Origin: Trichlorobacter thiogenes
GTDB lineage: Bacteria > Desulfobacterota > Desulfuromonadia > Geobacterales > Pseudopelobacteraceae
Assembly (NCBI RefSeq): GCF_900167465.1
Contig: NZ_FUWR01000009.1
Span: 62,001 to 126,000 of the forward strand
Length of the DNA stretch: 64,000 bases
Reading direction: 5' to 3'
A program made the position numbers and the translations under genes. Under the pieces are notes generated by a model that was not told the origin of the DNA, did no database searches, and saw nothing but the letters and a program-made list of their open reading frames with translations. Positions 1-64,000 of the stretch are shown one piece after another. Each line of letters starts with the position of its first letter. The first letter of the stretch is position 1.

Positions 1-885
1 GGTTCTTTCTACATCCTGACCACCCTGCTGGGCTTTGGCGCTGCTATCCACGTCACCCCACAAGGTATTAAAGCTGTTGACGCAGGCGGCAACATGGCTG
101 CCATGATGTTGGCAAAACAGCTGGGTTCAGAGTTCTCACCGTTTATTGGTGACCTGTTGCTGGCCTTCCTCTGCGCCGTTGCCTTCGCAACCATCCTGGC
201 TGTTGTGTCCGGTCTGGTTCTGGCTGCATCTGCTGCTATCGCCCACGACATCTACGTTAACGTGATCAAAGACGGCCACGCTGACCAAAAAGAGCAGGTT
301 TTTGCTGCACGTGCCACCTCCTTTATCGTAGGTGCCTGCGGTATCATAATCGGTATTGCTGCAGAGAAGCAGAACGTTGCCCACCTGGTGGCACTGGCCT
401 TCGCCGTTGCTTCCTCCGGTAACCTGCCGGTTGTGGTTATGTCCCTGTTCTGGAAAAAGTTCAACACCGCTGGCGTTATTGCTGGTCTGGTGGTTGGTAC
501 CATCGCCTCCATCGGTCTGGTTATGATTTCACCCAACATGACCTATCCTGATGTTGTCGCCAACAACGCCCAGAAGGCCTACACCAAACTTGAGAAGGAT
601 ATTGCAGACGGCAAGATCAAGCCTGAGGCAATGGAGAAGACCCTCAAGACTATCGAGGCCAAGAAGGCTGAAGAAGTCAAGAACCGTGGTGGCAAGTCCA
701 TGCTGGGCCTGTCCAAGCCGCTCTTTGCACTGAAGAACCCTGGTATCGTATCCATCCCGCTGGGCTTCATCGCCGCCATTCTGGCAACACTGGCCTTCCC
801 AAGCAAGAAGGCAGAGGAGATGTGGGACGAAGTGTATGTTCGTCAGAACACCGGCCTGGGTATGGCCAAGGCTGTCGATCACTAA
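1..885 (+). CDS. Sodium:solute symporter (acetate permease ActP-like), C-terminal part
   Basis: The frame is open from base 1, so the gene begins before the window; 294 residues of the C-terminal half are seen. They are almost identical to the last 294 residues of the complete symporter at 1694-3703, including the hydrophilic segment rich in Lys and Glu between the last membrane helices and the ending MAKAVDH. Sodium/solute symporters of this family (ActP, SSS family) import acetate or other short carboxylates with sodium across the inner membrane. A strong terminator follows, so this copy is transcribed separately from the second. It is one half of a tandem duplication; its own DUF4212 partner would lie outside the window. 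The substrate is inferred from the family. Confidence 0.9.
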   Translation, partial: GSFYILTTLLGFGAAIHVTPQGIKAVDAGGNMAAMMLAKQLGSEFSPFIGDLLLAFLCAVAFATILAVVSGLVLAASAAIAHDIYVNVIKDGHADQKEQVFAARATSFIVGACGIIIGIAAEKQNVAHLVALAFAVASSGNLPVVVMSLFWKKFNTAGVIAGLVVGTIASIGLVMISPNMTYPDVVANNAQKAYTKLEKDIADGKIKPEAMEKTLKTIEAKKAEEVKNRGGKSMLGLSKPLFALKNPGIVSIPLGFIAAILATLAFPSKKAEEMWDEVYVRQNTGLGMAKAVDH

Positions 886-920
886 AACCACGCTGTACCA
901 TACGTTATGCAATGCAATCA

Positions 921-947
921 GGGAGGCTTCGGCCTCCCTTTTTTTTG
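921..947 (+). terminator. Rho-independent terminator after the first symporter
   Basis: A perfect 7-bp stem, GGGAGGC / GCCTCCC with a TTCG tetraloop, is followed by eight T. The same hairpin type follows the second symporter copy at 3742, consistent with duplication of the whole unit. Confidence 0.9.
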
Positions 948-1373
948 TTTAAATTTAAGCTGGTGCTGTATCGGTTTTGGGCTTTGTGAGGGTGGAAGGC
1001 CTTAATAAGATTACGGCTTTTTAAAACATGGGTATAAATAATAATTTTTGCTAAAATAAAAAAATAATTTAAAATGCAAATACAGTAACAACTATTTAAT
1101 ATTATTTATGTTTATTTTTTGAGTGCTGTTTCTGGTAAATTAATATTGACTATTTTAAAACATCGTACTAATTATATAAAAACAAACGATGATTCTGTTG
1201 TTTCATTTTACTTTAACTGTTCTGAGATCGAATGTAATGCGCTGTTATTTTTATGTTATGTCGGATATTTCGATTTTCATACAACTACTTGGCTATATGA
1301 AAGGAGGAGTTTAGAAGTCTCTAGTTAGTTTGTAGTTTCCAATTCCCACACTTTTGGAAAGGAGTAACACATC
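948..1373. other. AT-rich intergenic region upstream of the second symporter operon
   Basis: This stretch of about 425 bases is much richer in A and T than its surroundings, especially 1015-1320. I see no convincing gene in it. It probably holds the promoter of the DUF4212-symporter operon, and a ribosome binding site, GGAAAGGAG, lies just before 1374. Its base composition makes any single promoter call unreliable. Confidence 0.5.
1048..1075 (+). promoter_or_regulatory. Possible sigma-70 promoter for the DUF4212-symporter operon
   Basis: TTGCTA, a 16-base spacer and TAAAAT lie in the AT-rich region. The match is reasonable, but chance matches are common in such DNA and the leader would be almost 300 bases long. 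Confidence 0.25.
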
Positions 1374-1682
1374 ATGGCGGAACAAACGTACAACTGGTCA
1401 GCGATAGCTAAAAATCCCAAGTTTATCGAACTGCACCACAAGAAAACAGCCTTCCTTTTCGGTTGGTGGATCTTCTCATCCATCTACTACTTCCTGCTTC
1501 CTATCGGAGCAGCCTATGCACCGGGTCTGTTCAAGATTCAGATTCTGGGGCGGATCAATTTTGGTTACATCTTCGCGCTGTCGCAGTTTTTTGTGTCCTG
1601 GGGTCTGGCAATGTATTATGCCCATGTTGCCAACAAGGACTTTGACCGTTTGACCAGAGAACTGGTCAACGAACTTCATTAG
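1374..1682 (+). CDS. DUF4212 family protein, small partner of a sodium/solute symporter
   Basis: This 102-residue protein has two predicted membrane helices (about residues 25-50 and 55-85) with small charged ends. It matches the DUF4212 family, whose genes regularly sit directly before an ActP-type symporter and are thought to encode a small subunit of the transporter. The symporter gene starts 11 bases downstream behind its own AGGAGG site, so the two are one operon. The start has a clear ribosome binding site (AAGGAG, 9 bases upstream). The family role is known by gene association rather than by detailed biochemistry. Confidence 0.9.
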   Translation: MAEQTYNWSAIAKNPKFIELHHKKTAFLFGWWIFSSIYYFLLPIGAAYAPGLFKIQILGRINFGYIFALSQFFVSWGLAMYYAHVANKDFDRLTRELVNELH

Positions 1683-1693
1683 GAGGTGAATCC

Positions 1694-3703
1694 ATGAAGA
1701 GATTGTTAGTTGCTATCGGTTGTGTACTCTCCCTGAGTTTCGCCGCCTATGCCGAGCCTGTCAAAGCCCCGGCCGCCCCTGAAGCCAAGCCTGCGGTTGC
1801 TGCACCGGCTGTAGCCCCTGCTGCTGCTCCGGCCGCTACTGTTACACCGGCTGCAGATGCTGCCAAGGTTGCTGCTCCTGCTCCGGCAAAGCCGGCGGAA
1901 GAAAAAAAGGTAACCCTCAAGGCTAACCCTAAGGTTACCATTCCGATCTTCCTGGCTATTATCGGCGCAACCATGGCGGTTGTTGTCTGGTCAGCCAAGC
2001 AGACCAAGTCCGCCTCTGACTTCTATACTGCCGGTGGTGGTATCACCGGTACCCAGAACGGTTGGGCCATTGCCGGTGACTATATGTCGGCTGCCTCGTT
2101 CCTGGGTATTTCCGGCATGATCTCCCTCTATGGCTATGATGGCTTCATGTACTCGGTTGGCTGGCTGGTTGCGTACATCACCGTGCTGCTGATCGTTGCC
2201 GAGCCTTGCCGTAACGCCGGTAAGTACACTCTGGGGGATATCCTCTCTTTCCGTACCTCACCCAAGCCGGTTCGTGCCGTTGCTGCCATTTCCACTGTAT
2301 CGGTTTCCACCTTCTATCTGACCGCTCAGATGGTTGGTGCCGGTAAACTGATGCAGCTGTTGCTGGGGGTTCCGTACAAGTCTGCTATCATCGGCGTTGG
2401 TATCCTGATGGTTGGCTACGTTGTATTCGGTGGTATGACCGCCACCACCTGGGTTCAGATCATCAAGGCTGGCCTGCTGATGACCGGTGCCTTCCTGCTG
2501 TCAGTTCTGGTTGCTATTAAGTCGGGTTTCAGCCCGTTCCAGTTCTTTAATGATATCGCCACCAACCAGAACATCATTGACCACGTCAAGTTGCTGCCAA
2601 TCTATCTGAAAGAATCTGCTGCAGGCACGGCCACGGCTGATGCCGGACAGCGCTTCCTTGAGCCTGGTCTGTTCCTGACCAACCCGCTGGACCAGATCTC
2701 TCTGGGTATGGCGCTGGTGCTGGGTACTGCCGGTATGCCTCACATCCTGATGCGTTTCTTCACGGTGCCGACTGCACAGGAAGCACGTAAATCAGTTATC
2801 GTGGCTATGTTTATCATCGGTTCTTTCTACATCCTGACCACCCTGCTGGGCTTTGGTGCTGCTATTCACCTCTCCCCACAGGGCATCCAGCAGGTTGACA
2901 AAGGCGGCAACATGGCTGCCATGATGCTGGCAAAACAGATGGGTGGCGAGTTCTCACCATTCCTGGGTGACCTGTTGCTGGCCTTCCTCTGCGCCGTTGC
3001 CTTCGCAACCATCCTGGCTGTTGTGTCTGGTCTGGTTCTGGCAGCCTCCGCTGCTATCGCCCACGACATCTACGTTAACGTGATTAAAGACGGCCACGCT
3101 GACCAAAAAGAGCAGGTCTTTGCCGCCCGTGCCACCTCCTTTGTGGTTGGCGCCATGGGTATCGTAATCGGTATTGCTGCAGAGAAGCAGAACGTTGCCC
3201 ACCTGGTGGCACTGGCCTTCGCCGTTGCCTCCTCCGGTAACCTGCCGGTTGTGGTTATGTCCCTGTTCTGGAAGAAGTTCAACACCGCTGGCGTTGTTGC
3301 CGGTCTGGTGGTTGGTACCCTCGCATCAGTTGGTCTGGTTATGATTTCACCCAACATGACCTATCCTGATGTGGTTGCTAACAATGCTCAGAAGGCCTAC
3401 ACCAAGCTTGAGAAAGAAATTGCAGACGGCAAGATCAAGCCTGAGGCAATGGAGAAGACCCTCAAGACCATCGAGGCCAAGAAGGCTGAAGAAGTCAAGA
3501 ACCGTGGTGGCAAGTCCATGCTGGGCCTGTCCAAGCCGCTCTTCACCCTGAAGAACCCTGGTATCCTCTCCATCCCACTGGGCTTCATGGCTGCCATCCT
3601 GGCAACCTTGATGTTCCCCTGCAAGAAGGCAGAGGAAATGTGGGACGAGATCTATGTCCGCCAGAACACCGGCATCGGCATGGCCAAGGCTATCGACCAC
3701 TAA
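1694..3703 (+). CDS. Sodium:solute symporter, acetate permease ActP-like (complete second copy)
   Basis: The 669-residue protein begins with a signal-peptide-like segment (about 1-21) and an Ala/Pro-rich linker (about 22-72), followed by the multi-helix SSS-family transporter core. The Ala/Pro linker after a cleavable-looking signal is longer than in the E. coli protein and resembles symporters of other Geobacter-type bacteria. Acetate is the likely substrate, since it is a main electron donor for these organisms. The last 294 residues are nearly identical to the partial gene at 1-885, so the two are recent tandem paralogues. The ribosome binding site AGGAGG lies 7 bases before the ATG. A terminator follows at 3742. 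Confidence 0.93.
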   Translation: MKRLLVAIGCVLSLSFAAYAEPVKAPAAPEAKPAVAAPAVAPAAAPAATVTPAADAAKVAAPAPAKPAEEKKVTLKANPKVTIPIFLAIIGATMAVVVWSAKQTKSASDFYTAGGGITGTQNGWAIAGDYMSAASFLGISGMISLYGYDGFMYSVGWLVAYITVLLIVAEPCRNAGKYTLGDILSFRTSPKPVRAVAAISTVSVSTFYLTAQMVGAGKLMQLLLGVPYKSAIIGVGILMVGYVVFGGMTATTWVQIIKAGLLMTGAFLLSVLVAIKSGFSPFQFFNDIATNQNIIDHVKLLPIYLKESAAGTATADAGQRFLEPGLFLTNPLDQISLGMALVLGTAGMPHILMRFFTVPTAQEARKSVIVAMFIIGSFYILTTLLGFGAAIHLSPQGIQQVDKGGNMAAMMLAKQMGGEFSPFLGDLLLAFLCAVAFATILAVVSGLVLAASAAIAHDIYVNVIKDGHADQKEQVFAARATSFVVGAMGIVIGIAAEKQNVAHLVALAFAVASSGNLPVVVMSLFWKKFNTAGVVAGLVVGTLASVGLVMISPNMTYPDVVANNAQKAYTKLEKEIADGKIKPEAMEKTLKTIEAKKAEEVKNRGGKSMLGLSKPLFTLKNPGILSIPLGFMAAILATLMFPCKKAEEMWDEIYVRQNTGIGMAKAIDH

Positions 3704-3741
3704 GTCACACTTTTCAATTGCTGCAACTATGTTATAGAGTA

Positions 3742-3769
3742 GGGGAGGCTTCGGCCTCCCCATTTTTTT
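3742..3769 (+). terminator. Rho-independent terminator after the second symporter
   Basis: An 8-bp stem, GGGGAGGC / GCCTCCCC with a TTCG loop, is followed by CA and seven T. Confidence 0.9.
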
Positions 3770-3783
3770 GATCAGAGGGCACT

Positions 3784-4998
3784 GTGGAAACGACACCGCA
3801 TGATGACATGAGCCACCTGCTGGACGAGTTGCCATCAGTTACGCAGTTAACACGCTACTGTACCGTTGCAGAGATTAGCGAGGCCTTGCAGCAGGTCCGT
3901 GCTGATCTGGCTGCTGTGCGGCGCAAGTTTGAGGTGTGGGATGCCCGGTCTGCCCTGCAGCAGGGGCTGATTGCAACTGCCGATGCTCCTGCGCTGAAAA
4001 AACTGCATGAAGAGTTGAACCGGATTGAACTGGAGCGTTTCAGCACTGCACAATCGGTCAGCAATCTGCATCAGTCCTGCACCCATTATCGGGACATGCT
4101 GGCTGAACGGGCGCTGCAGATTGTCACCGAAGAGATGGCAGCTGCGGGTCACGGTGCGCCGCCGGTTGCCTATGCCCTGATCAGTATGGGCAGTGACGGC
4201 CGGGAAGAACAGACCCTGATCACGGATCAGGATTATCTGATCGTCTATGATGACGGGGGAGAAGAGGCTGCCGATACCTGGTTTGTAGAGTTTGGCAACC
4301 GGCTGGTAGATTGTCTGGAGACCGCCGGGTTCAAACGCTGCACCGGCGATATCATGACCAGTAACCCCACCTGGCGGGGCTCCTACAAACAGTGGCGCAA
4401 GCGGCTGTTTGCCATTGTGCGCTATGAAGTTGAAGACTTTGCCAAAAACATGATGGACCTGATCGTTCTCTCCGATGCCCGCTTTGTTGCCGGTGAACGA
4501 GAGCTGGGAGAACGGCTGATCGAACTGATCAGGGATATGGAGAAGGAACACTTTCAGGTACTCTGGAGCATGGCCCGTGCTGCCACAGAAATGAAGCTGG
4601 CCCTGGGATTTATGCGCAAACTCTGGACCGAGCCCAGTGGAGAACATCGGGGCGAGCTGAATGTCAAGCTGCTGGCCTGGGCACCGCTGGTCATGAACGT
4701 CCGTATCCTGGCCATCAGCCAGGGGATGGCAGCCACCAACACAATCCAGCGGATTAACTATCTGGAACAGGAAGGCAGTCTTTCAGCCGAGATGGCCAGC
4801 GGTCTACGGGAGGCCTACGACATCCTGACCCAGCATCGGATACTGCTGCAGATCAAGCAGGTCAAAGGGATTCAGAAGGATTCCCACTACCTGGACCCGC
4901 TTATGTTGGAAAATGATGAACGGGAACACCTCCGCCAAGCGGTGATCAGGATTGAAGAGCTGCAGAAGATGATCCATACCAACTTCAATATTGTCTAA
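3784..4998 (+). CDS. DUF294-family nucleotidyltransferase-like protein
   Basis: The 404-residue protein carries the DUF294 nucleotidyltransferase motif: GSDGREEQT at about residues 139-147, followed by DQD at about 151-153 (the pattern G-S-x-G-R-x-E then D-x-D seen in the GlnD-type catalytic core). A helical C-terminal domain (DUF294_C) follows. The N-terminal 120 residues look helical and coiled-coil-like. The CBS and cyclic-nucleotide-binding domains found in many relatives are absent. Such genes are often next to ActP-type symporters, suggesting a regulatory protein modification role, but no target is known. Translation is shown from GTG 3784; an in-frame ATG at 3808 is an alternative. It sits just downstream of the symporter terminator. 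Confidence 0.8.
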   Translation: METTPHDDMSHLLDELPSVTQLTRYCTVAEISEALQQVRADLAAVRRKFEVWDARSALQQGLIATADAPALKKLHEELNRIELERFSTAQSVSNLHQSCTHYRDMLAERALQIVTEEMAAAGHGAPPVAYALISMGSDGREEQTLITDQDYLIVYDDGGEEAADTWFVEFGNRLVDCLETAGFKRCTGDIMTSNPTWRGSYKQWRKRLFAIVRYEVEDFAKNMMDLIVLSDARFVAGERELGERLIELIRDMEKEHFQVLWSMARAATEMKLALGFMRKLWTEPSGEHRGELNVKLLAWAPLVMNVRILAISQGMAATNTIQRINYLEQEGSLSAEMASGLREAYDILTQHRILLQIKQVKGIQKDSHYLDPLMLENDEREHLRQAVIRIEELQKMIHTNFNIV

Positions 4999-5002
4999 AA
5001 CC

Positions 5003-5032
5003 TTGACAGTAATGGATCTATTCGTCTATAAA
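5003..5032 (+). promoter_or_regulatory. Sigma-70 promoter of the tRNA-Val gene
   Basis: TTGACA and TATAAA are separated by 18 bases, and the -10 ends 12 bases before the mature tRNA. This is a near-consensus promoter placed as expected. Confidence 0.7.
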
Positions 5033-5044
5033 ACCACCTCTTAT

Positions 5045-5119
5045 GCGCGCTTAGCTCAGCGGGAGAGCACTGCCTTCACACGGCAGGGGCCACTGGTTCA
5101 ATCCCAGTAGCGCGCACCA
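5045..5119 (+). tRNA. tRNA-Val (anticodon CAC)
   Basis: The cloverleaf can be drawn by eye: acceptor stem GCGCGCT / AGCGCGC, D arm GCTC...GAGC, anticodon stem CTGCC / GGCAG around loop TTCACAC (anticodon CAC, reads GTG), T arm ACTGG / CCAGT with TTCAATC loop, discriminator A and an encoded CCA end. Confidence 0.95.
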
Positions 5120-5130
5120 AATAAACATTT

Positions 5131-5165
5131 AAGGCCAACTGATCTGATATGAGTTGGCCTTTTTT
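5131..5165 (+). terminator. Terminator after tRNA-Val
   Basis: A 10-bp inverted repeat, AAGGCCAACT / AGTTGGCCTT, ends in a run of T interrupted once by G. It closes a single-gene tRNA transcript. Confidence 0.85.
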
Positions 5166-5186
5166 GTTTTCAGGAGTGTTCAAAAC

Positions 5187-5216
5187 TGGACTGGGAGCAT
5201 ACGAACAGGATATATT
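5187..5216 (+). promoter_or_regulatory. Possible promoter of the (+) secretion operon
   Basis: TGGACT, an 18-base spacer and TATATT lie about 50 bases before the pseudopilin gene, after the tRNA terminator. The -35 is weak; position is the main support. Confidence 0.35.
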
Positions 5217-5272
5217 TAAAAATATTGATGCTGTTGGTGGAATCTGAATGAAACTGAACTCGAGTGACTGCT

Positions 5273-5785
5273 ATGTCTGCCAGAGCTGCACACCTTCATA
5301 ACCAACAAGGTTTTACCTACCTGGTCGTGCTACTCGCAGTTATGCTGATCGGCATCATGCTTGGCGCTATCGGTACTAGCTGGAAGCTGACCATGCAGCG
5401 AGATCGGGAAGAAGAACTGCTATTTCGCGGGATGCAGATTCAGGATGCCATTGGCCGTTGGCACCAGCCGCAAGGGAACGCACAACAGCATGTTGCCACG
5501 CCGTTAAATGACCTAAAGGATCTTTTGCGAGATCCACGGACACCGGCAACGGTACGCTATCTGCGTAAACTGTACCGTGATCCGATGACGAATCAGGATT
5601 GGACCCTGATCCGTGAACCGGCCCGAGGTATTGTGGGGGTTGCCAGCAGCAGCACCGAGCGGGTCATTAAGAAGGATAATTTCCCCGATCAGCTACAGGA
5701 TCTGGTTAATAAGGAACGGTACGAACAGTGGCTGTTTGTCTATAAGTCGGGTCAGAAGACGGTACAGCCTGCCAAGGGACCTTGA
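5273..5785 (+). CDS. Type II secretion pseudopilin-like protein (lacks Glu5)
   Basis: The protein of about 170 residues has a short basic leader ending in Gly, then FTYLVVLLAVMLIGIMLG, a prepilin cleavage site and hydrophobic helix. Mature position 5 is Val, not the usual Glu, which is typical of tip-type or atypical pseudopilins such as GspK rather than major ones. The rest is a small charged periplasmic domain with an ending of low complexity. It starts the operon that continues with an exoprotein, GspF and GspE. ATG 5273 is used; GTG 5264 is possible and neither has a strong ribosome binding site. In Geobacter sulfurreducens an atypical pseudopilin (OxpG) is required for export of a multicopper protein; I infer a similar role. 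Confidence 0.75.
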   Translation: MSARAAHLHNQQGFTYLVVLLAVMLIGIMLGAIGTSWKLTMQRDREEELLFRGMQIQDAIGRWHQPQGNAQQHVATPLNDLKDLLRDPRTPATVRYLRKLYRDPMTNQDWTLIREPARGIVGVASSSTERVIKKDNFPDQLQDLVNKERYEQWLFVYKSGQKTVQPAKGP

Positions 5786-5818
5786 TTACAACGTTGTACC
5801 GTTATGAGGAGGCAGAGT

Positions 5819-8800
5819 ATGGCTACTCGATCAATACCAAGCAAACTGATCATGCTGTGTGCGCTGATGGTCTGTATTATCTCATGCGTAACGCAGGCTG
5901 CTGCTACGGTAACATTGGATGCCGGTTTTACTCCGGTACTTGCTACTGCTGGCCGGATTACCGGCATTGTGCCTCTGGCAAACAGCAAAGTGCTGGTGAT
6001 TGGGAACTTCTCCTCCATCAGCGGTGTGGCCCGCAAGAACATCGCCCGCCTGAACGCTGACGGTTCGGTGGATAGCGGCTTCCAGCTGGACTCCCGTATC
6101 CCTGCAGATATGATCTATGCCGCTGCAGTCCAGGCAGATGGCAAGATTTTGATCGGTGGGCAGATAACGGTCTATGGTGAAACCGAATCACAAAATTATC
6201 TCTTTCGACTGAACAGTGATGGCTCGTGGGATACTACTTTTAAGGCCGGTGGCTATATTTTTGGGAATCCTGGCACTACCTACGGGCTCGATAATGTCGT
6301 GCGGTCAATCGCCGTGGACAGTAACGGCAAGATTCTGGTGGGGGGCGATTTTGCCACCCCTCGCAGCCATATCGCCCGTCTAAATACCGACGGCAGCGAA
6401 GATACCTCCTTCAATCCCGGTAGCGGGGCTGATGGCACGGTTACCCATATTGCCCTGCAGTCCACCGGACATATTATTATTGGTGGCGGATTTGAAAACG
6501 TGAACGGTACTGCAAAGGCCAAGGTGGCACGCCTGTATCCGGATGGAACCCTGTACGGAGATGCCTTCGGAACTGGCTTGGCCGGAGGAGGCCTCTCTGC
6601 GCTGGCACTGCAGCAGAGCGGTGATATGGTGCTGCTTGGCGGTACCTTTAACAGTCTAAATGGTCAAACGGTGCCCAAGCTGATCAGGACAACGGCGGTT
6701 GGAACACTGGATGCCAGCTTTACGCAAACTTATAATCCAGATACTGGAAGCAAGGTAGGAGACCAGTTACAGGCTATCACCAGCCTGGTGGCCGTGGGCA
6801 GTCCGGCAACCAAGATCATCGTTGGTGGCTGGTATACATTTACGATCTTTGGAGGATACCCGACAGAGCATAATGCAAGGATCTACATTCTGGACGCCGC
6901 CAACGGCACTTATGTCAACTCGGTACCGTTCAAGGGCAAACCGACCGATGTCTGGGCTCTGGCGCAGCGCAGCGACGGCCTGGCGGTGGCTGGCGGCAGC
7001 TTTACCCAGCTGGATGATGCTACCGATGTCTACTTTTATGGCCTCTGTCAACTTGATCCGGCCAACTATTATCGGCCATTCGAGTCATTCAAGCCGATTG
7101 TGGGCGGGCAGGCTGATGTGCGAACCATGGCATTACAGGGGGATGGTAAACTGATTGTGGGTGGCGATTTCTTCCTCGCCAACGGTACCCCAAAGAACGG
7201 CGTCGCTCGCTTCAGCACCAGCGGTACGCTGGATACCACCTTGTCGGTTCCTGCTACTGAGGGCGGCATAGTGACTGGTCTGTTGGTACGCAGTGACGGG
7301 AAACTGGTCATGGGCGGTTCGTTTTACAATATTGCCGATCAGACCTATAAAGATGTTGCCCTGATGAGCACAACCGGCACCCTGGAGGCCAGTGCCTATG
7401 CTGGCGGGGTAAGTGCTTTGGCCTTAAATCAGGGTGATAAGGTGCTGACCGCTCTGTACCATACCCCTGGTATTAAGGGGCTGACCGCTGATTTGATGGT
7501 TGATTCAAGCTTTGTCCCAGGTTCCGGAATACCCAATAGCCAGACAGAGTATGTCAACACCGTCGTGGTCCAATCTGACGGCAAAATTCTCGTAGGGGGG
7601 GCATTTTCAAGCTTCAGTGGCGTTGCATGCCAAAACATTGTAAGGCTAAATAGTAATGGCAGTATTGACAATACCTTTGTACCGCCAGCTTTTACCGTTT
7701 TCTACGGCTTGAGTGAAGTCTATGCCATTGCTCTGCAACCAGATGGCAAGATTCTGTTGGCTGGCCGGTTCTCTACGGTGGGTGGCGTTGACAGTCCCAC
7801 GGTGGTACGCCTGAACAGCAACGGAAGTGTGGATAGCTCATTTATTACACCGTTCGGAAACTCCGGCTCTACGGTCTACGCCCTGGCCCTGCAGCCAGAT
7901 GGAAGAATACTGGTTGGCGGCAGCATGCAGATTGTTGAGGGAGAAAATATATACAACAGTCTTGTCCGCCTGCATCCCAACGGCAGCCGGGACAGCACCT
8001 TCAACAGCTCGGTAACCGGCATAGTGAAGTCTATTGTTACTGACGGGATTCAGTTGCTGGTTGGTGGCACGATTGAAGCGGTGGATGGATCGGCCCGCCA
8101 AGGTCTGGTACGCTTCACTACGACCCCGGAATATCTTTTGACCGTAACACGGTCGAGCGTGGCTGGTGGGAACATCACTGCCAGCACCGGCACCCTTGGC
8201 TGGAGTGGAACGGTCGGTATGGCGGCTTATAACAGCGGAACCAGTGTAACGTTGACCGCCCAGGCGGGGTCGGGCTACATCTTCAGCGGCTGGTCCGGTG
8301 GAGGCTGCAGTGGCACCGGCAGCTGTATCGTCACCATGTCTGCAGCACGCACTGTTACTGCATCCTTTACTGCGGTACCGCAAGAAACCCTGACTGTGAA
8401 CCTGAGTGGTAGCGGTGCTGGTTCGGTAATCAGTACTCCCGTCGGCATTGATTGTCCCGCCGCCTCCTGTTCCGGCCAGTTTACCAGTGGTAGTACAGTC
8501 ACACTCACCGCTGTCCCCAACGCCAGTTCAGCTCTGGTCGGCTGGATTGGTTGTCAAACTACGAATGGTACGGTCTGTGGTGTGATCATGAATGTTCCTA
8601 GAGAGGTAACTGCCGTTTTTGACTCAGCCAAAGCCCAAATCGGGACAACCAGATATGCCTCCCTCGCAGAGGCGTTTGCTACTAACTTTGGCACAACGCC
8701 GATATTGCTGCTGGCCGGTAATCTGGGAGAGAGTCTGACCGTTACCAAATCAGCGACCCTCAAAGGCGGTTATGATGCGCATTTTACTTGGTTGCCAGAC

Positions 8801-8875
8801 TCCTTTACCATCATGAATGCACCACTAACCGTTAAAGCCGGTACCCTGACGGTTGATCGGATAACGGTCAAATAA
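5819..8875 (+). CDS. Secreted delta-60-repeat protein with the shared C-terminal module
   Basis: After a signal peptide (about 1-29) come roughly a dozen delta-60 repeats (DUF5122 type; each holds D-G-K-I-L-V-G-G followed by a R-L-N-x-D-G-S-x-D turn), which fold as beta-propeller blades. Two InlB-B-like bacterial repeats with the GWSG and CSG signature follow (about 780-935). The last 85 residues form the C-terminal module: Y-x-S-L-x-x-A-F, K-G-G-Y, A-P-L-T-V, and an ending in ITVK. The start at ATG 5819 is chosen because GAGGAGG lies 5 bases before it; ATG 5804 is within that site. The gene sits inside the secretion operon and ends 2 bases before gspF, which makes it the most likely primary substrate. 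The surface function is unknown. Confidence 0.85.
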   Translation: MATRSIPSKLIMLCALMVCIISCVTQAAATVTLDAGFTPVLATAGRITGIVPLANSKVLVIGNFSSISGVARKNIARLNADGSVDSGFQLDSRIPADMIYAAAVQADGKILIGGQITVYGETESQNYLFRLNSDGSWDTTFKAGGYIFGNPGTTYGLDNVVRSIAVDSNGKILVGGDFATPRSHIARLNTDGSEDTSFNPGSGADGTVTHIALQSTGHIIIGGGFENVNGTAKAKVARLYPDGTLYGDAFGTGLAGGGLSALALQQSGDMVLLGGTFNSLNGQTVPKLIRTTAVGTLDASFTQTYNPDTGSKVGDQLQAITSLVAVGSPATKIIVGGWYTFTIFGGYPTEHNARIYILDAANGTYVNSVPFKGKPTDVWALAQRSDGLAVAGGSFTQLDDATDVYFYGLCQLDPANYYRPFESFKPIVGGQADVRTMALQGDGKLIVGGDFFLANGTPKNGVARFSTSGTLDTTLSVPATEGGIVTGLLVRSDGKLVMGGSFYNIADQTYKDVALMSTTGTLEASAYAGGVSALALNQGDKVLTALYHTPGIKGLTADLMVDSSFVPGSGIPNSQTEYVNTVVVQSDGKILVGGAFSSFSGVACQNIVRLNSNGSIDNTFVPPAFTVFYGLSEVYAIALQPDGKILLAGRFSTVGGVDSPTVVRLNSNGSVDSSFITPFGNSGSTVYALALQPDGRILVGGSMQIVEGENIYNSLVRLHPNGSRDSTFNSSVTGIVKSIVTDGIQLLVGGTIEAVDGSARQGLVRFTTTPEYLLTVTRSSVAGGNITASTGTLGWSGTVGMAAYNSGTSVTLTAQAGSGYIFSGWSGGGCSGTGSCIVTMSAARTVTASFTAVPQETLTVNLSGSGAGSVISTPVGIDCPAASCSGQFTSGSTVTLTAVPNASSALVGWIGCQTTNGTVCGVIMNVPREVTAVFDSAKAQIGTTRYASLAEAFATNFGTTPILLLAGNLGESLTVTKSATLKGGYDAHFTWLPDSFTIMNAPLTVKAGTLTVDRITVK

Positions 8876-8877
8876 TC

Positions 8878-10098
8878 ATGCCACTTTTTACCTGCAAACT
8901 GGGAACCCCGGACGGTACTATTGTTCAGCGCGAAATTGAAGCGGTGGATGAACTGCAACTGCGGGCAGGGTTGGAGGGGCAGGGATACCATGTTTTTGCA
9001 CTGCAACGGGCTGGTTTGAAGCTGTCTTTTAATTTTTTGCAGCTGCGTGGTGGTCGGATTGACAATCGGGATCTGCTGGCCTTTAATCAGGAACTGGTGG
9101 TGCTACTGAAGTCAGGTATGCCGATTCTGCCGGTGCTGGATGCGATTCTTGAACATCGTTTAAAGGCAGGAGGTGCTCTTGCCCAGGTGTTGGGACAGGT
9201 GCGGGAGGATGTGAAAGGTGGTGCTGCCCTATCCACCGCTTTTGAGCGGCACGGCAGGCTGTTTCCACCGCTCTATCTGGCTTCTGTCCGGGCCGGTGAA
9301 CGGACCGGCGAGGTGCCGCAGACCATCCGCCGCTATATCGTGTTCCTGAAAAGATCTGAGGAACTACGAAAAAAACTGATCTCGGCTCTGGTCTATCCAG
9401 CTATTCTGGTGGTCGTGGCGGTGCTGGCCATTATGCTGCTGCTAATCTATGTGGTCCCTACCTTCAGTCAGGTATATGCCGATGCCGGATCTCAACTTCC
9501 GCTGTTAACCCGTCTGCTGATCAACTTTACCGGAGTCCTGCGTTCTACAGTCATTGTCTGGTTGCCGTTACTGATCGTGGCAATTATCGCAGTGCGCAGT
9601 TGGAGCCGATCAGAGGGGGGACGTCAGCGGGTAGACCGTTGGAAGCTGGCGCTGCCGGTGGTGGGGAATCTGTTTTTCGGCTATGCCGTGTCTGTCTTTT
9701 CACGTACCTTGGCCACCCTGCTGGGTAGCGGCATCCCTATTGTTGAATCATTGCGAATGTCTTCGGGTACCTTGAACAACCGTCTGCTGGAAAAAGGGAT
9801 GGCCGTGGCCATTCATCAGGTTGAAGAAGGCGGACGGCTCTCGGTTGCCCTTGAACAGCAGCAGCTGATGCCGCCACTGGCATTACGGATGCTGGGGGTA
9901 GGTGAGGCGACCGGCTCAATGGAAGAGATGCTGTCTGATATTGCCGAACACCTTGAGGCACAGGTTGAAGAACGCTTGCAGATGTTAAGCACCGCCATTG
10001 AACCGGCCGTGATGCTGATTATGGGATTAGTGATCGGGGTCATTATTGTTGCCATGTATCTGCCGATCTTCAAGCTGGCAGGGACGGTAGGGGGATAA
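8878..10098 (+). CDS. gspF: Type II secretion / type IV pilus inner membrane protein, GspF/PilC family
   Basis: The 406-residue protein has the two duplicated T2SSF cytoplasmic domains (about 70-190 and 275-395) each followed by a long hydrophobic helix (about 165-195 and 375-400), and another helix near 222-240. This is the usual length and layout of GspF/PilC, the inner membrane platform that couples the ATPase to pseudopilus assembly. It begins 2 bases after the exoprotein stop, with no room for an independent promoter. gspE follows 10 bases downstream. Confidence 0.93.
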   Translation: MPLFTCKLGTPDGTIVQREIEAVDELQLRAGLEGQGYHVFALQRAGLKLSFNFLQLRGGRIDNRDLLAFNQELVVLLKSGMPILPVLDAILEHRLKAGGALAQVLGQVREDVKGGAALSTAFERHGRLFPPLYLASVRAGERTGEVPQTIRRYIVFLKRSEELRKKLISALVYPAILVVVAVLAIMLLLIYVVPTFSQVYADAGSQLPLLTRLLINFTGVLRSTVIVWLPLLIVAIIAVRSWSRSEGGRQRVDRWKLALPVVGNLFFGYAVSVFSRTLATLLGSGIPIVESLRMSSGTLNNRLLEKGMAVAIHQVEEGGRLSVALEQQQLMPPLALRMLGVGEATGSMEEMLSDIAEHLEAQVEERLQMLSTAIEPAVMLIMGLVIGVIIVAMYLPIFKLAGTVGG

Positions 10099-10108
10099 GA
10101 ATAGTACC

Positions 10109-11833
10109 ATGAACAGTACACAACATAAAAAATTAAGCGAAATCATGGCTGATCTCGATGCCCTGACCTCTGAAGAGATCGATCTGGTGCTGGCCCGTCA
10201 GGCTGCTCAGGGGGGACGTTTCGGAGAAGCAGCCCGTGAGCTTGGTCTGGTTGATGAGTCAATGGTGGCCAGGGCGCTGGCCGCTCAGTTTGGCATGCCG
10301 TTTGTCGATCTTGGCAGTTTCAAGGTGGATCACGGACTGTTTGACACCCTTTCGCCGGATCTGATGTACCGCTATCACTTTGTGCCGCTTGCTCTGGATG
10401 AAGGTGTGCTGAACATCGCCATTGCTGATCCAACTGACGTGCTGATACTGGACGAGCTTGAGCTGGTGCTTGATCGGCCAATTACCTTTTCTGTTGCTGC
10501 CGCACCTGCCATTAACAAGCTGCTGAAAGGTGGCGAGGGAACCCGGCGGGTGTTGCGGGATGTGTCGGAAGATTTTCTGCTGCAACTGGTGAAAGAAACC
10601 GATAACGGCGAAGAGGTACTTTCGCTGGAGAGTCTCTCGTCTGACACCGCCTCCAGCCCAATCGTCAAGCTGATTAACACCACCCTGCTGGATGCTCTGG
10701 GACGCCGTGCCAGTGATATTCATATTGAAACCGGTCATGATGGCGTGACCATCAAATACCGGATTGACGGCGTGCTCTATCAGGCCAACGACCCGATTGA
10801 TCTGCATTTTCAGGGGCCGATCATCTCCCGCCTGAAGGTTATGAGTGAGCTGGATATCTCTGAACGGCGTATTCCCCAGGATGGGCGCTTCAAGATCCGT
10901 CTGGGGGACAAGTCAATTGACTTCCGGGTCTCGATCATGCCCAGCGCCCATGGCGAAGATGCGGTCATCAGGATTCTGGACAAAGAGAGCATTGCAGCTG
11001 AAATGAAAGGACTCAGCCTGGAACACCTGGGGATTCACCCCCGGGAGCTGGTCCGTATCAGGCGTAAGATTCGTGAACCGTACGGCATGGTGCTGGTAAC
11101 CGGACCAACCGGTTCCGGCAAGACCACCACCCTCTATGCGGCCCTGACTGAGATCCACACCGGCCTGGACAAGATTATTACCATTGAAGATCCGGTGGAA
11201 TACCTGCTGCATGGGATCCTGCAGATCCCGGTCAATGAGAAAAAAGGGCTTACCTTTGCCCGCGGTCTGCGTTCCATCCTGCGCCACGACCCGGACAAGA
11301 TTATGGTGGGGGAGATCCGTGATCCTGAAACCGCCCAGATAGCGGTGCAGTCAGCCCTGACCGGACACCTGGTCTTTACCACCGTGCATGCCAACAACGT
11401 GCTGGATGTGATCGGGCGCTTTACCCATATGGGGCTTGATCCCTACAACTTTGTCTCGTCACTTAACTGCGTTATGGCCCAGCGTCTGGTGCGTAAGGTC
11501 TGTAAAGAGTGCCGTCGTCCGGTGGAGCTGACTGAACAGCAGTTGCTTGATGCTGCCATTAATCCTGCTGTGCGGGCAACCGCCACCTTCTTTGAGGCGG
11601 TTGGCTGTGATGCCTGCAACAACACCGGTTACCGGGGGCGTTCCGCCATTATTGAGATGCTTGAGATGAACGATGAACTGCGGGATATGATTGTCTCCAA
11701 GACCCCGGCGGTACGCATGAAGCAGGTTGCCCGTGAGCAGGGTACGGTCTTTCTGCGGGAGGCAGCGGTGGAAAAACTGTGTGCCGGTGATACCACTCTG
11801 CAGGAAATCAACCGCGTGACATTTGTGGAATAG
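10109..11833 (+). CDS. gspE: Type II secretion / type IV pilus assembly ATPase, GspE/PilB family
   Basis: The 574-residue ATPase has an N-terminal MshEN-like domain (about 1-150), Walker A GPTGSGKTT at about residues 332-340, Asp-box and Walker B region (IMVGEIRDPETA, about 397-408), and a His box. A tetracysteine zinc motif of the GspE/PilB type (C-x-x-C near 465 and C-x-x-C near 500) is present. It drives pseudopilus assembly from the cytoplasm together with GspF. The ribosome binding site before ATG 10109 is weak; ATG 10145 is an alternative. Confidence 0.93.
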   Translation: MNSTQHKKLSEIMADLDALTSEEIDLVLARQAAQGGRFGEAARELGLVDESMVARALAAQFGMPFVDLGSFKVDHGLFDTLSPDLMYRYHFVPLALDEGVLNIAIADPTDVLILDELELVLDRPITFSVAAAPAINKLLKGGEGTRRVLRDVSEDFLLQLVKETDNGEEVLSLESLSSDTASSPIVKLINTTLLDALGRRASDIHIETGHDGVTIKYRIDGVLYQANDPIDLHFQGPIISRLKVMSELDISERRIPQDGRFKIRLGDKSIDFRVSIMPSAHGEDAVIRILDKESIAAEMKGLSLEHLGIHPRELVRIRRKIREPYGMVLVTGPTGSGKTTTLYAALTEIHTGLDKIITIEDPVEYLLHGILQIPVNEKKGLTFARGLRSILRHDPDKIMVGEIRDPETAQIAVQSALTGHLVFTTVHANNVLDVIGRFTHMGLDPYNFVSSLNCVMAQRLVRKVCKECRRPVELTEQQLLDAAINPAVRATATFFEAVGCDACNNTGYRGRSAIIEMLEMNDELRDMIVSKTPAVRMKQVAREQGTVFLREAAVEKLCAGDTTLQEINRVTFVE

Positions 11834-11914
11834 GTGGTACACTTTTAAAACTTCTAATCCTTCCCTACTTTATATCGATCTGGCTGTAGCAGCGCCAGAC
11901 AGGGGGGCATGCTC

Positions 11915-14900
11915 ATGGAGCTTCAATCCAGCCCGTACTCGTTGTTTTCTGTAGTTAGAACCTGCCTCTTCAACCTTCGTTTCTTCCTTCTGCCCCGGAT
12001 TCTTGTCCTTTCCCTGCTGCTTACCGGTATCCTGCCTGCAGTCGTGATTGCCGATGATACCTGCGGCTGGACCAGCGCAGTCAGCAAATGGAAGGTCAAG
12101 ATGCACCTGACCCAGATCAAGGCCAAGACGGGTGTATTGCAGTCCGGGCCTGACTGCACCGCCAACTATGTTCTGGCGCTGAACCATGTCTCTGATGTGA
12201 AAGGTGAGGTGACCAATTCCGGCGGGGGCTCGACTTCCTGGACCGGAAGCCTGACCAGCACTGAAGTCGTGAATAACATGATGGATATCACGCTTACTGG
12301 TAAACCTGCATGTAGCTATGGCAACGTCTCCTTTACCGAGATCGGTACTGGGGAAGGAAGCCAGAGCGAGTATCCGCTGATCATTGATCCCGGCATGGGG
12401 AAGTACACCATCTCCTTTCCCCACACCGGAGTTGACTCTCCTTTCACGTACACTTCAAGTCAGGGGGCGGCCACCTATACGGTTCATAAAGAAATAAACG
12501 GTGCTTTTGAGGTTGATTATCCCAGCATGGTGCTTGCTGAAAGCCCCTCCGATCCAGTCACCACTCTTGAATTTCCGTTGCTTGGCGCCTCCCCCAAAAT
12601 CATCACCGGCGAGACCAGCTTCACCCATCAGCAGTACCCTGAGATCCCGATAACCTGGTCATGGGAACTGACCCCTGATACCGGCGGCGGGTTGGAAGCC
12701 GAGCTGGGCGCACCCAGCGGCATGGGCAAGGGGAACGGTGGCGATATGGCCCCCGGCGCGGGCTACGGTTCACCCACCTGGACCGTCAACATGGCCAATC
12801 TTAATATCTTCATCACCGACACCCCGCTCTGGTACAAAAGCCCGGTCGGCCCGGCGGTGGAGGTCTCTTTCAGCTACAATTCCAAGGGGGTATTCAACCG
12901 GTTTGAACCGGCCGGTCGTAACTGGCAGCTTAATTACGAAAGCTACCTCTCCTCAGACCCGGTCAGCGGCGATGTGACCATCTACATGCCGGACGGTCGT
13001 CGGGACCTCTATACCTATAACGCGAGTACCCTGAAGTTTACTCCTCCCTACCGGGTCTTCAACGAGCTGACCGTGATCCGCCAAGGGGGTATTATGGAGG
13101 GGAGTGATTACGCACTGACCTTCCCCGACGGTACGGTCTATATCTACAAAGTGCCGTCCGGCCAGCTGCTCTGGGCCTTTCTGACCGAGATCCGCGATCC
13201 CCACTATCCAACTGACCCCAGTAACAAGCTGACCCTGACCTGGGTGCCGCTCTCCGGTACTCCGTGGGGGGGCAAGCTCACCTCAATCACTGATGCGCTG
13301 GGCAGGGCAACCACCTTCTTCTATAACGCAGACAACCGGATTTCCACGATTATGGATCCCTTTGGCCGTACCAGTATCCTGGGGTACGACACCAACGGCA
13401 ACCTGACCAGTATTAGAGACATGGGGGGGTACACCGCAAGCTTCACCTACGACGGCTGCGGTACCATGCTGACTATGACCACCGGGAACAACAAGGTGAC
13501 GTTTACCTCCGGCTTCAACAACCTGACCGTGAGCGACTACATGGGCAGCGAGACCTTTACGCTCGACCCCATCACCGGGGCTGCCAGTTATCTGGGGGCC
13601 AACGCCGTTGCGGGCAGTCTGCACGGCTATGCGCAGACAAAGACGGCGGATGGCAAAAACAGTGACGTTACCGGTTACACGTCGCCGGAGGGGCTGGGTT
13701 TCAGCTACAGTTACGATCCCAAAGGTAACCTGCTCACCCAGACCCTGCAGGGTGCCAGCGGCAACGAGACGTCCACGTTCACCTATAACAGCAAGGGAAA
13801 GGTCCTGTCGGTTGTGCCTCCCATTGGCGCCCGTACTGATATTACCTACGCCGCCAACGGGGTGGACCCGCTGACTGTGACCCAGGCCGGGCTTCCTGCC
13901 ATCGTGGCCACCTATAACGGCACCCATGACATCCTGACACTCACCGACCGGATGGGGCTCGCCAAAACCTTTACCTACAACGCCTCCGGTCAGCCCACCA
14001 GCTCGCTCGGCGCCGGTATCCTGACCAGCTTCAGCTACAACGACAGTGGCAACCGGCAGCTTGCAAGCATTACCCGGGCTGGCTTGCCTGTTGGCAGCTA
14101 CGGCTACGACAGTATCGGACGGCTTACCAGTGCCACCGATCAGAACGGCTTCAGCCTTGGCCGCAGCTTCAACAATCTTGACGACCTGCTCAGCATCAGC
14201 TACCCCGACAGCTCAACGATAAGCTTTACCCGCTCGCTGTCAGTTCCCCATCTGCTCGACAGTATGACGGATCAGGCTGGGCGCATAACACGCTACAGCT
14301 ACAATCCCCATAGTCAGCTGATCAAGATTAGCGACCCTGCAGGAGGCCAGACCCGCTTTACTTATGATGCCGCCGGTCATGCCAGTCAGTTGGTTGATCC
14401 AAACGACAACGTTACCTACTTCAGCTACAACAAGGATAACCGGCTTGTCCTGAAGCAGTTTGTCGACGGTAGCAAGCTGCAGTTTGCCTATCCCTACGGG
14501 CGGATGACTTGGTCAAAAAATGCACGGGGTGCCACTGCCACCTACAGCTATGATAAAAACGGCAATCTGCTGTCGGTAAACTATTCCGATGGCACGCCGG
14601 GGGTTACTACTGTCTACGATGTCTACAATCGGCCCACGACCGTCACCGATGCTTTGGGAACCCATACCATCGCCTACGATGCCTCCTCGCGGGTGACATC
14701 GATAGACGGCGCCTGGGCCAACGATACCCTGAGCTTTGCCTACGACGCACTGGGACGCAAAACCGCCATGGAACAGCAGGGCGGGCTTTCCATCAGCTAT
14801 ACCTACGACTCCCTCGACCGTTTGACCACATTGACCGGCAACGGCTTGACCTATAGCTACAACTACCGGAATAACGGTACGCTGCTGACCAGTGTGGTCC

Positions 14901-16312
14901 GGTCAGATGGCAGCAAGACCGAGTATAGCTACACTGCGACCATGCTGCGGTTGCAGCAGCTTGCAAACTTCTCCCCGGGCAGTACGGCCCTGGACAGCTA
15001 CAGCTTCAGCTACGATTCCCTCGGTCAACCGGTTACAGAAACGGTCACCAACGGTCCGGCCCTGCAGTTTGCAAGCCCCGGCAGTGTGCCGATCACCGCC
15101 AATAACCTCAATCAGATCGCCTCATGGAACGGGTCAGCAACAGCCTTTGTCTACGACGCTGACGGCAATATGACCAAGGGGCTAACCGGCGAAGGCCGTT
15201 CGTTCGATGCGGCCTACGATGCAGAGAACCGCCTGACCTGGATCCAGTACACCGATGGCAACGGGGTGGTCAGACGTCAGGAGTTCAGCTACGGCTCCGA
15301 CGGCTACCTGGGGATCAGGAAGAGCTATGCCAATGGCCTGTTGAGCGGCGAGCAGCGCTACCTCTGGCATGCCGGCAAGCTGTTGCAGGAACGGGACAGC
15401 ACTAATGCTGTCGTGCGGGACTACCTCTGGGGAAGCGCTATGCGGGGCGGGGTGGGGGCGCTGCTGTCGCTCAAGCAGGGTGGGGCGGTCTACCAGTGCT
15501 TTGCCAACCCGCGGGGAGATGTCACCACCATCCTGAACAGCAGCGGCGCGGTGGCGGCCTCCTACGCCTATGAACCGTTCGGCACTACTCTGGCCGCAAC
15601 CGGTACCCTCAGCCAGCCACTGCGCTATGCCACGCGGCTCTACGACGAAGGAACTGGCCTGTATTACTTTGGTCAGCGCTTTTATTCGCCTCTACTGGGG
15701 CGTTGGCTCTCCCGCGACCCGCTGGCTGAGATGGCCTCCATTAACCTCTACAGCTATGCGGCCAACAACCCGCTCACCCGTATCGATCCGCTGGGTACCG
15801 ATCCTGATTTTTCCGGTCTGGCGCCCGAACATCGGGCCCAGGCCCAGGCCGCCTATGAGGCGATGCAAGCCAAAGACGCTGCCAGGAACGACACGACCGT
15901 CGATAAGGTCAACCGCACACTGGGGGCTGCGTTTAAATGGGTGGGCGATCTGTTTAAGAAACATCCTGAAGAGACCAAGTTCGTGGTGGACAAGGTGGTG
16001 GATGCGGCACTCGATGCGAACGAGTACACCAAGAAGGGCAAGGAGATCAACGACAAGATCAACAAGGGGATCAAGCTTGCCGAGGATATAGAGACTATGC
16101 GGGCTGCCATCAAGGACAAAGATCCGGCTTCCGGCCTGACCATGATCAAGGTCGGCAGCGACTACACCATTGGCCGGATACCGGTGGTAGGTTCTGCCAT
16201 GTCTGAAGTGGTGGTCAAGGCGGTTGAAACCGTTGAGACCGCCCCCGGCGGGGTTAAGGCGATGCGCAATGCGGGCGCCAAGGCTGATGAAGCCTACCGT
16301 TCCGGGAAATAG
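11915..16312 (+). CDS. RHS/YD-repeat protein with a variable C-terminal tip
   Basis: This protein of about 1465 residues has an N-terminal signal or membrane segment (about 25-45), an uncharacterised region to about 280, a DUF6531-like entry to the shell (about 300-400), and over twenty YD repeats (Y-x-Y-D, A-x-G-R pattern) to about 1230. The RHS core follows with RLYDEGTGLYYFGQRFYSPL and GRWLSRDPL (about 1240-1275), where the shell normally closes and the C-terminal tip is cut off. The tip (about 1290-1465) is helical and Lys-rich; I do not recognise a toxin fold. The module shared by its neighbours is absent. ATG 11915 is preferred over 11909 because AGGGGGG is 7 bases before it. Confidence 0.85.
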   Translation: MELQSSPYSLFSVVRTCLFNLRFFLLPRILVLSLLLTGILPAVVIADDTCGWTSAVSKWKVKMHLTQIKAKTGVLQSGPDCTANYVLALNHVSDVKGEVTNSGGGSTSWTGSLTSTEVVNNMMDITLTGKPACSYGNVSFTEIGTGEGSQSEYPLIIDPGMGKYTISFPHTGVDSPFTYTSSQGAATYTVHKEINGAFEVDYPSMVLAESPSDPVTTLEFPLLGASPKIITGETSFTHQQYPEIPITWSWELTPDTGGGLEAELGAPSGMGKGNGGDMAPGAGYGSPTWTVNMANLNIFITDTPLWYKSPVGPAVEVSFSYNSKGVFNRFEPAGRNWQLNYESYLSSDPVSGDVTIYMPDGRRDLYTYNASTLKFTPPYRVFNELTVIRQGGIMEGSDYALTFPDGTVYIYKVPSGQLLWAFLTEIRDPHYPTDPSNKLTLTWVPLSGTPWGGKLTSITDALGRATTFFYNADNRISTIMDPFGRTSILGYDTNGNLTSIRDMGGYTASFTYDGCGTMLTMTTGNNKVTFTSGFNNLTVSDYMGSETFTLDPITGAASYLGANAVAGSLHGYAQTKTADGKNSDVTGYTSPEGLGFSYSYDPKGNLLTQTLQGASGNETSTFTYNSKGKVLSVVPPIGARTDITYAANGVDPLTVTQAGLPAIVATYNGTHDILTLTDRMGLAKTFTYNASGQPTSSLGAGILTSFSYNDSGNRQLASITRAGLPVGSYGYDSIGRLTSATDQNGFSLGRSFNNLDDLLSISYPDSSTISFTRSLSVPHLLDSMTDQAGRITRYSYNPHSQLIKISDPAGGQTRFTYDAAGHASQLVDPNDNVTYFSYNKDNRLVLKQFVDGSKLQFAYPYGRMTWSKNARGATATYSYDKNGNLLSVNYSDGTPGVTTVYDVYNRPTTVTDALGTHTIAYDASSRVTSIDGAWANDTLSFAYDALGRKTAMEQQGGLSISYTYDSLDRLTTLTGNGLTYSYNYRNNGTLLTSVVRSDGSKTEYSYTATMLRLQQLANFSPGSTALDSYSFSYDSLGQPVTETVTNGPALQFASPGSVPITANNLNQIASWNGSATAFVYDADGNMTKGLTGEGRSFDAAYDAENRLTWIQYTDGNGVVRRQEFSYGSDGYLGIRKSYANGLLSGEQRYLWHAGKLLQERDSTNAVVRDYLWGSAMRGGVGALLSLKQGGAVYQCFANPRGDVTTILNSSGAVAASYAYEPFGTTLAATGTLSQPLRYATRLYDEGTGLYYFGQRFYSPLLGRWLSRDPLAEMASINLYSYAANNPLTRIDPLGTDPDFSGLAPEHRAQAQAAYEAMQAKDAARNDTTVDKVNRTLGAAFKWVGDLFKKHPEETKFVVDKVVDAALDANEYTKKGKEINDKINKGIKLAEDIETMRAAIKDKDPASGLTMIKVGSDYTIGRIPVVGSAMSEVVVKAVETVETAPGGVKAMRNAGAKADEAYRSGK

Positions 16313-16332
16313 GACGAAAGGAGCACACACCC

Positions 16333-17328
16333 ATGTACAAATTGTTTGTTGCACCTTTCCTTGTCTTGTTGGCTTATCTGGTATCATTCCAAACGGCATC
16401 TGCTGCAAGCGTCTCCTACCGCTACGACAACCTCAACCGGCTGGTCGGCGTAACCTACGATAACGGCATGTCCATCGGTTACAGCTATGATGCCACGGGG
16501 AACTTCACCCGGATTGCCAGAGGAACAGGCGGGGCTGATGTCATTCCGCCCGTTGTCACTGCATTTGGGCTGCCTGCTGAAAGCAACAGTCTTGTGGTTG
16601 CCATAAACCCATTTACAGCTACCGATAACGTGGCAGTCACCGGGTACTGTGTGGTACAGACCAACAGTCCTGCTGGCTGTTCCTGGAGCGCTATACCACC
16701 AACCAGCTATACCTTCGCCTCTGGAACGGCAAACGGCTGGTATACCCTGTACGCCTTTGCCAGGGACGCGGCAGGTAACAGCTCTGCACAGTATGCTGCA
16801 GATACCCAGTTGAACATGCCTCAGAAACAACTTACCGTTACCATTCAGGGACTGTATGGCGGTGGCGGGTCAGTCAACAGTAACCCGTCAGGTATCGCCT
16901 GCTCCAGTGGCACCTGCAGTGCAAATTATGCCAACGGAACTCAAATTACACTGATACCTTCGGCTAATGATGCCTCCGCCTTCAGTTCCTGGTCAGGTGA
17001 TTGCAGCGGTACGGGCAACTGCGAGGTCAGTCTGATTACAGACAAGAGTGCAACCGCCAGCTTTAGTCTGATTCCCAAGGCAAGGGTTGCCGGTATACCC
17101 TATGGTACTCTTTCCAGTGCCTATCAGGCTGTTGGCGACAATGGTGTCCTTGAGGCGCAGTCGTTGGTTTTTGTGGAGGATCTTTCACTGAACCGCAATG
17201 TCGTTTTTACCCTGATGGGAGGTTATTTCAGCGATTACAATACCTTTAGGACTGGCTACACCACTCTGCAAGGTCGGCTGACGGTGGGGACTGGCACTAT
17301 CAAGATTGACCGGTTGATTATTAAGTAG
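16333..17328 (+). CDS. Short RHS-like secreted protein with the shared C-terminal module
   Basis: The 331-residue protein has a signal peptide (about 1-25), a YD-repeat stub (about 27-60, RYDNLNRLVGVTYDNG then YSYDATGN), an Ig-like segment (about 72-160), an InlB-B-like repeat with the S-x-W-S-G-x-C-S-G signature (about 165-245), and the C-terminal module (about 248-331) with M-G-G-Y, G-R-L-T-V and the ending DRLIIK. It starts 20 bases after the RHS gene behind AAAGGAG. It could be a small paralogue, or a fragment left by recombination between an RHS gene and a module-bearing gene. It could also be the immunity or partner protein of the RHS tip, though a signal peptide argues against a cytoplasmic immunity protein. 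Confidence 0.8.
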   Translation: MYKLFVAPFLVLLAYLVSFQTASAASVSYRYDNLNRLVGVTYDNGMSIGYSYDATGNFTRIARGTGGADVIPPVVTAFGLPAESNSLVVAINPFTATDNVAVTGYCVVQTNSPAGCSWSAIPPTSYTFASGTANGWYTLYAFARDAAGNSSAQYAADTQLNMPQKQLTVTIQGLYGGGGSVNSNPSGIACSSGTCSANYANGTQITLIPSANDASAFSSWSGDCSGTGNCEVSLITDKSATASFSLIPKARVAGIPYGTLSSAYQAVGDNGVLEAQSLVFVEDLSLNRNVVFTLMGGYFSDYNTFRTGYTTLQGRLTVGTGTIKIDRLIIK

Positions 17329-17360
17329 CAATCGGCAACATAACCCTGTTGATGCAACAA

Positions 17361-17388
17361 GCCCCTTTCCGGTTAACCGGAAAGGGGC
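17361..17388. terminator. Bidirectional hairpin between convergent genes
   Basis: A perfect 28-base palindrome with GCCCCTTTCCGG as the arm lies midway between the ends of two convergent module-bearing genes. T runs are short on both sides, so it is probably a weak terminator for both directions. Confidence 0.65.
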
Positions 17389-17416
17389 TTTCATCTGTAC
17401 AGGCGCTGTTAACGTA

Positions 17417-19459
17417 TCACTTGACGCTAATCTGATCCAGGATCAGGGTGCCCAGCCTGATGGTCAGGTGACTGTTAATGGTGCTAAAGGCCGTTGACCG
17501 GACAGGAGTGGAAGCGGCGATATCGGTGTAACCACCTCGAAGGGTGGTGGTAACGCCTGAGGTAAGCAGAGGGTCAGAAGGGTAGGTAACCCCGTTTGAA
17601 TCAGGCAATGTTACCAGCGCCATAAGGATATCGTTCTGTACCGGAGCGTAAAAGGCGGATTCAAGCGTGCTGTAGTAAGTGGTGCTGACACTGTCTTTTC
17701 TCAGGTTCTGCTGGGCGGCGAAATAGGCGTACACGGTCTTGTTACTGCTGTCCATGGCAAAGGTACACGGGGTAGCAGAACCGCTGCAGGCGTCACTCCA
17801 GCCGGTAAACGTCGATCCTGTCCAGGCAGTTGCTGAAAGCGTAACGGATGTGCCATCAACGTTGGTGCTGCAGTAGGTTGCCGGACTGCTGCAGCTAAAC
17901 CCTTGGGTTATGCCTGCGGTGGCGGTAACTGTGCCGCTACCGTTGCCAGTCATGTTTAAAACAAGTGTTTTCTGTACGGTAAAAGATTGACTACTGGTTA
18001 CTGACCCCCCTGCGGTGGTAATCGTGATCGGGCCGCTGGTTGCCCCGGCAGGGACATACGCCGTTAGTTGCATAGGATTGGTAACAGCCACCCTGGTGCT
18101 TAGCGTGCCGTTAAAAGAAACCGTCGTGCCGCCAGAGACAAAATTGTTGCCGCTGATTGAAAGTTGAAGTCCAATGGGGCCAGTGGGAACAAAATTGGTG
18201 ATGGTTGGCGGCACAGGTTGAACCGAGGCAGGCAGGAAACGTCCGTACACTGCATTAACCTGGCTGATACCACCTTCACCCATAACAACGCCACTGTTTA
18301 TAATCGTCAGATATTGGCCGTTGATAAAGCCAGCGCCCCCCATCTGGTTTCCGGCATCGGCATTTATCATAAACTTGCTGCCATACAGGCTACCAGCCTT
18401 GCTGATATATTGGCCGTAGACATCCCAGCAGGTGCCTTCTCCCGTATCGCAGATGTTGTCATGGTTAGCGTCATTGCTCATATCCACCCAGGTGGCCAGG
18501 TAGTTGGTGCCGTCAAAAGAAACAGTGGTCGCCATCTGGGGGCCGTTTTCATTGCTGATGGTAATGACATTGCCGACCAGGGCACCGGCAGGACTCACCA
18601 ACTGTCCGAAAACATCCCACATCCTGGTCTCATCAACCGCGTCAGTCCAGATTACCATATAGTTGGTGCCGTCAAAGGTGACGGATTTCGGGTTGTCACT
18701 GGGGTAGGGACTGGTATTAACCGAAATTTCTGTGCCTGCCACGCCTGCGGGATTCACAAAACGCCCTCTGATCTCGGTGTCATAATAATCTTCTGTCCAG
18801 ACGACGAAGAAGTTGGTTCCGTCAAAGGCAACATCACTGGCATCACCATACCCGGTACTAATCGTGAATTCTGTCCCCATACTGCCGTCAGGGTTGACGA
18901 TTTTACCGGCGATATAGCGGTTGTCAGCTTGGTCGCCCTGCTCAGGATCAATCAGCCGGGTGTAGGTGACCAGGTATTTACCATTGCCAAAGGCCATGGT
19001 CTTTATGCCGTCAAACCAGATCCCGGCGGTGCTGATGGCAAAGGGAGATCCAACGGTGTTCCCGGCCTTGCTGATAAACTGGCCATAGATTTGAAACCGG
19101 CCAGGTCCTGTCCCGCCTGGGTCATTTTCCCAGATTAACAGATGGTTCATCCCGTCAAAGGCAACGGCCGTTGCTATGCCATTGTGTCCGGTTGGGATAA
19201 AATCACCCACTTTAACCCCGGCGGGTGATATCATCTGCGCCCCGATGGATGTCGGGTTTGTCAGATGGTTTTCTACCCCCACCAGATAGTTGGTGCCGTC
19301 AAATGAGGCGCCCATTGAAGCGCCACCGGTTGCAATGGTGAAAGGTACTGACAGTGCATGGGCAGGTAATACGAAAGCAGCTCCCAGTACACTGCAGATG
19401 ACAGCAACAGACAGCCATGTTGCCAGGCATGCACACAAGCCTGATGTTGAGCGTTTCAT
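17417..19459 (-). CDS. Secreted repeat protein with IPT domain and the shared C-terminal module
   Basis: The 680-residue protein has a signal peptide (about 1-36), about seven repeats of a propeller-like unit with the signature V-x-F-D-G-T-N-Y-x-V-x-W-x-D (about 40-415), an IPT/TIG domain (about 422-500), an InlB-B-like repeat (about 505-585) and the C-terminal module (about 590-680), which ends in LDQISVK with R-G-G-Y at about residue 637. The start has GGGAGG 7 bases upstream. The whole protein is closely similar to the C-terminal two thirds of the 23107-27795 product, so the two arose by duplication. It is probably monocistronic. Its function is not known; ligand binding or adhesion at the surface is a guess. 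Confidence 0.85.
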   Translation of the reverse strand: MKRSTSGLCACLATWLSVAVICSVLGAAFVLPAHALSVPFTIATGGASMGASFDGTNYLVGVENHLTNPTSIGAQMISPAGVKVGDFIPTGHNGIATAVAFDGMNHLLIWENDPGGTGPGRFQIYGQFISKAGNTVGSPFAISTAGIWFDGIKTMAFGNGKYLVTYTRLIDPEQGDQADNRYIAGKIVNPDGSMGTEFTISTGYGDASDVAFDGTNFFVVWTEDYYDTEIRGRFVNPAGVAGTEISVNTSPYPSDNPKSVTFDGTNYMVIWTDAVDETRMWDVFGQLVSPAGALVGNVITISNENGPQMATTVSFDGTNYLATWVDMSNDANHDNICDTGEGTCWDVYGQYISKAGSLYGSKFMINADAGNQMGGAGFINGQYLTIINSGVVMGEGGISQVNAVYGRFLPASVQPVPPTITNFVPTGPIGLQLSISGNNFVSGGTTVSFNGTLSTRVAVTNPMQLTAYVPAGATSGPITITTAGGSVTSSQSFTVQKTLVLNMTGNGSGTVTATAGITQGFSCSSPATYCSTNVDGTSVTLSATAWTGSTFTGWSDACSGSATPCTFAMDSSNKTVYAYFAAQQNLRKDSVSTTYYSTLESAFYAPVQNDILMALVTLPDSNGVTYPSDPLLTSGVTTTLRGGYTDIAASTPVRSTAFSTINSHLTIRLGTLILDQISVK

Positions 19460-19521
19460 GGATTACCTCCCTGAATTTTTTTCATATGTACTACTACTTA
19501 TAGCAGGTGTTACTCAAAATA

Positions 19522-19559
19522 CAAACGCCCCCTCCAGCGATTACTGAAGGGGGCGTTTG
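19522..19559 (-). terminator. Terminator of the 19584-22865 gene
   Basis: A 12-bp inverted repeat, CAAACGCCCCCT / AGGGGGCGTTTG, lies 25 bases after the stop. On the minus strand a short T-rich stretch follows. Confidence 0.7.
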
Positions 19560-19583
19560 CCAATCGTATGCTGTTGTTCTACG

Positions 19584-22500
19584 TTATTTGATGATGATCT
19601 GATCTAAAACCAGGCTGCCGCTTTGGATGGTAAGCGGCCCCACTGTTGAGAAATCTGTTGGCCCGCGACTATCACTAAAAGAGTCATCATACCCACCCTT
19701 AAAGGTAAGCAGATCAGTGGATATTGACCTGTTAAAGGCAGTTGCAGGTGCTTCATATGATTTCTGGCCACGTATCTTCTTGTCGGGAGCTGCGTAGGTA
19801 AAAGCATCGAAAAGAGAGTTGTAATAAGTTGTTGTGTCTTCAATCTTAAACGGCTGCAAACCAAAGGTTGCGGTAACCCCCAGTGTATCACTGGTGAGTG
19901 TAAAGCTGCAGACACTGGTGCTTGAACCACAGTTGGACCAGGTGATAAATGATGAGCCTGATGCCGGCACAGCGGTGAGTTGAATACTTAAACCAGCAGG
20001 TAGACCACTATAGCTGCAACTGGTTTCACTGCATGTTGGAACAGGTAATCCGTTCGCCTGAATCTGGATTGTACCGGAACCTGAACCGCTGCGTTGCACT
20101 CCTAAGGTGTATGTTGTACCGGGGGAAGCGAACAGGTTAGTTTCAAATACTGAGTCAGCCGCTAAAACAGCCAGCGTATAGGGTGCGGAACTGAACGTAT
20201 AGCCTGATTTGACAGGCGCAAGCGAGATGTTCGTGTTGGGGGGAACGTTCACTATTCTGAGCTGACCGCTAGTGTCGGTTGCCGTACCGCTCCAATCACC
20301 TGCGGCAACATTACGATATTGTACCGTGTAACCGGCGGTTGCTACTGCTGTTGCCCCACTAAGTGCAGAACCGGTACTGCTATCAATAAGCCTCGCAAAA
20401 ATAACCCCTTTTCCAGACTGCAAAGAGGTAATGCTGCCTACAGGAACAAGGAAGTAGTTATAGTTGTTATAGTTGATGTTCGAAGATGAGTTGAAACGTT
20501 GCGAATAAACAGGCAAATAGCCGCCTGATGGATAGGTCATTAATAATCTGAATTGCGTGCTGATTGGTAGGTTGGTTAGAGTAAAGCTGCCATCGCTGCC
20601 TGATTGAGTGCTGTTGCCGGTGGAAGCATTGTTGCTGTTAGGGTCAACCTGTGTGATGGTAACACCGGGCAGGGGCGTGCCATTGGTCCCTGCAATAACG
20701 GTCTTGCTGGTAAAAGAAACGCTGGTAGGTACAGGTGAACCGAATATACCAGCCTCAAGCACTGAGTCAGCCGGTACGCTGAAGGTTTGCTGGCTGAAGG
20801 TGTAGCCTGTTTTACTTGGTGTGATGGTAACAGGGGTGTTGGGGCTTACGTTAAAGATCATGGCAAGGCCGTTACTATATTGAGGCGTGTATCCTGGAAC
20901 CGTGACTGTTACATCAGTTAGGGAAGAGCCGGTTGTACTATCCATAAACCCAGCAATAATAACCCCCTTGCCACTGGTCTGACTAAAATACGTACTAAGC
21001 TGAGATTGGGTAAAAAGGTTATATGGTGATCCACTCAGATCCAGGCTGGTAGAAGAATTAAAGTACTGTGTGTAAACAGGCAGGTAGCCACTTAGGGTTG
21101 TTTTGAGCCTGAAGGTTGTACTGGCTGGTAGGTTACTCAGCGTAAAAGAACCGTCGCTCCCTGATGTTGTGTACTTAGATGCATCGCCATCCAGTTCAAT
21201 ACGTACACCGGAGAGATTGCCACTAAATGGCGAAACGGTCTTTCCGGTAAAGCTGATGGTGCTGGCGCTGCCACTCATGGTAAATGAGGTCTGATAAGCA
21301 GCCTGGTTGCCGTAGCGGTCAGAAACAGTAAGTGTCCAGTAATAAGGCACGCCAGCAGTAAGTGTTGTCCTGCTGGCCCCTCCATCAGCATTATACAGTA
21401 TGGAGGTTTGCGTTGAAGGCAGGTCATCGGTATTCCAGTAGGCATCGGCGCCGCTTAGCCAGAGATAATAGTGGTAAGGTGACGGAGGGCTTGCAGGCGC
21501 TGACCAACTGAAGGTCGGTATGCCGTTGGTATAAGGGATCGTACCGGTTGGTGAAAGATTGCCGGCAAAGCTGGTGAGAAAGGTACCAACAGTAACAGGA
21601 AATGTGTCACTGGTGGAGTCTGAGTACTGAACCGTATAGGTGTACTGATTACCGGTTTCCGGAATGACGCCGCTCAAGCCTGGCCAGATGCGAAATTCCC
21701 CTTCATCATCAATGCCTACGGGTGTGTTGTCTTGAAGACCCCCGCCGCTGACATAGACGTTAACCGGTTGCCTGGCCTGGCCTTCTACGGTAAAGCCCAG
21801 ATTTTTGTTGGTGGTAGAGCCGTCAGAGGTCCAGTTGTTGGTGCGTATAGTGGCATAGGCATTACGCTGGGTAATAGTTGGCGAAATGCCAGCAGTGTTA
21901 CTGGCACCGACAACAACCTCCTCTGATGCGTAAATACCCGGTCGATAGTCAAGGTCTCCCGGGCCGTGAATGCCGTCCCCATTAACATCAAGGAAGGCAA
22001 AGAAGGTGTAGGTGCCGGCCGGCACGTTGCTGATGCTGTAACTGTTAGCACCGGAAGTGGATGGGGTTGGAATGATGGTTGAGTAGAAGACAGGATATTG
22101 ACCTGGTACCTCCTGTTTAAGCAGGACAACCAGCGGTTTTGATGTGCCTACGCCGGAAAGGGTGACCGCGCCGGATACCGTGACACCGCCGGTACGGGTA
22201 GTCACCGGCACCCATCCTGTGGAAGCAGGAGTTGCCCCCACATATGCCGTTACCTTGTAGTAGAGATTTGTGCCGCCGCCGTTGTGAAAAAACAGATAGG
22301 AGTTCGGGCCGGATGGAACTTCCCGTGTGCTGGCGCCGCTGTCGCTTTCACTGGTATTCCATGAAACAACGTATTTATCCGCAATCGGCAGGCTACTGTC
22401 AGTTTCGTAGGGTTTCCAGAGTACTGTATTGCCACCATTGCCTTGGTACGCAATGATCTCGTTGGCCTGGGGGGCAACCGCCGGGGTTGGCGTTGCCAGT

Positions 22501-22865
22501 GTAAGGTTGGCTGTGCTGCTGCCAATGGTGACCGGACTTCCTAGGGTTACGGTCGGGTCATTGGCATGCTGAGCCCCGTTGCCCTGTGTATCAACAAAGG
22601 CAGAAAGGGTATAGGTGGCTGGAGAGTAGCCGCCATTAAAAGAATCCGGCAATCCGCTGATGGTGTAGGAACCGGCAGCAGGAATGCTTATGCCGTATGA
22701 CCAGTCACCGCCCCAGTCTGTTGGTGTTGCCTTAATGTAGATCCGGCCGGTTTTGCCGGTGAGGTTGCTTACCGTACCGCTGATGGATGCTGCCTGACAG
22801 AGACTTGTCAGGCCCATTAGTATGATGAGCATTAACGATAACAGTAGATTGGCCAGAGTACGCAT
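19584..22865 (-). CDS. Secreted carboxypeptidase-regulatory-repeat protein with the shared C-terminal module
   Basis: The protein of 1093 residues has a signal peptide (about 1-26, ending CQAAS) and N-terminal beta-sandwich domains of the SISG type (about 27-230). A tandem pair of units of about 170 residues follows, each combining a carboxypeptidase-D regulatory-like domain (G-S-D-G-S-F-T-L-x-N-L-P) with a second beta domain. An InlB-B-like repeat precedes the C-terminal module, which has K-G-G-Y, G-P-L-T-I and the ending LDQIIIK. ATG 22865 is chosen rather than upstream TTG 22901 because the resulting signal peptide matches that of the 27795 gene. A good promoter lies at 22903-22929. The function is unknown; the architecture fits an extended surface protein. 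Confidence 0.83.
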   Translation of the reverse strand: MRTLANLLLSLMLIILMGLTSLCQAASISGTVSNLTGKTGRIYIKATPTDWGGDWSYGISIPAAGSYTISGLPDSFNGGYSPATYTLSAFVDTQGNGAQHANDPTVTLGSPVTIGSSTANLTLATPTPAVAPQANEIIAYQGNGGNTVLWKPYETDSSLPIADKYVVSWNTSESDSGASTREVPSGPNSYLFFHNGGGTNLYYKVTAYVGATPASTGWVPVTTRTGGVTVSGAVTLSGVGTSKPLVVLLKQEVPGQYPVFYSTIIPTPSTSGANSYSISNVPAGTYTFFAFLDVNGDGIHGPGDLDYRPGIYASEEVVVGASNTAGISPTITQRNAYATIRTNNWTSDGSTTNKNLGFTVEGQARQPVNVYVSGGGLQDNTPVGIDDEGEFRIWPGLSGVIPETGNQYTYTVQYSDSTSDTFPVTVGTFLTSFAGNLSPTGTIPYTNGIPTFSWSAPASPPSPYHYYLWLSGADAYWNTDDLPSTQTSILYNADGGASRTTLTAGVPYYWTLTVSDRYGNQAAYQTSFTMSGSASTISFTGKTVSPFSGNLSGVRIELDGDASKYTTSGSDGSFTLSNLPASTTFRLKTTLSGYLPVYTQYFNSSTSLDLSGSPYNLFTQSQLSTYFSQTSGKGVIIAGFMDSTTGSSLTDVTVTVPGYTPQYSNGLAMIFNVSPNTPVTITPSKTGYTFSQQTFSVPADSVLEAGIFGSPVPTSVSFTSKTVIAGTNGTPLPGVTITQVDPNSNNASTGNSTQSGSDGSFTLTNLPISTQFRLLMTYPSGGYLPVYSQRFNSSSNINYNNYNYFLVPVGSITSLQSGKGVIFARLIDSSTGSALSGATAVATAGYTVQYRNVAAGDWSGTATDTSGQLRIVNVPPNTNISLAPVKSGYTFSSAPYTLAVLAADSVFETNLFASPGTTYTLGVQRSGSGSGTIQIQANGLPVPTCSETSCSYSGLPAGLSIQLTAVPASGSSFITWSNCGSSTSVCSFTLTSDTLGVTATFGLQPFKIEDTTTYYNSLFDAFTYAAPDKKIRGQKSYEAPATAFNRSISTDLLTFKGGYDDSFSDSRGPTDFSTVGPLTIQSGSLVLDQIIIK

Positions 22866-22902
22866 AGAAAGGGCCCCCTTGAAATTGTATACAGTGCGCA
22901 AA

Positions 22903-22929
22903 TTTATAGTCGTCCATGGTGTTTGTCAA
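22903..22929 (-). promoter_or_regulatory. Sigma-70 promoter of the 22865 gene
   Basis: On the minus strand TTGACA is followed after 15 bases by TATAAA (or after 17 by TAAATT), ending about 40 bases before ATG 22865. Confidence 0.6.
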
Positions 22930-23044
22930 GGTGCCAATAATCTATTCTCAGGCAGGGTTGTCAGGTTTTCGTCCCCTTCCGTCTTTAAGAAAATCAGGTG
23001 ACTATTGAGATCACGTAGTAACCCACATTACAGCAACTATCGAT

Positions 23045-23081
23045 ATAAAACGCCCCATCTGGGAAATCCCAAAGGGGGCGT
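23045..23081 (-). terminator. Terminator of the 23107-27795 gene
   Basis: ACGCCCC and GGGGCGT arms with an inner GGGA/TCCC pairing are followed on the minus strand by TTTTATAT. It lies 26 bases after the stop codon. Confidence 0.75.
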
Positions 23082-23106
23082 CGGTTCTTTCGTCGCAGGT
23101 TGTAGG

Positions 23107-26100
23107 CTATTTAACGATGATACGGTCCAGGACCAGAGTGCCTTTTTTGATAGTTAGCGGCGCTTTGATCGGGGTCAATGCCGATGCCGATCTGATAAGG
23201 TTGATGATATCGGTATAGCCACCCAGAAGCTTTGCCGTTAGGCCATTTTTGTCATAGGTGGGGCCGACGGAGTCAAACGGCCCGTCGTCATCGGTGTAGA
23301 TTATATTGTCGTATCCCTCAAGTGCCTGTACGAAGTTAAATGCACCGCTGTCTGTACTGTTTCCCAGGATGCTGAAATAGTGGTTGTTAACCCTGAATGG
23401 CAGTAGTGAGAAGGTGGCAGTGATTGATTTGTCATTATCAATATCGACATAACAGGTATTGTCAGAGGTGCTGGAGCAAACAGCGGCATCGGTCCAACCA
23501 CCAAAGCTGGATCCGGTCGTTGCCAGCGGTACCAGTGTCACCTGTGTGCCAAAGGCTGCCGGCACGAGGCAGGGGAAAATCGTGCATGAGACCGTGGCAG
23601 AGGGTATCTGAGTGTATGCGGTAACGTTGCCAGCACCGGAGCCTGTCTTGCTTACCGTCAGGGTGTGCTTGATTGCATAGGCAGCAACGCTTGTAGCGGT
23701 ACCGGCCGTGGTGGTAACGCTGATCGTCCCGCTGATTACCCCGGCCGGTACGGTGGCCGTAATCTGGGTGGGGCTGTTGACGGTATAGACCGGGGCATTC
23801 ACCGTAGCGATACTGACCGACTGCACATTTATGAAGTTGGTGCCGGTGATGACGATCTGGTCGCCAACACTACCGTAATTGGGGGTGAATGAGCTGATGG
23901 TCGGTGGTAGTGTCGTCGTAAAGGGCGATCCGCTGGTCACGCTGCCACCGGAGGTGGTGACGGTGATGGTGCCGGTGGTGGCCCCGGTGGGGACCGTGAC
24001 AGTGATCTGGCTTGCACTGACAAAGGTGATCGCCGTGCTGACCACGCCGTTGAAGGAGACTGTGGTGGCGCCGTTGACAAAGTTGGTGCCGTTGATGGTC
24101 ACCGTCGTACTGCCAGGGGTTCCGCTGGCAGGGTTGAACGAACTGATGGTCGGTGTTGATGGCAGCGGTGTCAGGGGCGGCCTGAAGAACCCGTTGACCC
24201 CTTCTACCTGGGTGATGCCGCCCTCGCCCATGACGACACCCGTGTTGATCAGGGCCAGGTATTTGCCGTTGACAAAGCCTGCACCACCCATTTGGTTGCC
24301 GCTGTTTTGATAGATTGTCACCTTGGTGCCGCTGAGTGCACCGGTGTCTTTTGCCACAAACTGGCCAAAGACGTCCCAATTATCCGGGTTGGTCATGTCC
24401 ATCCAGGTGACCAGGTAGTTGGTGCCATCGAAGGAGACGCTGGAGGCGATCTGGGCGCCGGTTTCGCTGGTAATGGTGATCGGGGTGGGTCCAACCAGTG
24501 TCCCACTGGTGTTGACCCGCTGACCCAGCACATCCCAGGTTCCTGTACCCATACCACCAACCTCATCACTCCAGACCACCATATAGTTGGTGCCGTCAAA
24601 GACCACCGATTTTGGGTTGTCGCTGGGGGCGGCACTGGCGTTTACCACCACCTCCGTCCCCATCAGCCCACCGGCCGGGCTTACCAGACGACCGTGAATC
24701 TCATTGCCGGATTCACCATCCTGCCAGACCACAAAGAAGTTGGTGCCGTCAAAGGCCACATCGCTGGCCTTGCCATAGCCGGTGCTGATGCGACCAGGCA
24801 GGGTGTTTACGCTGCCGTCAGGGTTGACGATTCGGCCAGCAATTGCACGGTTGGTCGCGGTATCGCCCAGCGCCGGGTTGAGCAGATAGGTGTAGGTGAC
24901 CAGAAACTTGCCGCCACCGAAGGCCATGGTCTTGTTGCCGTCAAACAGGGCGCCAAGCAGGTCAGGATTGGTAGGCGAAGAGATATTGAAGGGGCTGCCT
25001 ACCGTGGCGCCGGCCCGGTTGATCCGCTGGCCGTAAATCCTGTAACCATACTGTCCTGTCACCGTACCACCCTCATTATCCTCCCAGATCAGCAGGTGGT
25101 TGTCACCGTCAAAGGCTGTTGCCGTAGCAATACCGGTACGGCCGGTGCTAATCAACCCGCCCACCTTGGTGCCGGTGCCGCTGAGCAGCTGCGCGCCGAT
25201 GCTGGTGGGGCTGGTCAGGTGATTTTCAATCCCCACCAGGTAGTTGGTGCCGTCAAAGGAGAAGCCCATGGCTGCGCCAGAGGTGGCGATCGGGAAGGTG
25301 ATCGGCGCGGTCAGGCCTGATTGCCCTATGGCATCGGCCTTGCCCTGGAATATGCGCTTGTTGAAGGTCAGGCCGGCGCTTGGTTTGCTAGCGGTGACCG
25401 TGACCCAGTCGCTATCTTCGACGTTCTTGACGCAGAAAATGCTGGTACTTACGGGGGTGGTGCTATTTGCCTGATCACAGTTGGTGCCGTAGGTAACCGT
25501 GTAAGGCGCGTTATTGCGGCTGCTGAAGGCGGTGACCGTGGCGCCGTTGATTTCAACGCCGTTGTCACCCCGGGTCTTGGCCCGGATGATCCCCTTTCCA
25601 GCGGTATTGCCCCAGGTGCTCAGATACGAAGTGGCGAACATGGTGTAAGGGAAGCTGCTCTGCGTATCAGTCGTGTTATGCATGTAGGCGGTATACAGCG
25701 GGATCAGGCCGCTGTTGGTTACCTTGAGGCGATACAGCTTGCCGGTGGGGACGCCGACCAGCTGGAATCTGCCATCAGCCGCTGTGGGGGTGGTGGCGAT
25801 CGGATCAGTGGCGTCCAGCGCAACGGTTGCACCACTCAGCGGGAGATTGCTGGAGTCCACCACACTGCCGCTGTAGGTAAAGGTGGGGGTGAACTCGCCA
25901 TGGGAACCTACCGAAGGTTTTCCGGCTACATTGATGATGACTGGGCCGGTGGGCGACGGCGTGGTGGTGCAGTTGGGCAGCTGGAAGGTCAGGCTGGTCC
26001 CATCCGGGGCAGCTGCAGTGGGGGTGATCGGGTACTGGGTGTTGTTGAGGTAGATGCTGTTGTTGGCTGGGGTGCTGCTGAATCCGGTGCCGTAGATGGT

Positions 26101-27795
26101 GAGCGGTGTGGCGTTACCGCAGGGCAACGTGAAGTCACTCATACCGCCGGGTTTATTAATAGTCGGTCCACCATCCTGGGGGGTAAAGGAGGTCCAGCTG
26201 GTGGAGCGGTTGCCGCGGCTGTCGATCATCTCGATACCCCAGTTGTAGGTGGTGCCTGTCGACAGGGTACCGCCGGTGAACTCCACCGAGTTCCGGTCCG
26301 GGGGCAGTATGGTTTCAAACAGGTAGTCGCCGCTGGTGTTGGCCTGTTGTAGCATCACATGATAGACGTAGGGCGAGTTTGGCCTGCCAGCCAGGGTATT
26401 CCAGGAGAACCAGGGATCCAGCGTGCTACTTGGCACAGCGGTCAGTCCTGCCGGGTAGGTCTGGTTGGCGCCGACCGTGATGACGTCGGAAACTGATTTG
26501 GTGAGCGTCGTATCCTGTGTGCCGTCGGTGTAGGTCACCGTGATGGCGTACGTGTTACCGACGCTAGGGACGGTGGCAATCGGGTGGGATGACCAGAACT
26601 CGCCCCAAGAATTGATCGTCAGGTCGGTAACGGTCATCTGGGGGCCGGAGGTGATGGTCAGGTGGGCCGGTCGCTTCTCTTGTGGGGCAAAAATGAAATC
26701 GAGGCGGTAGCTCGTGCCCCCCCCGCTGATGAGGGTTTGAGTGGACAGGCTGGACTCTATGGCACGGGAGACGGTCATGTTGTAGCTACCCAGATTGACC
26801 GGCGCACCGGCTACGGCCAATAAGGGTTGTCGCCAATCCAGCTCGGAATAGGTCACATCGCCGGTGCTGAAGGTTTTGTCATCCACCTTGTCCAGCAGCA
26901 GGAACAGCTGGTAGTTGCCGTCGGGCACGCCGCTGATGGTAACAGTCTGGATTTGGGTTGGCGTGGCAATATAGGTGCCGGCCACCGGCGCATGGTTGCT
27001 GTTCATCAGCAGTGCCAGCAGTCGGCCAGAGGGGGCGGCGTCAAAGTTGACGGTTGCGGTGACGGTCTGCTCACCTGCTGCGGGGCCGATGGTGATTTTC
27101 GGTGTTGATGCAGAGAGCAGGGGAGAGCCGGTCGCACCGGCCAGCACCGCTTCAACGGCAAAGTAGTACTGGCCACCGTTGGTTAACGGGATAAAGGCAT
27201 GGCCGTCGTTATGGGACGCGATGTTTTCAAGTTTACCGGTGTAGTTGGACGAACTGGGACTACCGGTCGTGTTCCAGTAGATGTTGTAGCTGTTGGCAAT
27301 CTCAAAGTTATAGCCGTTTTGGGGAGGATCCCAGGTGACCAGCACGCCGTTATTGATCGGGTGGGCTACCACGTTGTTGATTGTTGTAAGGGTCTGTGCC
27401 CCCTGGCTCCCAATCGGGAAGTCCTTGCCGGTTACCGTGGAGTCGCTTGCAGGGACGTTTACCGGGGTTAACTGGCCGACCGGTGAGCCACTGTAGGGGA
27501 AACCGGTGCCGCGGGTATCCAGAAAGGCCCGCACCGTATAGTCGCCCGTTACGTTGACACCCCGCACGGTGTAGGCCACCGTTGCTCCGGCTGCCAGCCC
27601 TGAAACGGTATAGCTGGTGCCATAGCCGGTGGCACCGAACATTGTGTGCTCCAGCATCACGTAGAGCCGCCCAGTGATCGGTGCGCCGGTGCCATTGATA
27701 ATACTGCCGGAGATGGACGCGGCCTGGCAGATGCTGAACATGCCAAATAGTAGTACTGCGGCTAAAGATAGCATAATCCTGATAAGGCTACGCAT
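23107..27795 (-). CDS. Very large secreted multidomain protein with the shared C-terminal module
   Basis: The protein of about 1562 residues has a signal peptide (about 1-27, ending CQAAS), fibronectin-like beta domains (about 30-530), an IPT-like domain, a carboxypeptidase-regulatory unit (about 640-760), and the V-x-F-D-G-T-N-Y repeat block (about 840-1240) also found in the 17417 product. Two consecutive IPT/TIG domains, an InlB-B-like repeat and the C-terminal module (L-G-G-Y, A-P-L-T-I, ending LDRIIVK) follow. ATG 27795 is chosen because GAGGAGG lies about 8 bases upstream; an upstream in-frame start would add an implausible 22 residues before the signal. It looks like a fusion of the 19584-type front with the 17417-type back. 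The function is unknown; a long fibrous surface protein is likely. Confidence 0.84.
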   Translation of the reverse strand: MRSLIRIMLSLAAVLLFGMFSICQAASISGSIINGTGAPITGRLYVMLEHTMFGATGYGTSYTVSGLAAGATVAYTVRGVNVTGDYTVRAFLDTRGTGFPYSGSPVGQLTPVNVPASDSTVTGKDFPIGSQGAQTLTTINNVVAHPINNGVLVTWDPPQNGYNFEIANSYNIYWNTTGSPSSSNYTGKLENIASHNDGHAFIPLTNGGQYYFAVEAVLAGATGSPLLSASTPKITIGPAAGEQTVTATVNFDAAPSGRLLALLMNSNHAPVAGTYIATPTQIQTVTISGVPDGNYQLFLLLDKVDDKTFSTGDVTYSELDWRQPLLAVAGAPVNLGSYNMTVSRAIESSLSTQTLISGGGTSYRLDFIFAPQEKRPAHLTITSGPQMTVTDLTINSWGEFWSSHPIATVPSVGNTYAITVTYTDGTQDTTLTKSVSDVITVGANQTYPAGLTAVPSSTLDPWFSWNTLAGRPNSPYVYHVMLQQANTSGDYLFETILPPDRNSVEFTGGTLSTGTTYNWGIEMIDSRGNRSTSWTSFTPQDGGPTINKPGGMSDFTLPCGNATPLTIYGTGFSSTPANNSIYLNNTQYPITPTAAAPDGTSLTFQLPNCTTTPSPTGPVIINVAGKPSVGSHGEFTPTFTYSGSVVDSSNLPLSGATVALDATDPIATTPTAADGRFQLVGVPTGKLYRLKVTNSGLIPLYTAYMHNTTDTQSSFPYTMFATSYLSTWGNTAGKGIIRAKTRGDNGVEINGATVTAFSSRNNAPYTVTYGTNCDQANSTTPVSTSIFCVKNVEDSDWVTVTASKPSAGLTFNKRIFQGKADAIGQSGLTAPITFPIATSGAAMGFSFDGTNYLVGIENHLTSPTSIGAQLLSGTGTKVGGLISTGRTGIATATAFDGDNHLLIWEDNEGGTVTGQYGYRIYGQRINRAGATVGSPFNISSPTNPDLLGALFDGNKTMAFGGGKFLVTYTYLLNPALGDTATNRAIAGRIVNPDGSVNTLPGRISTGYGKASDVAFDGTNFFVVWQDGESGNEIHGRLVSPAGGLMGTEVVVNASAAPSDNPKSVVFDGTNYMVVWSDEVGGMGTGTWDVLGQRVNTSGTLVGPTPITITSETGAQIASSVSFDGTNYLVTWMDMTNPDNWDVFGQFVAKDTGALSGTKVTIYQNSGNQMGGAGFVNGKYLALINTGVVMGEGGITQVEGVNGFFRPPLTPLPSTPTISSFNPASGTPGSTTVTINGTNFVNGATTVSFNGVVSTAITFVSASQITVTVPTGATTGTITVTTSGGSVTSGSPFTTTLPPTISSFTPNYGSVGDQIVITGTNFINVQSVSIATVNAPVYTVNSPTQITATVPAGVISGTISVTTTAGTATSVAAYAIKHTLTVSKTGSGAGNVTAYTQIPSATVSCTIFPCLVPAAFGTQVTLVPLATTGSSFGGWTDAAVCSSTSDNTCYVDIDNDKSITATFSLLPFRVNNHYFSILGNSTDSGAFNFVQALEGYDNIIYTDDDGPFDSVGPTYDKNGLTAKLLGGYTDIINLIRSASALTPIKAPLTIKKGTLVLDRIIVK

Positions 27796-27833
27796 GGTAA
27801 GGTCCTCCTCACAAAGAAGGTATCTAATTGGTA

Positions 27834-27861
27834 TACGTATCACTGAATCGGGCACTGTCAA
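27834..27861 (-). promoter_or_regulatory. Sigma-70 promoter of the 27795 gene
   Basis: On the minus strand TTGACA, a 16-base spacer and TACGTA (followed by T) lie about 40 bases before the start codon. The -35 is perfect and the -10 moderate. Confidence 0.5.
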
Positions 27862-27900
27862 GCTGTGGCACCCTGGCTGACAAGTTCAAGCTACTTTGTC

Positions 27901-30900
27901 TTACTTGATCACAATCCGGTCCAGCACCAGTCTGCCGGAGACGATGGTGAACGGACCGGTCAGGTAGGTGTAGCCGCCGGGAGTTGCCTCCCTGAAGTCA
28001 CTGTAGCCCCCAAGCAGTTTTACGGATTGACCGGTGTTGAAGGTAACTCCGTTGTCTGGCAGTGGAATTGTCCCCAAGCTGACAGCCTTTATGGTGGGTT
28101 GTGCATTGGTGGCGAAAAAGAGCGCCCGCCAGACCGGGTTCGGTTCGTCATTTCGGTACACGGTTTCGCTTTCTACGTTTTGCAGTAGTGCCAGCAGAGC
28201 CAGGTTGGCATCCACCATCTTGCTGCCGTTCATCAACACGGCAAAGCCGGTGGGGTTGGTGCTGGTGGTGCTGGTGCCCCTGAGTGACCATTGCACAAAG
28301 CTGGAGTAGGCATCCGGTGTGGCGGAGAGGGTGACGGTGCTGTCGTAGGGGGCAAAGGTGTCTTCACACCACTTTGCGTCATAGGAAGCAGGACAGGAGA
28401 AGGTGGCGCCGCCGCTGCCGGTGATGGTGCCGCGGCCTTCACCGGGGAAGGTGACCTCCAGCCCTACCAGCACGGTGAAATCGGTGGCGCTGGTGGCGGT
28501 GCCACCTGCGGTGGTGACGGTAATCTTTCCGCTGATGGCGCCGGCAGGTACTTTGGTTGTTATAGAAGTATTGTTAACGGTTCTTTCATTTTGGAGAATC
28601 CCATTGAAATAGACCTTGGTGGTGTTGTCCGGGTTGAAGTTAGCGCCGTAAATGTTAACAACCGCGCCTTCCGCTGCGCTGGCGGGGCTAAACGAGGTGA
28701 TGGTGGGTGGTTGAGGTCCACCGTAAATCTCGCCATAGGTCAGCGATTCGGTCGCTCCAATGGCGATCATGGTTGAAAATGCCCAGACAGCCTTGTCGGC
28801 GTAGATGGTCAGCCGGTCGCCGTGGTTGACGTTGGGGATCAGCACCATGCCGTTGCCCTCAGTGGTGGTGCCGACCGTGCCGGTGTAGTTGCTGGGGAGA
28901 ACCGCATAACGGGGGGTGTAGACCGTGCCGCTGCTGCTGGTAACGGTGACCACGGCCCCGGCCAATGGGATCTCACTGGCGTTTTTAACCTTAAGCAGCA
29001 CCGCTGCCTTACCGGGGATCATGCCGCTGGCCAGGCTGTTCAGCTGGGTGTAGGTCAGCAGCGGGTAGGGCGAAGGCGCGGTAAATGTGGTGGTTCGGGT
29101 AAGCTGCTCGGTATAGGTGGGCTGGTAGCCGGTCTTGCTGATCCGCAGACTGAAGACGCTATTGTTTGGCAAACGCTCTACGCTGAAATAGCCAAGATCC
29201 TTTGTTGCGTCTCTGGTGCTGTCGTTAATCAACGGATTGCCAACCATGGCCACCAGTGCGTCGGCAAGTTTGGTGCCTGCTGCGTCCTGCACATACCCTT
29301 TTGTTTCTACTACGGCTCCGTTACCCAGCGGGGCGCCGTAGTAAAGGCCCCAGGTGAAGGAGCCGCTGGCTGTGGTGACGACGGGGTAGAGGTAACTGTT
29401 GGTTTCGTTAAACGGTGTCGGTACCGTGACAGTGATCCCAGTGGCGCTGGAAGCTGTAACCGGCAGTTCAGTACTGCCAATGGTGACACTGGTGGGGCTG
29501 TCCAGGTTGAAGCCGCTGATGTTCAGGATTGTGCCGGCTGCCACTGAGGCCGGCCATATCCCGGTGATCACCGGCGCGGTCGGGTGGGCGGCGAAGATGG
29601 CCTGATAGTTGATGGTGTCGCCGGTGCTGGTCTGTGCCTCAGGATTCCACAGGTAGAAGCTGTTGGCGCTGGTCAGCGACCAGCCGTCAGCGTGCAACGG
29701 ATCGGAGTAGCTGCCGATGCTTAATCCTTGTACCTCCAGCAGCGGGCTGCGGGTCAAGAGCGGATAGGCCTGTAGGTTGTAGAGCCAGCTTGCGCCGCCA
29801 GGCGCTTGGGGCGGCATCCAGTTGAAGGTCGGTTCACCAACGGCGGGGTAGGCTACCCCAAACAGTGGCGTTGTGGGTTTGGGCGGGCTTTGCAGCGGCG
29901 CGCGGGTAGCGGTAACGGTGAGGTCGTTGTAGCCGGAAGCATAGAAGACCCGCACCGTATAGCTGTCACCCGTGTCCACTGCCAGCAGATTACCCAGATC
30001 CAGCCTGTAGGCGCCGTTCTCGTACCACAGCCCCAGATCGGCCGGCACATCCATGCGGGAACCGGCAATGACCTGGGCGTTGATCGGCGCCAGCAGGTTG
30101 GGATGGATGCTCAGAATGTAGCCGTAGTTTTCACCGGAGGAGGTGGCGCCGGGCTCGCCGTACAGGCTGTGGGTGGTGGCCACGCTGAGGGCGGCGTTGC
30201 CGGTGCGTAAGGGTAGGGTACCGGCGTCAGGCGAGTTGTTGTTGACCGTCACGGTCACCACGCTCTCGTCGGCCATCCGCAGGTCGCCGGCATCGTCGAT
30301 GCCGTTGGGTGCGCTGATATAGTCATCGCCGGATGGAATCCTATTGATATCCATGAAGGCATAGATGCGGTAGCTGGCGTAGTCGGCCACATCTTTGATA
30401 GTAAAAGCCTGTGCGTTGGCGGTCGGGTTGGTGATGGCCGTAATGTGGGGAGGGAGATTGGGGTCAAGCGGTATGGCGGCCACGTAGAGCGTGCCCAACG
30501 GTTCCTGGCTGGTATCTTCATCATAACCACTGTAGCTGACTGTGCCGGTGATGCTGCGTATGTAGCTCTGGTTCTGGGCCTGCACCCAGTCGGATGCTTG
30601 CGTGCTGCCGCTTAACTGGGCGGTGATCCGGTACCAGTACGTGCTGGTAGTAGTGTGTAGCCAACGGCCCCCGTCGCTGGCCGGAATGGTTTTGCTGCCC
30701 GTGATGGTTCCACCACCATCTGTGCTCCACTCGATCAGATAGCTGGTGGGCACGACCAGGCCGGTGGTCAGTGAGGTCTGAACGTTCCACCGGAGCAGGG
30801 TCAGGTTGTTGTCGGTGACGGGGCGCAGTGCCGGATTTGTGGTCACGAAGGTGGGGCGCTCAAGACTGACCAGGCTGGGGTCGCTGATGGCAAGGGTGGT

Positions 30901-31311
30901 GCCGCCGGGGTAGCTGGCTGTACCGTTGGCGGCAATATCTACCCGTAGGCCGCTGCTGCTACTGGTGTAACTGGCCGATACCGGGTCGTTGGCATGACGG
31001 ATGCCGGTTCCGCTGACATCCCGGAAGGCCCGCAGGTAGTAAGTACCGGGCTGCAGCCCCCGCAGGGTGAAGCTGCCTGGTGCGGCGATGCTGACACCCA
31101 GGTTCTGCAGGTTGGGGCGGTTGCTGCCGCTGCCGCCCTGGGCCTGGATGTAGATCCGGCCGGGCTGGCTTCCGCTGTAACTGACCGAAGCGGTGGCGGC
31201 GTAAGGGTAGATCGGAGGGGCATCAGCCAAGGCACGACTGTTGGCTAGCTGCAGACAGAAGGTAACAAAAATTGCCAGGACGACGGTACACCGTGTGAGA
31301 TGACGTGACAT
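27901..31311 (-). CDS. Secreted IPT-domain protein with the shared C-terminal module
   Basis: The 1136-residue protein has a signal peptide (about 1-30, ending SRALA), N-terminal SYSG-type beta domains (about 40-480), an IPT/TIG domain (about 590-680), a carboxypeptidase-regulatory-like domain (about 695-780), a second IPT domain (about 880-965), an InlB-B-like repeat (about 970-1040) and the C-terminal module (about 1045-1136) with L-G-G-Y, G-P-F-T-I and the ending LDRIVIK. The start is supported by GAGGAGG 6-7 bases upstream. It has its own promoter at 31391-31418. Function unknown; it is a diverged relative of the two genes before it in map order. Confidence 0.84.
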   Translation of the reverse strand: MSRHLTRCTVVLAIFVTFCLQLANSRALADAPPIYPYAATASVSYSGSQPGRIYIQAQGGSGSNRPNLQNLGVSIAAPGSFTLRGLQPGTYYLRAFRDVSGTGIRHANDPVSASYTSSSSGLRVDIAANGTASYPGGTTLAISDPSLVSLERPTFVTTNPALRPVTDNNLTLLRWNVQTSLTTGLVVPTSYLIEWSTDGGGTITGSKTIPASDGGRWLHTTTSTYWYRITAQLSGSTQASDWVQAQNQSYIRSITGTVSYSGYDEDTSQEPLGTLYVAAIPLDPNLPPHITAITNPTANAQAFTIKDVADYASYRIYAFMDINRIPSGDDYISAPNGIDDAGDLRMADESVVTVTVNNNSPDAGTLPLRTGNAALSVATTHSLYGEPGATSSGENYGYILSIHPNLLAPINAQVIAGSRMDVPADLGLWYENGAYRLDLGNLLAVDTGDSYTVRVFYASGYNDLTVTATRAPLQSPPKPTTPLFGVAYPAVGEPTFNWMPPQAPGGASWLYNLQAYPLLTRSPLLEVQGLSIGSYSDPLHADGWSLTSANSFYLWNPEAQTSTGDTINYQAIFAAHPTAPVITGIWPASVAAGTILNISGFNLDSPTSVTIGSTELPVTASSATGITVTVPTPFNETNSYLYPVVTTASGSFTWGLYYGAPLGNGAVVETKGYVQDAAGTKLADALVAMVGNPLINDSTRDATKDLGYFSVERLPNNSVFSLRISKTGYQPTYTEQLTRTTTFTAPSPYPLLTYTQLNSLASGMIPGKAAVLLKVKNASEIPLAGAVVTVTSSSGTVYTPRYAVLPSNYTGTVGTTTEGNGMVLIPNVNHGDRLTIYADKAVWAFSTMIAIGATESLTYGEIYGGPQPPTITSFSPASAAEGAVVNIYGANFNPDNTTKVYFNGILQNERTVNNTSITTKVPAGAISGKITVTTAGGTATSATDFTVLVGLEVTFPGEGRGTITGSGGATFSCPASYDAKWCEDTFAPYDSTVTLSATPDAYSSFVQWSLRGTSTTSTNPTGFAVLMNGSKMVDANLALLALLQNVESETVYRNDEPNPVWRALFFATNAQPTIKAVSLGTIPLPDNGVTFNTGQSVKLLGGYSDFREATPGGYTYLTGPFTIVSGRLVLDRIVIK

Positions 31312-31390
31312 GGCCGCCTCCTCTTGCCTGAAGTGGCACCGGTAGGCTAGGGGTGTGATATTCTATTGGTTGTTACTAACGATTAATGGA

Positions 31391-31418
31391 ATCATATCGC
31401 TGTAAGGAGGTTTGTCAA
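31391..31418 (-). promoter_or_regulatory. Sigma-70 promoter of the 31311 gene
   Basis: On the minus strand TTGACA, a 16-base spacer and TATGAT are seen, about 80 bases before the ATG. This is the strongest promoter match among the exoprotein genes. Confidence 0.65.
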
Positions 31419-31474
31419 GTGGTAGGGGGGAGGTGTGGTGCAATGGCCCTTGGTGTGGGAATGTACGCCATTTT

Positions 31475-31508
31475 GAGGCGTTGGTGTCACTTGGACAACC
31501 AACGCCTC
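31475..31508 (-). terminator. Hairpin after the M6 protease gene
   Basis: An 11-bp perfect inverted repeat, GAGGCGTTGGT / ACCAACGCCTC, lies 26 bases past the stop of the 31534 gene. No T run follows on the minus strand, so it may stabilise the mRNA end rather than act as a classical terminator. Confidence 0.45.
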
Positions 31509-31533
31509 ATGTCGTTTAGGCAGGGATGGCTGA

Positions 31534-34353
31534 TTATTTTATGATCAGATTTTCCACCGTCAGGCTGCCGTTCGCAACGGTCAGTATGCCCTGCAGGTCG
31601 CTGTATAAACCGGTTGTGCCATGGAAATCTGGATACCATCCGCCGGATAAGGTAACCGCTTTATTTATGTTCAAGATAAGGTCACTAGCAAACGTATCCT
31701 GTGCCAACATAATAACATCACCACTGTTTGCAGCCTCATAACCGTCACTGATTGTTTCATAGCTTGCGCCGTTATAAATTTTTACCTTGTGGGGTGCATT
31801 AAACGTTGCGGTGACAGACTTGCGCTCGTCCATGATAAGGTTACAGGTTGTGCCGGATGGTGTTGTACAGCCGTTCCATCCGCCGAAGGTTGATGAACCT
31901 GACGGTGTAGCGATAAGGGTTACCAGTGTCCCCAGATTATAGTTGGTGGCACATCCGCCGCTTGTTGAACAGTTGATTGAATAAGGGTTCATGAGGACAG
32001 TACCGCTTCCCGCTCCTTGGATAAACACATCAAGTGTCTGCTCCATAAAGATCTGGTCCACCCAGCCGGCGTCAGATCCGCTGCTCATAGAACCATCTTT
32101 TGAATAGATCCAACTCAGGGTATGGGTACCTGTGGGGATAGTGATGCCTGAAACTGGAGTCCAGTCTACGGTGCCGCTAATGCCGCTGCCCTGGGCTACT
32201 CCATCAATATAGAATTTTAAATAATCGAATCCGCTTTCTGAAGAAGCTTTCCACCAGAAACTCAGCGTTCCTGGTCCGTGTACGGTAAATTGCATTGAAG
32301 ATGTTTGGTTGTCGTTGATATCGCCACTTTGTGCAGCGCTGCTGCCATCATGGGAGGTTGATGATTCGGGGAACCAGTTGGCATTACCCGAAGTTGTTAC
32401 GGTTATGCCGGGGATATTCAGTGCCTCACCAAGGGTCGTTGTTACAAATGTTGCCGTCACAGCCGTGTCATCTGCCAGACTTACGGTGCAGGTTCCGGTG
32501 CCGGAACAATTACCGCCGGACCAGCCGGTGAAGATGGAGCCGGCATCACCGGCAGCAGTCAGGGTTACGTTTTCATTTTGCAGGAAGTTTGCCGAGCAGG
32601 TGCTGCCGCAAGAGATCCCTGCTGGCGAGGAACTGACCGTGCCACTGCCGGTGCCGCTTTTGGAAACAGTCAGGGTCTTGGTAACAGGAGGAGTAAAGGA
32701 AAAACTGCCGGTCATGGTGGCGGCCTGGGCTGAAATGCCGGTCAGGCTGAAGTTGGTGGCAGCGCTACTGTAGTAGTTAGAGTTTGGTGTGGTGCTTGGC
32801 CCCCAACTGGCATTGTTGCCGGAATAATAAAATGTAGTGCTGCAGCCGCGGCTTAATGTAGTCAGCATATTACAGCTTGCGGTACTGGCCTGTACCGGCA
32901 CAACCCCCTGGTGGCCGCCACCTGCAACGTTGTTTGCCGTGTAACTGTTAATGTCATTGCTGCCAGCTGTGCCGGATGTAATGTCAATATGGGTGATAAG
33001 CAGTCCTCCCAGCCACCCTGAGCCTAGATAACCACGAAGCCCAAGATCCCAGCCGGTTGGTTGACGGTTTTCCACCAGAAAATATTCAGAGCTGCTGATG
33101 AGTGGTGATACAAATTTATAGACCGCGCTCTGCGAGGAAAGGGGGTGGGCTAATGACAGTGCCCCGGACGTTGTTGGGGTGATTGGTGTTGCCCAGCCAA
33201 GATATTCCCGTGTCCAGGCGTCTAACGCTGTCGGTGTTACACCACCATACTCTCCGATATCTGCTCCCCAACTGCCACCTGCCATAAGAGAAAAATGGCC
33301 CATGCCACCGTTGGTGTCTGATGTATCATACAGGTCTGGTAGTCCGCACAGAGCGTGGCCCAGTTCGTGAGCAATAACTCCCATCGGATGCTGAACATCT
33401 GCATTGTTAAGCTCGCCGTTAATAGCCCAGCGGGTGACGTATTTGCCGCTGGCAAGAACACTGTAGCCCCCCCAAGCATGTGCCCAGATTTTTGGTGTTT
33501 TGTCGCTGCCAGAGTCTTCATATCCTGCGTAAATAAAATAAATGGAAAGTTCTGATTGCTCAAGGGTGCCGTTATTATTGGTATCGAATGAGGGGAAATT
33601 TACGTAGCTGGCAGCTTGTGCCAAGGCATGGTTGAGGACAGTAGTCTCTGAAGTATAATCGAAACTTTTACCTGAGTTAGGATGGTTGTCGGCAATGGTG
33701 ACACTGACAACACCAGGCGTTGCGGATTGAGTATGAGCTGCCGGTAGAACGTTGAGAGTGCTGAATGAGTTGTCTTTAAAATATTTTGCTACTGATTTAG
33801 CGCCAGCGGCTGTATCAAAAATTTTAGCGCTCCAACTTGCCGGAGTTGTTGTTGTCATGGTGCGGTCTGCAAAGTTAACCAAAACAATCAGGAGGTTTCG
33901 ATTTCCTGAAACCGGGACTGGAACCCAGTCGCCTGCTCCGGTGGAAACTCCTGTGCTGGGTGTTGCAGATGTTTGATTGAGACGTTGCTGGTAGGTATTT
34001 CTGATGTGCTCTGAGAGCAGCTTCTCCGCTTCAGTGTTTCTTTGTGGTTTTAAATGTTTGGGTAGATCAGTAGGAGCTTTTTGTTGTGGTGATACCTTTT
34101 GTCCTGAGAGGCCAAGTGACCCATCAGAATTTTTTACTGCATATTCCCATTCTTTTGTTTTTAGATTTTTTAGAACAGTGTGGCCTGTTTCGGTTTCAGT
34201 CCAGTTCTGGAACTCATCTCCGTGTTTACGGATTTTGAAACTGCTACCATCCGGTTGCGTTACCTCAATCAGGTCCGGTGATGCCGGTCCGGCATGCAGT
34301 TGCGTAGCGAAAAGACTGATACAGATGAAGAAAATGAGAATTCTGTTAAGCAT
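31534..34353 (-). CDS. Secreted M6-family metalloprotease with the shared C-terminal module
   Basis: The 939-residue protein has a signal peptide (about 1-21) and a propeptide-like region, then an M6 (immune inhibitor A-like) peptidase domain. Its zinc motif HELGHALCGLPD (residues 329-340) matches H-E-x-x-H-x-x-G-x-x-D. A bacterial repeat with GWSGGNCSG (about 550-620), a jelly-roll-like beta-sandwich (about 640-760), a second repeat (about 765-845) and the C-terminal module (S-G-G-W in place of GGY, G-I-L-T-V, ending VENLIIK) follow. It lies 24 bases after the papain-like peptidase gene in one transcription unit. It could digest extracellular protein or mature other exported proteins; neither is shown. 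Confidence 0.88.
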   Translation of the reverse strand: MLNRILIFFICISLFATQLHAGPASPDLIEVTQPDGSSFKIRKHGDEFQNWTETETGHTVLKNLKTKEWEYAVKNSDGSLGLSGQKVSPQQKAPTDLPKHLKPQRNTEAEKLLSEHIRNTYQQRLNQTSATPSTGVSTGAGDWVPVPVSGNRNLLIVLVNFADRTMTTTTPASWSAKIFDTAAGAKSVAKYFKDNSFSTLNVLPAAHTQSATPGVVSVTIADNHPNSGKSFDYTSETTVLNHALAQAASYVNFPSFDTNNNGTLEQSELSIYFIYAGYEDSGSDKTPKIWAHAWGGYSVLASGKYVTRWAINGELNNADVQHPMGVIAHELGHALCGLPDLYDTSDTNGGMGHFSLMAGGSWGADIGEYGGVTPTALDAWTREYLGWATPITPTTSGALSLAHPLSSQSAVYKFVSPLISSSEYFLVENRQPTGWDLGLRGYLGSGWLGGLLITHIDITSGTAGSNDINSYTANNVAGGGHQGVVPVQASTASCNMLTTLSRGCSTTFYYSGNNASWGPSTTPNSNYYSSAATNFSLTGISAQAATMTGSFSFTPPVTKTLTVSKSGTGSGTVSSSPAGISCGSTCSANFLQNENVTLTAAGDAGSIFTGWSGGNCSGTGTCTVSLADDTAVTATFVTTTLGEALNIPGITVTTSGNANWFPESSTSHDGSSAAQSGDINDNQTSSMQFTVHGPGTLSFWWKASSESGFDYLKFYIDGVAQGSGISGTVDWTPVSGITIPTGTHTLSWIYSKDGSMSSGSDAGWVDQIFMEQTLDVFIQGAGSGTVLMNPYSINCSTSGGCATNYNLGTLVTLIATPSGSSTFGGWNGCTTPSGTTCNLIMDERKSVTATFNAPHKVKIYNGASYETISDGYEAANSGDVIMLAQDTFASDLILNINKAVTLSGGWYPDFHGTTGLYSDLQGILTVANGSLTVENLIIK

Positions 34354-34377
34354 TAACGTACTCCTCTATGTTGGATT

Positions 34378-36759
34378 CTATTTAATTATCAGATTTTCCA
34401 CTGTCAGGCTGCCGCTGCTGACCTGGAACGGCCCTGTTACACTGGTGTATCCTGTTGGAGATATGTCAGACAATGTGGAAAAGCCGCCTTTGACGATAAC
34501 GCTCGATGTCAAAGTATTAAAGTTTACACCTGCAGGGTCAAGCATCTGTATTGCAAGTGCCCGTATGGTTTGACCTGGGTCAGCAGCGTCTAATGCTGAT
34601 TGCAGAGTGCCATAATAGTTGCCTGATTCCATATTCTTAAGATACTGCAAGAGCGTGAAGGTCGCATTGGCTGTTTTATCTGCTGTCATCGTTAGAGAAC
34701 AGTTGTCGCCACTTTGAGAGTCACAGCCGGACCATCCGGCAAACGTAGAGCCGAGTGATGTGCTGCTTCTTTGCAGGGTAACAGCTGTTCCAGACGCCAA
34801 GCTTGCTGAACAGGGCGGGGCAGAACAGTTAAGGGCCGGGTTTGGACCACTGGTGGAGATGATAGAACCACTACCGGTACCGGGAAACAGCACCGTTAGA
34901 GTTTTGTTGGAAGCGACACCCACTATGCTGATGTCATCAATGTGGATGTCATTGCCATACCCGCTGATACCTTTAAAAATAAGGTGGTTTGTCGTGCCGG
35001 TAAAGGTGCCGGGAATAGCAAAAGAGTAGCTATACCAGCCAGCGTTGGCAACAGTGGGTGACAGGCTTGTTAATCGATTGACAGTGCCAAGCAACGTTGC
35101 GCCACTTAAATTGGCCGCTGTATTAACATAAACTTCTACACGGTCGTCGTTTGTTACTCCTTCATCTGTATATTCCGTTGAATCTCGGTACATCCAGAAA
35201 GAAGCGGTGTTGCTGGAACTGTCTGCCAGAGAAAAAGCAGGTGAGGCAAGCGCTGCGGCATAGCCCGAAGCGACTGTAAAGGAGTTGAAGTAAACCAGTT
35301 TTGAAGGGCTGTGGGCTGCAATACCTGAAGGATGAACGGTTCCGGTATTTGTCGCCCATGCTCCACTGGTTGTTACGATGCTGGAAGCCCAGCCTGTTGG
35401 CAGTGCTGGGGATGTCACACCATCAAAATTTTCAGAAAATAGAGTAGTAGCAAGCGCAAATGTTGCCGTTACAGCCGTGTCATTTGACAGAGTTACGGTA
35501 CAGGTCCCGGTGCCGCTGCATCCGCCGCCGGACCAGCCGGTAAAGATGGAGCCGGAGTCTGCTGTTGCTGTTAATACGACAGTTTGTGGAGTGCCAAAGG
35601 TATACGAACATGTTCCACCACAAGAAATGCCAGCAGGTGAAGAGATAACTGTCCCGTTTCCGGTTTTGGAAACAGTCAGCAGAGCACTGCCGGTAAAAGG
35701 CACGGCGAGGTTTACAATGCTGACAGACTGCAACGCCATATCGGTATAACTACCGCCCCACGGCATGGTGTGAGTATTATAGTCCCACGTGTCATGAATG
35801 TAGATGGTTGCGGGATTTGTGCTTTCGTCATAGCCGACGCCAACTATCGAGTGCCCGGCAAGGTTAAGTAAAACCGGATGCCCTGCGTCAATTTCAGATT
35901 TAAATTGGGAGAAGGAAAATCCGCCAGTGACCGCGTTGTCTGTTTTTTTGTTGTAGCAGTCAGTAACCGTATAACCTCGGGCCTCATAAAAGAGTTTTCT
36001 GCCCAGTGTGCCGTCATCATATCCACCACTTGCCATTGCACTGCAGGTTAGCTGAGTTGCATCACTATAGTTATAAAATTTGGTCGAGCCGTCAGTATTT
36101 CCATATGCTGACTGGCTTGTTTTCATGTAATCGCCGATTGCTGTGCCCCAGGTATGTTGGGTCCAACTTCCGGTTATGTAAGGGTCACTGGTACTGCTAT
36201 CATATTCCACCCAATAATCGTCTATAGAACCTTTACTGCTTCTGCCATCAACACCATCTTTGGAGGCAATAAGTGGATTGTTGGGGTACAGGTCTACTCC
36301 ATCAGACCAGGTTGGCCATGAGGCATTCGTTAACGGCATGACACCGCTCTCGGTGGGACCGGTATAGATATTGGGGTAACCGTTACGATCATAATATCCT
36401 GCAATCATGGCTCCGGAAACCGCAGAACAGCCAAAGACCCAACTATAGGTCGGTACGGTCAGGCTACTACTGGCCGATGCTGTTTCGGCGGTCGGGAGAG
36501 ATACCGACTGGCGTTGTACCTCAAATCCGACCGGCGGCTTTGGTGGACCATTGATAGTGGCCTGCTCAAGCACTGTTCCACTGGATAAAGTGACAGCCTT
36601 AACAGTGTAGTGTTTGCCAGACTGTACTGTTTTTGTTCTTACAATGGTTTCAAGCGCATATGCGGGGGCTGTAACCGTTGTTGCAGCAAAAACAAGTGAT
36701 GAAATGATGCCAGCAGCTAGCCGTAACATGATGTTTCTTGAGCTGGATTGAGAAATCAT
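34378..36759 (-). CDS. Secreted papain-like (C39-type) peptidase with the shared C-terminal module
   Basis: The 793-residue protein has a signal peptide (about 1-36) and a C39-like cysteine peptidase domain (about 100-350). The likely catalytic residues are Cys111 in VFGCSAVSGAMIAGYYD, His303 in LAGHSIVGVGYD and Asp323 or Asn328 in IHDTWDYNTH. An InlB-B-like repeat (about 360-430), a choice-of-anchor type jelly roll (about 435-620), a second repeat (about 625-700) and the module (K-G-G-F, G-P-F-Q-V, ending VENLIIK) follow. The start has AAGGAAG 5 bases upstream. It is the first gene of a two-gene unit with the M6 protease; the shared ending VENLIIK shows that the two modules are recent sisters. 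Confidence 0.84.
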   Translation of the reverse strand: MISQSSSRNIMLRLAAGIISSLVFAATTVTAPAYALETIVRTKTVQSGKHYTVKAVTLSSGTVLEQATINGPPKPPVGFEVQRQSVSLPTAETASASSSLTVPTYSWVFGCSAVSGAMIAGYYDRNGYPNIYTGPTESGVMPLTNASWPTWSDGVDLYPNNPLIASKDGVDGRSSKGSIDDYWVEYDSSTSDPYITGSWTQHTWGTAIGDYMKTSQSAYGNTDGSTKFYNYSDATQLTCSAMASGGYDDGTLGRKLFYEARGYTVTDCYNKKTDNAVTGGFSFSQFKSEIDAGHPVLLNLAGHSIVGVGYDESTNPATIYIHDTWDYNTHTMPWGGSYTDMALQSVSIVNLAVPFTGSALLTVSKTGNGTVISSPAGISCGGTCSYTFGTPQTVVLTATADSGSIFTGWSGGGCSGTGTCTVTLSNDTAVTATFALATTLFSENFDGVTSPALPTGWASSIVTTSGAWATNTGTVHPSGIAAHSPSKLVYFNSFTVASGYAAALASPAFSLADSSSNTASFWMYRDSTEYTDEGVTNDDRVEVYVNTAANLSGATLLGTVNRLTSLSPTVANAGWYSYSFAIPGTFTGTTNHLIFKGISGYGNDIHIDDISIVGVASNKTLTVLFPGTGSGSIISTSGPNPALNCSAPPCSASLASGTAVTLQRSSTSLGSTFAGWSGCDSQSGDNCSLTMTADKTANATFTLLQYLKNMESGNYYGTLQSALDAADPGQTIRALAIQMLDPAGVNFNTLTSSVIVKGGFSTLSDISPTGYTSVTGPFQVSSGSLTVENLIIK

Positions 36760-36977
36760 CAGACTTCCTTTCTTATATATAGATTCTAATTGTCAACGTT
36801 GTCCGGTTGGTTTTTTTGTATTAGCCTTCCCTCCCATAAGGGGGGAGATATTTGAGTCTTTTTTGGATTTAAAGGAATTATCTGACCAATCAGCACTGGG
36901 TAGAGTGTGTTTAAGCAGATTATCAGATTTTAATTGGCCGTCAAGCGACCAAGACCATCAACGTATGTTTCAAAACA

Positions 36978-37862
36978 TTACGGCGCTGTCACCATAACCG
37001 TCCGGCTGGTTGCGCCGCCGGGATTTACCACCTGTATGCGCAGCTCTTTTGGGGCGGGAGAGTAGGGGTGGCGTTCGTAGATCATTCTGGTGCAGTCTTG
37101 ATATAGTAAACGTTCCGGTTGCGGGCCGTTGCCTGAGTCAACTCTGACACCATTAACCATAGCCGTGCTGGTCTGCAGGAAGTTATCTCCTTCAATGATC
37201 AGCTCGTAGCTGTTGACATGGTCGTTGCCGATGGTGATTGAGGTTATGTCTGGGGTGTTAATAATGGAAAGCCCCAGCGGTGTGCTGGTCATGTCGCCGT
37301 TCTTGACCGCTACCTGATGCAATCCATCGCGTACTGTTGGAGCAGTAAATTTGATGGTATCCGGGGGGGAAACGCTACTGCGGATAATGGCGCCATCAAA
37401 CAATAATTGCGATGAGGCGTTGAAGTTGCGGCCGTGTATGGTTACTTCGCGGGCTGAACCGCTGGTGCAGGAAGTGACCCGGTCTGGATCAATGTTGATA
37501 GCCACCGGTTTAAGCGGTAGGACGGTAAAGACATAGGTGCGGCTAACACCATCCTGTGCGGTTACCATGAGTGAGTATTGGCCGGGTGCAGCTTCAGGGG
37601 GGATGTCAAACGCGATTCGGCGATTATTCAGTGCCCGCCAGGTTAGAGGATCTCCACCCAGAGTTAGTTTCAGCCCGTCATGTATGCTGCTGACTGCAAG
37701 AACCACCTGGGCACCAGGCTCTGCCTGTGCCGGAACGATGCTGAATACAACCGGGGCGGATGCTTGCTTGTTCTGGGTGGGCAGGGGGGCGGCCTGTGCA
37801 GCTACCCCGGACAGGATAAAGCAGATCAAAAGTTGCAGATGATATACTATCTGTCTTGACAT
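36978..37862 (-). CDS. Periplasmic IPT/TIG-like protein at the end of the pilus operon
   Basis: The protein of 294 residues has a signal peptide (about 1-23) and three successive Ig-like domains of the IPT/TIG type (about 35-115, 120-205 and 205-294). It does not carry the C-terminal module of the exoproteins. It is the last gene of the PilMNOP-secretin-prepilin operon, 68 bases after the second prepilin gene. Position suggests a structural or chaperone-like accessory of the secretion system in the periplasm, but the sequence does not prove it. ATG 37862 (with AAGGAG upstream) is preferred: the longer frame to 37937 is an artefact of a heptamer repeat tract. Confidence 0.72.
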   Translation of the reverse strand: MSRQIVYHLQLLICFILSGVAAQAAPLPTQNKQASAPVVFSIVPAQAEPGAQVVLAVSSIHDGLKLTLGGDPLTWRALNNRRIAFDIPPEAAPGQYSLMVTAQDGVSRTYVFTVLPLKPVAINIDPDRVTSCTSGSAREVTIHGRNFNASSQLLFDGAIIRSSVSPPDTIKFTAPTVRDGLHQVAVKNGDMTSTPLGLSIINTPDITSITIGNDHVNSYELIIEGDNFLQTSTAMVNGVRVDSGNGPQPERLLYQDCTRMIYERHPYSPAPKELRIQVVNPGGATSRTVMVTAP

Positions 37863-37872
37863 AACGAGTGCT

Positions 37873-37928
37873 CCTTCTGCCTTCAGCCTTCCGCCTCCAG
37901 CCTTCTGCCTTCCGCCTTCATCCTTGCT
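37873..37928. repeat. Heptanucleotide repeat tract (8 units)
   Basis: Eight consecutive 7-base units of the form CCTTCNG or close variants (CCTTCTG, CCTTCAG, CCTTCCG, CCTCCAG and so on) fill the gap between the second prepilin and the IPT gene. A similar tract lies at 41314-41369. Such short tandemly repeated sequences are known from other bacteria, notably cyanobacteria. Confidence 0.85.
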
Positions 37929-37930
37929 TT

Positions 37931-38518
37931 TCACCATTCCTTATACGGAACTCCGTTACTTCCCACCAATTCTGAACCGCTTTGCACATCATAGACATTG
38001 CCCTTGGGCAGCGGGATCGCACCTGCCGGCTGGGGATTGCTGCCACTGCTTTCCGGTGGTTTTTCTGCAGGTGGCGGTAGTGTCACCCAGGTGTCGTTCT
38101 TTTTGGTAAAGGGGTCTGTGGGAATGCCACGCAGGTATTTACGTTCTGACAGGTCTTCCAGTTTGTCGGGGTATTTGCCTTGGTCTGCGTAATATTGGTC
38201 AATGGCCGAACGGATGCCGTAGAGATTTTCCTGCAAAACCGCTTCACGGGCACGGATTAAGGCCCATTGGTAATTGGGGACGGCAATGGCCACCAGAATG
38301 CCAACAATGGTCATGACGATCATCAGCTCAATCAGGGTAAACCCGTTTCTGCTCTTAATGGCGTTATTCCGATTCCAGTTCAAGGATGATAGCAAGGTGG
38401 CGAGGAATTTGGCGACGTAGGCGTACACGTAGTACGTCGAGGAGCCAATGACGAGCCAACGAAGATTGCGCCTTGAAATGGAATCGGAATTACCAGTCTT
38501 TATAGTTGCTGCCGTCAA
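37931..38518 (-). CDS. GspG-like prepilin with an element inserted in its leader
   Basis: The prepilin core has RNG followed by FTLIELMIVMTIVGILVAIA, with Glu5 present and a GspG-like alpha-helix and C-terminal domain ending in a Trp-containing tail. The leader is abnormal. Reading from TTG 38518, the protein starts MTAATIKTGN, then carries 41 residues encoded entirely by a 123-bp palindromic element (38367-38489), then NAIKSRNG and the mature pilin. Removing the element restores a normal leader of about 17 residues (MTAATIKTGNAIKSRNG). The gene overlaps the end of the preceding prepilin gene, so translation is coupled. Whether the long leader is tolerated, or translation restarts at TTG 38385 inside the element, cannot be judged here. 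Confidence 0.8.
   Translation of the reverse strand: MTAATIKTGNSDSISRRNLRWLVIGSSTYYVYAYVAKFLATLLSSLNWNRNNAIKSRNGFTLIELMIVMTIVGILVAIAVPNYQWALIRAREAVLQENLYGIRSAIDQYYADQGKYPDKLEDLSERKYLRGIPTDPFTKKNDTWVTLPPPAEKPPESSGSNPQPAGAIPLPKGNVYDVQSGSELVGSNGVPYKEW
38367..38489. mobile_element. 123-bp palindromic MITE-like element in a prepilin leader
   Basis: The element has 19-bp terminal inverted repeats with one mismatch (TTCCGATTCCAGTTCAAGG at one end) and a 3-bp flanking direct repeat TTA at 38364-38366 and 38490-38492. A second, inner palindrome CGACGTA...TACGTCG lies at 38413-38439. Its length is 41 codons with no in-frame stop in the reading used by the prepilin gene. It has no transposase and is a non-autonomous repeat. 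Confidence 0.75.
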
Positions 38519-38978
38519 TGGCTACCTCATCGCTCAGTGAATAGACATCAAACACGTCTTCTTTGCCCCAACTGGTTGCGTCGGGTTGATCTACGTAGGA
38601 TCGCATTCCCCATTGCGGCGGTTGTCCCGGTTTTGCAGGATTCATCGGATCAGGTGGAATGCGCCGTAGAAATTTACGCTTTGCTCCATACAGGCCGCCA
38701 AAATCCTCGCCCTCAACCAACAGTTCCAATGTCTTCGGGTATCCTGATGCCTGCAGTGTGACAATGATTTTTTTCTGCTCAACTGCCTTGTCATAGGCCT
38801 TCTTGTAGTCATCTATGGCCAGCCGGATAGTTCGCAGGTTACGACGCAGTTCAATTTCTTTAGTGCGTTTTGCTGTCATACGGCCAAACGGCAGTATTGC
38901 AGATGCCAGTAATGCCAACAAGGTAACGGCTATAATCAGCTCAACCAGGGTAACCCCTTTGGTGGTCAAACGGTTCAT
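38490..38978 (-). CDS. Type II secretion pseudopilin / prepilin
   Basis: The 162-residue protein starts MNRLTTKG, then VTLVELIIAVTLLALLASAILP: a classic prepilin leader, cleavage after Gly, Glu at mature position 5 and the N-terminal helix. The rest is a GspG-type domain with many charged residues. It is a likely major or minor pseudopilin of the system. ATG 38978 overlaps the stop of the secretin gene; a GTG one codon earlier is possible. The second prepilin follows with an overlap, so secretin and both prepilins are translationally coupled. A prepilin peptidase is not encoded in the window and must act from elsewhere. Confidence 0.88.
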   Translation of the reverse strand: MNRLTTKGVTLVELIIAVTLLALLASAILPFGRMTAKRTKEIELRRNLRTIRLAIDDYKKAYDKAVEQKKIIVTLQASGYPKTLELLVEGEDFGGLYGAKRKFLRRIPPDPMNPAKPGQPPQWGMRSYVDQPDATSWGKEDVFDVYSLSDEVAIDGSNYKDW

Positions 38979-41287
38979 CACGGATCCGTTATTACAGCAG
39001 ATTCCGGTGGCGGTGTTGTCTCTGATGCCGGGTCAGACTCTACCACGGGTGGCGGTTGAGGTGGCTCAGGCACTGGCGGTATCGGCAATGGAACCGGTAC
39101 GGGAGTAACTGCCACTGGTTGTGGTGGCAGCGGTTTTGGCACTGCCTGGGGCGGAGCAGGAACGTTTTGCTGCTGCAGGACAGGGGGAGCCATTTTAAAG
39201 ACACCGTTGGGCTTTCTGATTGGTGGAGGTTGCTGCCCTTGATTGGGCGATGCTGATTTCGTTGCATCTACTGGCGATGGTACCGGCGCTGCAAGTTGCT
39301 GCGGGGGCGCGGGTGCAGCTTTTACTGGCGGTGCGGGCAGCGGTGCCAGTCTGTTTGACGGTTGTGGCGGTTGCGGTTTAATTGCCGGGACAGGCGGAGC
39401 CATCACTGGTGGAACTGCAGGTGCTGCGTATTCAGGCTCCTGCTCAAAGGAGGCATAGGGTGGTGTAACCGATGGGTCATCTTCCTTGCCGGAGATAAAG
39501 GAGGTTACCTTGCGGGATTGGACCGTCACCCCCCTGACCAGACGCGGGGTAATGGCCAAAATCAGCTCGGTCTTGTCATTGTCGGTCTTGGTGTTTGACA
39601 GCAGTGGTCCGATAAGCGGGATGTCCCCCAAGATAAAGATCTTCTGCTTGCTGTCGCTCTTGGTGTTGGCAATCAGGCCGCCAATTACGCTGGTCTCGCC
39701 ATCTTTCAGGCTTAAGACGGTATCCAGGTTACGGGTACCGATGGTGACCACCGTGGTGGCACTGTCTTTGCCCCCTACGGTCTCGCGGGAGATAATGGAA
39801 CTGACCTCAAGCCCCAGTTTGATGGAGACCTCGTTGTTCAGTTGAATGGTCGGTTCTGCATTGACCTTGACCCCCACATCCACGTACTGCACATTGACCT
39901 GCGAGGTAGTCCCCGTGGTGGCCATGGTGGTGGTGGTGATCGGTACCCTGGTGCCCACATTAAACTTGGCCTTTTCCTTATTTTTAACCCGTAACTTGGG
40001 ATTGGATAACACCTCGCCGTTGGCCAGGGTCTTGCCAAAGTTGTACTGGGCATTAGGCACAGTGACATAGCCGCCAAATGGCCCCATTCTGAAGGCCCGC
40101 ACCAGGTTGTCAATACCGGCGTTAGTAGTTGTCGTGATGGTGTCTGAAGTTGTTGAGGTTGTTGTTGTGTCCTTCAAAGTGGTAGCCAACAGTTTACCGC
40201 CTTTAAACGCCCCCAGTTGAACATTGTAATCGCTTAACAGCAGCCCGAAGTTCAGAGCGTTTTTGTCGCTGATCTCGATTACCTCGACATCCAGCACCAC
40301 CTCTGCCTCTGGCTGGTCATTGGCCTCCAGGATCTTCTCAATCACATCATTGACATCACGGGTATCCCGTACCACCAGTGCGTTGGCATCCTCATTGATG
40401 TAGAGCTTGCGTACCTGCAGCATGGTCCTGATCAGGTTGGCCGCCTTCTTTGCCTCCAGGTAGTTCAGGTGGAAGGTGCGTAGCTGCATATCCTGGTATT
40501 GCTTGGTCTTCTCTGCACTCTGAGGATAGATCAAGATGGTGCTTTCGTTCAGTACCTTGTGCCCCAGTTTGTACATGCCGGTCAGCAGGTCGGTTGCCTG
40601 CTGGAAGGTGGCATTTTCAAGGGTAATGGTGACGCTCTGGTCTTTTACATCCGGGTCAAAGATAAAGTTGATACCGGAAAGTTGGGAAACCACCGAAAAG
40701 ATATCCTTCAGGCGTGTCTCGCGGAAACGCAGGGTGATCGGTTGCTTTGATTTTAGTTGCAGTTCAAACCCGTCAAGCTTTGATTTGCGCAGCCCGGCTA
40801 TCCGCAATGCTGCAGTGGTATACTCTTTGTTTTCCGGGGCCAGATCCAGGGCTCGTCCATAGGCCGTGGCTGCTTCCCGTAGCTTGTTGCCTTTTTCCAG
40901 TGCCTGTCCCTCCTGATAAGCGGCAGCTGCATCCCGTAACCGAATGGCGTTGGCACCCTTCTGGACAAGGCGGGGCTGGCTTCCATCAAGGCCGGCAGCG
41001 GTTTGGTAGGCGGTTACGGCACCGGCATAATTGCCTGCCTTCACCAGAGCATCCCCCTCTTGCTCACGCCCCCTGGCCGCAGCCATGCGGGTGTTTAGGA
41101 ATTTAACCCGGTATTCTGATTCATTCGGGGCATGTTTGACCGCCTCTGCGTAGCGGAACATCGCCTCTTCCAGCTTACCCTGTTCTTCCAGGTCTTTGCC
41201 CTGATTGTAGTTCTTTCGGGCGGCAGAACAGCCGGAAAGTGCTACAAGGGTGATGAATACAATGCCTATATACAGTGGTCTGGTCAT
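38978..41287 (-). CDS. Secretin lipoprotein (GspD/PilQ family) with TPR front and Pro-rich tail
   Basis: The 769-residue protein has a lipobox (SGC, Cys19), TPR-like helices (about 22-165), an STN/N-domain (about 175-290), a further N1-type domain (about 300-355) and the secretin beta-barrel domain (about 355-620) with NPKLRVKNKEKAKFNVGTRVP and the closing LILAITPRLV. A Pro/Ala-rich tail of about 140 residues follows, which is unusual for a secretin. It forms the outer membrane gate. Its N-terminal TPR part may play the role that a pilotin or PilF protein plays in other systems. The next gene, a pseudopilin, overlaps its stop. It is closely related to the second secretin at 46949-49306. Confidence 0.9.
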   Translation of the reverse strand: MTRPLYIGIVFITLVALSGCSAARKNYNQGKDLEEQGKLEEAMFRYAEAVKHAPNESEYRVKFLNTRMAAARGREQEGDALVKAGNYAGAVTAYQTAAGLDGSQPRLVQKGANAIRLRDAAAAYQEGQALEKGNKLREAATAYGRALDLAPENKEYTTAALRIAGLRKSKLDGFELQLKSKQPITLRFRETRLKDIFSVVSQLSGINFIFDPDVKDQSVTITLENATFQQATDLLTGMYKLGHKVLNESTILIYPQSAEKTKQYQDMQLRTFHLNYLEAKKAANLIRTMLQVRKLYINEDANALVVRDTRDVNDVIEKILEANDQPEAEVVLDVEVIEISDKNALNFGLLLSDYNVQLGAFKGGKLLATTLKDTTTTSTTSDTITTTTNAGIDNLVRAFRMGPFGGYVTVPNAQYNFGKTLANGEVLSNPKLRVKNKEKAKFNVGTRVPITTTTMATTGTTSQVNVQYVDVGVKVNAEPTIQLNNEVSIKLGLEVSSIISRETVGGKDSATTVVTIGTRNLDTVLSLKDGETSVIGGLIANTKSDSKQKIFILGDIPLIGPLLSNTKTDNDKTELILAITPRLVRGVTVQSRKVTSFISGKEDDPSVTPPYASFEQEPEYAAPAVPPVMAPPVPAIKPQPPQPSNRLAPLPAPPVKAAPAPPQQLAAPVPSPVDATKSASPNQGQQPPPIRKPNGVFKMAPPVLQQQNVPAPPQAVPKPLPPQPVAVTPVPVPLPIPPVPEPPQPPPVVESDPASETTPPPESAVITDP

Positions 41288-41313
41288 ATCATCTCCACAA
41301 ATAAAAACTTCAT

Positions 41314-41369
41314 CTTCCTGCCTTTCGCTTTCAGCTTTCAGCCTTCAGCCTCTAGCCTTGCTCTTTGCC
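41314..41369. repeat. Second heptanucleotide repeat tract (8 units)
   Basis: Eight 7-base units (CTTCCTG, CCTTTCG, CTTTCAG, CTTTCAG, CCTTCAG, CCTCTAG, CCTTGCT, CTTTGCC) lie between the PilP-like gene and the secretin start, similar to the tract at 37873-37928. Both are in the same operon and the same orientation. Confidence 0.8.
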
Positions 41370-41370
41370 T

Positions 41371-41931
41371 TTACCGCATTGCCAACGACATCTCATCCCC
41401 GTCATCAGCACGCAGCACCAATCTGTCATCGGTGATGGCCGTCACTTTGTAGCCGCTGATCAGGCTGTCACCCAGGCGAATCAGTTTGATCTGGCCTCCC
41501 CTGGATAGAAATGCCACCTGTTTGCCCTGTTTTTTCAGCATCCCCAGCGATTTATACTGTGCCAGTTCTGTACGGGCCAGTTCCTGAGGCGTTGGTGGTG
41601 GAGGTGGCGGGGGAGGTGGCGGCGGTTTGATGGCGGCCGCTTTTTTTGCGGCAATCCTGGCTTCAATTACCTGCAGCGGTATGAAAAGATCCCGCTTGAT
41701 CCGCACTTCAGCCTGTTCCGGCTCTGGCAGTGCCAGAGGCAGGTAGGGTGTTGGTATCGCCGTTGTTGTTACGGCGGGCTTTGCTGCCGGTGCCGGGCGA
41801 GAAACTGCTGTTTTAGCGGCTGTTGGCCGGGGTGAGGCAGCCTTTTGCCGGGGAGTGCGAAACCAGGCATAGGCCAGTGAAAGGATAAAAAATGTCAGGA
41901 GTATGGCCAGCAGCTGTTTTTGGCGGTTCAT
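41371..41931 (-). CDS. pilP: PilP/GspC-like inner membrane protein
   Basis: The 186-residue protein has a single N-terminal membrane helix (about 8-24), a Pro/Ala-rich linker including a run of Pro near residues 100-113, and a small C-terminal beta-domain (GDSLISGYKVTAITDDRLVL) of the PilP/GspC HR type. In type IV pili PilP connects PilN/PilO to the secretin; GspC does the same in type II secretion. The gene follows pilO with an ATGA overlap. The secretin gene starts 83 bases downstream, after a heptamer repeat tract. PilP is usually a lipoprotein, while this one is membrane-anchored, closer to GspC. Confidence 0.78.
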   Translation of the reverse strand: MNRQKQLLAILLTFFILSLAYAWFRTPRQKAASPRPTAAKTAVSRPAPAAKPAVTTTAIPTPYLPLALPEPEQAEVRIKRDLFIPLQVIEARIAAKKAAAIKPPPPPPPPPPPTPQELARTELAQYKSLGMLKKQGKQVAFLSRGGQIKLIRLGDSLISGYKVTAITDDRLVLRADDGDEMSLAMR

Positions 41932-42476
41932 GGCTGCTTCTCCTGCAGGTATATGGTGAGTTGAAGATCCAGTACGACTTTTTCAAGGGCAGCGTCAGGG
42001 GTGCTGAAAGAGGCGCTATCAAGGGTGGATATACCGTCAAGCCGTTCCAGATCGCCTATCAGACGTTTCAGTCCTGGGTAGCTGCCACTGGCTGAGCAGG
42101 TCATGGTGTAGGCCAACAGGCCGTTAAGGTCAGTCTTTCTGACTTTGTAACTCATACCACCTGATGTGGCGCCGCGCAGCGCCATGAAATCCATAATTTC
42201 ACTAATCACACGGGGGAATTCATGCCGGTACGGAATGGTTGCGTAGAGTTGTTGCAACTGTTCTTTGTCGCGCTGGTAGTTGTCAGCCCGCTGGGCTTCT
42301 GCACGGGGAGCGGTCATGCGCCGTTTACTGTTCCAGTCTGATTGCAGCTGCGCCAATTGGCTGCTTTGGCGGAAGGTGGCATACCAGAGCGAACAGCATA
42401 CAAGCAGAGCCAGCAGCAGTGCTGTTACTAGTATGCGATTTTCACGCAGTATCTGTAGTGCCAGTGCTTTTCTCAT
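41928..42476 (-). CDS. pilO: PilO-like pilus/secretion assembly protein
   Basis: The protein of 182 residues has an N-terminal membrane helix (about 15-35), a coiled-coil segment (about 40-85) and a ferredoxin-like C-terminal domain (about 90-182). This is the PilO/GspM plan: it pairs with PilN in the inner membrane to link the ATPase side to the secretin. It overlaps pilN at its start and pilP at its end by ATGA, which supports ATG 42476 rather than ATG 42488. Confidence 0.82.
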   Translation of the reverse strand: MRKALALQILRENRILVTALLLALLVCCSLWYATFRQSSQLAQLQSDWNSKRRMTAPRAEAQRADNYQRDKEQLQQLYATIPYRHEFPRVISEIMDFMALRGATSGGMSYKVRKTDLNGLLAYTMTCSASGSYPGLKRLIGDLERLDGISTLDSASFSTPDAALEKVVLDLQLTIYLQEKQP

Positions 42477-43021
42477 GGGCCGTTCCATCCCATGGAGATT
42501 GCAAACTTGATGCCGCCAGGTGCTCCCGGCATACCTTTTTGCTGGCTGTCTTCGGTTGAAAGCAAGGTGGGAGTCTTAATGCCGCTGGTGCTGCCCAGCC
42601 GTTCCAGCAGATCCGTGAGCAGTGCCAGACTGCGTACACGTCCTTCAAGTTTAACGGTTTTGTCTTTTGGGTCAGGAGTTATCGCTGTATAGGCAACACC
42701 GCTGGGGGTGGCCTGTTCCAGCAGATCCAAAAGTACCCGTTGGGAATTACGGCGTTGGGCCAAAATGCTGTTAAGGGAGCTTAGTTGCTGGCTGTGCAGG
42801 TTGAATTCTTTTTCAGCTACTCCTGATGGAGGTGCAGCAAGTCGTTTGTCAAGAACGTTGATCTCTGCTGAAAGTTTTTTTGAATCATTCTGATACGCGA
42901 TCAGCTGCCTGATACCAAGGGTACAAAGGAGAAGCAGCAGGGCGAGTATGCACAACAGTACGGCCTTGAATCGGCTGCGGTTGTAATAGCGGCGGGTGGC
43001 GAGATTAATGGTCGTTTGCAT
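42473..43021 (-). CDS. pilN: PilN-like pilus/secretion assembly protein
   Basis: The 182-residue protein begins MQTTINLATRRYYNRSRFKA, a PilN-type cytoplasmic tail that contacts PilM (compare I-N-L-L in PilN), then a membrane helix (about 20-40), a coiled coil (about 45-90) and a C-terminal domain of the PilN/GspL kind. It overlaps pilM and pilO by ATGA. Confidence 0.83.
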   Translation of the reverse strand: MQTTINLATRRYYNRSRFKAVLLCILALLLLLCTLGIRQLIAYQNDSKKLSAEINVLDKRLAAPPSGVAEKEFNLHSQQLSSLNSILAQRRNSQRVLLDLLEQATPSGVAYTAITPDPKDKTVKLEGRVRSLALLTDLLERLGSTSGIKTPTLLSTEDSQQKGMPGAPGGIKFAISMGWNGP

Positions 43022-43944
43022 CAGGCAGCCCCGACGGCAGCACCAATGGCGGCACTGGCTTGAAACAGCTGGTGTGGGGGGATGCTTAGCTCTGCCCCGA
43101 AATCAACCAGTGATTCCAAGGCGACCATGGTCGGTGGGGTGCCGCGTGTCTCGGTTAACAATGCGGTAAGTGATCCGTTATGGGGGGCTGCAAAGGCATG
43201 GTAGCTTCCGGGCAGGATGCCGCCATAGGTATGCCGGGCGGCTGACAGAGATGCTGCCAGTTCACGGCGCAGCAGCCCGGTTTGCTCTGATCCGGTCGGC
43301 ACTGTTTTGACCCGGTAGAAAAGTGGCTTGGCATCAGACAGTGCAACGGTGCCAAGGGCATTGTCATACATGGTGATAATCTGACCGGTTTCTATCGCCA
43401 GACGGTCAAGCAGCCGTAACAGGTGTAGCGTATGGAACCCGATCCGTACCGGTTGCAGTCCTGCTTCCAGCGTCAGTTCTTCGTACTGTTGGATAATGGT
43501 ACGCTGGGCCAGGGCAACCAGCAGATCGGTACTGCCGTCCTGCTTGCGCTCCACTAGCTGGAAATCAAGCTGAAGCAGTTCTGGAACCAGCCCTAACCGC
43601 TTTGCCAGTTTCCAGCGGATTATCTCAATTGCTTCGTCATGGGTTTTCCATGGTTCGTTCAGGCTTAGCAACATCATAAGCCCTGCGCTGTCGGGCAACG
43701 AAAGCGCAATCTGGCGAATGGAGAGGTGGAGGCTGCCCCATGCTTCACGAAGCGAGTTGACAAAGGCGGAAGGTTGAAGTACCTGGGCTTCTTTCAGGCT
43801 GGGGTTGATTGTTCCGGCAGGGAGTGTTGTGCGGTTTGTCCGTTGCAGGGTGATTTTGTTGCCTGGCGAGCAGCAGAGCATAACAGCCGCAATCCCGCCA
43901 TGGCTGATTTCAATACCAATTGCTTTTCGCTGCAAGAGACCCAT
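43021..43944 (-). CDS. pilM: PilM-like actin-fold assembly protein
   Basis: The protein of 307 residues has the actin-like fold of PilM, with an IGIEIS segment near residue 9 as the phosphate-1 loop and a second nucleotide site region near residues 180-200. PilM sits on the cytoplasmic face and recruits PilN, linking to the ATPase. ATG 43944 gives the normal PilM start (MGLLQRKAIGIEIS); the longer frame to 44037 would run into the promoter. It is the first gene of an eight-gene operon. Confidence 0.82.
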   Translation of the reverse strand: MGLLQRKAIGIEISHGGIAAVMLCCSPGNKITLQRTNRTTLPAGTINPSLKEAQVLQPSAFVNSLREAWGSLHLSIRQIALSLPDSAGLMMLLSLNEPWKTHDEAIEIIRWKLAKRLGLVPELLQLDFQLVERKQDGSTDLLVALAQRTIIQQYEELTLEAGLQPVRIGFHTLHLLRLLDRLAIETGQIITMYDNALGTVALSDAKPLFYRVKTVPTGSEQTGLLRRELAASLSAARHTYGGILPGSYHAFAAPHNGSLTALLTETRGTPPTMVALESLVDFGAELSIPPHQLFQASAAIGAAVGAA

Positions 43945-44008
43945 AAGTGTTCCAGATAGTCTTAAAATAGTTGTGTACGGGCAGATCAGGTCTTTCGTGT
44001 AAGCATTT

Positions 44009-44037
44009 AAAGTACCATTCAAGCCTGTCGGTGTCAA
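44009..44037 (-). promoter_or_regulatory. Promoter of the pilM-to-IPT operon
   Basis: On the minus strand TTGACA, a 17-base spacer and TACTTT end about 65 bases before ATG 43944. A perfect -35 with correct spacing supports it; the -10 is imperfect. Confidence 0.45.
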
Positions 44038-44059
44038 TCTGACGACGTTGTATAATCAC

Positions 44060-44100
44060 GTTTAAAAAGCCCGCTACTTATGTCGGCGGGCTTTTTAAAC
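44060..44100 (-). terminator. Terminator of the multiheme cytochrome gene
   Basis: A perfect 15-bp inverted repeat, GTTTAAAAAGCCCGC / GCGGGCTTTTTAAAC, with the T run included in the stem, lies 31 bases after the stop of the cytochrome gene. Confidence 0.9.
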
Positions 44101-44130
44101 GCGAGTCGGTTTTCAAGGTCAAGCCATCAG

Positions 44131-46518
44131 TTAATTTTTTATGCCTATGGTAAGTCCCCGTTCCGCTGCTCGACTGAAGGTGTGACACATGGAACAGTCA
44201 ATCTTTTTGCTGGTCACATGCTTGCTGTGCAACGAGGTGAAACTCGGCATGTCTTCAGTGCCATGGCACTGGGTGCATACAGTCGCTTCGGTGCCTTTCA
44301 ATATGTAGCCCATCGACTTCAGGTTCATCTGGGTTGCCGGTGTGCTGGTGGTGCCGTGGCAGGCAGCACACTGCAGGGCAGATGCCTTGGGTGATACCGT
44401 ATGGTTCAACATCTGGTATTCGTCAGCCTTGACCATGGTGTAGGGGTCACCGGCAGGTAGCCCCATGTTGGTCAGACCGGACTGAATTGCACCGGCCACA
44501 TCTGCGGTCTTGAAGTAGACCGAGGTGTTCAGGGCAATCAACTTGCCGCTGGCGGTGTGTATCGGCTGGGTTGAAGTCTTGTACTTGAACGGATACAGCT
44601 TGGTGTTAGGGGTGTTGATACCGCCGTTAGGGCGACTGATCTTGTAGTTACCGGTAGCCGGGTCGATTACCGCAACGTCATGCAGGTCATAAACCCAGGA
44701 ACTGCCGTCAAAGAAGGCATAGATCGGCTTCAGATTGTTGGATTTTACCACGGTCGGCTCCCAACGGTTATTGGCCACTGACCATTCAGGTGTTGCCCAG
44801 GTACGGTCAGTTTCGGTCTTCTGGTCGCCAAAGCCGGTAGTCGTGTTTAATACCGCATCCGCAGCCTGTTTCCCGTAGGTCGGGATATGGCAGGTCTGGC
44901 AGGCAACCCGCTTCAGGTGTGTGTTAATGGCAGTTGTGGCATGCCCTGCATTAAGGGCAGCCTTGTTGCTGTGGCAACTGCTGGTTGCGCAACCAACGGT
45001 TGTCGTGCTGTCCGTGGGTCTCAGGTCTGAACCGCGACCGGCCACATGATGGTTGGTGGTGGTGTGGCACTGTTGGCAGCTCAGGTTGGCGCCGGTGCTG
45101 GCCATATGGACGTCGTAGTTACGATCAGTGGTGGTGCCGTTGATCAGGGCCAGATCACCACGTTTAAGGGCATCGCCGCCGCCGCCTTTGGCATGGCACT
45201 GCAGACAGTTTGATTTAACCGGCTTGTGCAGGGTCTGAACAGCGGCATCCATTGAGATGGTCATGGTGGTGGTGTCCGGCTCAAACAGTCCGGTGGTGCT
45301 GTTACGGGTCCGTTTGTATTCTTTCTGGTGACAGACCAGGCAGTCAATATTTTTGGTGGCATCGGCAACCGTGCCCGGCTTGGCTCCGGCGCCGATATGG
45401 CATGAACCGCAGCCGTTCCAGTTACCCAGGGTATTGATACAGTAGGCGTTAACTGCCGTGTTCAGCTTGCCGCCGGTTACACCCGGCTTGTTGCTGATCT
45501 TGTCATAGGGTGACTCCCACTTGTAATGGACAGAACCTGCCAGATCGGTGGCCTGTTTGGTGTGGCATTGCAGGCACATGGTGTTGCCGGTATAGGTCAG
45601 ATTGGCGTGGGGGCCGCTGCCACCGGAAGAGCCGATGGTGTAGGTGGCGGTCTTGACCGCCTCGTTGTTACCAGCGGTATCTCTGGCAAAGTACTTTAAG
45701 GTGGTGGTGGCACTGATGGCAAGCGGTGCGCTGTACACGGCAGAAGCGGTGGTCGGCGTGCTGCCGTTGGTAGTGTAGTAGATGGTGGCTGCTTCGTTGG
45801 CAGTCAGTCTGACAGACTGTGCCGTGGTATAGCTGCCGCCTGCAGGAGAAACAGAGGTGACCGGGGCGGTTGTATCTGCTGGTGGTGTTGAACTGATAGT
45901 GTAGGTGGCGGTCTTGACCGCCTCGTTGTTGCCCGCTGTATCCCTGGCAAAATACTTCAACGTAGTGGTGGCACTAATGGTAAGCGGTGCGCTGTATTTT
46001 GCAGATGCAGTGGTCGGTGTGCTGCCGTTGGTGGTGTAGTAGATGGTGGCGGTCTCGTTGGCAGTCAGTCTGACTGACTGTGTCGTGGTGTAGCTGCCGC
46101 CTGCCGGAGAAACAGAGGTGATCGGGGCGATTGTATCAACGGTGCTGGTTGCAACCAGGGGGTAGCTATAGGCCGTTTTCTTGTTGCCATTCGATTCAAA
46201 CTCACCTCGAACTTCATACTTGCCGGTCCTGGCAGCACTTGAGAGTTTGTAGGCATAGGTGTATTTGCCGCTACCTGCATTGCTCATGCTGGTTTTCACC
46301 AGCTCGTTGCCGGATGAATCCTTGATTCTGACCTCTCGTTTGCTGGGGGAGGTGATGCCGGTGCTGTCTTTTTTGAAGATTGCTGTAATGTTCATGGTCT
46401 GACCAGGGGCGTAGCTGGTCTTGTCTGTAGTGATGGTCAGGGTGTAGCTGGCTGCTGAGGCCATTGTCGTGACAGCCAGGGTCACGACAAAACAGATCAG
46501 GCCGGACAGATTCTTCAT
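44131..46518 (-). CDS. Multiheme cytochrome c with ten heme motifs and two chitobiase-type domains
   Basis: The 795-residue protein has a signal peptide (about 1-22), an Ig-like region (to about 125), two nearly identical chitobiase/beta-hexosaminidase C-terminal-type domains (about 130-215 and 217-302) and a cytochrome part with nine CXXCH motifs (CLQCH, CGSCH, CLVCH, CLQCH, CQQCH, CQTCH, CAACH, CTQCH, CSMCH). A CX4CH motif, CATSSCH, lies between the fifth and sixth. It is likely a periplasmic or outer-surface electron carrier for extracellular respiration. AAAGGAG lies 8 bases before the start. Transcription is predicted to be under a GEMM-I riboswitch (46736-46819). Confidence 0.9.
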   Translation of the reverse strand: MKNLSGLICFVVTLAVTTMASAASYTLTITTDKTSYAPGQTMNITAIFKKDSTGITSPSKREVRIKDSSGNELVKTSMSNAGSGKYTYAYKLSSAARTGKYEVRGEFESNGNKKTAYSYPLVATSTVDTIAPITSVSPAGGSYTTTQSVRLTANETATIYYTTNGSTPTTASAKYSAPLTISATTTLKYFARDTAGNNEAVKTATYTISSTPPADTTAPVTSVSPAGGSYTTAQSVRLTANEAATIYYTTNGSTPTTASAVYSAPLAISATTTLKYFARDTAGNNEAVKTATYTIGSSGGSGPHANLTYTGNTMCLQCHTKQATDLAGSVHYKWESPYDKISNKPGVTGGKLNTAVNAYCINTLGNWNGCGSCHIGAGAKPGTVADATKNIDCLVCHQKEYKRTRNSTTGLFEPDTTTMTISMDAAVQTLHKPVKSNCLQCHAKGGGGDALKRGDLALINGTTTDRNYDVHMASTGANLSCQQCHTTTNHHVAGRGSDLRPTDSTTTVGCATSSCHSNKAALNAGHATTAINTHLKRVACQTCHIPTYGKQAADAVLNTTTGFGDQKTETDRTWATPEWSVANNRWEPTVVKSNNLKPIYAFFDGSSWVYDLHDVAVIDPATGNYKISRPNGGINTPNTKLYPFKYKTSTQPIHTASGKLIALNTSVYFKTADVAGAIQSGLTNMGLPAGDPYTMVKADEYQMLNHTVSPKASALQCAACHGTTSTPATQMNLKSMGYILKGTEATVCTQCHGTEDMPSFTSLHSKHVTSKKIDCSMCHTFSRAAERGLTIGIKN
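45641..45868. repeat. Internal repeat, copy B (chitobiase-type domain)
   Basis: This 228-bp stretch is a near copy of 45902-46129, in the same orientation and 261 bases apart; both encode one chitobiase-type domain of the multiheme cytochrome. The strong DNA match suggests recent duplication or conversion. Confidence 0.8.
45902..46129. repeat. Internal repeat, copy A (chitobiase-type domain)
   Basis: Partner of the repeat at 45641-45868. It codes for the first of the two domains. Confidence 0.8.
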
Positions 46519-46705
46519 ACATAGGCTCCTTTGCGGTGCTTCCGCTCAGATCGAATACTGTTGTTGCAGATTCGCTTTCGGCGGTATTGACGGCACAGTG
46601 CAGGAGGATCGTTGTCAAAACCAGACCAGATGGTGATGTTTCATTTCTGCTGCTGCAAAACTCTTCTTTCCCTCCTCTCTTGCCGTGGTGGCGCTGATCA
46701 GATGT

Positions 46706-46755
46706 AAAAAGCCAGATCACCTGTATCAATTGTTTGATATTTCGGCGACCTGGCT
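46706..46755 (-). terminator. Riboswitch-controlled terminator ahead of the cytochrome gene
   Basis: On the minus strand, arms AGCCAGGTCGCC (46755-46744) and GGTGATCTGGCT (46721-46710), pairing over 12 positions with G-U pairs allowed, are followed by TTTTT. The first arm lies inside the 3' part of the riboswitch aptamer. Binding of ligand to the aptamer would therefore block the terminator and switch the gene on. Confidence 0.75.
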
Positions 46756-46819
46756 GTCTCGTGGAGACCCTGTAGGCTTTCCGTCCTATCCTCACGGATA
46801 GTTTAGTAGTGTCGATATC
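46736..46819 (-). promoter_or_regulatory. GEMM-I riboswitch, predicted 3',3'-cGAMP type
   Basis: On the minus strand the RNA has P1 (GAUAU / AUAUC), the P2 stem UAUCC-GUGA-GGAUA with a GNRA tetraloop, the conserved linker GGACGGAAAGCC, and a P3 stem containing CCUACAGG, GUCUC / GAGAC and AGCCAGG. These are the hallmarks of GEMM-I aptamers, which bind cyclic dinucleotides. Aligned by eye with the Vibrio Vc2 aptamer, position 20 is A rather than G, the change that marks the Geobacter GEMM-Ib class that prefers 3',3'-cGAMP over c-di-GMP. It precedes a multiheme cytochrome, the usual target in Geobacter. Confidence 0.85.
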
Positions 46820-46862
46820 ATCTGTTTAATTGTGGGTGTCATTTGTTGATGATCTGATCTTT

Positions 46863-46892
46863 ACAATAAGGTATGCGCATTAAACTTGTCAA
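46863..46892 (-). promoter_or_regulatory. Promoter ahead of the riboswitch
   Basis: On the minus strand TTGACA is followed after 17-18 bases by TTATTG/TATTGT; the implied start is about 35 bases before the riboswitch. Confidence 0.5.
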
Positions 46893-46948
46893 GAAAAAGT
46901 TGCAAATAGGCGTTGCGTAAAAGTGTTGCAATTGAAACGCTGTGGCCG

Positions 46949-49306
46949 CTACTGAATTTCGATCAGTTTGTTGGTGATTTTAAACGGCAGGGGGTGGTTA
47001 GATGAACTGAGTAGGCTGGTCTGGGTAACTCCAAGCGTGGCTTGCCCTTTGTTTCTTGCCCTGAACACCAGGGTTGCCAGATTGCCGCCGTCTGTTGCAC
47101 CTGGACCTGGGGTGGTTTGCGACAGGGTAATAAGTATTGAACCGTTGGACGGGTCAGCTTGTGTTGAAAAACTGGTGGGATCACCATTCTGGTTGAGCAG
47201 GCTGCCTTCGGTAACAGAGAGTAAGTGCAGAAGAGCTGGTGTGTACGAAAGGGTAAAGGAACCACCCTTGAGATCAGTTATCTCATCAACCATGACCTGC
47301 ACCGTGAATTGCTGTCCAACCGCAACCAGGCTGGAGGCTGCAAATTTCAGAATACCCGGCTTAAGCGGTGCTGCCGGTGTAGTAGGTGCCGGTTGTGCTG
47401 CCTGAGCTGCTGCAGGAGCAGCGCCAGCTGGTCTGAACAGTGCCTGGCGTTGTGTTGGAGCAGGAGGTTGCAGCGCCGGAAGATCTTCTTTACCGCTACT
47501 GAATGAGGTCAGAGGTTGCTGAGGCACAGCCACCCCCCTGACCAGACGCGGTGTAATGGCCAGAATCAGCTCGGTCTTGTCATTGTCGGACTTGGTGTTT
47601 GACAGCAGTGGTCCGATAAGGGGGATATCACCCAGCAGGAAGATCTTCTGCTTGCTGTCGCTCTTGGCGTTGGCAATCAGGCCGCCAATTACGCTGGTCT
47701 CGCCATCTTTCAGGCTTAAGACGGTATCCAGGTTACGGGTGCCGATGGTGACCACCGTGGTGGCACTGTCTTTGCCCCCTACGGTCTCGCGGGAGATAAT
47801 GGAACTGACCTCAAGCCCCAGCTTGATGGAGACCTCGTTGTTCAGTTGAATGGTCGGTTCCGCATTGACCTTGACCCCCACATCCACGTACTGCACGTTA
47901 ACCTGCGAAGTGGTGCCGGTGGTGGCCATGGTGGTGGTGGTGATCGGTACCCTGGTGCCCACATTAAACTTGGCCTTTTCCTTATTTTTAACCCGTAACT
48001 TGGGATTGGAAAGTACCTCGCCGTTGGCCAGGGTCTTGCCAAAGTTGTACTGGGCATTGGGAACCGTGACAAAACCACCGTAGCCCCCCATGGAAAAGGC
48101 CTTCACCAGATTGTCGATGGTTGCGTCTGTGATAACGGTGGTTGAGGTGGTGGAGGTGGTCTCTTTCAATGTTGTGGCCAGCAGCTTACTCCCTTTGAAT
48201 GCCCCCAGCTGAACGTCGTAGTTGCTTAGCAACAGTCCCACATTTTTGGCATTCTTGTCGCTGATCTCAATCACCTCAACATCCAGCAGCACCTCTGCCT
48301 CTGGCTGGTCATTGGCTGCCAGAATCTTTTCAATCACATCATTGACTTCACGGGTATCACGCACCACTAGTGCGTTGGCATCCTCATTGATGTAGAGCTT
48401 GCGTACCTGCAGCATGGTCCTGATCAGGTTGGCCGCCTTCTTTGCTTCAAGATAATTCAGGTGGAAGGTGCGCAGCTGCATATCCTGATACTGCTTGGTC
48501 TTTTCCGTGCTTTGCGGATAGATCAGGACGGCAGTCTCATTTATAACGGCATAGCCGAGTTTGTACTGGGCTGCCAGCTGGTCAAGCGCCTGACGAAATG
48601 AACTGTTTTCCAGTGCAATACGTACCGGTTGCTCCTTAATGTCCGGGTCAAAGATAAAGTTGATCCCGGAAAGCCTGGTAATGGTGGCAAAGAACTCTTT
48701 CAGTCTGGTGCCACTTGCTTTAAGGGTCAGCGGTTTAGCTGATTTTAACTGGAGTTCTCGTCCGTCAAGGCGGGTTGTTGGCGTCATTGAGATTCGGCCA
48801 AGCGCCTCTTGATACAACTTGAAGTCAGGGTGTAATGCAATGGCACGCAGATAGGCACTCTGAGCATAGGGCAGGTTATTACTTTGTTCAAAATCCAGAC
48901 CGGCAAGGTAGCTTTTCTGTGCAAGTTCCAGGCGTGCGGCCTGCTCAGTCAGTTGTTTGAACCGTTCCGTCGTTGGATCAAGGACCGCAGCTGCTTGAAA
49001 ATTCTCCTGAGCAGCGCCGTAACGTCCCTCTGCCATCAGTTCGTGGCCTGCCTTTGCCCGTTGTTTGGCAGCTGTCTCGCGGGCCCTGAAAAAACTCAGG
49101 CGATAGCTGCCCTCTGCGGCGTTTTTGCTGAATGCCTCGGCATAGGAATACATGGCCGCCTCAAAGTTGCCTTCCTGTTCCAGCTGCTCCCCCTTGCTGA
49201 ACGCCTTTTGGGCTGCAGAACAGCCGGACAGACAGAGCGCAGTGCTCAGCATCAAAGCGGTCAGGAGTCGGATAGTGCGCTGTATCGAAGCTGTCACGGT
49301 AACCAT
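46949..49306 (-). CDS. Secretin lipoprotein with C-terminal cohesin-like domain
   Basis: The 785-residue protein has a lipobox (SGC, about Cys29), TPR-like helices, N-domains and a secretin barrel domain nearly identical to that of 38978-41287. After the barrel and a Pro/Ala linker comes a C-terminal domain of about 130 residues with the cohesin signature (V-x-x-G-Q-x-F-T-V-Q-V, G-G-S-F-T-L-S-Y, A-T-L-V-F-R-A). A cohesin-like ending is unusual in secretins and could bind a partner at the cell surface or in the periplasm. The start ATG 49306 has no clear ribosome binding site. It lies apart from the pilus operon, so it may serve a second substrate route or be a spare gate. Confidence 0.87.
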   Translation of the reverse strand: MVTVTASIQRTIRLLTALMLSTALCLSGCSAAQKAFSKGEQLEQEGNFEAAMYSYAEAFSKNAAEGSYRLSFFRARETAAKQRAKAGHELMAEGRYGAAQENFQAAAVLDPTTERFKQLTEQAARLELAQKSYLAGLDFEQSNNLPYAQSAYLRAIALHPDFKLYQEALGRISMTPTTRLDGRELQLKSAKPLTLKASGTRLKEFFATITRLSGINFIFDPDIKEQPVRIALENSSFRQALDQLAAQYKLGYAVINETAVLIYPQSTEKTKQYQDMQLRTFHLNYLEAKKAANLIRTMLQVRKLYINEDANALVVRDTREVNDVIEKILAANDQPEAEVLLDVEVIEISDKNAKNVGLLLSNYDVQLGAFKGSKLLATTLKETTSTTSTTVITDATIDNLVKAFSMGGYGGFVTVPNAQYNFGKTLANGEVLSNPKLRVKNKEKAKFNVGTRVPITTTTMATTGTTSQVNVQYVDVGVKVNAEPTIQLNNEVSIKLGLEVSSIISRETVGGKDSATTVVTIGTRNLDTVLSLKDGETSVIGGLIANAKSDSKQKIFLLGDIPLIGPLLSNTKSDNDKTELILAITPRLVRGVAVPQQPLTSFSSGKEDLPALQPPAPTQRQALFRPAGAAPAAAQAAQPAPTTPAAPLKPGILKFAASSLVAVGQQFTVQVMVDEITDLKGGSFTLSYTPALLHLLSVTEGSLLNQNGDPTSFSTQADPSNGSILITLSQTTPGPGATDGGNLATLVFRARNKGQATLGVTQTSLLSSSNHPLPFKITNKLIEIQ

Positions 49307-49350
49307 AGACTATCTATAGCGTTTCCCTTTACCAAGAAACAAGCGAAAGA

Positions 49351-50349
49351 TTAACCGCCCAGTCTGAAATTGGCGGTCAGCATCCGGTAGGATACCAGGG
49401 CGGTGAACAGCAGGTAGCAGGTCAGCGACACCAGAATCAGTCGCTGCTGCAGGCGTGGCAGGAAGGGAGCCAGGCTGGGGCGGGTTCTGAACGGCATCAG
49501 CAGGCCGATGCTGCTGCCGCTGATCATGCCGCCCAACAGCGTGGCATAGAGCAGATAACCGATGTAGCCGTATTCTTTTTGCAGGATACAGAAGGGGCAG
49601 TGGTGGGTGGGTAGCTCGTAGTAATAGAGTCCGATAAAGGAGATCAGTGCTGCCAGGGAGACCAGAAAGGCAAACGCGGAAACAACCGCATAGAGATAAC
49701 CGCCGGTCCCTTTCAGGTAGAGCCGGATGCCGCAGCAGAAGAGCACAACCATGGTGCTGAAAAAGAGCGGTCGCATGATCCGGTACGGCAGACCGGCCAG
49801 CTCTCCGGCAATGCTCGGCTTGTCGCTGCCAAACAGACTGCCGCAGCAGGAGGTGATCAGATCCCCCTTCAGGTGGAGAAAATAGTTGAACTGCAACACC
49901 GTTTCAGCCAGTACCAGCAGCACCAGGCCCAGTAGCAGGAAGTATTTGGGCTTGATCAGCGGGTAGTCATAGCCTTTGGTATCGGCATGGTTGACAATCA
50001 GCCAGCAACCTGCCAGCAGACAGTTGATCAGCTTCATGATCAGGGTCGGATAGCCGTAGCTGTTTACCTGCAGGGTACCGGCCGCGCACATGGCGCCGGT
50101 AAACAGGATATGCAGTCCATCGGCGGTGTAGAGGTACAGGAACAGAGAGATCGACTGAAACAGCAGGGCATAACTCATGATCGTCGCAATCAGATAGGTG
50201 CGCCGTTCCAGTTGCAGCTGCAGCTCACTGCCGCTGGTAAGGTCCCAGTTTCTCAGAATCTGCATACCAAACCAGCCGGCGTACAACAGCAGGCCGCTGA
50301 CGATCAGCGACGCAGTCATCAGCGCCAGTATGGCAGGGTGCTGGATCAT
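49351..50349 (-). CDS. Multi-pass membrane protein with a CxxC motif, in the copper/ABC operon
   Basis: The 332-residue protein has about eight membrane helices and the segment HHCPFCILQ (about residues 250-258), which resembles the active-site CxxC of DsbB-type quinone-linked thiol oxidases (C-P-L-C-I-Y-Q). A second adjacent pair, S-C-C-G, is near residue 168. I do not recognise the family with certainty. It overlaps the ABC ATPase gene by four bases, so the two are coupled and probably work together. A role in handling thiols or copper at the membrane is inferred. Confidence 0.72.
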   Translation of the reverse strand: MIQHPAILALMTASLIVSGLLLYAGWFGMQILRNWDLTSGSELQLQLERRTYLIATIMSYALLFQSISLFLYLYTADGLHILFTGAMCAAGTLQVNSYGYPTLIMKLINCLLAGCWLIVNHADTKGYDYPLIKPKYFLLLGLVLLVLAETVLQFNYFLHLKGDLITSCCGSLFGSDKPSIAGELAGLPYRIMRPLFFSTMVVLFCCGIRLYLKGTGGYLYAVVSAFAFLVSLAALISFIGLYYYELPTHHCPFCILQKEYGYIGYLLYATLLGGMISGSSIGLLMPFRTRPSLAPFLPRLQQRLILVSLTCYLLFTALVSYRMLTANFRLGG

Positions 50350-51074
50350 ACCGGTGGTTCCTGCTGGACAATCCGTCCATCCCGCATCTCCACCACCTGA
50401 TCTGCCCGTGACGAGTTATAGACAATCGGGTCATGGCTGGCGATCAGGACTGTTTTACCGCTGTCTTTGAGCAGGCCGATGCTTTCCATAAAGGCCTGGG
50501 AAAGCTGGCTGTCCAGGTGGGCGGTCGGCTCGTCAGCAATAATGGCAATCGGGTTGTTAATCAGGGCACGGGCAATGGCCACCCGCTGCAGCTCTCCCCC
50601 TGACAGCCATTCCACCGGTGAGTTGCAATGACGCAGCAGATCAAACTGTTCCATCAGCTCCACTGCCCGCTGTCTGACCACCGGCTGTTGCTCGCCGGTG
50701 GGGTAGGCCGGTAGCATGATGTTCTGCAGGGCACTGATCCCCTTGATCAGGTTAAACTGCTGGAAAATGAAACCGAAGGTGGAACGGCGGATTTCGGTCA
50801 GGAACCGCTCCGGCAGACTGGAACTGTCAAAGCCCTCAGACCTGTCTGTTGCCTGAAAGAAGCTGGTTTCGACCCCCTGGAGCATGATCCGCCCCGAACT
50901 TGGTCTGGTCATGCAGCCGATTAAGGCCAGCAGGGTGGTCTTACCTGATCCGCTGGGGCCTTTCAGGATCGTCATGGTGCCGCGTTCAATGGTGAGGCTG
51001 ACGTTGTCCACCGCCGTAAAGCTGGTGGTCGGGCTAATGGAGAAGGTTTTGGTAACCTGCTGCAGTGCAATCAT
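50346..51074 (-). CDS. ABC transporter ATP-binding protein (LolD/MacB type)
   Basis: The 242-residue ATPase has Walker A GPSGSGKTT (about residues 38-46), the signature LSGGELQRVAIAR (about 158-170) and Walker B with IADEPTAHLD (about 183-192). Its type is that of MacB/LolD systems. It is paired with the permease 2 bases upstream (51077) and overlaps the CxxC membrane protein downstream. In NosL-linked clusters such transporters belong to copper delivery or export (compare NosFY). Confidence 0.9.
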   Translation of the reverse strand: MIALQQVTKTFSISPTTSFTAVDNVSLTIERGTMTILKGPSGSGKTTLLALIGCMTRPSSGRIMLQGVETSFFQATDRSEGFDSSSLPERFLTEIRRSTFGFIFQQFNLIKGISALQNIMLPAYPTGEQQPVVRQRAVELMEQFDLLRHCNSPVEWLSGGELQRVAIARALINNPIAIIADEPTAHLDSQLSQAFMESIGLLKDSGKTVLIASHDPIVYNSSRADQVVEMRDGRIVQQEPPV

Positions 51075-51076
51075 GG

Positions 51077-52213
51077 TTATGACCTCATGGCTGCATCAGG
51101 GGCAATGGTTGCTGCCAGCCAGGCAGGGATGATGGTGGCTGCCGTATAGGGCAGCACCGAAAGCACAAACAACACCGAAAGTTGATAACCATCGATGGTC
51201 GGCACCAGTCTGAACTGCGGATACAGAATAGCCCAGCCTTTCAGGGCATGGGAAAACAGGGCGGCTGATGAAAAGAAGACATGTCCGTAGGCCAGTAACA
51301 CACCGGCCAGGAAGGCGGTCAGAGAAATCACGGCTCCTTCCCAGAACTTCAGCAGCAGGACATCGCCGGTCTCCCAGCCGATTGATTTAAGGATACCGAT
51401 CTCTTTGCGCTCTTCAGCCGAAAGGCCACTGGCTTTGTCCCAGGCAAAGATCACAAAGGAGAACAGCGCCACTGCCAGCATCACCACCATCATCCCGCCA
51501 CGCCAGTCAAACAGCGAGTCGTAGGTCCGTAGCAGTTCACTCTTTAAAATCGGGCGGGTGTCAGGAAACAGTTCAACAATCTTGTTGGCCACGGTCACCA
51601 GCTCACGGGGGTTGGCGACGGTAACTGCCAGGTCGGTGGCAACATCCTTGGGCATCCTGAACATGGCCTGAAAATCCTCAGCAGCCATCAACACCAGATC
51701 AGCAGACACCAGCTCCGAATGTAACGGCATGATGCCGGAGACGGTCAGGAGCAGCGGCGTGCCGCTGTAGGAGCGGAAGGTCACCAGATCATCGGTCTTG
51801 ATCCGCAGGTTTCTGGCAACACCGCTGCCGATGGTGATCGAACCGGGCGGGGGAGGAGCCGTATCCGGCGCCAGCAGGGTGTAATTTGCCTGAAAAACCG
51901 GGTCATAGTAATAGCCCCACAGGCGTGGTGTGACCTCTGATACCCCGCGGATGGCGCTGATTTTTTCCCCATAGTTGGTCGGTATCAGGTCGTGGCGGCC
52001 GGCAATCATCCGCTGCACCACCATGTCAGGCGCCTCGGCCAGCAGTAGGGCCGCTTCCCGTTTCAGGGCCTGCACAAAAAAGATTAGCGATGCAATCACA
52101 AAGATGATCAGGGTATAGACCAGAAACAGGGAGATGTTTTTGGCCTTGCGCCTCAAAAGCGAGGATAGGGCAAAATCAAGGATATTGCGGTGGCGGCTAA
52201 GGGCGTGGTGCAT
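51077..52213 (-). CDS. ABC transporter permease, FtsX/MacB type
   Basis: The 378-residue protein has an N-terminal membrane helix (about 25-48), a periplasmic MacB-like core (about 50-230) and three C-terminal helices forming the FtsX domain (about 245-370). It is the membrane partner of the ATPase that follows. Its start overlaps the preceding small membrane protein gene by 17 bases. Confidence 0.9.
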   Translation of the reverse strand: MHHALSRHRNILDFALSSLLRRKAKNISLFLVYTLIIFVIASLIFFVQALKREAALLLAEAPDMVVQRMIAGRHDLIPTNYGEKISAIRGVSEVTPRLWGYYYDPVFQANYTLLAPDTAPPPPGSITIGSGVARNLRIKTDDLVTFRSYSGTPLLLTVSGIMPLHSELVSADLVLMAAEDFQAMFRMPKDVATDLAVTVANPRELVTVANKIVELFPDTRPILKSELLRTYDSLFDWRGGMMVVMLAVALFSFVIFAWDKASGLSAEERKEIGILKSIGWETGDVLLLKFWEGAVISLTAFLAGVLLAYGHVFFSSAALFSHALKGWAILYPQFRLVPTIDGYQLSVLFVLSVLPYTAATIIPAWLAATIAPDAAMRS

Positions 52214-52505
52214 AGGACCTCTGCAGGGTGACGGGTGGTGTCACCAGTGAGCCGGAGGGGAAATGTTCAAGGGCGGTCGGGTGATCCTGAAATGGTGCGT
52301 GCAGATCAGCCATGGCCGGGTGGCGGGTGTAGCGGGCCTCGGTAAACAGACAGAGATCGGTCAGCCGTAACCGGTGGACCAGCATGGCCCGTTCCTGCAA
52401 TTCTGCCTGACGGCTGATCCTGCTGCTGCGGGCGTGAATCCCCATCAGCAGCAGGAGCACAAGGCCGGTCGTCAGCAACAGTATGAAGCAGGTGGAAGGA
52501 CGCAT
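52197..52505 (-). CDS. Small single-pass membrane protein of the copper/ABC operon
   Basis: This protein of about 102 residues has one N-terminal membrane anchor (MRPSTCFILLLTTGLVLLLL) and a periplasmic part without cysteine pairs or other motifs that I recognise. It overlaps the permease gene. A GTG at 52520, overlapping the NosL stop, is an alternative start; ATG 52505 gives a normal anchor. The function is unknown; its place between NosL and the permease suggests a scaffold for the transporter. Confidence 0.6.
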   Translation of the reverse strand: MRPSTCFILLLTTGLVLLLLMGIHARSSRISRQAELQERAMLVHRLRLTDLCLFTEARYTRHPAMADLHAPFQDHPTALEHFPSGSLVTPPVTLQRSYAPRP

Positions 52506-52516
52506 GGCTGTTCCGG

Positions 52517-52996
52517 TCACTCCAGTGACTTCAGCAGGGCAGGGGTAATCTCATGAAACCTGACAATCCGCTTGCCCCCGTGGTCTTTTAAAAACTCCTG
52601 CGCTTCGGTCTGTTTTGCCAGGGGAACCAGTTCATGTCCCATCGGTCCGTACACGGTACTGCCAATTACATAAAAGGCGGTCTTACCGTCAATCAGCTTC
52701 AGTGAATAGTAGTCCTTGACCAGCATGGCCGAGATCATGGCCGGTTTTCTGGTTGGTGCGTATCTGGGCAGGTTGTTAAGGTAGATAAACAGGTCCTTGG
52801 CACCGTCAAACCAGGCATGGCTACCGTCACTGAATCTGATTGCCGCTGTCCAGGCCGGATACTTATGGACAAACATGCCGCAGACCGGGCACTTGTCCTT
52901 TGGCCCCGGCGCGGGGGCAGCAGGCGCTGCCAAGGCAGATGCCACGTTCAGCCAGAGGCAGATAATAGCTGAAAATAGTAGGGAAAAACGCTTCAT
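52517..52996 (-). CDS. nosL: NosL-family copper lipoprotein-like protein, copy 2
   Basis: The 159-residue protein has a signal peptide (about 1-23) and the NosL metal-binding motif CPVCGM (about residues 36-41) followed by the NosL fold. NosL binds Cu(I) in the periplasm and delivers it to nitrous oxide reductase in denitrifiers. No nosZ is in the window, so here it may serve another copper enzyme such as the multicopper oxidase at 63621. It lacks a lipobox Cys at the normal place. Confidence 0.85.
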   Translation of the reverse strand: MKRFSLLFSAIICLWLNVASALAAPAAPAPGPKDKCPVCGMFVHKYPAWTAAIRFSDGSHAWFDGAKDLFIYLNNLPRYAPTRKPAMISAMLVKDYYSLKLIDGKTAFYVIGSTVYGPMGHELVPLAKQTEAQEFLKDHGGKRIVRFHEITPALLKSLE

Positions 52997-53015
52997 GACA
53001 GATCCTTTAACCAGT

Positions 53016-53155
53016 TGTTCACGCGGAGCCGCGAAGCTCGCAGAGAAAACCAGATGCTTACTTCAACACATGGAATAATCAATCCAGATGAAGTTGCAAC
53101 ATGCTGTGACGGTTTGATTTTACTCTTCGCGTCTCTGCGTCTCCGCGTGCAACTG
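53016..53155. repeat. Inverted-repeat element with CACGCGGAG arms
   Basis: Arms CACGCGGAG (53020-53028) and CTCCGCGTG (53141-53149) with further GC-rich inner pairing (CGCGAAG with CTTCGCG) enclose a T/A-rich middle. It is of the type CTCTGCGTCTCCGCGTG, a widespread bacterial repeat. It sits between the two nosL genes and may form a long hairpin in the operon mRNA. Confidence 0.55.
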
Positions 53156-53167
53156 CTTTTTCCTGGT

Positions 53168-53680
53168 TTAGTGCTGGCCGCTATGCTTCATCTTCATCAT
53201 CTTGCGGCGTTCACGGATCATTTTTGTGTCTTTGTACATATCTTCATAGGCCGCCTTGATGGCATCATCAAAACTGCCCAGGGTTCCCTTGTGTGCCTTT
53301 ATGAATGCCTCGGCGTCAGCCTTGTTGGCAAAGGCCCATTTGGCCCGGGCGGTCATGACCCCCATCTTGTCGCCGCCGATCACCCAGTGGGCGGTCTCTG
53401 CATCAATCAGCTTTTGGGTGGTAAAGTCACCCACCTTGATGGAGGTCGGCATCCTGTCAATGTTATTGGCCAGTTCCACAGCCGTGCAATGCACGCTGCA
53501 GGTGCCGACCGAGCTGCCATCATGATAGGTTATCAGCATCCGGCTATGGGCAAACTTGGTGCGGTCCATGCCGCAGTACTTACAGCTGTCCGGGCCTTCA
53601 ACCTTGTCAGTGGCTGTAACCAGAGCGGCAGTCGTCAGCAAAAGGGCTATCGCAACCAGAAATTTCAGCATGTTTTTCAT
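53168..53680 (-). CDS. nosL: NosL-family copper-binding protein, copy 1
   Basis: The 170-residue protein has a signal peptide (about 1-23), the NosL motif CKYCGM (about 33-38), another Cys pair in TCSVHC (about 60-65) and a Met/His/Lys-rich tail (RRKMMKMKHSGQH) likely to bind copper as well. It lies downstream of the TonB receptor and upstream of the second nosL. The order receptor - NosL - NosL - ABC transporter suggests copper uptake through the outer membrane, capture, and delivery. Confidence 0.87.
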   Translation of the reverse strand: MKNMLKFLVAIALLLTTAALVTATDKVEGPDSCKYCGMDRTKFAHSRMLITYHDGSSVGTCSVHCTAVELANNIDRMPTSIKVGDFTTQKLIDAETAHWVIGGDKMGVMTARAKWAFANKADAEAFIKAHKGTLGSFDDAIKAAYEDMYKDTKMIRERRKMMKMKHSGQH

Positions 53681-53742
53681 TGTTTGTTCTCCTGTCTTAA
53701 GTATGTGTAACGCGGTTTTTGCCTGTTGTCCATTGGGCCTCG

Positions 53743-55752
53743 CTAGAATTTATAGGCCATGCTCAGATAGACGTTCCGTCCGTTTTCCGGAACCCGATAG
53801 CCAACACCACTGACAAAGGGGTCGCGCAGATAGGACAGGTGGCTGTAGTACTGGGTGTCCAGAAGATTGTTAATGCCGCCGGTAACTGAGAACCCTTTGT
53901 ATTGATAGCCTGCCTTCAGGTCAGTGGTCACCCATCCGGCAGTCTTTTGCTCGTTCAGGCTGCTGTCAATGCGATCCTGTTCACGGCTTAAGGTCTCAAG
54001 CAGTTCAGCAAAGAATCTGCCGTTGTCATAGCGGATAGAAATGGTGCCGCGCAGAGGTGGTATCTCGGAAAGGGGGCGGTTGCCGCTGATATTGCGACCT
54101 TCCGTGTATGACAACCCGCCCCGTAAAAACAGGTCGGCCGGCAGCGAGATCTGGCTACCCAGCTCAGCACCCCAGATACTGGCATGAATATTCTGGTAGC
54201 TCTTCAGGGTTGGAGATGCCTGGTAGAAATTTACGTAATCCTGCAGGTCGCTGTAAAAGATGGAGGCATTGATGTAGAAACGGTTCGTGGCGTACTTGGC
54301 CCCCAGGTCAACCTGATGATTGACGGTTGCCTTAAGGTTTTGGTTGCCCCGCCAGGCCGGTGTGCCTGGTACATCAAGGTACAGCTCCTGCTGGTCAGGT
54401 GTGCGGGTACCCCGCCCCAGGCCGGTGAAGACAGTCAGCTCCTTGAAGGGGGTATAGTTTAATTGCAGATTTGCGCTGATGCTGCTGAATTCCTTTGAAC
54501 TGCCTGCCGTCACCATGGTGTTTGTTCTACCTGCTTCTGCATGGGTCAGATCGCCACGTACCCCGCCGGTCAGGCTCAGCTGGCTGCCAAGCGGCAGGGT
54601 GTATTCACTGAACAGGCCGACGTTTTCGATCGTGGCATCCGGTATCATGGCAAGGTCACGGTAACTGAAATACATGGCCCGGCGATTGGTGGCATCCCAG
54701 TTGCGGTTATAGTAATCCAGGCCGCTTTTAAGGGTTCCCGGTCCGATCTGCAGGGCAGCCTGCAGCTTGGCGCCGTAGGTCTGGGTGGAAGCGTCGGTCT
54801 GCATGGAGTAAAACCGGGGCGATGTGCTGGAACTGAAACGGTCGCGGTCATCCATCAGGTGTTTAACACGATCCCAGTAAACCTGCAGCTTCAGATCCTG
54901 CAGCAGTGCCGAGATGTTCTGAACCCGGTAGCTCCAGTTCATACGGTGGGTCTTGTCGTAGTCGGCGTCCATCTTCAGGTAGGGATACAGAACATGATCC
55001 GCATCCTGATAGGTATAGCTGACCTCAGTGCGAGAGTTTGATGTCGGATTGAACCCTAATTTCCCCCAACCGGTGTTGATTTCGTAGGCCTTTGAATCAA
55101 CCGCGGCGGTCTTGTAACGGTTCGGGCTGGTGGATGGGTAGATCTCAGTCAGCAGTTTTCCGTTGCCGGATTTTGGGACATCGGAATATTTGTAGGCATA
55201 GCCCAACAGGCCATCATAGCTGTCTGTCGCATAGGAGGCGGTGGCTGAAGCGTTGGTGCTGTGCCAGTCGCCATAGCCCAGGCTGAGTTCTCCACCAAAC
55301 CCCTTGCCAGGCCTTTTGGTCTGGGCATCGATCAGACCACCCAGGCTGCCGGGATTGGTGAGATCATAGGGGCCTTTAATGATTTTGACCTGCTCAATCT
55401 CGGCAAAATCATAGTGAAACGCCGGTGGGTCCATCCGGGAGGGACAGGCGCCATGCAGGCGCACGCCGTCCACCAGGACGTTGATATTGTCCTTCTGGAA
55501 ACCACGCAGTACCACATCATTGGCAATCGCCCCTTTGTGTACCGTGTTGATCCCTTCAACCTGTTTCAGTGCCTCTCCCATATCACGGGCCGGGCTTTCG
55601 CGGACCTCCCGGACTGAAAGGCTCTCTTCCTTTGGTGATTCTCTGTCCGCACGGACAATGATTTCGTCAAGCAGCAGATGTTCTTCTGCGCGGGCTGTCT
55701 GGGCTGTCAGTGTCAGCAGCAGCGCCAGCAGCGAAAGCTGTTGTACAGTCAT
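53743..55752 (-). CDS. TonB-dependent copper receptor, OprC/NosA type
   Basis: The 669-residue protein has a signal peptide (about 1-22), a TonB box region, a plug domain (about 40-160) and a 22-strand barrel ending in the C-terminal aromatic (AYKF). The plug segment DGVRLHGACPSRMDPPAFH is the signature of the copper receptor family (OprC, NosA), where Cys and Met in C-x-x-x-M help bind copper. It imports copper across the outer membrane. TonB and ExbBD are not in the window. Confidence 0.9.
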   Translation of the reverse strand: MTVQQLSLLALLLTLTAQTARAEEHLLLDEIIVRADRESPKEESLSVREVRESPARDMGEALKQVEGINTVHKGAIANDVVLRGFQKDNINVLVDGVRLHGACPSRMDPPAFHYDFAEIEQVKIIKGPYDLTNPGSLGGLIDAQTKRPGKGFGGELSLGYGDWHSTNASATASYATDSYDGLLGYAYKYSDVPKSGNGKLLTEIYPSTSPNRYKTAAVDSKAYEINTGWGKLGFNPTSNSRTEVSYTYQDADHVLYPYLKMDADYDKTHRMNWSYRVQNISALLQDLKLQVYWDRVKHLMDDRDRFSSSTSPRFYSMQTDASTQTYGAKLQAALQIGPGTLKSGLDYYNRNWDATNRRAMYFSYRDLAMIPDATIENVGLFSEYTLPLGSQLSLTGGVRGDLTHAEAGRTNTMVTAGSSKEFSSISANLQLNYTPFKELTVFTGLGRGTRTPDQQELYLDVPGTPAWRGNQNLKATVNHQVDLGAKYATNRFYINASIFYSDLQDYVNFYQASPTLKSYQNIHASIWGAELGSQISLPADLFLRGGLSYTEGRNISGNRPLSEIPPLRGTISIRYDNGRFFAELLETLSREQDRIDSSLNEQKTAGWVTTDLKAGYQYKGFSVTGGINNLLDTQYYSHLSYLRDPFVSGVGYRVPENGRNVYLSMAYKF

Positions 55753-55817
55753 GGTAATACGCCTCCCTGGCTCTCTGTTCGTAAGCAGCAGTAATGACTA
55801 CGACGCTGATTGTCGAA

Positions 55818-56387
55818 TCAGACAGGTTTTGGAGGGGGCACCAGTGGCTTGGAGGAAAGCGAATACAGCTCGTTACCGGGGTAGCGGGGGTAGGGTGGTT
55901 CTTCAGGTGGCATAATGACCACCCGGTGGAAAAATGGCATGATTTCATGGTTCTGGCTGTTAAGCAGTGCAGACTGACTACTGCCGTTGCAGGGGCAGCC
56001 GCATTTTAAAACGGTCTCTGCTGTCTCTGGTTCAGGCCGTTGCTCCTGCTGGATGGCGGTTGTCTCTTCCAGTACAGTGCGGACCAACTCGGCAGGCAAG
56101 GTGGTGTGGCAACAGTCAGTTTTGTCAGTAGCAGCTCCCAACGGATGGCTCTCCTGCTGCTTTTTCTTCCAGCAACAGCAGGTGCGGTTCAGCTGGCTTT
56201 GCAGAGAGCAACCATCGCGCTTGCAGTCTCCACTGCAGGCGGTCTGGCCATCATGGGCATGATAAAGTGGCTGCAGTGCCAGCGAGGGCAGCGGTCCCAC
56301 GCCAATCAGCAGGTAGATGGCTGCCATCAGGGCGGCGATGCCTCGTCGTAGCGGCCTTATGGTTGTATGTAGGGATGGCGGTGGCAT
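55818..56387 (-). CDS. Cys-rich membrane-anchored protein, first gene of the copper operon
   Basis: The protein of 189 residues has an N-terminal membrane or signal segment (about 16-38) and a Cys/His-rich part: HAHDG, C-x-x-x-C, CCCW, DCCH and CGCPC. This suggests metal binding, probably copper. I do not recognise the family. ATG 56387 is chosen because AGGAG lies 5 bases upstream; the longer frame to 56420 would cross the predicted start site. It begins the minus-strand operon that runs to 49351, behind a predicted sigma-54 promoter at 56415-56431. Confidence 0.7.
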   Translation of the reverse strand: MPPPSLHTTIRPLRRGIAALMAAIYLLIGVGPLPSLALQPLYHAHDGQTACSGDCKRDGCSLQSQLNRTCCCWKKKQQESHPLGAATDKTDCCHTTLPAELVRTVLEETTAIQQEQRPEPETAETVLKCGCPCNGSSQSALLNSQNHEIMPFFHRVVIMPPEEPPYPRYPGNELYSLSSKPLVPPPKPV

Positions 56388-56414
56388 ACGGACTCCTGAT
56401 AGCTTGTTTCGTAT

Positions 56415-56431
56415 TATCAAAAACCGTGCCG
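56415..56431 (-). promoter_or_regulatory. Predicted sigma-54 promoter of the copper operon
   Basis: On the minus strand CGGCACGGTTTTTGAT has GG and GA separated by 10 bases, matching GGCAC-type -24 and a TTGA variant of the -12 element. The implied start lies about 18 bases before ATG 56387. The same GGCACG-N4-TTGAT sequence occurs at 59610-59626. Confidence 0.55.
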
Positions 56432-56494
56432 TGTATGCTAACTGTCTGATATTGAAGACCTGTTTTGGTATTGTTGAGTTGGTTGGTTTTTTGT

Positions 56495-56511
56495 TGTCTT
56501 ATTTTGAGACA
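56495..56511. promoter_or_regulatory. Inverted repeat TGTCTTA-N3-TGAGACA, likely activator site
   Basis: The palindrome lies in the divergent region between the copper operon and the histidine kinase gene, about 90-105 bases upstream of the predicted sigma-54 start on the minus strand. The same half-site TGTCTCA recurs at 59499 and 63083, so it is probably the binding site of the activator encoded at 58150. Confidence 0.6.
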
Positions 56512-56569
56512 AGCGTTATGGTTCAGCTACAAGCAGCGCATCTCCCGCTTTTGTTGGAGGTCAGTGTCT

Positions 56570-58153
56570 ATGGCTCCTCACCGGAAAATTGTATGCTCTC
56601 TGCTGGATGATTCAGGAGAAACGGTTGGCCGTGCAGAGATTATCCAACAGTTTCCTGCCCTGATCTGGCACTCAGGGCAGGATGCCCGTTGTGATTACTT
56701 TAACCAGACCTGGCTGCTTTTTACCGGTCGGACGCTGGAACAGGAGTTGGGCGATGGTTGGACGGAGGGAGTCCATCCTGAAGACCTGGCCGGGTGTCTT
56801 AAAACCTATCTGGACGCGTTTGAGGCCAGACAGCCGTTTACTATGGAGTATCGGCTGCGCTTTCATGATGGTTCTTATCGCTGGATTATGGATCACGGTT
56901 CCCCTCACTATGCCATTGACGGCTGCTTTTGCGGCTATATCGGCAGTTGTTATGATAGTACCCGTCAGAAAGAGATGGAATGTACGCTTCGTAATAACCA
57001 GACGGCACTGGAACAGCAGGTTGAACAGTGCAATAGTGCCCTGCAGCGGAGTCATGACCTGCTTAACAACATCTCCCGGCAGGTTCCAGGCGGGATCTAC
57101 CAGTTTCAACTTTTCTCCGATGGTCACTACAGTATCCCCTATGCAAGCCAATCCATTCTTGATCTGTTTGAGGCGCAGCCGGAAGAGTTACAGTCTGATG
57201 CCGCGCCTGTTTTTAATAAAATTGTTGCTGAAGATCTGGCCGGTCTGATGGCATCAATTCAGGAATCAGCTGAAACCCTTAACCCATGGCACCATGAATT
57301 TCGAGCTGCTATCCCTTCCAAAGGTGTTCGCTGGTTTCAGGGGAACTCCCGGCCCCAGCGCCAGTTGGACAACAGCGTAATCTGGTATGGTTTTGTTACT
57401 GACTGTACCGAACGTAAGGAGCTTGAGCATCAGCTGGCTGAAGCGCGGCGCCTAGAATCCATCGGCCAGCTCGCCGCTGGTGTGGCCCATGAGGTCAGAA
57501 ATCCGTTGAATGCTATTTTGACCGTAACAGAGGCTCTTTTCAGGGAGGAAGGCGTTGAAGGTAACCAGACGTTGATCCCCTACATTGAGCATATTCGTTC
57601 ACAGGTTACCCGTCTGGCTCGCTTGATGAATGATCTGCTGGATCTGGGGCGTCGTCTGCCGGAGGATAATCTGGTGCCGCTCCTGCTCCCGGAATTCTGC
57701 CGTCAGACCGTGCAACTGTGGCAGCGGAGCAATCAGACGGTCGACCGTACATTTGATTTGGAGATCCCGCCGATACTGGAAAAAGTTATGGTTCGTGCCG
57801 ATATTGATCGATTACAGCAGGTGCTTTTGAATCTGCTGGATAATGCCGGGCAGCACAGCCTGTCAGCCAGTGCCATCAGGCTCGTACTGGAAACGCCTCA
57901 ATCAGATCTTGCCGGCGGGCAGATACTGCTCCGGGTGGTTGACCACGGCAGCGGGATCGCTCCAGAGTTATTAGAACGGGTCTTTGAACCGTTTTTTACT
58001 ACCCGCCGGGGAGGGACCGGGTTGGGGTTGGCCTTGGTGAAGCAATTTGTTGAACAGATGGGAGGGGTGGTGCAGATCTGCAACAATTATCCTGAGCCGG
58101 GCTGTACGGTTACGCTGCAGCTGCCACAGGTCTCTGAGGAGTGCCTGTCATGA
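56570..58153 (+). CDS. Cytoplasmic PAS-PAS sensor histidine kinase
   Basis: The protein of 527 residues has two PAS domains (about 15-140 and 160-285), a HisKA domain with the phosphorylated His307 (AAGVAHEVRNPLNAIL) and a HATPase domain with DHGSGIA and GGTGLGLALVK. No membrane helix is present, so it senses an internal signal; heme, flavin or metal in the PAS domains is possible. ATG 56570 is chosen because GGAGG lies 10 bases before it; the longer frame to 56465 would cover the operator. It is translationally coupled to the sigma-54 activator gene by an ATGA overlap. Confidence 0.9.
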   Translation: MAPHRKIVCSLLDDSGETVGRAEIIQQFPALIWHSGQDARCDYFNQTWLLFTGRTLEQELGDGWTEGVHPEDLAGCLKTYLDAFEARQPFTMEYRLRFHDGSYRWIMDHGSPHYAIDGCFCGYIGSCYDSTRQKEMECTLRNNQTALEQQVEQCNSALQRSHDLLNNISRQVPGGIYQFQLFSDGHYSIPYASQSILDLFEAQPEELQSDAAPVFNKIVAEDLAGLMASIQESAETLNPWHHEFRAAIPSKGVRWFQGNSRPQRQLDNSVIWYGFVTDCTERKELEHQLAEARRLESIGQLAAGVAHEVRNPLNAILTVTEALFREEGVEGNQTLIPYIEHIRSQVTRLARLMNDLLDLGRRLPEDNLVPLLLPEFCRQTVQLWQRSNQTVDRTFDLEIPPILEKVMVRADIDRLQQVLLNLLDNAGQHSLSASAIRLVLETPQSDLAGGQILLRVVDHGSGIAPELLERVFEPFFTTRRGGTGLGLALVKQFVEQMGGVVQICNNYPEPGCTVTLQLPQVSEECLS

Positions 58154-59484
58154 AACCACAGATTTTATTGATTGAAGACTGTGCTGTTACCCGCTTCGGG
58201 GTAGTGCGCTATTTCTCAAAAGACGGTTACCAGATCAGCGAGGCAGGATCACTGGCCGAGGCGGCCAGGCTGATGGTGGAGAAACGTTTTGATCTGATTA
58301 TCATTGATATCAACCTGCCTGACGGTAATGGTCTTGATTTCATCAGCGCTGAACGGGAAGCCCAGAATCTGGTGCCGATTATTGTGGTGACCGGTGCCGG
58401 AGATATCCCCCTGGCGGTTGAGGCGATGCAGCGTGGCGCTGATAACTTTTTGACCAAGCCACTTGATATGCCGACTCTTTCAATCTCAGTGGCTAAATCG
58501 CTTGAACTGGGAAAGCTTAAGCGACAGTCCGTTGCCCGCAAGCGACTGGAAAAACAACAGGGTATTTTTTTCGGTGTCGGCCCAGAGATGCAGGAGGTGC
58601 AACAGATCGCCAGAGTGGCTGCTGATAATGGCCATCCGGTGCTGATCACCGGTGAAACCGGCACCGGCAAGGGGATGCTGGCCAAGTGGGTTCATCAACA
58701 GGGCTCGCGTGCTCCCTATGAATTTGTGGAATTGAACTGCTCAAGTCTGCGTGGTGAGATGTTGGCACGGGAGCTTTTCGGTACCCAGCGGGGGGCCTAT
58801 ACCTCGGCTGATCAGGACCGTCGTGGCCTGGTTGATATTGCTGATCACGGCAGTCTGTTTCTTGATGAAATCGGTGATATGAGCAGTGAAGTGCAGGCCC
58901 AGTTCCTGAAGCTGCTTGAGGACAAGACCTATCGACGGCTGGGGGATGTTAAACTCCAAAAAAGTGACTTCCGTCTGATCTGCGCCACCCACCGGGATTT
59001 AAATGCGCTTAGTGCAGAAGGGGTTTTCAGGCAGGATCTGTTTTACCGGATAAATCTGATCCATATCCATCTCCCCCCCCTTAGAGAGCGTCGGGATGAC
59101 CTGATGGCTATCATCACGTACCTGCTTGCCCAGCTGGGATCGACTGAGCAGCTGTTGACCGATGAGGTCCGTGATCTGCTGCTTTCCTATGACTGGCCCG
59201 GCAATATCCGTGAAATGCGTAATGTTCTGGAACGTGCCTTGCTGCTGACACCGCCGGGCGGTATGCTGCGGCAGTCTTTATTTTCCTGCATAAACGGTGG
59301 ACAGCGGTTGCCCCAAATCCCTCTGTCGGTTGAACCGCAGACCGTGCAACAGGTTGAGACAGCCCATATTCAAGCGGTACTTGCCCAGCACGGCGGCAAT
59401 GTGGACAAGGCTGCCAAGGCATTAAACCTTTCTCGCGCTACCCTCTATCGTCGCCTCAAACAGCTGAACCAACCCACCCCCTGA
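58150..59484 (+). CDS. NtrC-family sigma-54 activator (response regulator) with GAYTSA loop
   Basis: The 444-residue protein has a receiver domain with Asp53 as the phosphorylation site, an AAA+ domain with Walker A GETGTGKG (about 173-180), the sigma-54 contact loop GAYTSA (residues 215-220; the usual form is GAFTGA), Walker B LFLDEIGD and an R-finger region, and a C-terminal Fis-type helix-turn-helix (GNVDKAAKALNLSRATLYRRL). It activates sigma-54 promoters with its partner kinase. Phe to Tyr in the loop is known to be tolerated; Gly to Ser is rare. ATG 58150 is used, with GAGGAG 8 bases upstream. Confidence 0.93.
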   Translation: MKPQILLIEDCAVTRFGVVRYFSKDGYQISEAGSLAEAARLMVEKRFDLIIIDINLPDGNGLDFISAEREAQNLVPIIVVTGAGDIPLAVEAMQRGADNFLTKPLDMPTLSISVAKSLELGKLKRQSVARKRLEKQQGIFFGVGPEMQEVQQIARVAADNGHPVLITGETGTGKGMLAKWVHQQGSRAPYEFVELNCSSLRGEMLARELFGTQRGAYTSADQDRRGLVDIADHGSLFLDEIGDMSSEVQAQFLKLLEDKTYRRLGDVKLQKSDFRLICATHRDLNALSAEGVFRQDLFYRINLIHIHLPPLRERRDDLMAIITYLLAQLGSTEQLLTDEVRDLLLSYDWPGNIREMRNVLERALLLTPPGGMLRQSLFSCINGGQRLPQIPLSVEPQTVQQVETAHIQAVLAQHGGNVDKAAKALNLSRATLYRRLKQLNQPTP

Positions 59485-59498
59485 TTTCTTTGACGCCC

Positions 59499-59525
59499 TG
59501 TCTCAATATGAGACGGGGCGTCTCA
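59499..59525. promoter_or_regulatory. Triple half-site array TGTCTCA / TGAGACG / CGTCTCA
   Basis: Half-sites start at 59499, 59509 and 59519, exactly 10 bp apart, and form two overlapping palindromes that share the middle arm. It lies 15 bases after the activator gene and about 110-135 bp upstream of the sigma-54-like element at 59610. The hairpin TGAGACGGGGCGTCTCA has no T run, so it is not a classical terminator. Confidence 0.65.
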
Positions 59526-59609
59526 CTCTGTTTGTTGTACAGAAGCACAAATAAATTGGCTGCACCTCTATCTTGCCTGTTTTCTTCATATTTATTGAAG
59601 TTGTACCTG

Positions 59610-59626
59610 CGGCACGCTTCTTGATT
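59610..59626 (+). promoter_or_regulatory. Predicted sigma-54 promoter of the response regulator/SCO operon
   Basis: GGCACGCTTCTTGAT has GG and GA separated by 10 bases, like the copper operon element. The implied start is near 59636, almost at ATG 59638, so the first gene would be leaderless or nearly so; this is the weak point of the prediction. Confidence 0.45.
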
Positions 59627-59637
59627 ATTCCCTCTGC

Positions 59638-60081
59638 ATGTCACTCTCTCCTTCACATGCCTGCTGTCAGCATGGCTGCAACTGCAACCGGGTACTGATC
59701 GTCGATGACGAGCCGGGTATTCTGTTTGCCTATCGTAAGCTGTTGGAACAGCAAGGGATGATTGTCGATAGTTGCGATTGTCTGTGTGAGGCACTTGAGT
59801 ATCTGGAAAAGCATAACTACCTGGCTGTAGTTGCAGATATGCGCTTGCAGGGCGTTGATTCCAGAGATGGTCTTGATCTGGTGCGTGAAGTGCGCAGGCG
59901 GCAGCCTGCAGCCGGTGTCATTGTGGCATCCGGTACCAGCGACCAACAGACGCGTCAGTCGGTGTCTGATCTGGGGATTCATCATTACCTTGAAAAGCCG
60001 GTCCAGCCCGCAGTGATCCTTGATCTGTTGATTCAGCTTCGGGAGTCTACCAATGGCCTCTCCCCTGTATTGATCACGTAG
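59638..60081 (+). CDS. Single-domain response regulator with a Cys/His-rich N-terminus
   Basis: The 147-residue protein is a receiver domain (VLIVDDEPG, phosphorylation Asp67 in ADMRLQ, Lys in EKPVQP) preceded by a short tag, HACCQHGCNC, with four Cys and two His that could bind metal. There is no output domain. ATG 59638 is the only start that leaves the receiver domain whole. It could compete with the activator for phosphate or act as a metal-modulated relay. The FKBP gene follows after 35 bases. Confidence 0.82.
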   Translation: MSLSPSHACCQHGCNCNRVLIVDDEPGILFAYRKLLEQQGMIVDSCDCLCEALEYLEKHNYLAVVADMRLQGVDSRDGLDLVREVRRRQPAAGVIVASGTSDQQTRQSVSDLGIHHYLEKPVQPAVILDLLIQLRESTNGLSPVLIT

Positions 60082-60116
60082 TTGTTAGAGCCACCCCAAT
60101 GAAAGGATTGTCCGTT

Positions 60117-60782
60117 ATGAAACTACTGTTCGTTCTGCTTATCCTGCTTGGTGCTACACCAGTCCTTGCTGCTGGTCCACCTGAGACCGAAGCACAAAAG
60201 ACTTTCTATGCCATTGGCCAGACAGTATCGCGTCAGCTGGCGGTTTTCGGCCTCAGCCCGGAGGAGTTTCAGTATGTCCTGTTGGGTCTGACCGACGCCC
60301 AGTCCGGGAAAAAGGCCGCCATCGATGCCTCTGCCTATACGCTTAAGGTGCAGGAACTGGCCCGCGATCGCCGCAAGGCACTGGGAGCCCGCCTTGCTCC
60401 ACTGGGCGACCAGACCTTGTCAAAGGCGGCAAAAGAACCGGGAGCCGTCAAGACAGCCTCCGGTATGGTGTACCAGTCGCTGAAAGAGGGTACAGGGGCC
60501 AGTCCGCTTGAATCCGACACCGTCAGAGTCCACTACCGTGGCACCCTTGTGGACGGTAAGGAGTTTGACAGCTCCTACAAGAGGGGCAAGCCGCTGGATC
60601 TGAAGCTGTCAGGTGTCATCAAGTGTTGGACTGAAGGGGTACAGAAGATGAAGGTTGGCGGTAAGGCCAAGCTGATCTGTCCTCCGGCTCTGGCCTACGC
60701 TGAGTCTGGGGCCGGCGAGGCGATTCCGCCCCAATCGACACTTCTGTTTGATATTGAACTGCTTGAAATAGTTAAAAAGTAA
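60117..60782 (+). CDS. FKBP-type peptidyl-prolyl isomerase (Mip-like)
   Basis: The protein of 221 residues has a signal peptide (about 1-18), a helical FKBP_N domain (about 20-105) and an FKBP isomerase domain (about 115-218) with VHYRGTLVDGKEFDSSY and IPPQSTLLFDIELLEI. It is a periplasmic or outer-membrane folding helper. ATG 60117 is preferred because AAAGGA lies 9 bases upstream; ATG 60099 lacks a site. The neighbourhood suggests it folds the copper or cytochrome proteins encoded nearby. Confidence 0.9.
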   Translation: MKLLFVLLILLGATPVLAAGPPETEAQKTFYAIGQTVSRQLAVFGLSPEEFQYVLLGLTDAQSGKKAAIDASAYTLKVQELARDRRKALGARLAPLGDQTLSKAAKEPGAVKTASGMVYQSLKEGTGASPLESDTVRVHYRGTLVDGKEFDSSYKRGKPLDLKLSGVIKCWTEGVQKMKVGGKAKLICPPALAYAESGAGEAIPPQSTLLFDIELLEIVKK

Positions 60783-60801
60783 TCCACAAGGAGCTACTTC
60801 C

Positions 60802-61377
60802 ATGAACCGACTGCTTCGATTGATTCTGCCAATCCTGTTGCTTACTGTCTGCTACGGCCTGCCTGATCCGGCTGCCGCTGCCGGCAAGACCTACCAGCGC
60901 ACCCAGGAACAGTATCAACTGCCGGATGTGACCCTGATTAACCAGAACGGCAAACGGGTCCGCCTGAAGAGCATTGTTGATACGAACAAACCGGTGGTTG
61001 TTGACTTTATCTTTGGTACCTGCACCACCATCTGCCCGGTGCTTTCAGCGGGATTCATCAATCTGCAGAATCGCCTGGGGGCAGACACCCAGAAGGTTCA
61101 GCTGGTCTCCATCACCATCGACCCGGAGAATGATACCCCCAAGGTGATGCAGGAATATCTCAAACGCTACCGGGCCAAGCCGGGCTGGGATTTCTACACC
61201 GGCAGTCGCAAGGATATTGACCTGGTGATGCGCTCCTTCGGGGCCTACATCCCTAACAAGATGTCTCACTATGCGATTACCTTCATCCATCAGCCCAAAA
61301 GTCCTCACTGGATCAGGTTGTACGGCATCCTGAGCAGTTCTGAATTTCTTGAGGAAGTAAGGAAGGTGGGGATATGA
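60802..61377 (+). CDS. SCO1/SenC family copper chaperone
   Basis: The 191-residue protein has a signal peptide (about 1-25) and a thioredoxin-like fold with the copper motif CTTIC (Cys74 and Cys78) and the third ligand His156 (MSHYAI). SCO proteins insert copper or reduce thiols in copper enzymes, most often cytochrome oxidase. No oxidase is in view, so the multicopper oxidase at 63621 or the next gene's product may be the client. AAGGAG precedes the start; the next gene overlaps its stop by four bases. Confidence 0.92.
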   Translation: MNRLLRLILPILLLTVCYGLPDPAAAAGKTYQRTQEQYQLPDVTLINQNGKRVRLKSIVDTNKPVVVDFIFGTCTTICPVLSAGFINLQNRLGADTQKVQLVSITIDPENDTPKVMQEYLKRYRAKPGWDFYTGSRKDIDLVMRSFGAYIPNKMSHYAITFIHQPKSPHWIRLYGILSSSEFLEEVRKVGI

Positions 61378-63077
61378 GACGCCTGACTGCGACTATCTGG
61401 TTGCTGTTTCTAATGCTGATGGGTACGGCGTCGGTGCTGTCGGCAGCTGATACCAAACCGGCAGATCTGCTTGCTGACCTGACACCTGCAGACATTCATC
61501 GGCTGGGTGAGCGTATGTACCGTCAGGGGTTGCTGTCTGATGGTACACCGTTGCGCGGATTTATCAGGGGCGACGTGCCGGTGGACAGCACCGTCTTCTC
61601 CTGTGCCAACTGCCACACCCGCAGCGGGCTTGGTGCCATTGAAGGGCAGGTGGCTGCCCCGCCGGTTAACGGGCCTAATCTGTTTAAACCGCGCTATCTG
61701 TATGCCGACTTTGTCAAAAATACCATCTCGGCCAGCAGAGGCAAGACTCGCCCGGCCACAGCGATCCGCCCGGCCTATACCGATGAAACCCTGGCAGCAG
61801 CCCTGCTGGCAGGGGTAAGCGCCACCGGACGGGATTTCCTGCCGGTTATGCCCCGCTATAACATGGGGGATCGGGACATGCAGATCCTGATCAGCTACCT
61901 GAAAAATCTTTCAGCCCAGGTCTCTCCCGGTATCACCGATACCACCATGCACCTGGCCACCATTGTTACCGATGATGTCAGCGCCACCGACCGTGCCGCT
62001 ATGCTGGCACCGTTAGAGACGTTGGTCCATATCAACGAACAGCGCAAGACCCAGCGCCAGGATCAGCGTTTTGCCAAGATGTTTCGGATGCTTGATAACG
62101 CCTATTACCGCGATCTCTCCATCAGTACCTGGGAGCTGAAAGGCCCGGCACACACCTGGGCTGCCCAGCTTGAGGCCTACTATCAGAAAGAACCGGTCTT
62201 CGCAATCGTAAGCGGTATTTCAAACCAGTCATGGCAACCGATTCATGACTTCTGCGAAAAACGCCAGATACCCAACCTCTTTCCCGTCACCGATCTGCCG
62301 GTTATCAGCAGTGAGGATTGGTACACCATGTATGCCTCAAAGGGTTATCACGGTGAAGGGGAAACCGTAGCACGGTATATTGCGTCTCACGATGATTCGA
62401 CCGCAAAAAGGATAATTTTGCAGATTGTAGTGCAAAGCGAACAGGGCAAGGCGCTTGCCGCAGGTTTTGATGCTGCCTGGAAGGACGTGGGAAACCCTGG
62501 CAGTGTTAAAACCGTCACCTTTCAAACCGCTGCAGTTCCCGATGCCAAGCAGCTAAAGGCACTCTTTGCAACCCACAAACCGACGGACGTATTGATCTGG
62601 GGAGGTGAGCCGCTTCTGAACCCGATCAAACAGTTATCCGGGGTGAAGAAAATGCCCCGGCTGTACCTTTCCGGTCGCGCCCTGGAGAAAAAACTGAATG
62701 ATCTGCCTGAAACACTGCGGGAGAAGATCTTCATTACTTATCCATTCCGCTTGCCTGAGGATGAAAAGGCCTATCGCGGTTTTGCCGATGTGCTGTTGAT
62801 GAGTAAACAAAAGGTGAAAGACGACAAGCGGATCACCTCTCGTACGTTCTCAGCAGTGCATATGCTTTTGCTGGGGCTCAAAGAGATAAAGCTTGATTTT
62901 TACCGCGACACGTTGCTGGACCAGGTCAGTATGCGGACAGATCAGTATCTGCCTGACTTTGAGCGTTACAGTTTCGGCCCCGGACAACGCTATGCCTCCA
63001 AGGGCTGCTATGTTGTCCAGCTTGGATCTGGTTCAAAACCGCGCTTGGTCAAACGTAGTGACTGGGTGGTGTTTTAA
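61374..63077 (+). CDS. Cytochrome c fused to an ABC-type substrate-binding (periplasmic) domain
   Basis: The 567-residue protein has a signal peptide (about 1-24), a monoheme cytochrome c domain with CANCH (Cys77, Cys80, His81) and a candidate Met ligand (MPRYNM, about 161-166), then from about 200 to the end a two-lobe domain of the Leu/Ile/Val-binding protein fold. No transporter subunits are nearby. The fusion suggests a redox protein that binds a small ligand or a sensor-like electron carrier. It overlaps the SCO gene by four bases, so the two are translated together. Confidence 0.85.
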   Translation: MRRLTATIWLLFLMLMGTASVLSAADTKPADLLADLTPADIHRLGERMYRQGLLSDGTPLRGFIRGDVPVDSTVFSCANCHTRSGLGAIEGQVAAPPVNGPNLFKPRYLYADFVKNTISASRGKTRPATAIRPAYTDETLAAALLAGVSATGRDFLPVMPRYNMGDRDMQILISYLKNLSAQVSPGITDTTMHLATIVTDDVSATDRAAMLAPLETLVHINEQRKTQRQDQRFAKMFRMLDNAYYRDLSISTWELKGPAHTWAAQLEAYYQKEPVFAIVSGISNQSWQPIHDFCEKRQIPNLFPVTDLPVISSEDWYTMYASKGYHGEGETVARYIASHDDSTAKRIILQIVVQSEQGKALAAGFDAAWKDVGNPGSVKTVTFQTAAVPDAKQLKALFATHKPTDVLIWGGEPLLNPIKQLSGVKKMPRLYLSGRALEKKLNDLPETLREKIFITYPFRLPEDEKAYRGFADVLLMSKQKVKDDKRITSRTFSAVHMLLLGLKEIKLDFYRDTLLDQVSMRTDQYLPDFERYSFGPGQRYASKGCYVVQLGSGSKPRLVKRSDWVVF

Positions 63078-63082
63078 AGGCC

Positions 63083-63129
63083 TGTCTCATCCTTCTGTAA
63101 TCTGAAACAGGTTGTCTCAATCTGACACT
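63083..63129. promoter_or_regulatory. Cluster of TGTCTCA-type half-sites
   Basis: Half-sites TGTCTCA (63083), TGAAACA (63103), TGTCTCA (63113) and TGACACT (63123) are spaced at multiples of 10 bp, and a further TGAGACT lies at 63147. They are the same motif as at 56495 and 59499 and lie 150-195 bp upstream of the implied start from the element at 63252. Confidence 0.6.
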
Positions 63130-63251
63130 GCAAGGTTGGTAGATGATGAGACTTAATGGATAAAATTCTTGTCATTATGGTGTGTTAGTAAAAAAGATAC
63201 TTTTGGTATTAACTGTGCACATTAGAGGTTGTGTAGCGATGTAGTCAATAA

Positions 63252-63267
63252 AGGCACATTTTTAGCC
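63252..63267 (+). promoter_or_regulatory. Predicted sigma-54 promoter of the small protein/multicopper oxidase operon
   Basis: AGGCACATTTTTAGC has GG and GC separated by 10 bases with the GGCAC -24 core. The implied start is near 63278, 38 bases before ATG 63316. A second GG-N10-GC match (63205-63218) has a poorer -24. Confidence 0.5.
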
Positions 63268-63315
63268 GTGGTACTCAGGCTAACTAACATCTGCGCAGTA
63301 AAAAGGAGAGAACAT

Positions 63316-63579
63316 ATGGGATACCGTGGCGTTTCAACCAGCATTCTTCTGTTTCTGATGGTTTTGTTGACCCTGCCGGTGGCAGCGTTGGCTCGTCAGG
63401 ATGGGCCTAATCCCCACAAGTCCGCCCCCAAAAAACGTATCACTGATGAAATGAGGCAGGAGGCTGCCGATGCCCGCAAGGGTGTCTCTCCCGAGGCACG
63501 CAAGGCGGCCAAGGCCAGTAAAGCCAAGAAAGTCAAGCATCCGGTTGCCGGCCAATCTGCCGGGTCCCCGGTTCGATAA
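63316..63579 (+). CDS. Small secreted basic protein
   Basis: The protein of 87 residues has a signal peptide (about 1-27) and a Lys/Arg/Ala-rich mature part (about 60 residues) with no Cys. I do not recognise it. ATG 63316 is chosen because AAGGAGA lies 7 bases upstream. It is the first gene of the operon leading to the multicopper oxidase, 41 bases before it. A chaperone-like or charge-binding role for the oxidase is a guess. Confidence 0.7.
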   Translation: MGYRGVSTSILLFLMVLLTLPVAALARQDGPNPHKSAPKKRITDEMRQEAADARKGVSPEARKAAKASKAKKVKHPVAGQSAGSPVR

Positions 63580-63620
63580 AGCGTAGTTTTGGACATGAAC
63601 AGCTATCAAGGAGGTCTGGT

Positions 63621-64000
63621 ATGAAACGTAGATACGGCAGTTTATATGCAATGGTAGCGCTGGCCATTGCGCTGCTGGTGGGGATGGCAGGCATGGGATA
63701 CGCCACGCCGGCCTATGTGCCCCCTGGCAAAGATCCAGCGAATTATCCGGGGGCAGCTGCTACGCCTTTCTTTGACAACGGTTATCTGGTCCCGGACCTC
63801 TTTGGCAGCACGCCAAACTGGAACCTGAGCCCGTCACTGACCAAGTTTGTGAATGAACTGGCCCCGCTGGGATGTTCGACAACCAATAACATTGGTCAGT
63901 GTCTGCCGGTAGCGGTACCGGATATTGTGACCTATCCCGGTTCAGACTATTACGAGATAGAGTTGAACCAGTACACGGAGAAGTTGCACACTGAGCTGGG
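63621..64000 (+). CDS. Multicopper oxidase family protein, N-terminal part
   Basis: The gene runs off the window; 126 residues are visible. After a signal peptide (about 1-29) comes the start of a cupredoxin domain with F-V-N-E-L-x-P-L-G and Y-Y-E-I-E-L-N-Q-Y-T-E-K-L-H, the opening of bilirubin-oxidase/CotA-like multicopper oxidases. Copper ligands lie further downstream, outside the window. AAGGAGGT stands 8 bases before the ATG. In Geobacter sulfurreducens the multicopper protein OmpB is exported by the Oxp pseudopilin system; whether this gene is its counterpart cannot be decided from the visible part. Confidence 0.7.
   Translation, partial: MKRRYGSLYAMVALAIALLVGMAGMGYATPAYVPPGKDPANYPGAAATPFFDNGYLVPDLFGSTPNWNLSPSLTKFVNELAPLGCSTTNNIGQCLPVAVPDIVTYPGSDYYEIELNQYTEKLHTEL

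Follow-up and report, generated by a model that had tools for sequence, protein, structure and literature searches.

Oxidases of the OmpB/MofA/MnxG type may take part in iron and manganese chemistry outside the cell. In Pseudomonas putida GB-1, MnxS1, MnxS2 and MnxR are described together with the oxidases MnxG and McoA, and rpoN is required in strain MS-1 (PMC11409713, PMC11930936, PMC8218464). In the putative mnxG operon, the oxidase is accompanied by a SurA chaperone, two proteins of the SCO1/SenC family and a substrate-binding protein that carries a cytochrome c domain (Table 4, PMC11409713), while GGDEF/EAL and phosphonate-binding genes are listed with mcoA (PMC11409713). A giant multicopper oxidase, located in the outer membrane or outside the cell, is encoded both in the Geobacter sulfurreducens ompB cluster and by mofABC in Leptothrix discophora; mof adds a MofB-like isomerase, and the ompB cluster a MofC-like haem protein and an SCO1 chaperone (PMC5566968). 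For the G. sulfurreducens RpoN regulon, a -24/-12 consensus of TTGGCACGGTTTTTGCT is given, and the available main text of that study contains no "copper", "OmpB", GSU1394 or GSU2657 (PMC2725144). Here we describe a locus in a 64 kb stretch (the window) of the 3.57 Mb Trichlorobacter thiogenes genome, whose sequence features make it very likely that a two-component pair switches on a giant OmpB/MofA/MnxG-type oxidase programme through a shared palindrome.

Regulators and predicted target operons in the window

The pair consists of a sensor histidine kinase (527 aa, 56570..58153, + strand; two PAS_3 domains, HisKA, HATPase_c) and an NtrC-type response regulator, i.e., a sigma-54 activator (58150..59484, +), whose receiver, AAA+ and Fis HTH domains all scored above the Pfam cut-offs (PF00072, PF00158, PF02954), giving the full NtrC-type set. 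Its GAFTGA-type sigma-54 contact loop is present as the variant GAYTSA, and all 36 family copies of the activator examined read GA[FY]TSA. A serine at this loop position is reported to give NorR signal-free activity; however, this residue by itself is no sure sign of a leaky activator, because 17 of 18 other activators compared from these bacteria carry GAFTDA (the remaining one GAFTGA), and aspartate at that position made NorR fully constitutive.

Three operons surround the pair. On the minus strand, the OprC operon starts with a Cys-rich protein without family match (189 aa, 55818..56387), followed by an OprC-like TonB-dependent receptor (53743..55752; best NCBIfam model TonB-copper, 251.7 bits against a cut-off of 472.45), a NosL-type protein (53168..53680), a second NosL-like protein, so read from the sequence in the original prediction (52517..52996), and an ABC transporter pair (50346..52213) of an FtsX-like permease (51077-52213) and an ATPase with Walker and signature motifs in its translation (50346-51074). 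On the plus strand, the RR1 operon opens with RR1, a lone receiver domain with a Cys-rich N-terminus (147 aa, 59638..60081), and continues with an FKBP-type peptidyl-prolyl isomerase (60117..60782; FKBP_C match, MofB-like by analogy with PMC5566968), a SCO1/SenC copper chaperone (60802..61377; SCO1-SenC match) and an exported protein with one CxxCH, CANCH (61374..63077). The oxidase operon, also on the plus strand, comprises a small protein without family match (87 aa, 63316..63579) and a giant multicopper oxidase with Cu-oxidase_2 and CotA-like segments (1530 aa, 63621..64000 in the window, continuing to G000:C26:130213). Family matches bear out the earlier gene calls for OprC, NosL, the FtsX-like permease, FKBP, SCO and the multicopper oxidase. 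The "cytochrome" assigned to the FKBP/SCO operon keeps its single CxxCH, but its only domain match is a periplasmic-binding-protein domain (Pfam Peripla_BP_6).

Candidate operators and sigma-54 promoters

The motif TGTCTCA-N3-TGAGACA had been placed at 56495, 59499 and 63083-63129. The first two are palindromes, listed without strand, with one mismatch each: TGTCTTATTTTGAGACA (56495..56511), between the kinase and OprC operons, and TGTCTCAATATGAGACG (59499..59515), with an extra half-site at 59520. The third is only a degenerate cluster, likewise without strand (63083..63152), made up of a half-site at 63083, TGTCTCAATCTGACACT with two mismatches at 63113-63129 and the half-site TGAGAC at 63147. 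Across the whole genome, matches with at most one mismatch occur at 56495 and 59499 alone, while the reversed pattern used as control has none, so that at this threshold the predicted confinement of the motif to these genes holds; at up to two mismatches, nine places vs eight for the reversed pattern amount to noise. Within the window, five matches with up to three mismatches compare with a shuffle mean of 2.43, a weak excess reached by 8 of 100 shuffles. It is conservation that separates motif from noise, which the window statistics and the two-mismatch genome count fail to do. The six other two-mismatch places of the genome are probably chance matches. Two lie within coding frames (C26:133737 and C28:9258) and two have no nearby sigma-54 element by the script criterion (C19:24870 and C28:14165); C24:138291 and C27:64623 complete the set. 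Additional half-sites adjoin C19:24870, which may yet be a real site.

We measured spacing from the first base of the palindrome to the start of the sigma-54 element, in gene direction. The predicted common element GGCACG-N4-TTGAT of two promoters was found, as CGGCACG-N4-TTGAT, at 56431-56416 on the minus strand for the OprC operon (CGGCACGGTTTTTGAT, +80) and at 59610-59625 on the plus strand for the RR1 operon (CGGCACGCTTCTTGAT, +111). Both the 56495 palindrome and its +80 spacing are kept in relatives G005 and G009. An enhancer-like site upstream of a -24/-12 promoter, an NtrC-type trait, is thereby present at the level of sequence; the expected 90-190 bp separation fits the 59499 site and the candidate third site, whereas the 56495 site lies nearer. 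Scans of the locus for sigma-70 promoters and terminators explained nothing. Across 76 genomes, a half-site combined with GGCAYR-N4-TTGAT occurred at 41 places in 30 genomes vs 3 places for the reversed pattern, and in 17 of 31 genomes with an activator ortholog vs 13 of 45 without (p 0.02, ignoring genome relatedness). We did not use it as a decider, since a single half-site is too loose, and a half-site variant ending in YTGCT (42 places vs 24 for its control) was dropped.

At the oxidase operon, a first sigma-54 scan returned no element after the degenerate 63113 site, and a looser scan gave a possible element, TGGTATTAACTGTGCA (63204..63219, +), at +91. In oxidase loci of relatives the spacing is +88 to +90 in five cases and +99 and +114 in the others, which TGGTATTAACTGTGCA fits better than GGCACAT near 63253, the third promoter originally proposed; the third promoter is a weak one. 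Among 11 activator-linked oxidase loci chosen independently of the motif, six carry a site with at most two mismatches, and in the other five the oxidase lies within a same-strand run headed by RR1. Control of the oxidase operon by the activator is thereby supported in relatives, and in the window would depend on the degenerate site and the weak promoter. It is rather unlikely that the activator drives only the RR1 and OprC operons and that the window's oxidase operon is driven otherwise: the two mismatches at 63113 and the departure of TGGTATTAACTGTGCA from consensus favor such an arrangement, whereas the +91 spacing, close to that of the five relatives, and the half-sites flanking 63113 argue for the activator.

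Conservation of the site with the activator

Orthologs of the activator were found in 31 of 76 family genomes. Overall, 18 of 35 segments behind ortholog genes contained the palindrome with at most two mismatches, vs 0.84% of 1656 background windows, and 150 permuted versions of the arms matched at most 2 of the 35 segments (mean 0.05). A motif-free search of the same segments returned TCTCA-N3-TGAGA as top inverted repeat, again in 18 of 35; 13 had no palindrome even at three mismatches. Two orthologs outside the family (49-50% identity) likewise have TCTCA/TGAGA repeats and a sigma-54 element behind them, together with a gene for a receiver.

The site also moves with its target. In six genomes with RR1 on another contig, the RR1 site has 2, 2, 2, 2, 3 and 4 mismatches, the 4-mismatch case (G026) being of a kind seen in a tenth of background windows, and a sigma-54 element follows 79-102 bases on; the best match in the segment behind the activator of these genomes has 4-6 mismatches. 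At the genome level, a site with at most one mismatch was detected in 21 of 31 genomes with the ortholog vs 11 of 45 without (Fisher p 0.0002, ignoring genome relatedness), while the reversed pattern occurred in 8 of 31 and 6 of 45. Ten of the 31 ortholog genomes have no such site, and in two of the 11 ortholog-less site genomes (G004 and G076) it lies beside a kinase or an activator cut by a contig end. That the palindrome is instead the operator of another, unlinked regulator sharing these operons is improbable: its size would suit many dimeric regulators and the 11 ortholog-less genomes could be so explained, but the site tracks the activator, its spacing is usual for a sigma-54 activator, and 74 of 75 named oxidase loci without an ortholog in the fetched stretch carry no site at two mismatches or fewer (one does). 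That the repeats are terminators after the activator gene, as their frequent position after its stop codon and a stem-loop called at 59509-59525, whose T-rich tail is weak, might suggest, is very improbable: the site precedes RR1 and oxidases on contigs other than the activator's, its distance to sigma-54 elements varies little, and the six activators with RR1 elsewhere have no site behind them.

These patterns bear on the scope of the regulon. Control by the activator at 58150, predicted for all three operons, is well backed for the two flanking ones by cross-species sites, the other-contig genomes and the two outside-family orthologs, and for the third by the relatives, with a degenerate site in the window. 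"Self-contained" describes this genome at one mismatch, but relatives carry the site also at other oxidases, a sensor kinase, a phosphonate-binding type and, perhaps, at a gene for a GGDEF protein. The label "copper or redox regulon" is too broad: the recurrent targets are the lone receiver and the giant multicopper oxidase with its maturation genes, and the NosL/ABC arm has the site in 4 of 4 loci examined of the window's genus vs 0 of 7 NosL/kinase regions of another genus.

We infer a scheme in which the kinase would phosphorylate the activator, which would then bind TGTCTCA-N3-TGAGACA, in most cases 78-114 bases ahead of a sigma-54 promoter, and remodel the sigma-54 polymerase there. Three gene sets would be turned on in this genome: RR1 together with the genes for FKBP, SCO and the haem/binding protein; OprC, NosL and the ABC transporter, which would capture and handle copper; and, with less certainty, the giant oxidase and the small protein encoded before it. 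RR1 would probably act as a sink for phosphate and so feed back on the kinase, and the signal, at a guess, may be redox or a metal. The first codon of RR1 falls between predicted +2 and +6 of the sigma-54 transcript in 25 of 27 loci (in the window, the predicted start at 59636 is two bases before the ATG), so its mRNA is predicted to be leaderless. Giant-oxidase promoters of relatives share the GC at -12 of the RpoN consensus (PMC2725144), whereas RR1 promoters have GA or GT. More speculatively, and with considerable doubt, the loop-serine activator and these two promoter classes may produce a leaky, self-limiting step at leaderless RR1 followed by a tight step at the oxidase. If so, RR1 promoters fused to the start codon would yield a leaderless sigma-54 transcript encoding a receiver that serves as phosphate sink. 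Sigma-54 promoters fused to a start codon in this way are a set of natural variants on which leaderless translation and the role of the -12 element can be studied.

Comparison with Mnx, OmpB and Mof systems

Among the literature matches listed, none concerned this motif or a dedicated activator of OmpB-type oxidases. A defined set of activator, operator and promoters would make oxidase expression conditions, and hence the enzyme's role, directly testable. The window resembles the OmpB/MofA clusters in its FKBP_C and SCO1-SenC proteins, counterparts of the MofB-like isomerase and SCO chaperone. Its giant oxidase, likened by domains, not alignment, may be a counterpart of theirs, and the single-CxxCH Peripla_BP_6 protein is a candidate for the place of their MofC-like c-type cytochrome. 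No regulator is named for ompB/mof in the part of PMC5566968 available, whereas in the window a kinase, an activator and a receiver of its own are attached, with one operator in common.

By analogy, the locus is better read as working like Pseudomonas MnxS/MnxR. The mnxG operon resembles the window's kit of oxidase, SCO, CxxCH/binding protein and FKBP by annotation, not alignment, and both mcoA-listed types, phosphonate-binding and (perhaps) GGDEF/EAL, carry the site in relatives. The systems also differ: P. putida has two kinases, whereas in the window one adjoins the activator; the promoters of mnxG and mcoA are reported to contain IHF sites (PMC11930936), vs an IHF consensus between site and promoter in 0 of 26 promoters scored here; and the window has a lone receiver, OprC and NosL arms and an operator, which the available Mnx passages do not describe. 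Taken together, a kinase and activator pair with a shared operator appears to serve a giant oxidase in this Geobacter-type bacterium, in a wiring that recurs in related species.

Palindromes, sigma-54 elements and gene content of the region

The activator, an NtrC-type sigma-54 response regulator gene at 58150-59484 (receiver, sigma-54 AAA+ domain and Fis HTH), lies between a sensor kinase gene with two PAS_3 stretches (56570-58153) and a gene encoding a receiver domain only (RR1, 59638-60081). RR1 is followed by an FKBP gene, a SCO1/SenC gene and a gene for a 567-residue protein with a Peripla_BP_6 domain and a single CANCH. The OprC-like receptor had TonB-copper as its top model, with a score under that model's cut-off, and the 1530-residue multicopper oxidase (hereafter giant oxidase), which extends beyond the window end, displayed CotA-like segments and InlB-type repeats. 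On the minus strand at 36978-49306, sharing the strand of the OprC/NosL/ABC genes and coming after them, we observed two secretin genes, one of which includes a cohesin domain, along with PilM/PilN-like, pseudopilin-like and multihaem cytochrome genes, possibly an oxidase export machinery.

The original prediction placed the putative activator operator, TGTCTCA-N3-TGAGACA, at three positions, each upstream of a sigma-54 element. Two of these stood, with 1 mismatch each at 56495 and 59499 (the latter close to a half-site at 59520), while the third, at 63113, proved degenerate, with 2 mismatches and half-sites at 63083 and 63147. Likewise, the elements CGGCACGGTTTTTGAT (56431-56416, minus strand) and CGGCACGCTTCTTGAT (59610-59625) are sound, but the candidate after the third site, TGGTATTAACTGTGCA (63204), is weak and was chosen by the spacing seen in relatives. 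Across the 3,571,247-base genome, the ≤1-mismatch palindrome was found at 2 places, both in this region, against 0.57 expected assuming uniform bases. This specificity was lost at ≤2 mismatches (9 places vs 8 for the reversed pattern), so that single 2-mismatch sites are indistinguishable from chance. On contig C19 of the same genome (L219:4800-4960), several TGTCTC/GAGACA half-sites cluster, without a sigma-54 element, between a sensor-like and a ligase-like gene.

Distribution of the activator and its putative operator

Activator orthologs were detected in 31 of the 76 family genomes (E ≤ 1e-110). In a 57-genome sample, ortholog copies scored at least 471 bits, both parts of a split gene included, and no other activator exceeded 306 bits. 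Outside the family, 297 sampled genomes of the phylum yielded 2 more copies (49-50% identity). A ≤1-mismatch site was present in 21/31 genomes with an ortholog vs 11/45 without (p 0.0002), the reversed pattern giving 8/31 and 6/45; since 10/31 ortholog genomes lacked such a site, the putative operator is often degenerate.

At ortholog loci, repeated occurrences of the palindrome lie either 3' of the activator gene or before the kinase/OprC pair or the oxidase. Among 450-base segments behind 35 ortholog genes, 18 carried it at ≤2 mismatches (0 in 4, 1 in 8, 2 in 6), the remainder having a best count of 3 (4 segments) or 4 to 6 (13 segments). The same threshold was reached by 0.84% of 1656 background windows from the same loci and, with permuted arms, by at most 2/35 segments. 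A motif-free search of these segments returned TCTCA-N3-TGAGA as the top inverted repeat (18/35). Outside the family, this repeat follows the activator in G142, then TGGCATCTTTTTTGAT and a receiver gene, and a TCTCA-N5-TGAGA repeat, TGGCATGTCTTTTGCT and a receiver gene follow it in G293.

We then searched for RR1 in 12 genomes, 8 of them without RR1 adjoining the activator (G002, one copy in G012 and the second ortholog copies in G005 and G023 were left out). RR1 was present in 9, and in 6 its contig differed from the activator's. These six separated copies had a site with 2 mismatches (G057, G068, G074, G079), 3 (G067) or 4 (G026) and a sigma-54 element at +79 (G057), +97 (G074), +98 (G067, G068, G079) or +102 (G026); behind the activators of the same genomes, the best match had 4 to 6 mismatches. 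Judged from sequence, the putative operator goes with its target gene, RR1, not with the activator.

The putative regulon has its limits. Of 11 kinase-to-NosL/OprC regions inspected, the site was found in 4/4 from the window's genus (G000, the source genome, G005, G009 and G004, although no promoter was clear in G004) and 0/7 from another genus. In G002 and G012, it lies upstream of a second sensor kinase; Pfam assigns a phosphonate-binding domain to this second kinase in G002; in G012, the kinase with a CHASE domain is the activator-linked one.

Searching the 76 genomes with the ≤1-mismatch motif alone gave 41 places, vs 15 with the reversed pattern; 14 of the 41 are at activator loci and 27 elsewhere, 20 of the latter being inspected with their surroundings (omitting G003, G027, G064, G088, G091 and two in G093). 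Six led to multicopper oxidases distant from the activator: giant in G074, G086 and G095, 660-residue in G074, and cut by the contig end in G071 and G077. Of the remaining 14, one led to RR1 adjoining a cut activator (G076) and another had a cut kinase on one side and NosL on the other (G004); 10 look like chance, and the two near genes for a GGDEF protein (G060) and an alcohol dehydrogenase (G085) are doubtful. In G060 (L119:8538), the TGTATCAATTTGAGACA site and TGGCATGAACATTGAT lie upstream of the Cache/HAMP/GGDEF protein; in G085 (L112:1715), a perfect palindrome lies 5' of the zinc alcohol dehydrogenase gene, where a scripted scan gave no sigma-54 element.

Oxidase loci served as controls. 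For 75 named oxidase loci whose fetched stretch lacks an ortholog, although the rest of the genome may hold one, an upstream site was found in 0 at ≤1 mismatch and in 1 at ≤2, compared to 6/11 at ≤2 for activator-linked loci not chosen by motif. At the other five (3 mismatches in L096; 5 or 6 in L050, L093, L099 and L106), the oxidase sits within a same-strand run starting with RR1. Giant-oxidase relatives (44-57% identity) also occur in Coriobacteriia, other Actinobacteria, Kitasatospora and Streptomyces (L155, L158, L161-L163, L178, L180-L183), with no activator ortholog in the fetched stretches. Near the oxidase clusters of L145, L148, L173, L184 and L198 lie different activators (28-34% identity), which suggests that the regulator has been replaced.

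Start of RR1 and the -12 base

Sigma-54 transcription starts ~12 bases past the -12 base. Across 27 family loci with an element preceding RR1 (G035, where it precedes a different gene, was left out), the RR1 ATG fell at predicted +2 to +6 in 25, the exceptions being G024 and G092 (+36 and +38, with GGAG). No Shine-Dalgarno-like tetramer was seen in the 21/25 loci where the script picked this ATG; in G057, G067, G068 and G079, it hit an earlier GTG, TTG or ATG, and the ATG at +2/+3 comes from separate inspection. The element-to-ATG interval holds GGAG in G079 and AGG in G026, mostly ahead of the predicted start. Outside the family, the G293 receiver ATG is at +151, and G142 yielded no score. 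In three species of the genus to which the window belongs, the RR1 N-terminus (59638-59691) displays CC-x3-C-x-C, and because its Cys codons are conserved despite synonymous changes, this stretch is translated; it could bind metal. Predicted leaderlessness of RR1 would be unusual but not unheard of, since proteobacteria are known to have leaderless mRNAs (PMC3616915).

At -13/-12, the 27 RR1 elements carry GA (22), GT (5) or GC (0), vs GC in 8/8 giant-oxidase elements from relatives (G005, G009, G031, G072, G074, G078, G086, G095), as also in the Geobacter sigma-54 consensus (PMC2725144); GT is present in the elements of two further oxidases (G074, G071). The activator loop reads GA[FY]TSA in 36/36 family copies inspected and in G142, and GAFTTA in G293. 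NorR with serine at that loop position is active without nitric oxide and still partly regulated, and with aspartate fully constitutive (PMC2941729). As aspartate occurs there in 17/18 other activators fetched, the loop letter alone proves little, and a link between this residue and the -12 base is a guess.

Comparison with known systems

We liken this system to MnxS1/MnxS2/MnxR of P. putida, where multicopper oxidases are under sigma-54-dependent control, with one kinase here vs two there, and do not claim membership in the Mnx pathway. The putative P. putida mnxG operon, as tabulated in PMC11409713 (Table 4), includes SCO1/SenC proteins together with a SurA chaperone and a substrate-binding protein that has a cytochrome c domain, a content close to the gene kit of the window region. 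The target set is that of the ompB/mof clusters described in PMC5566968.
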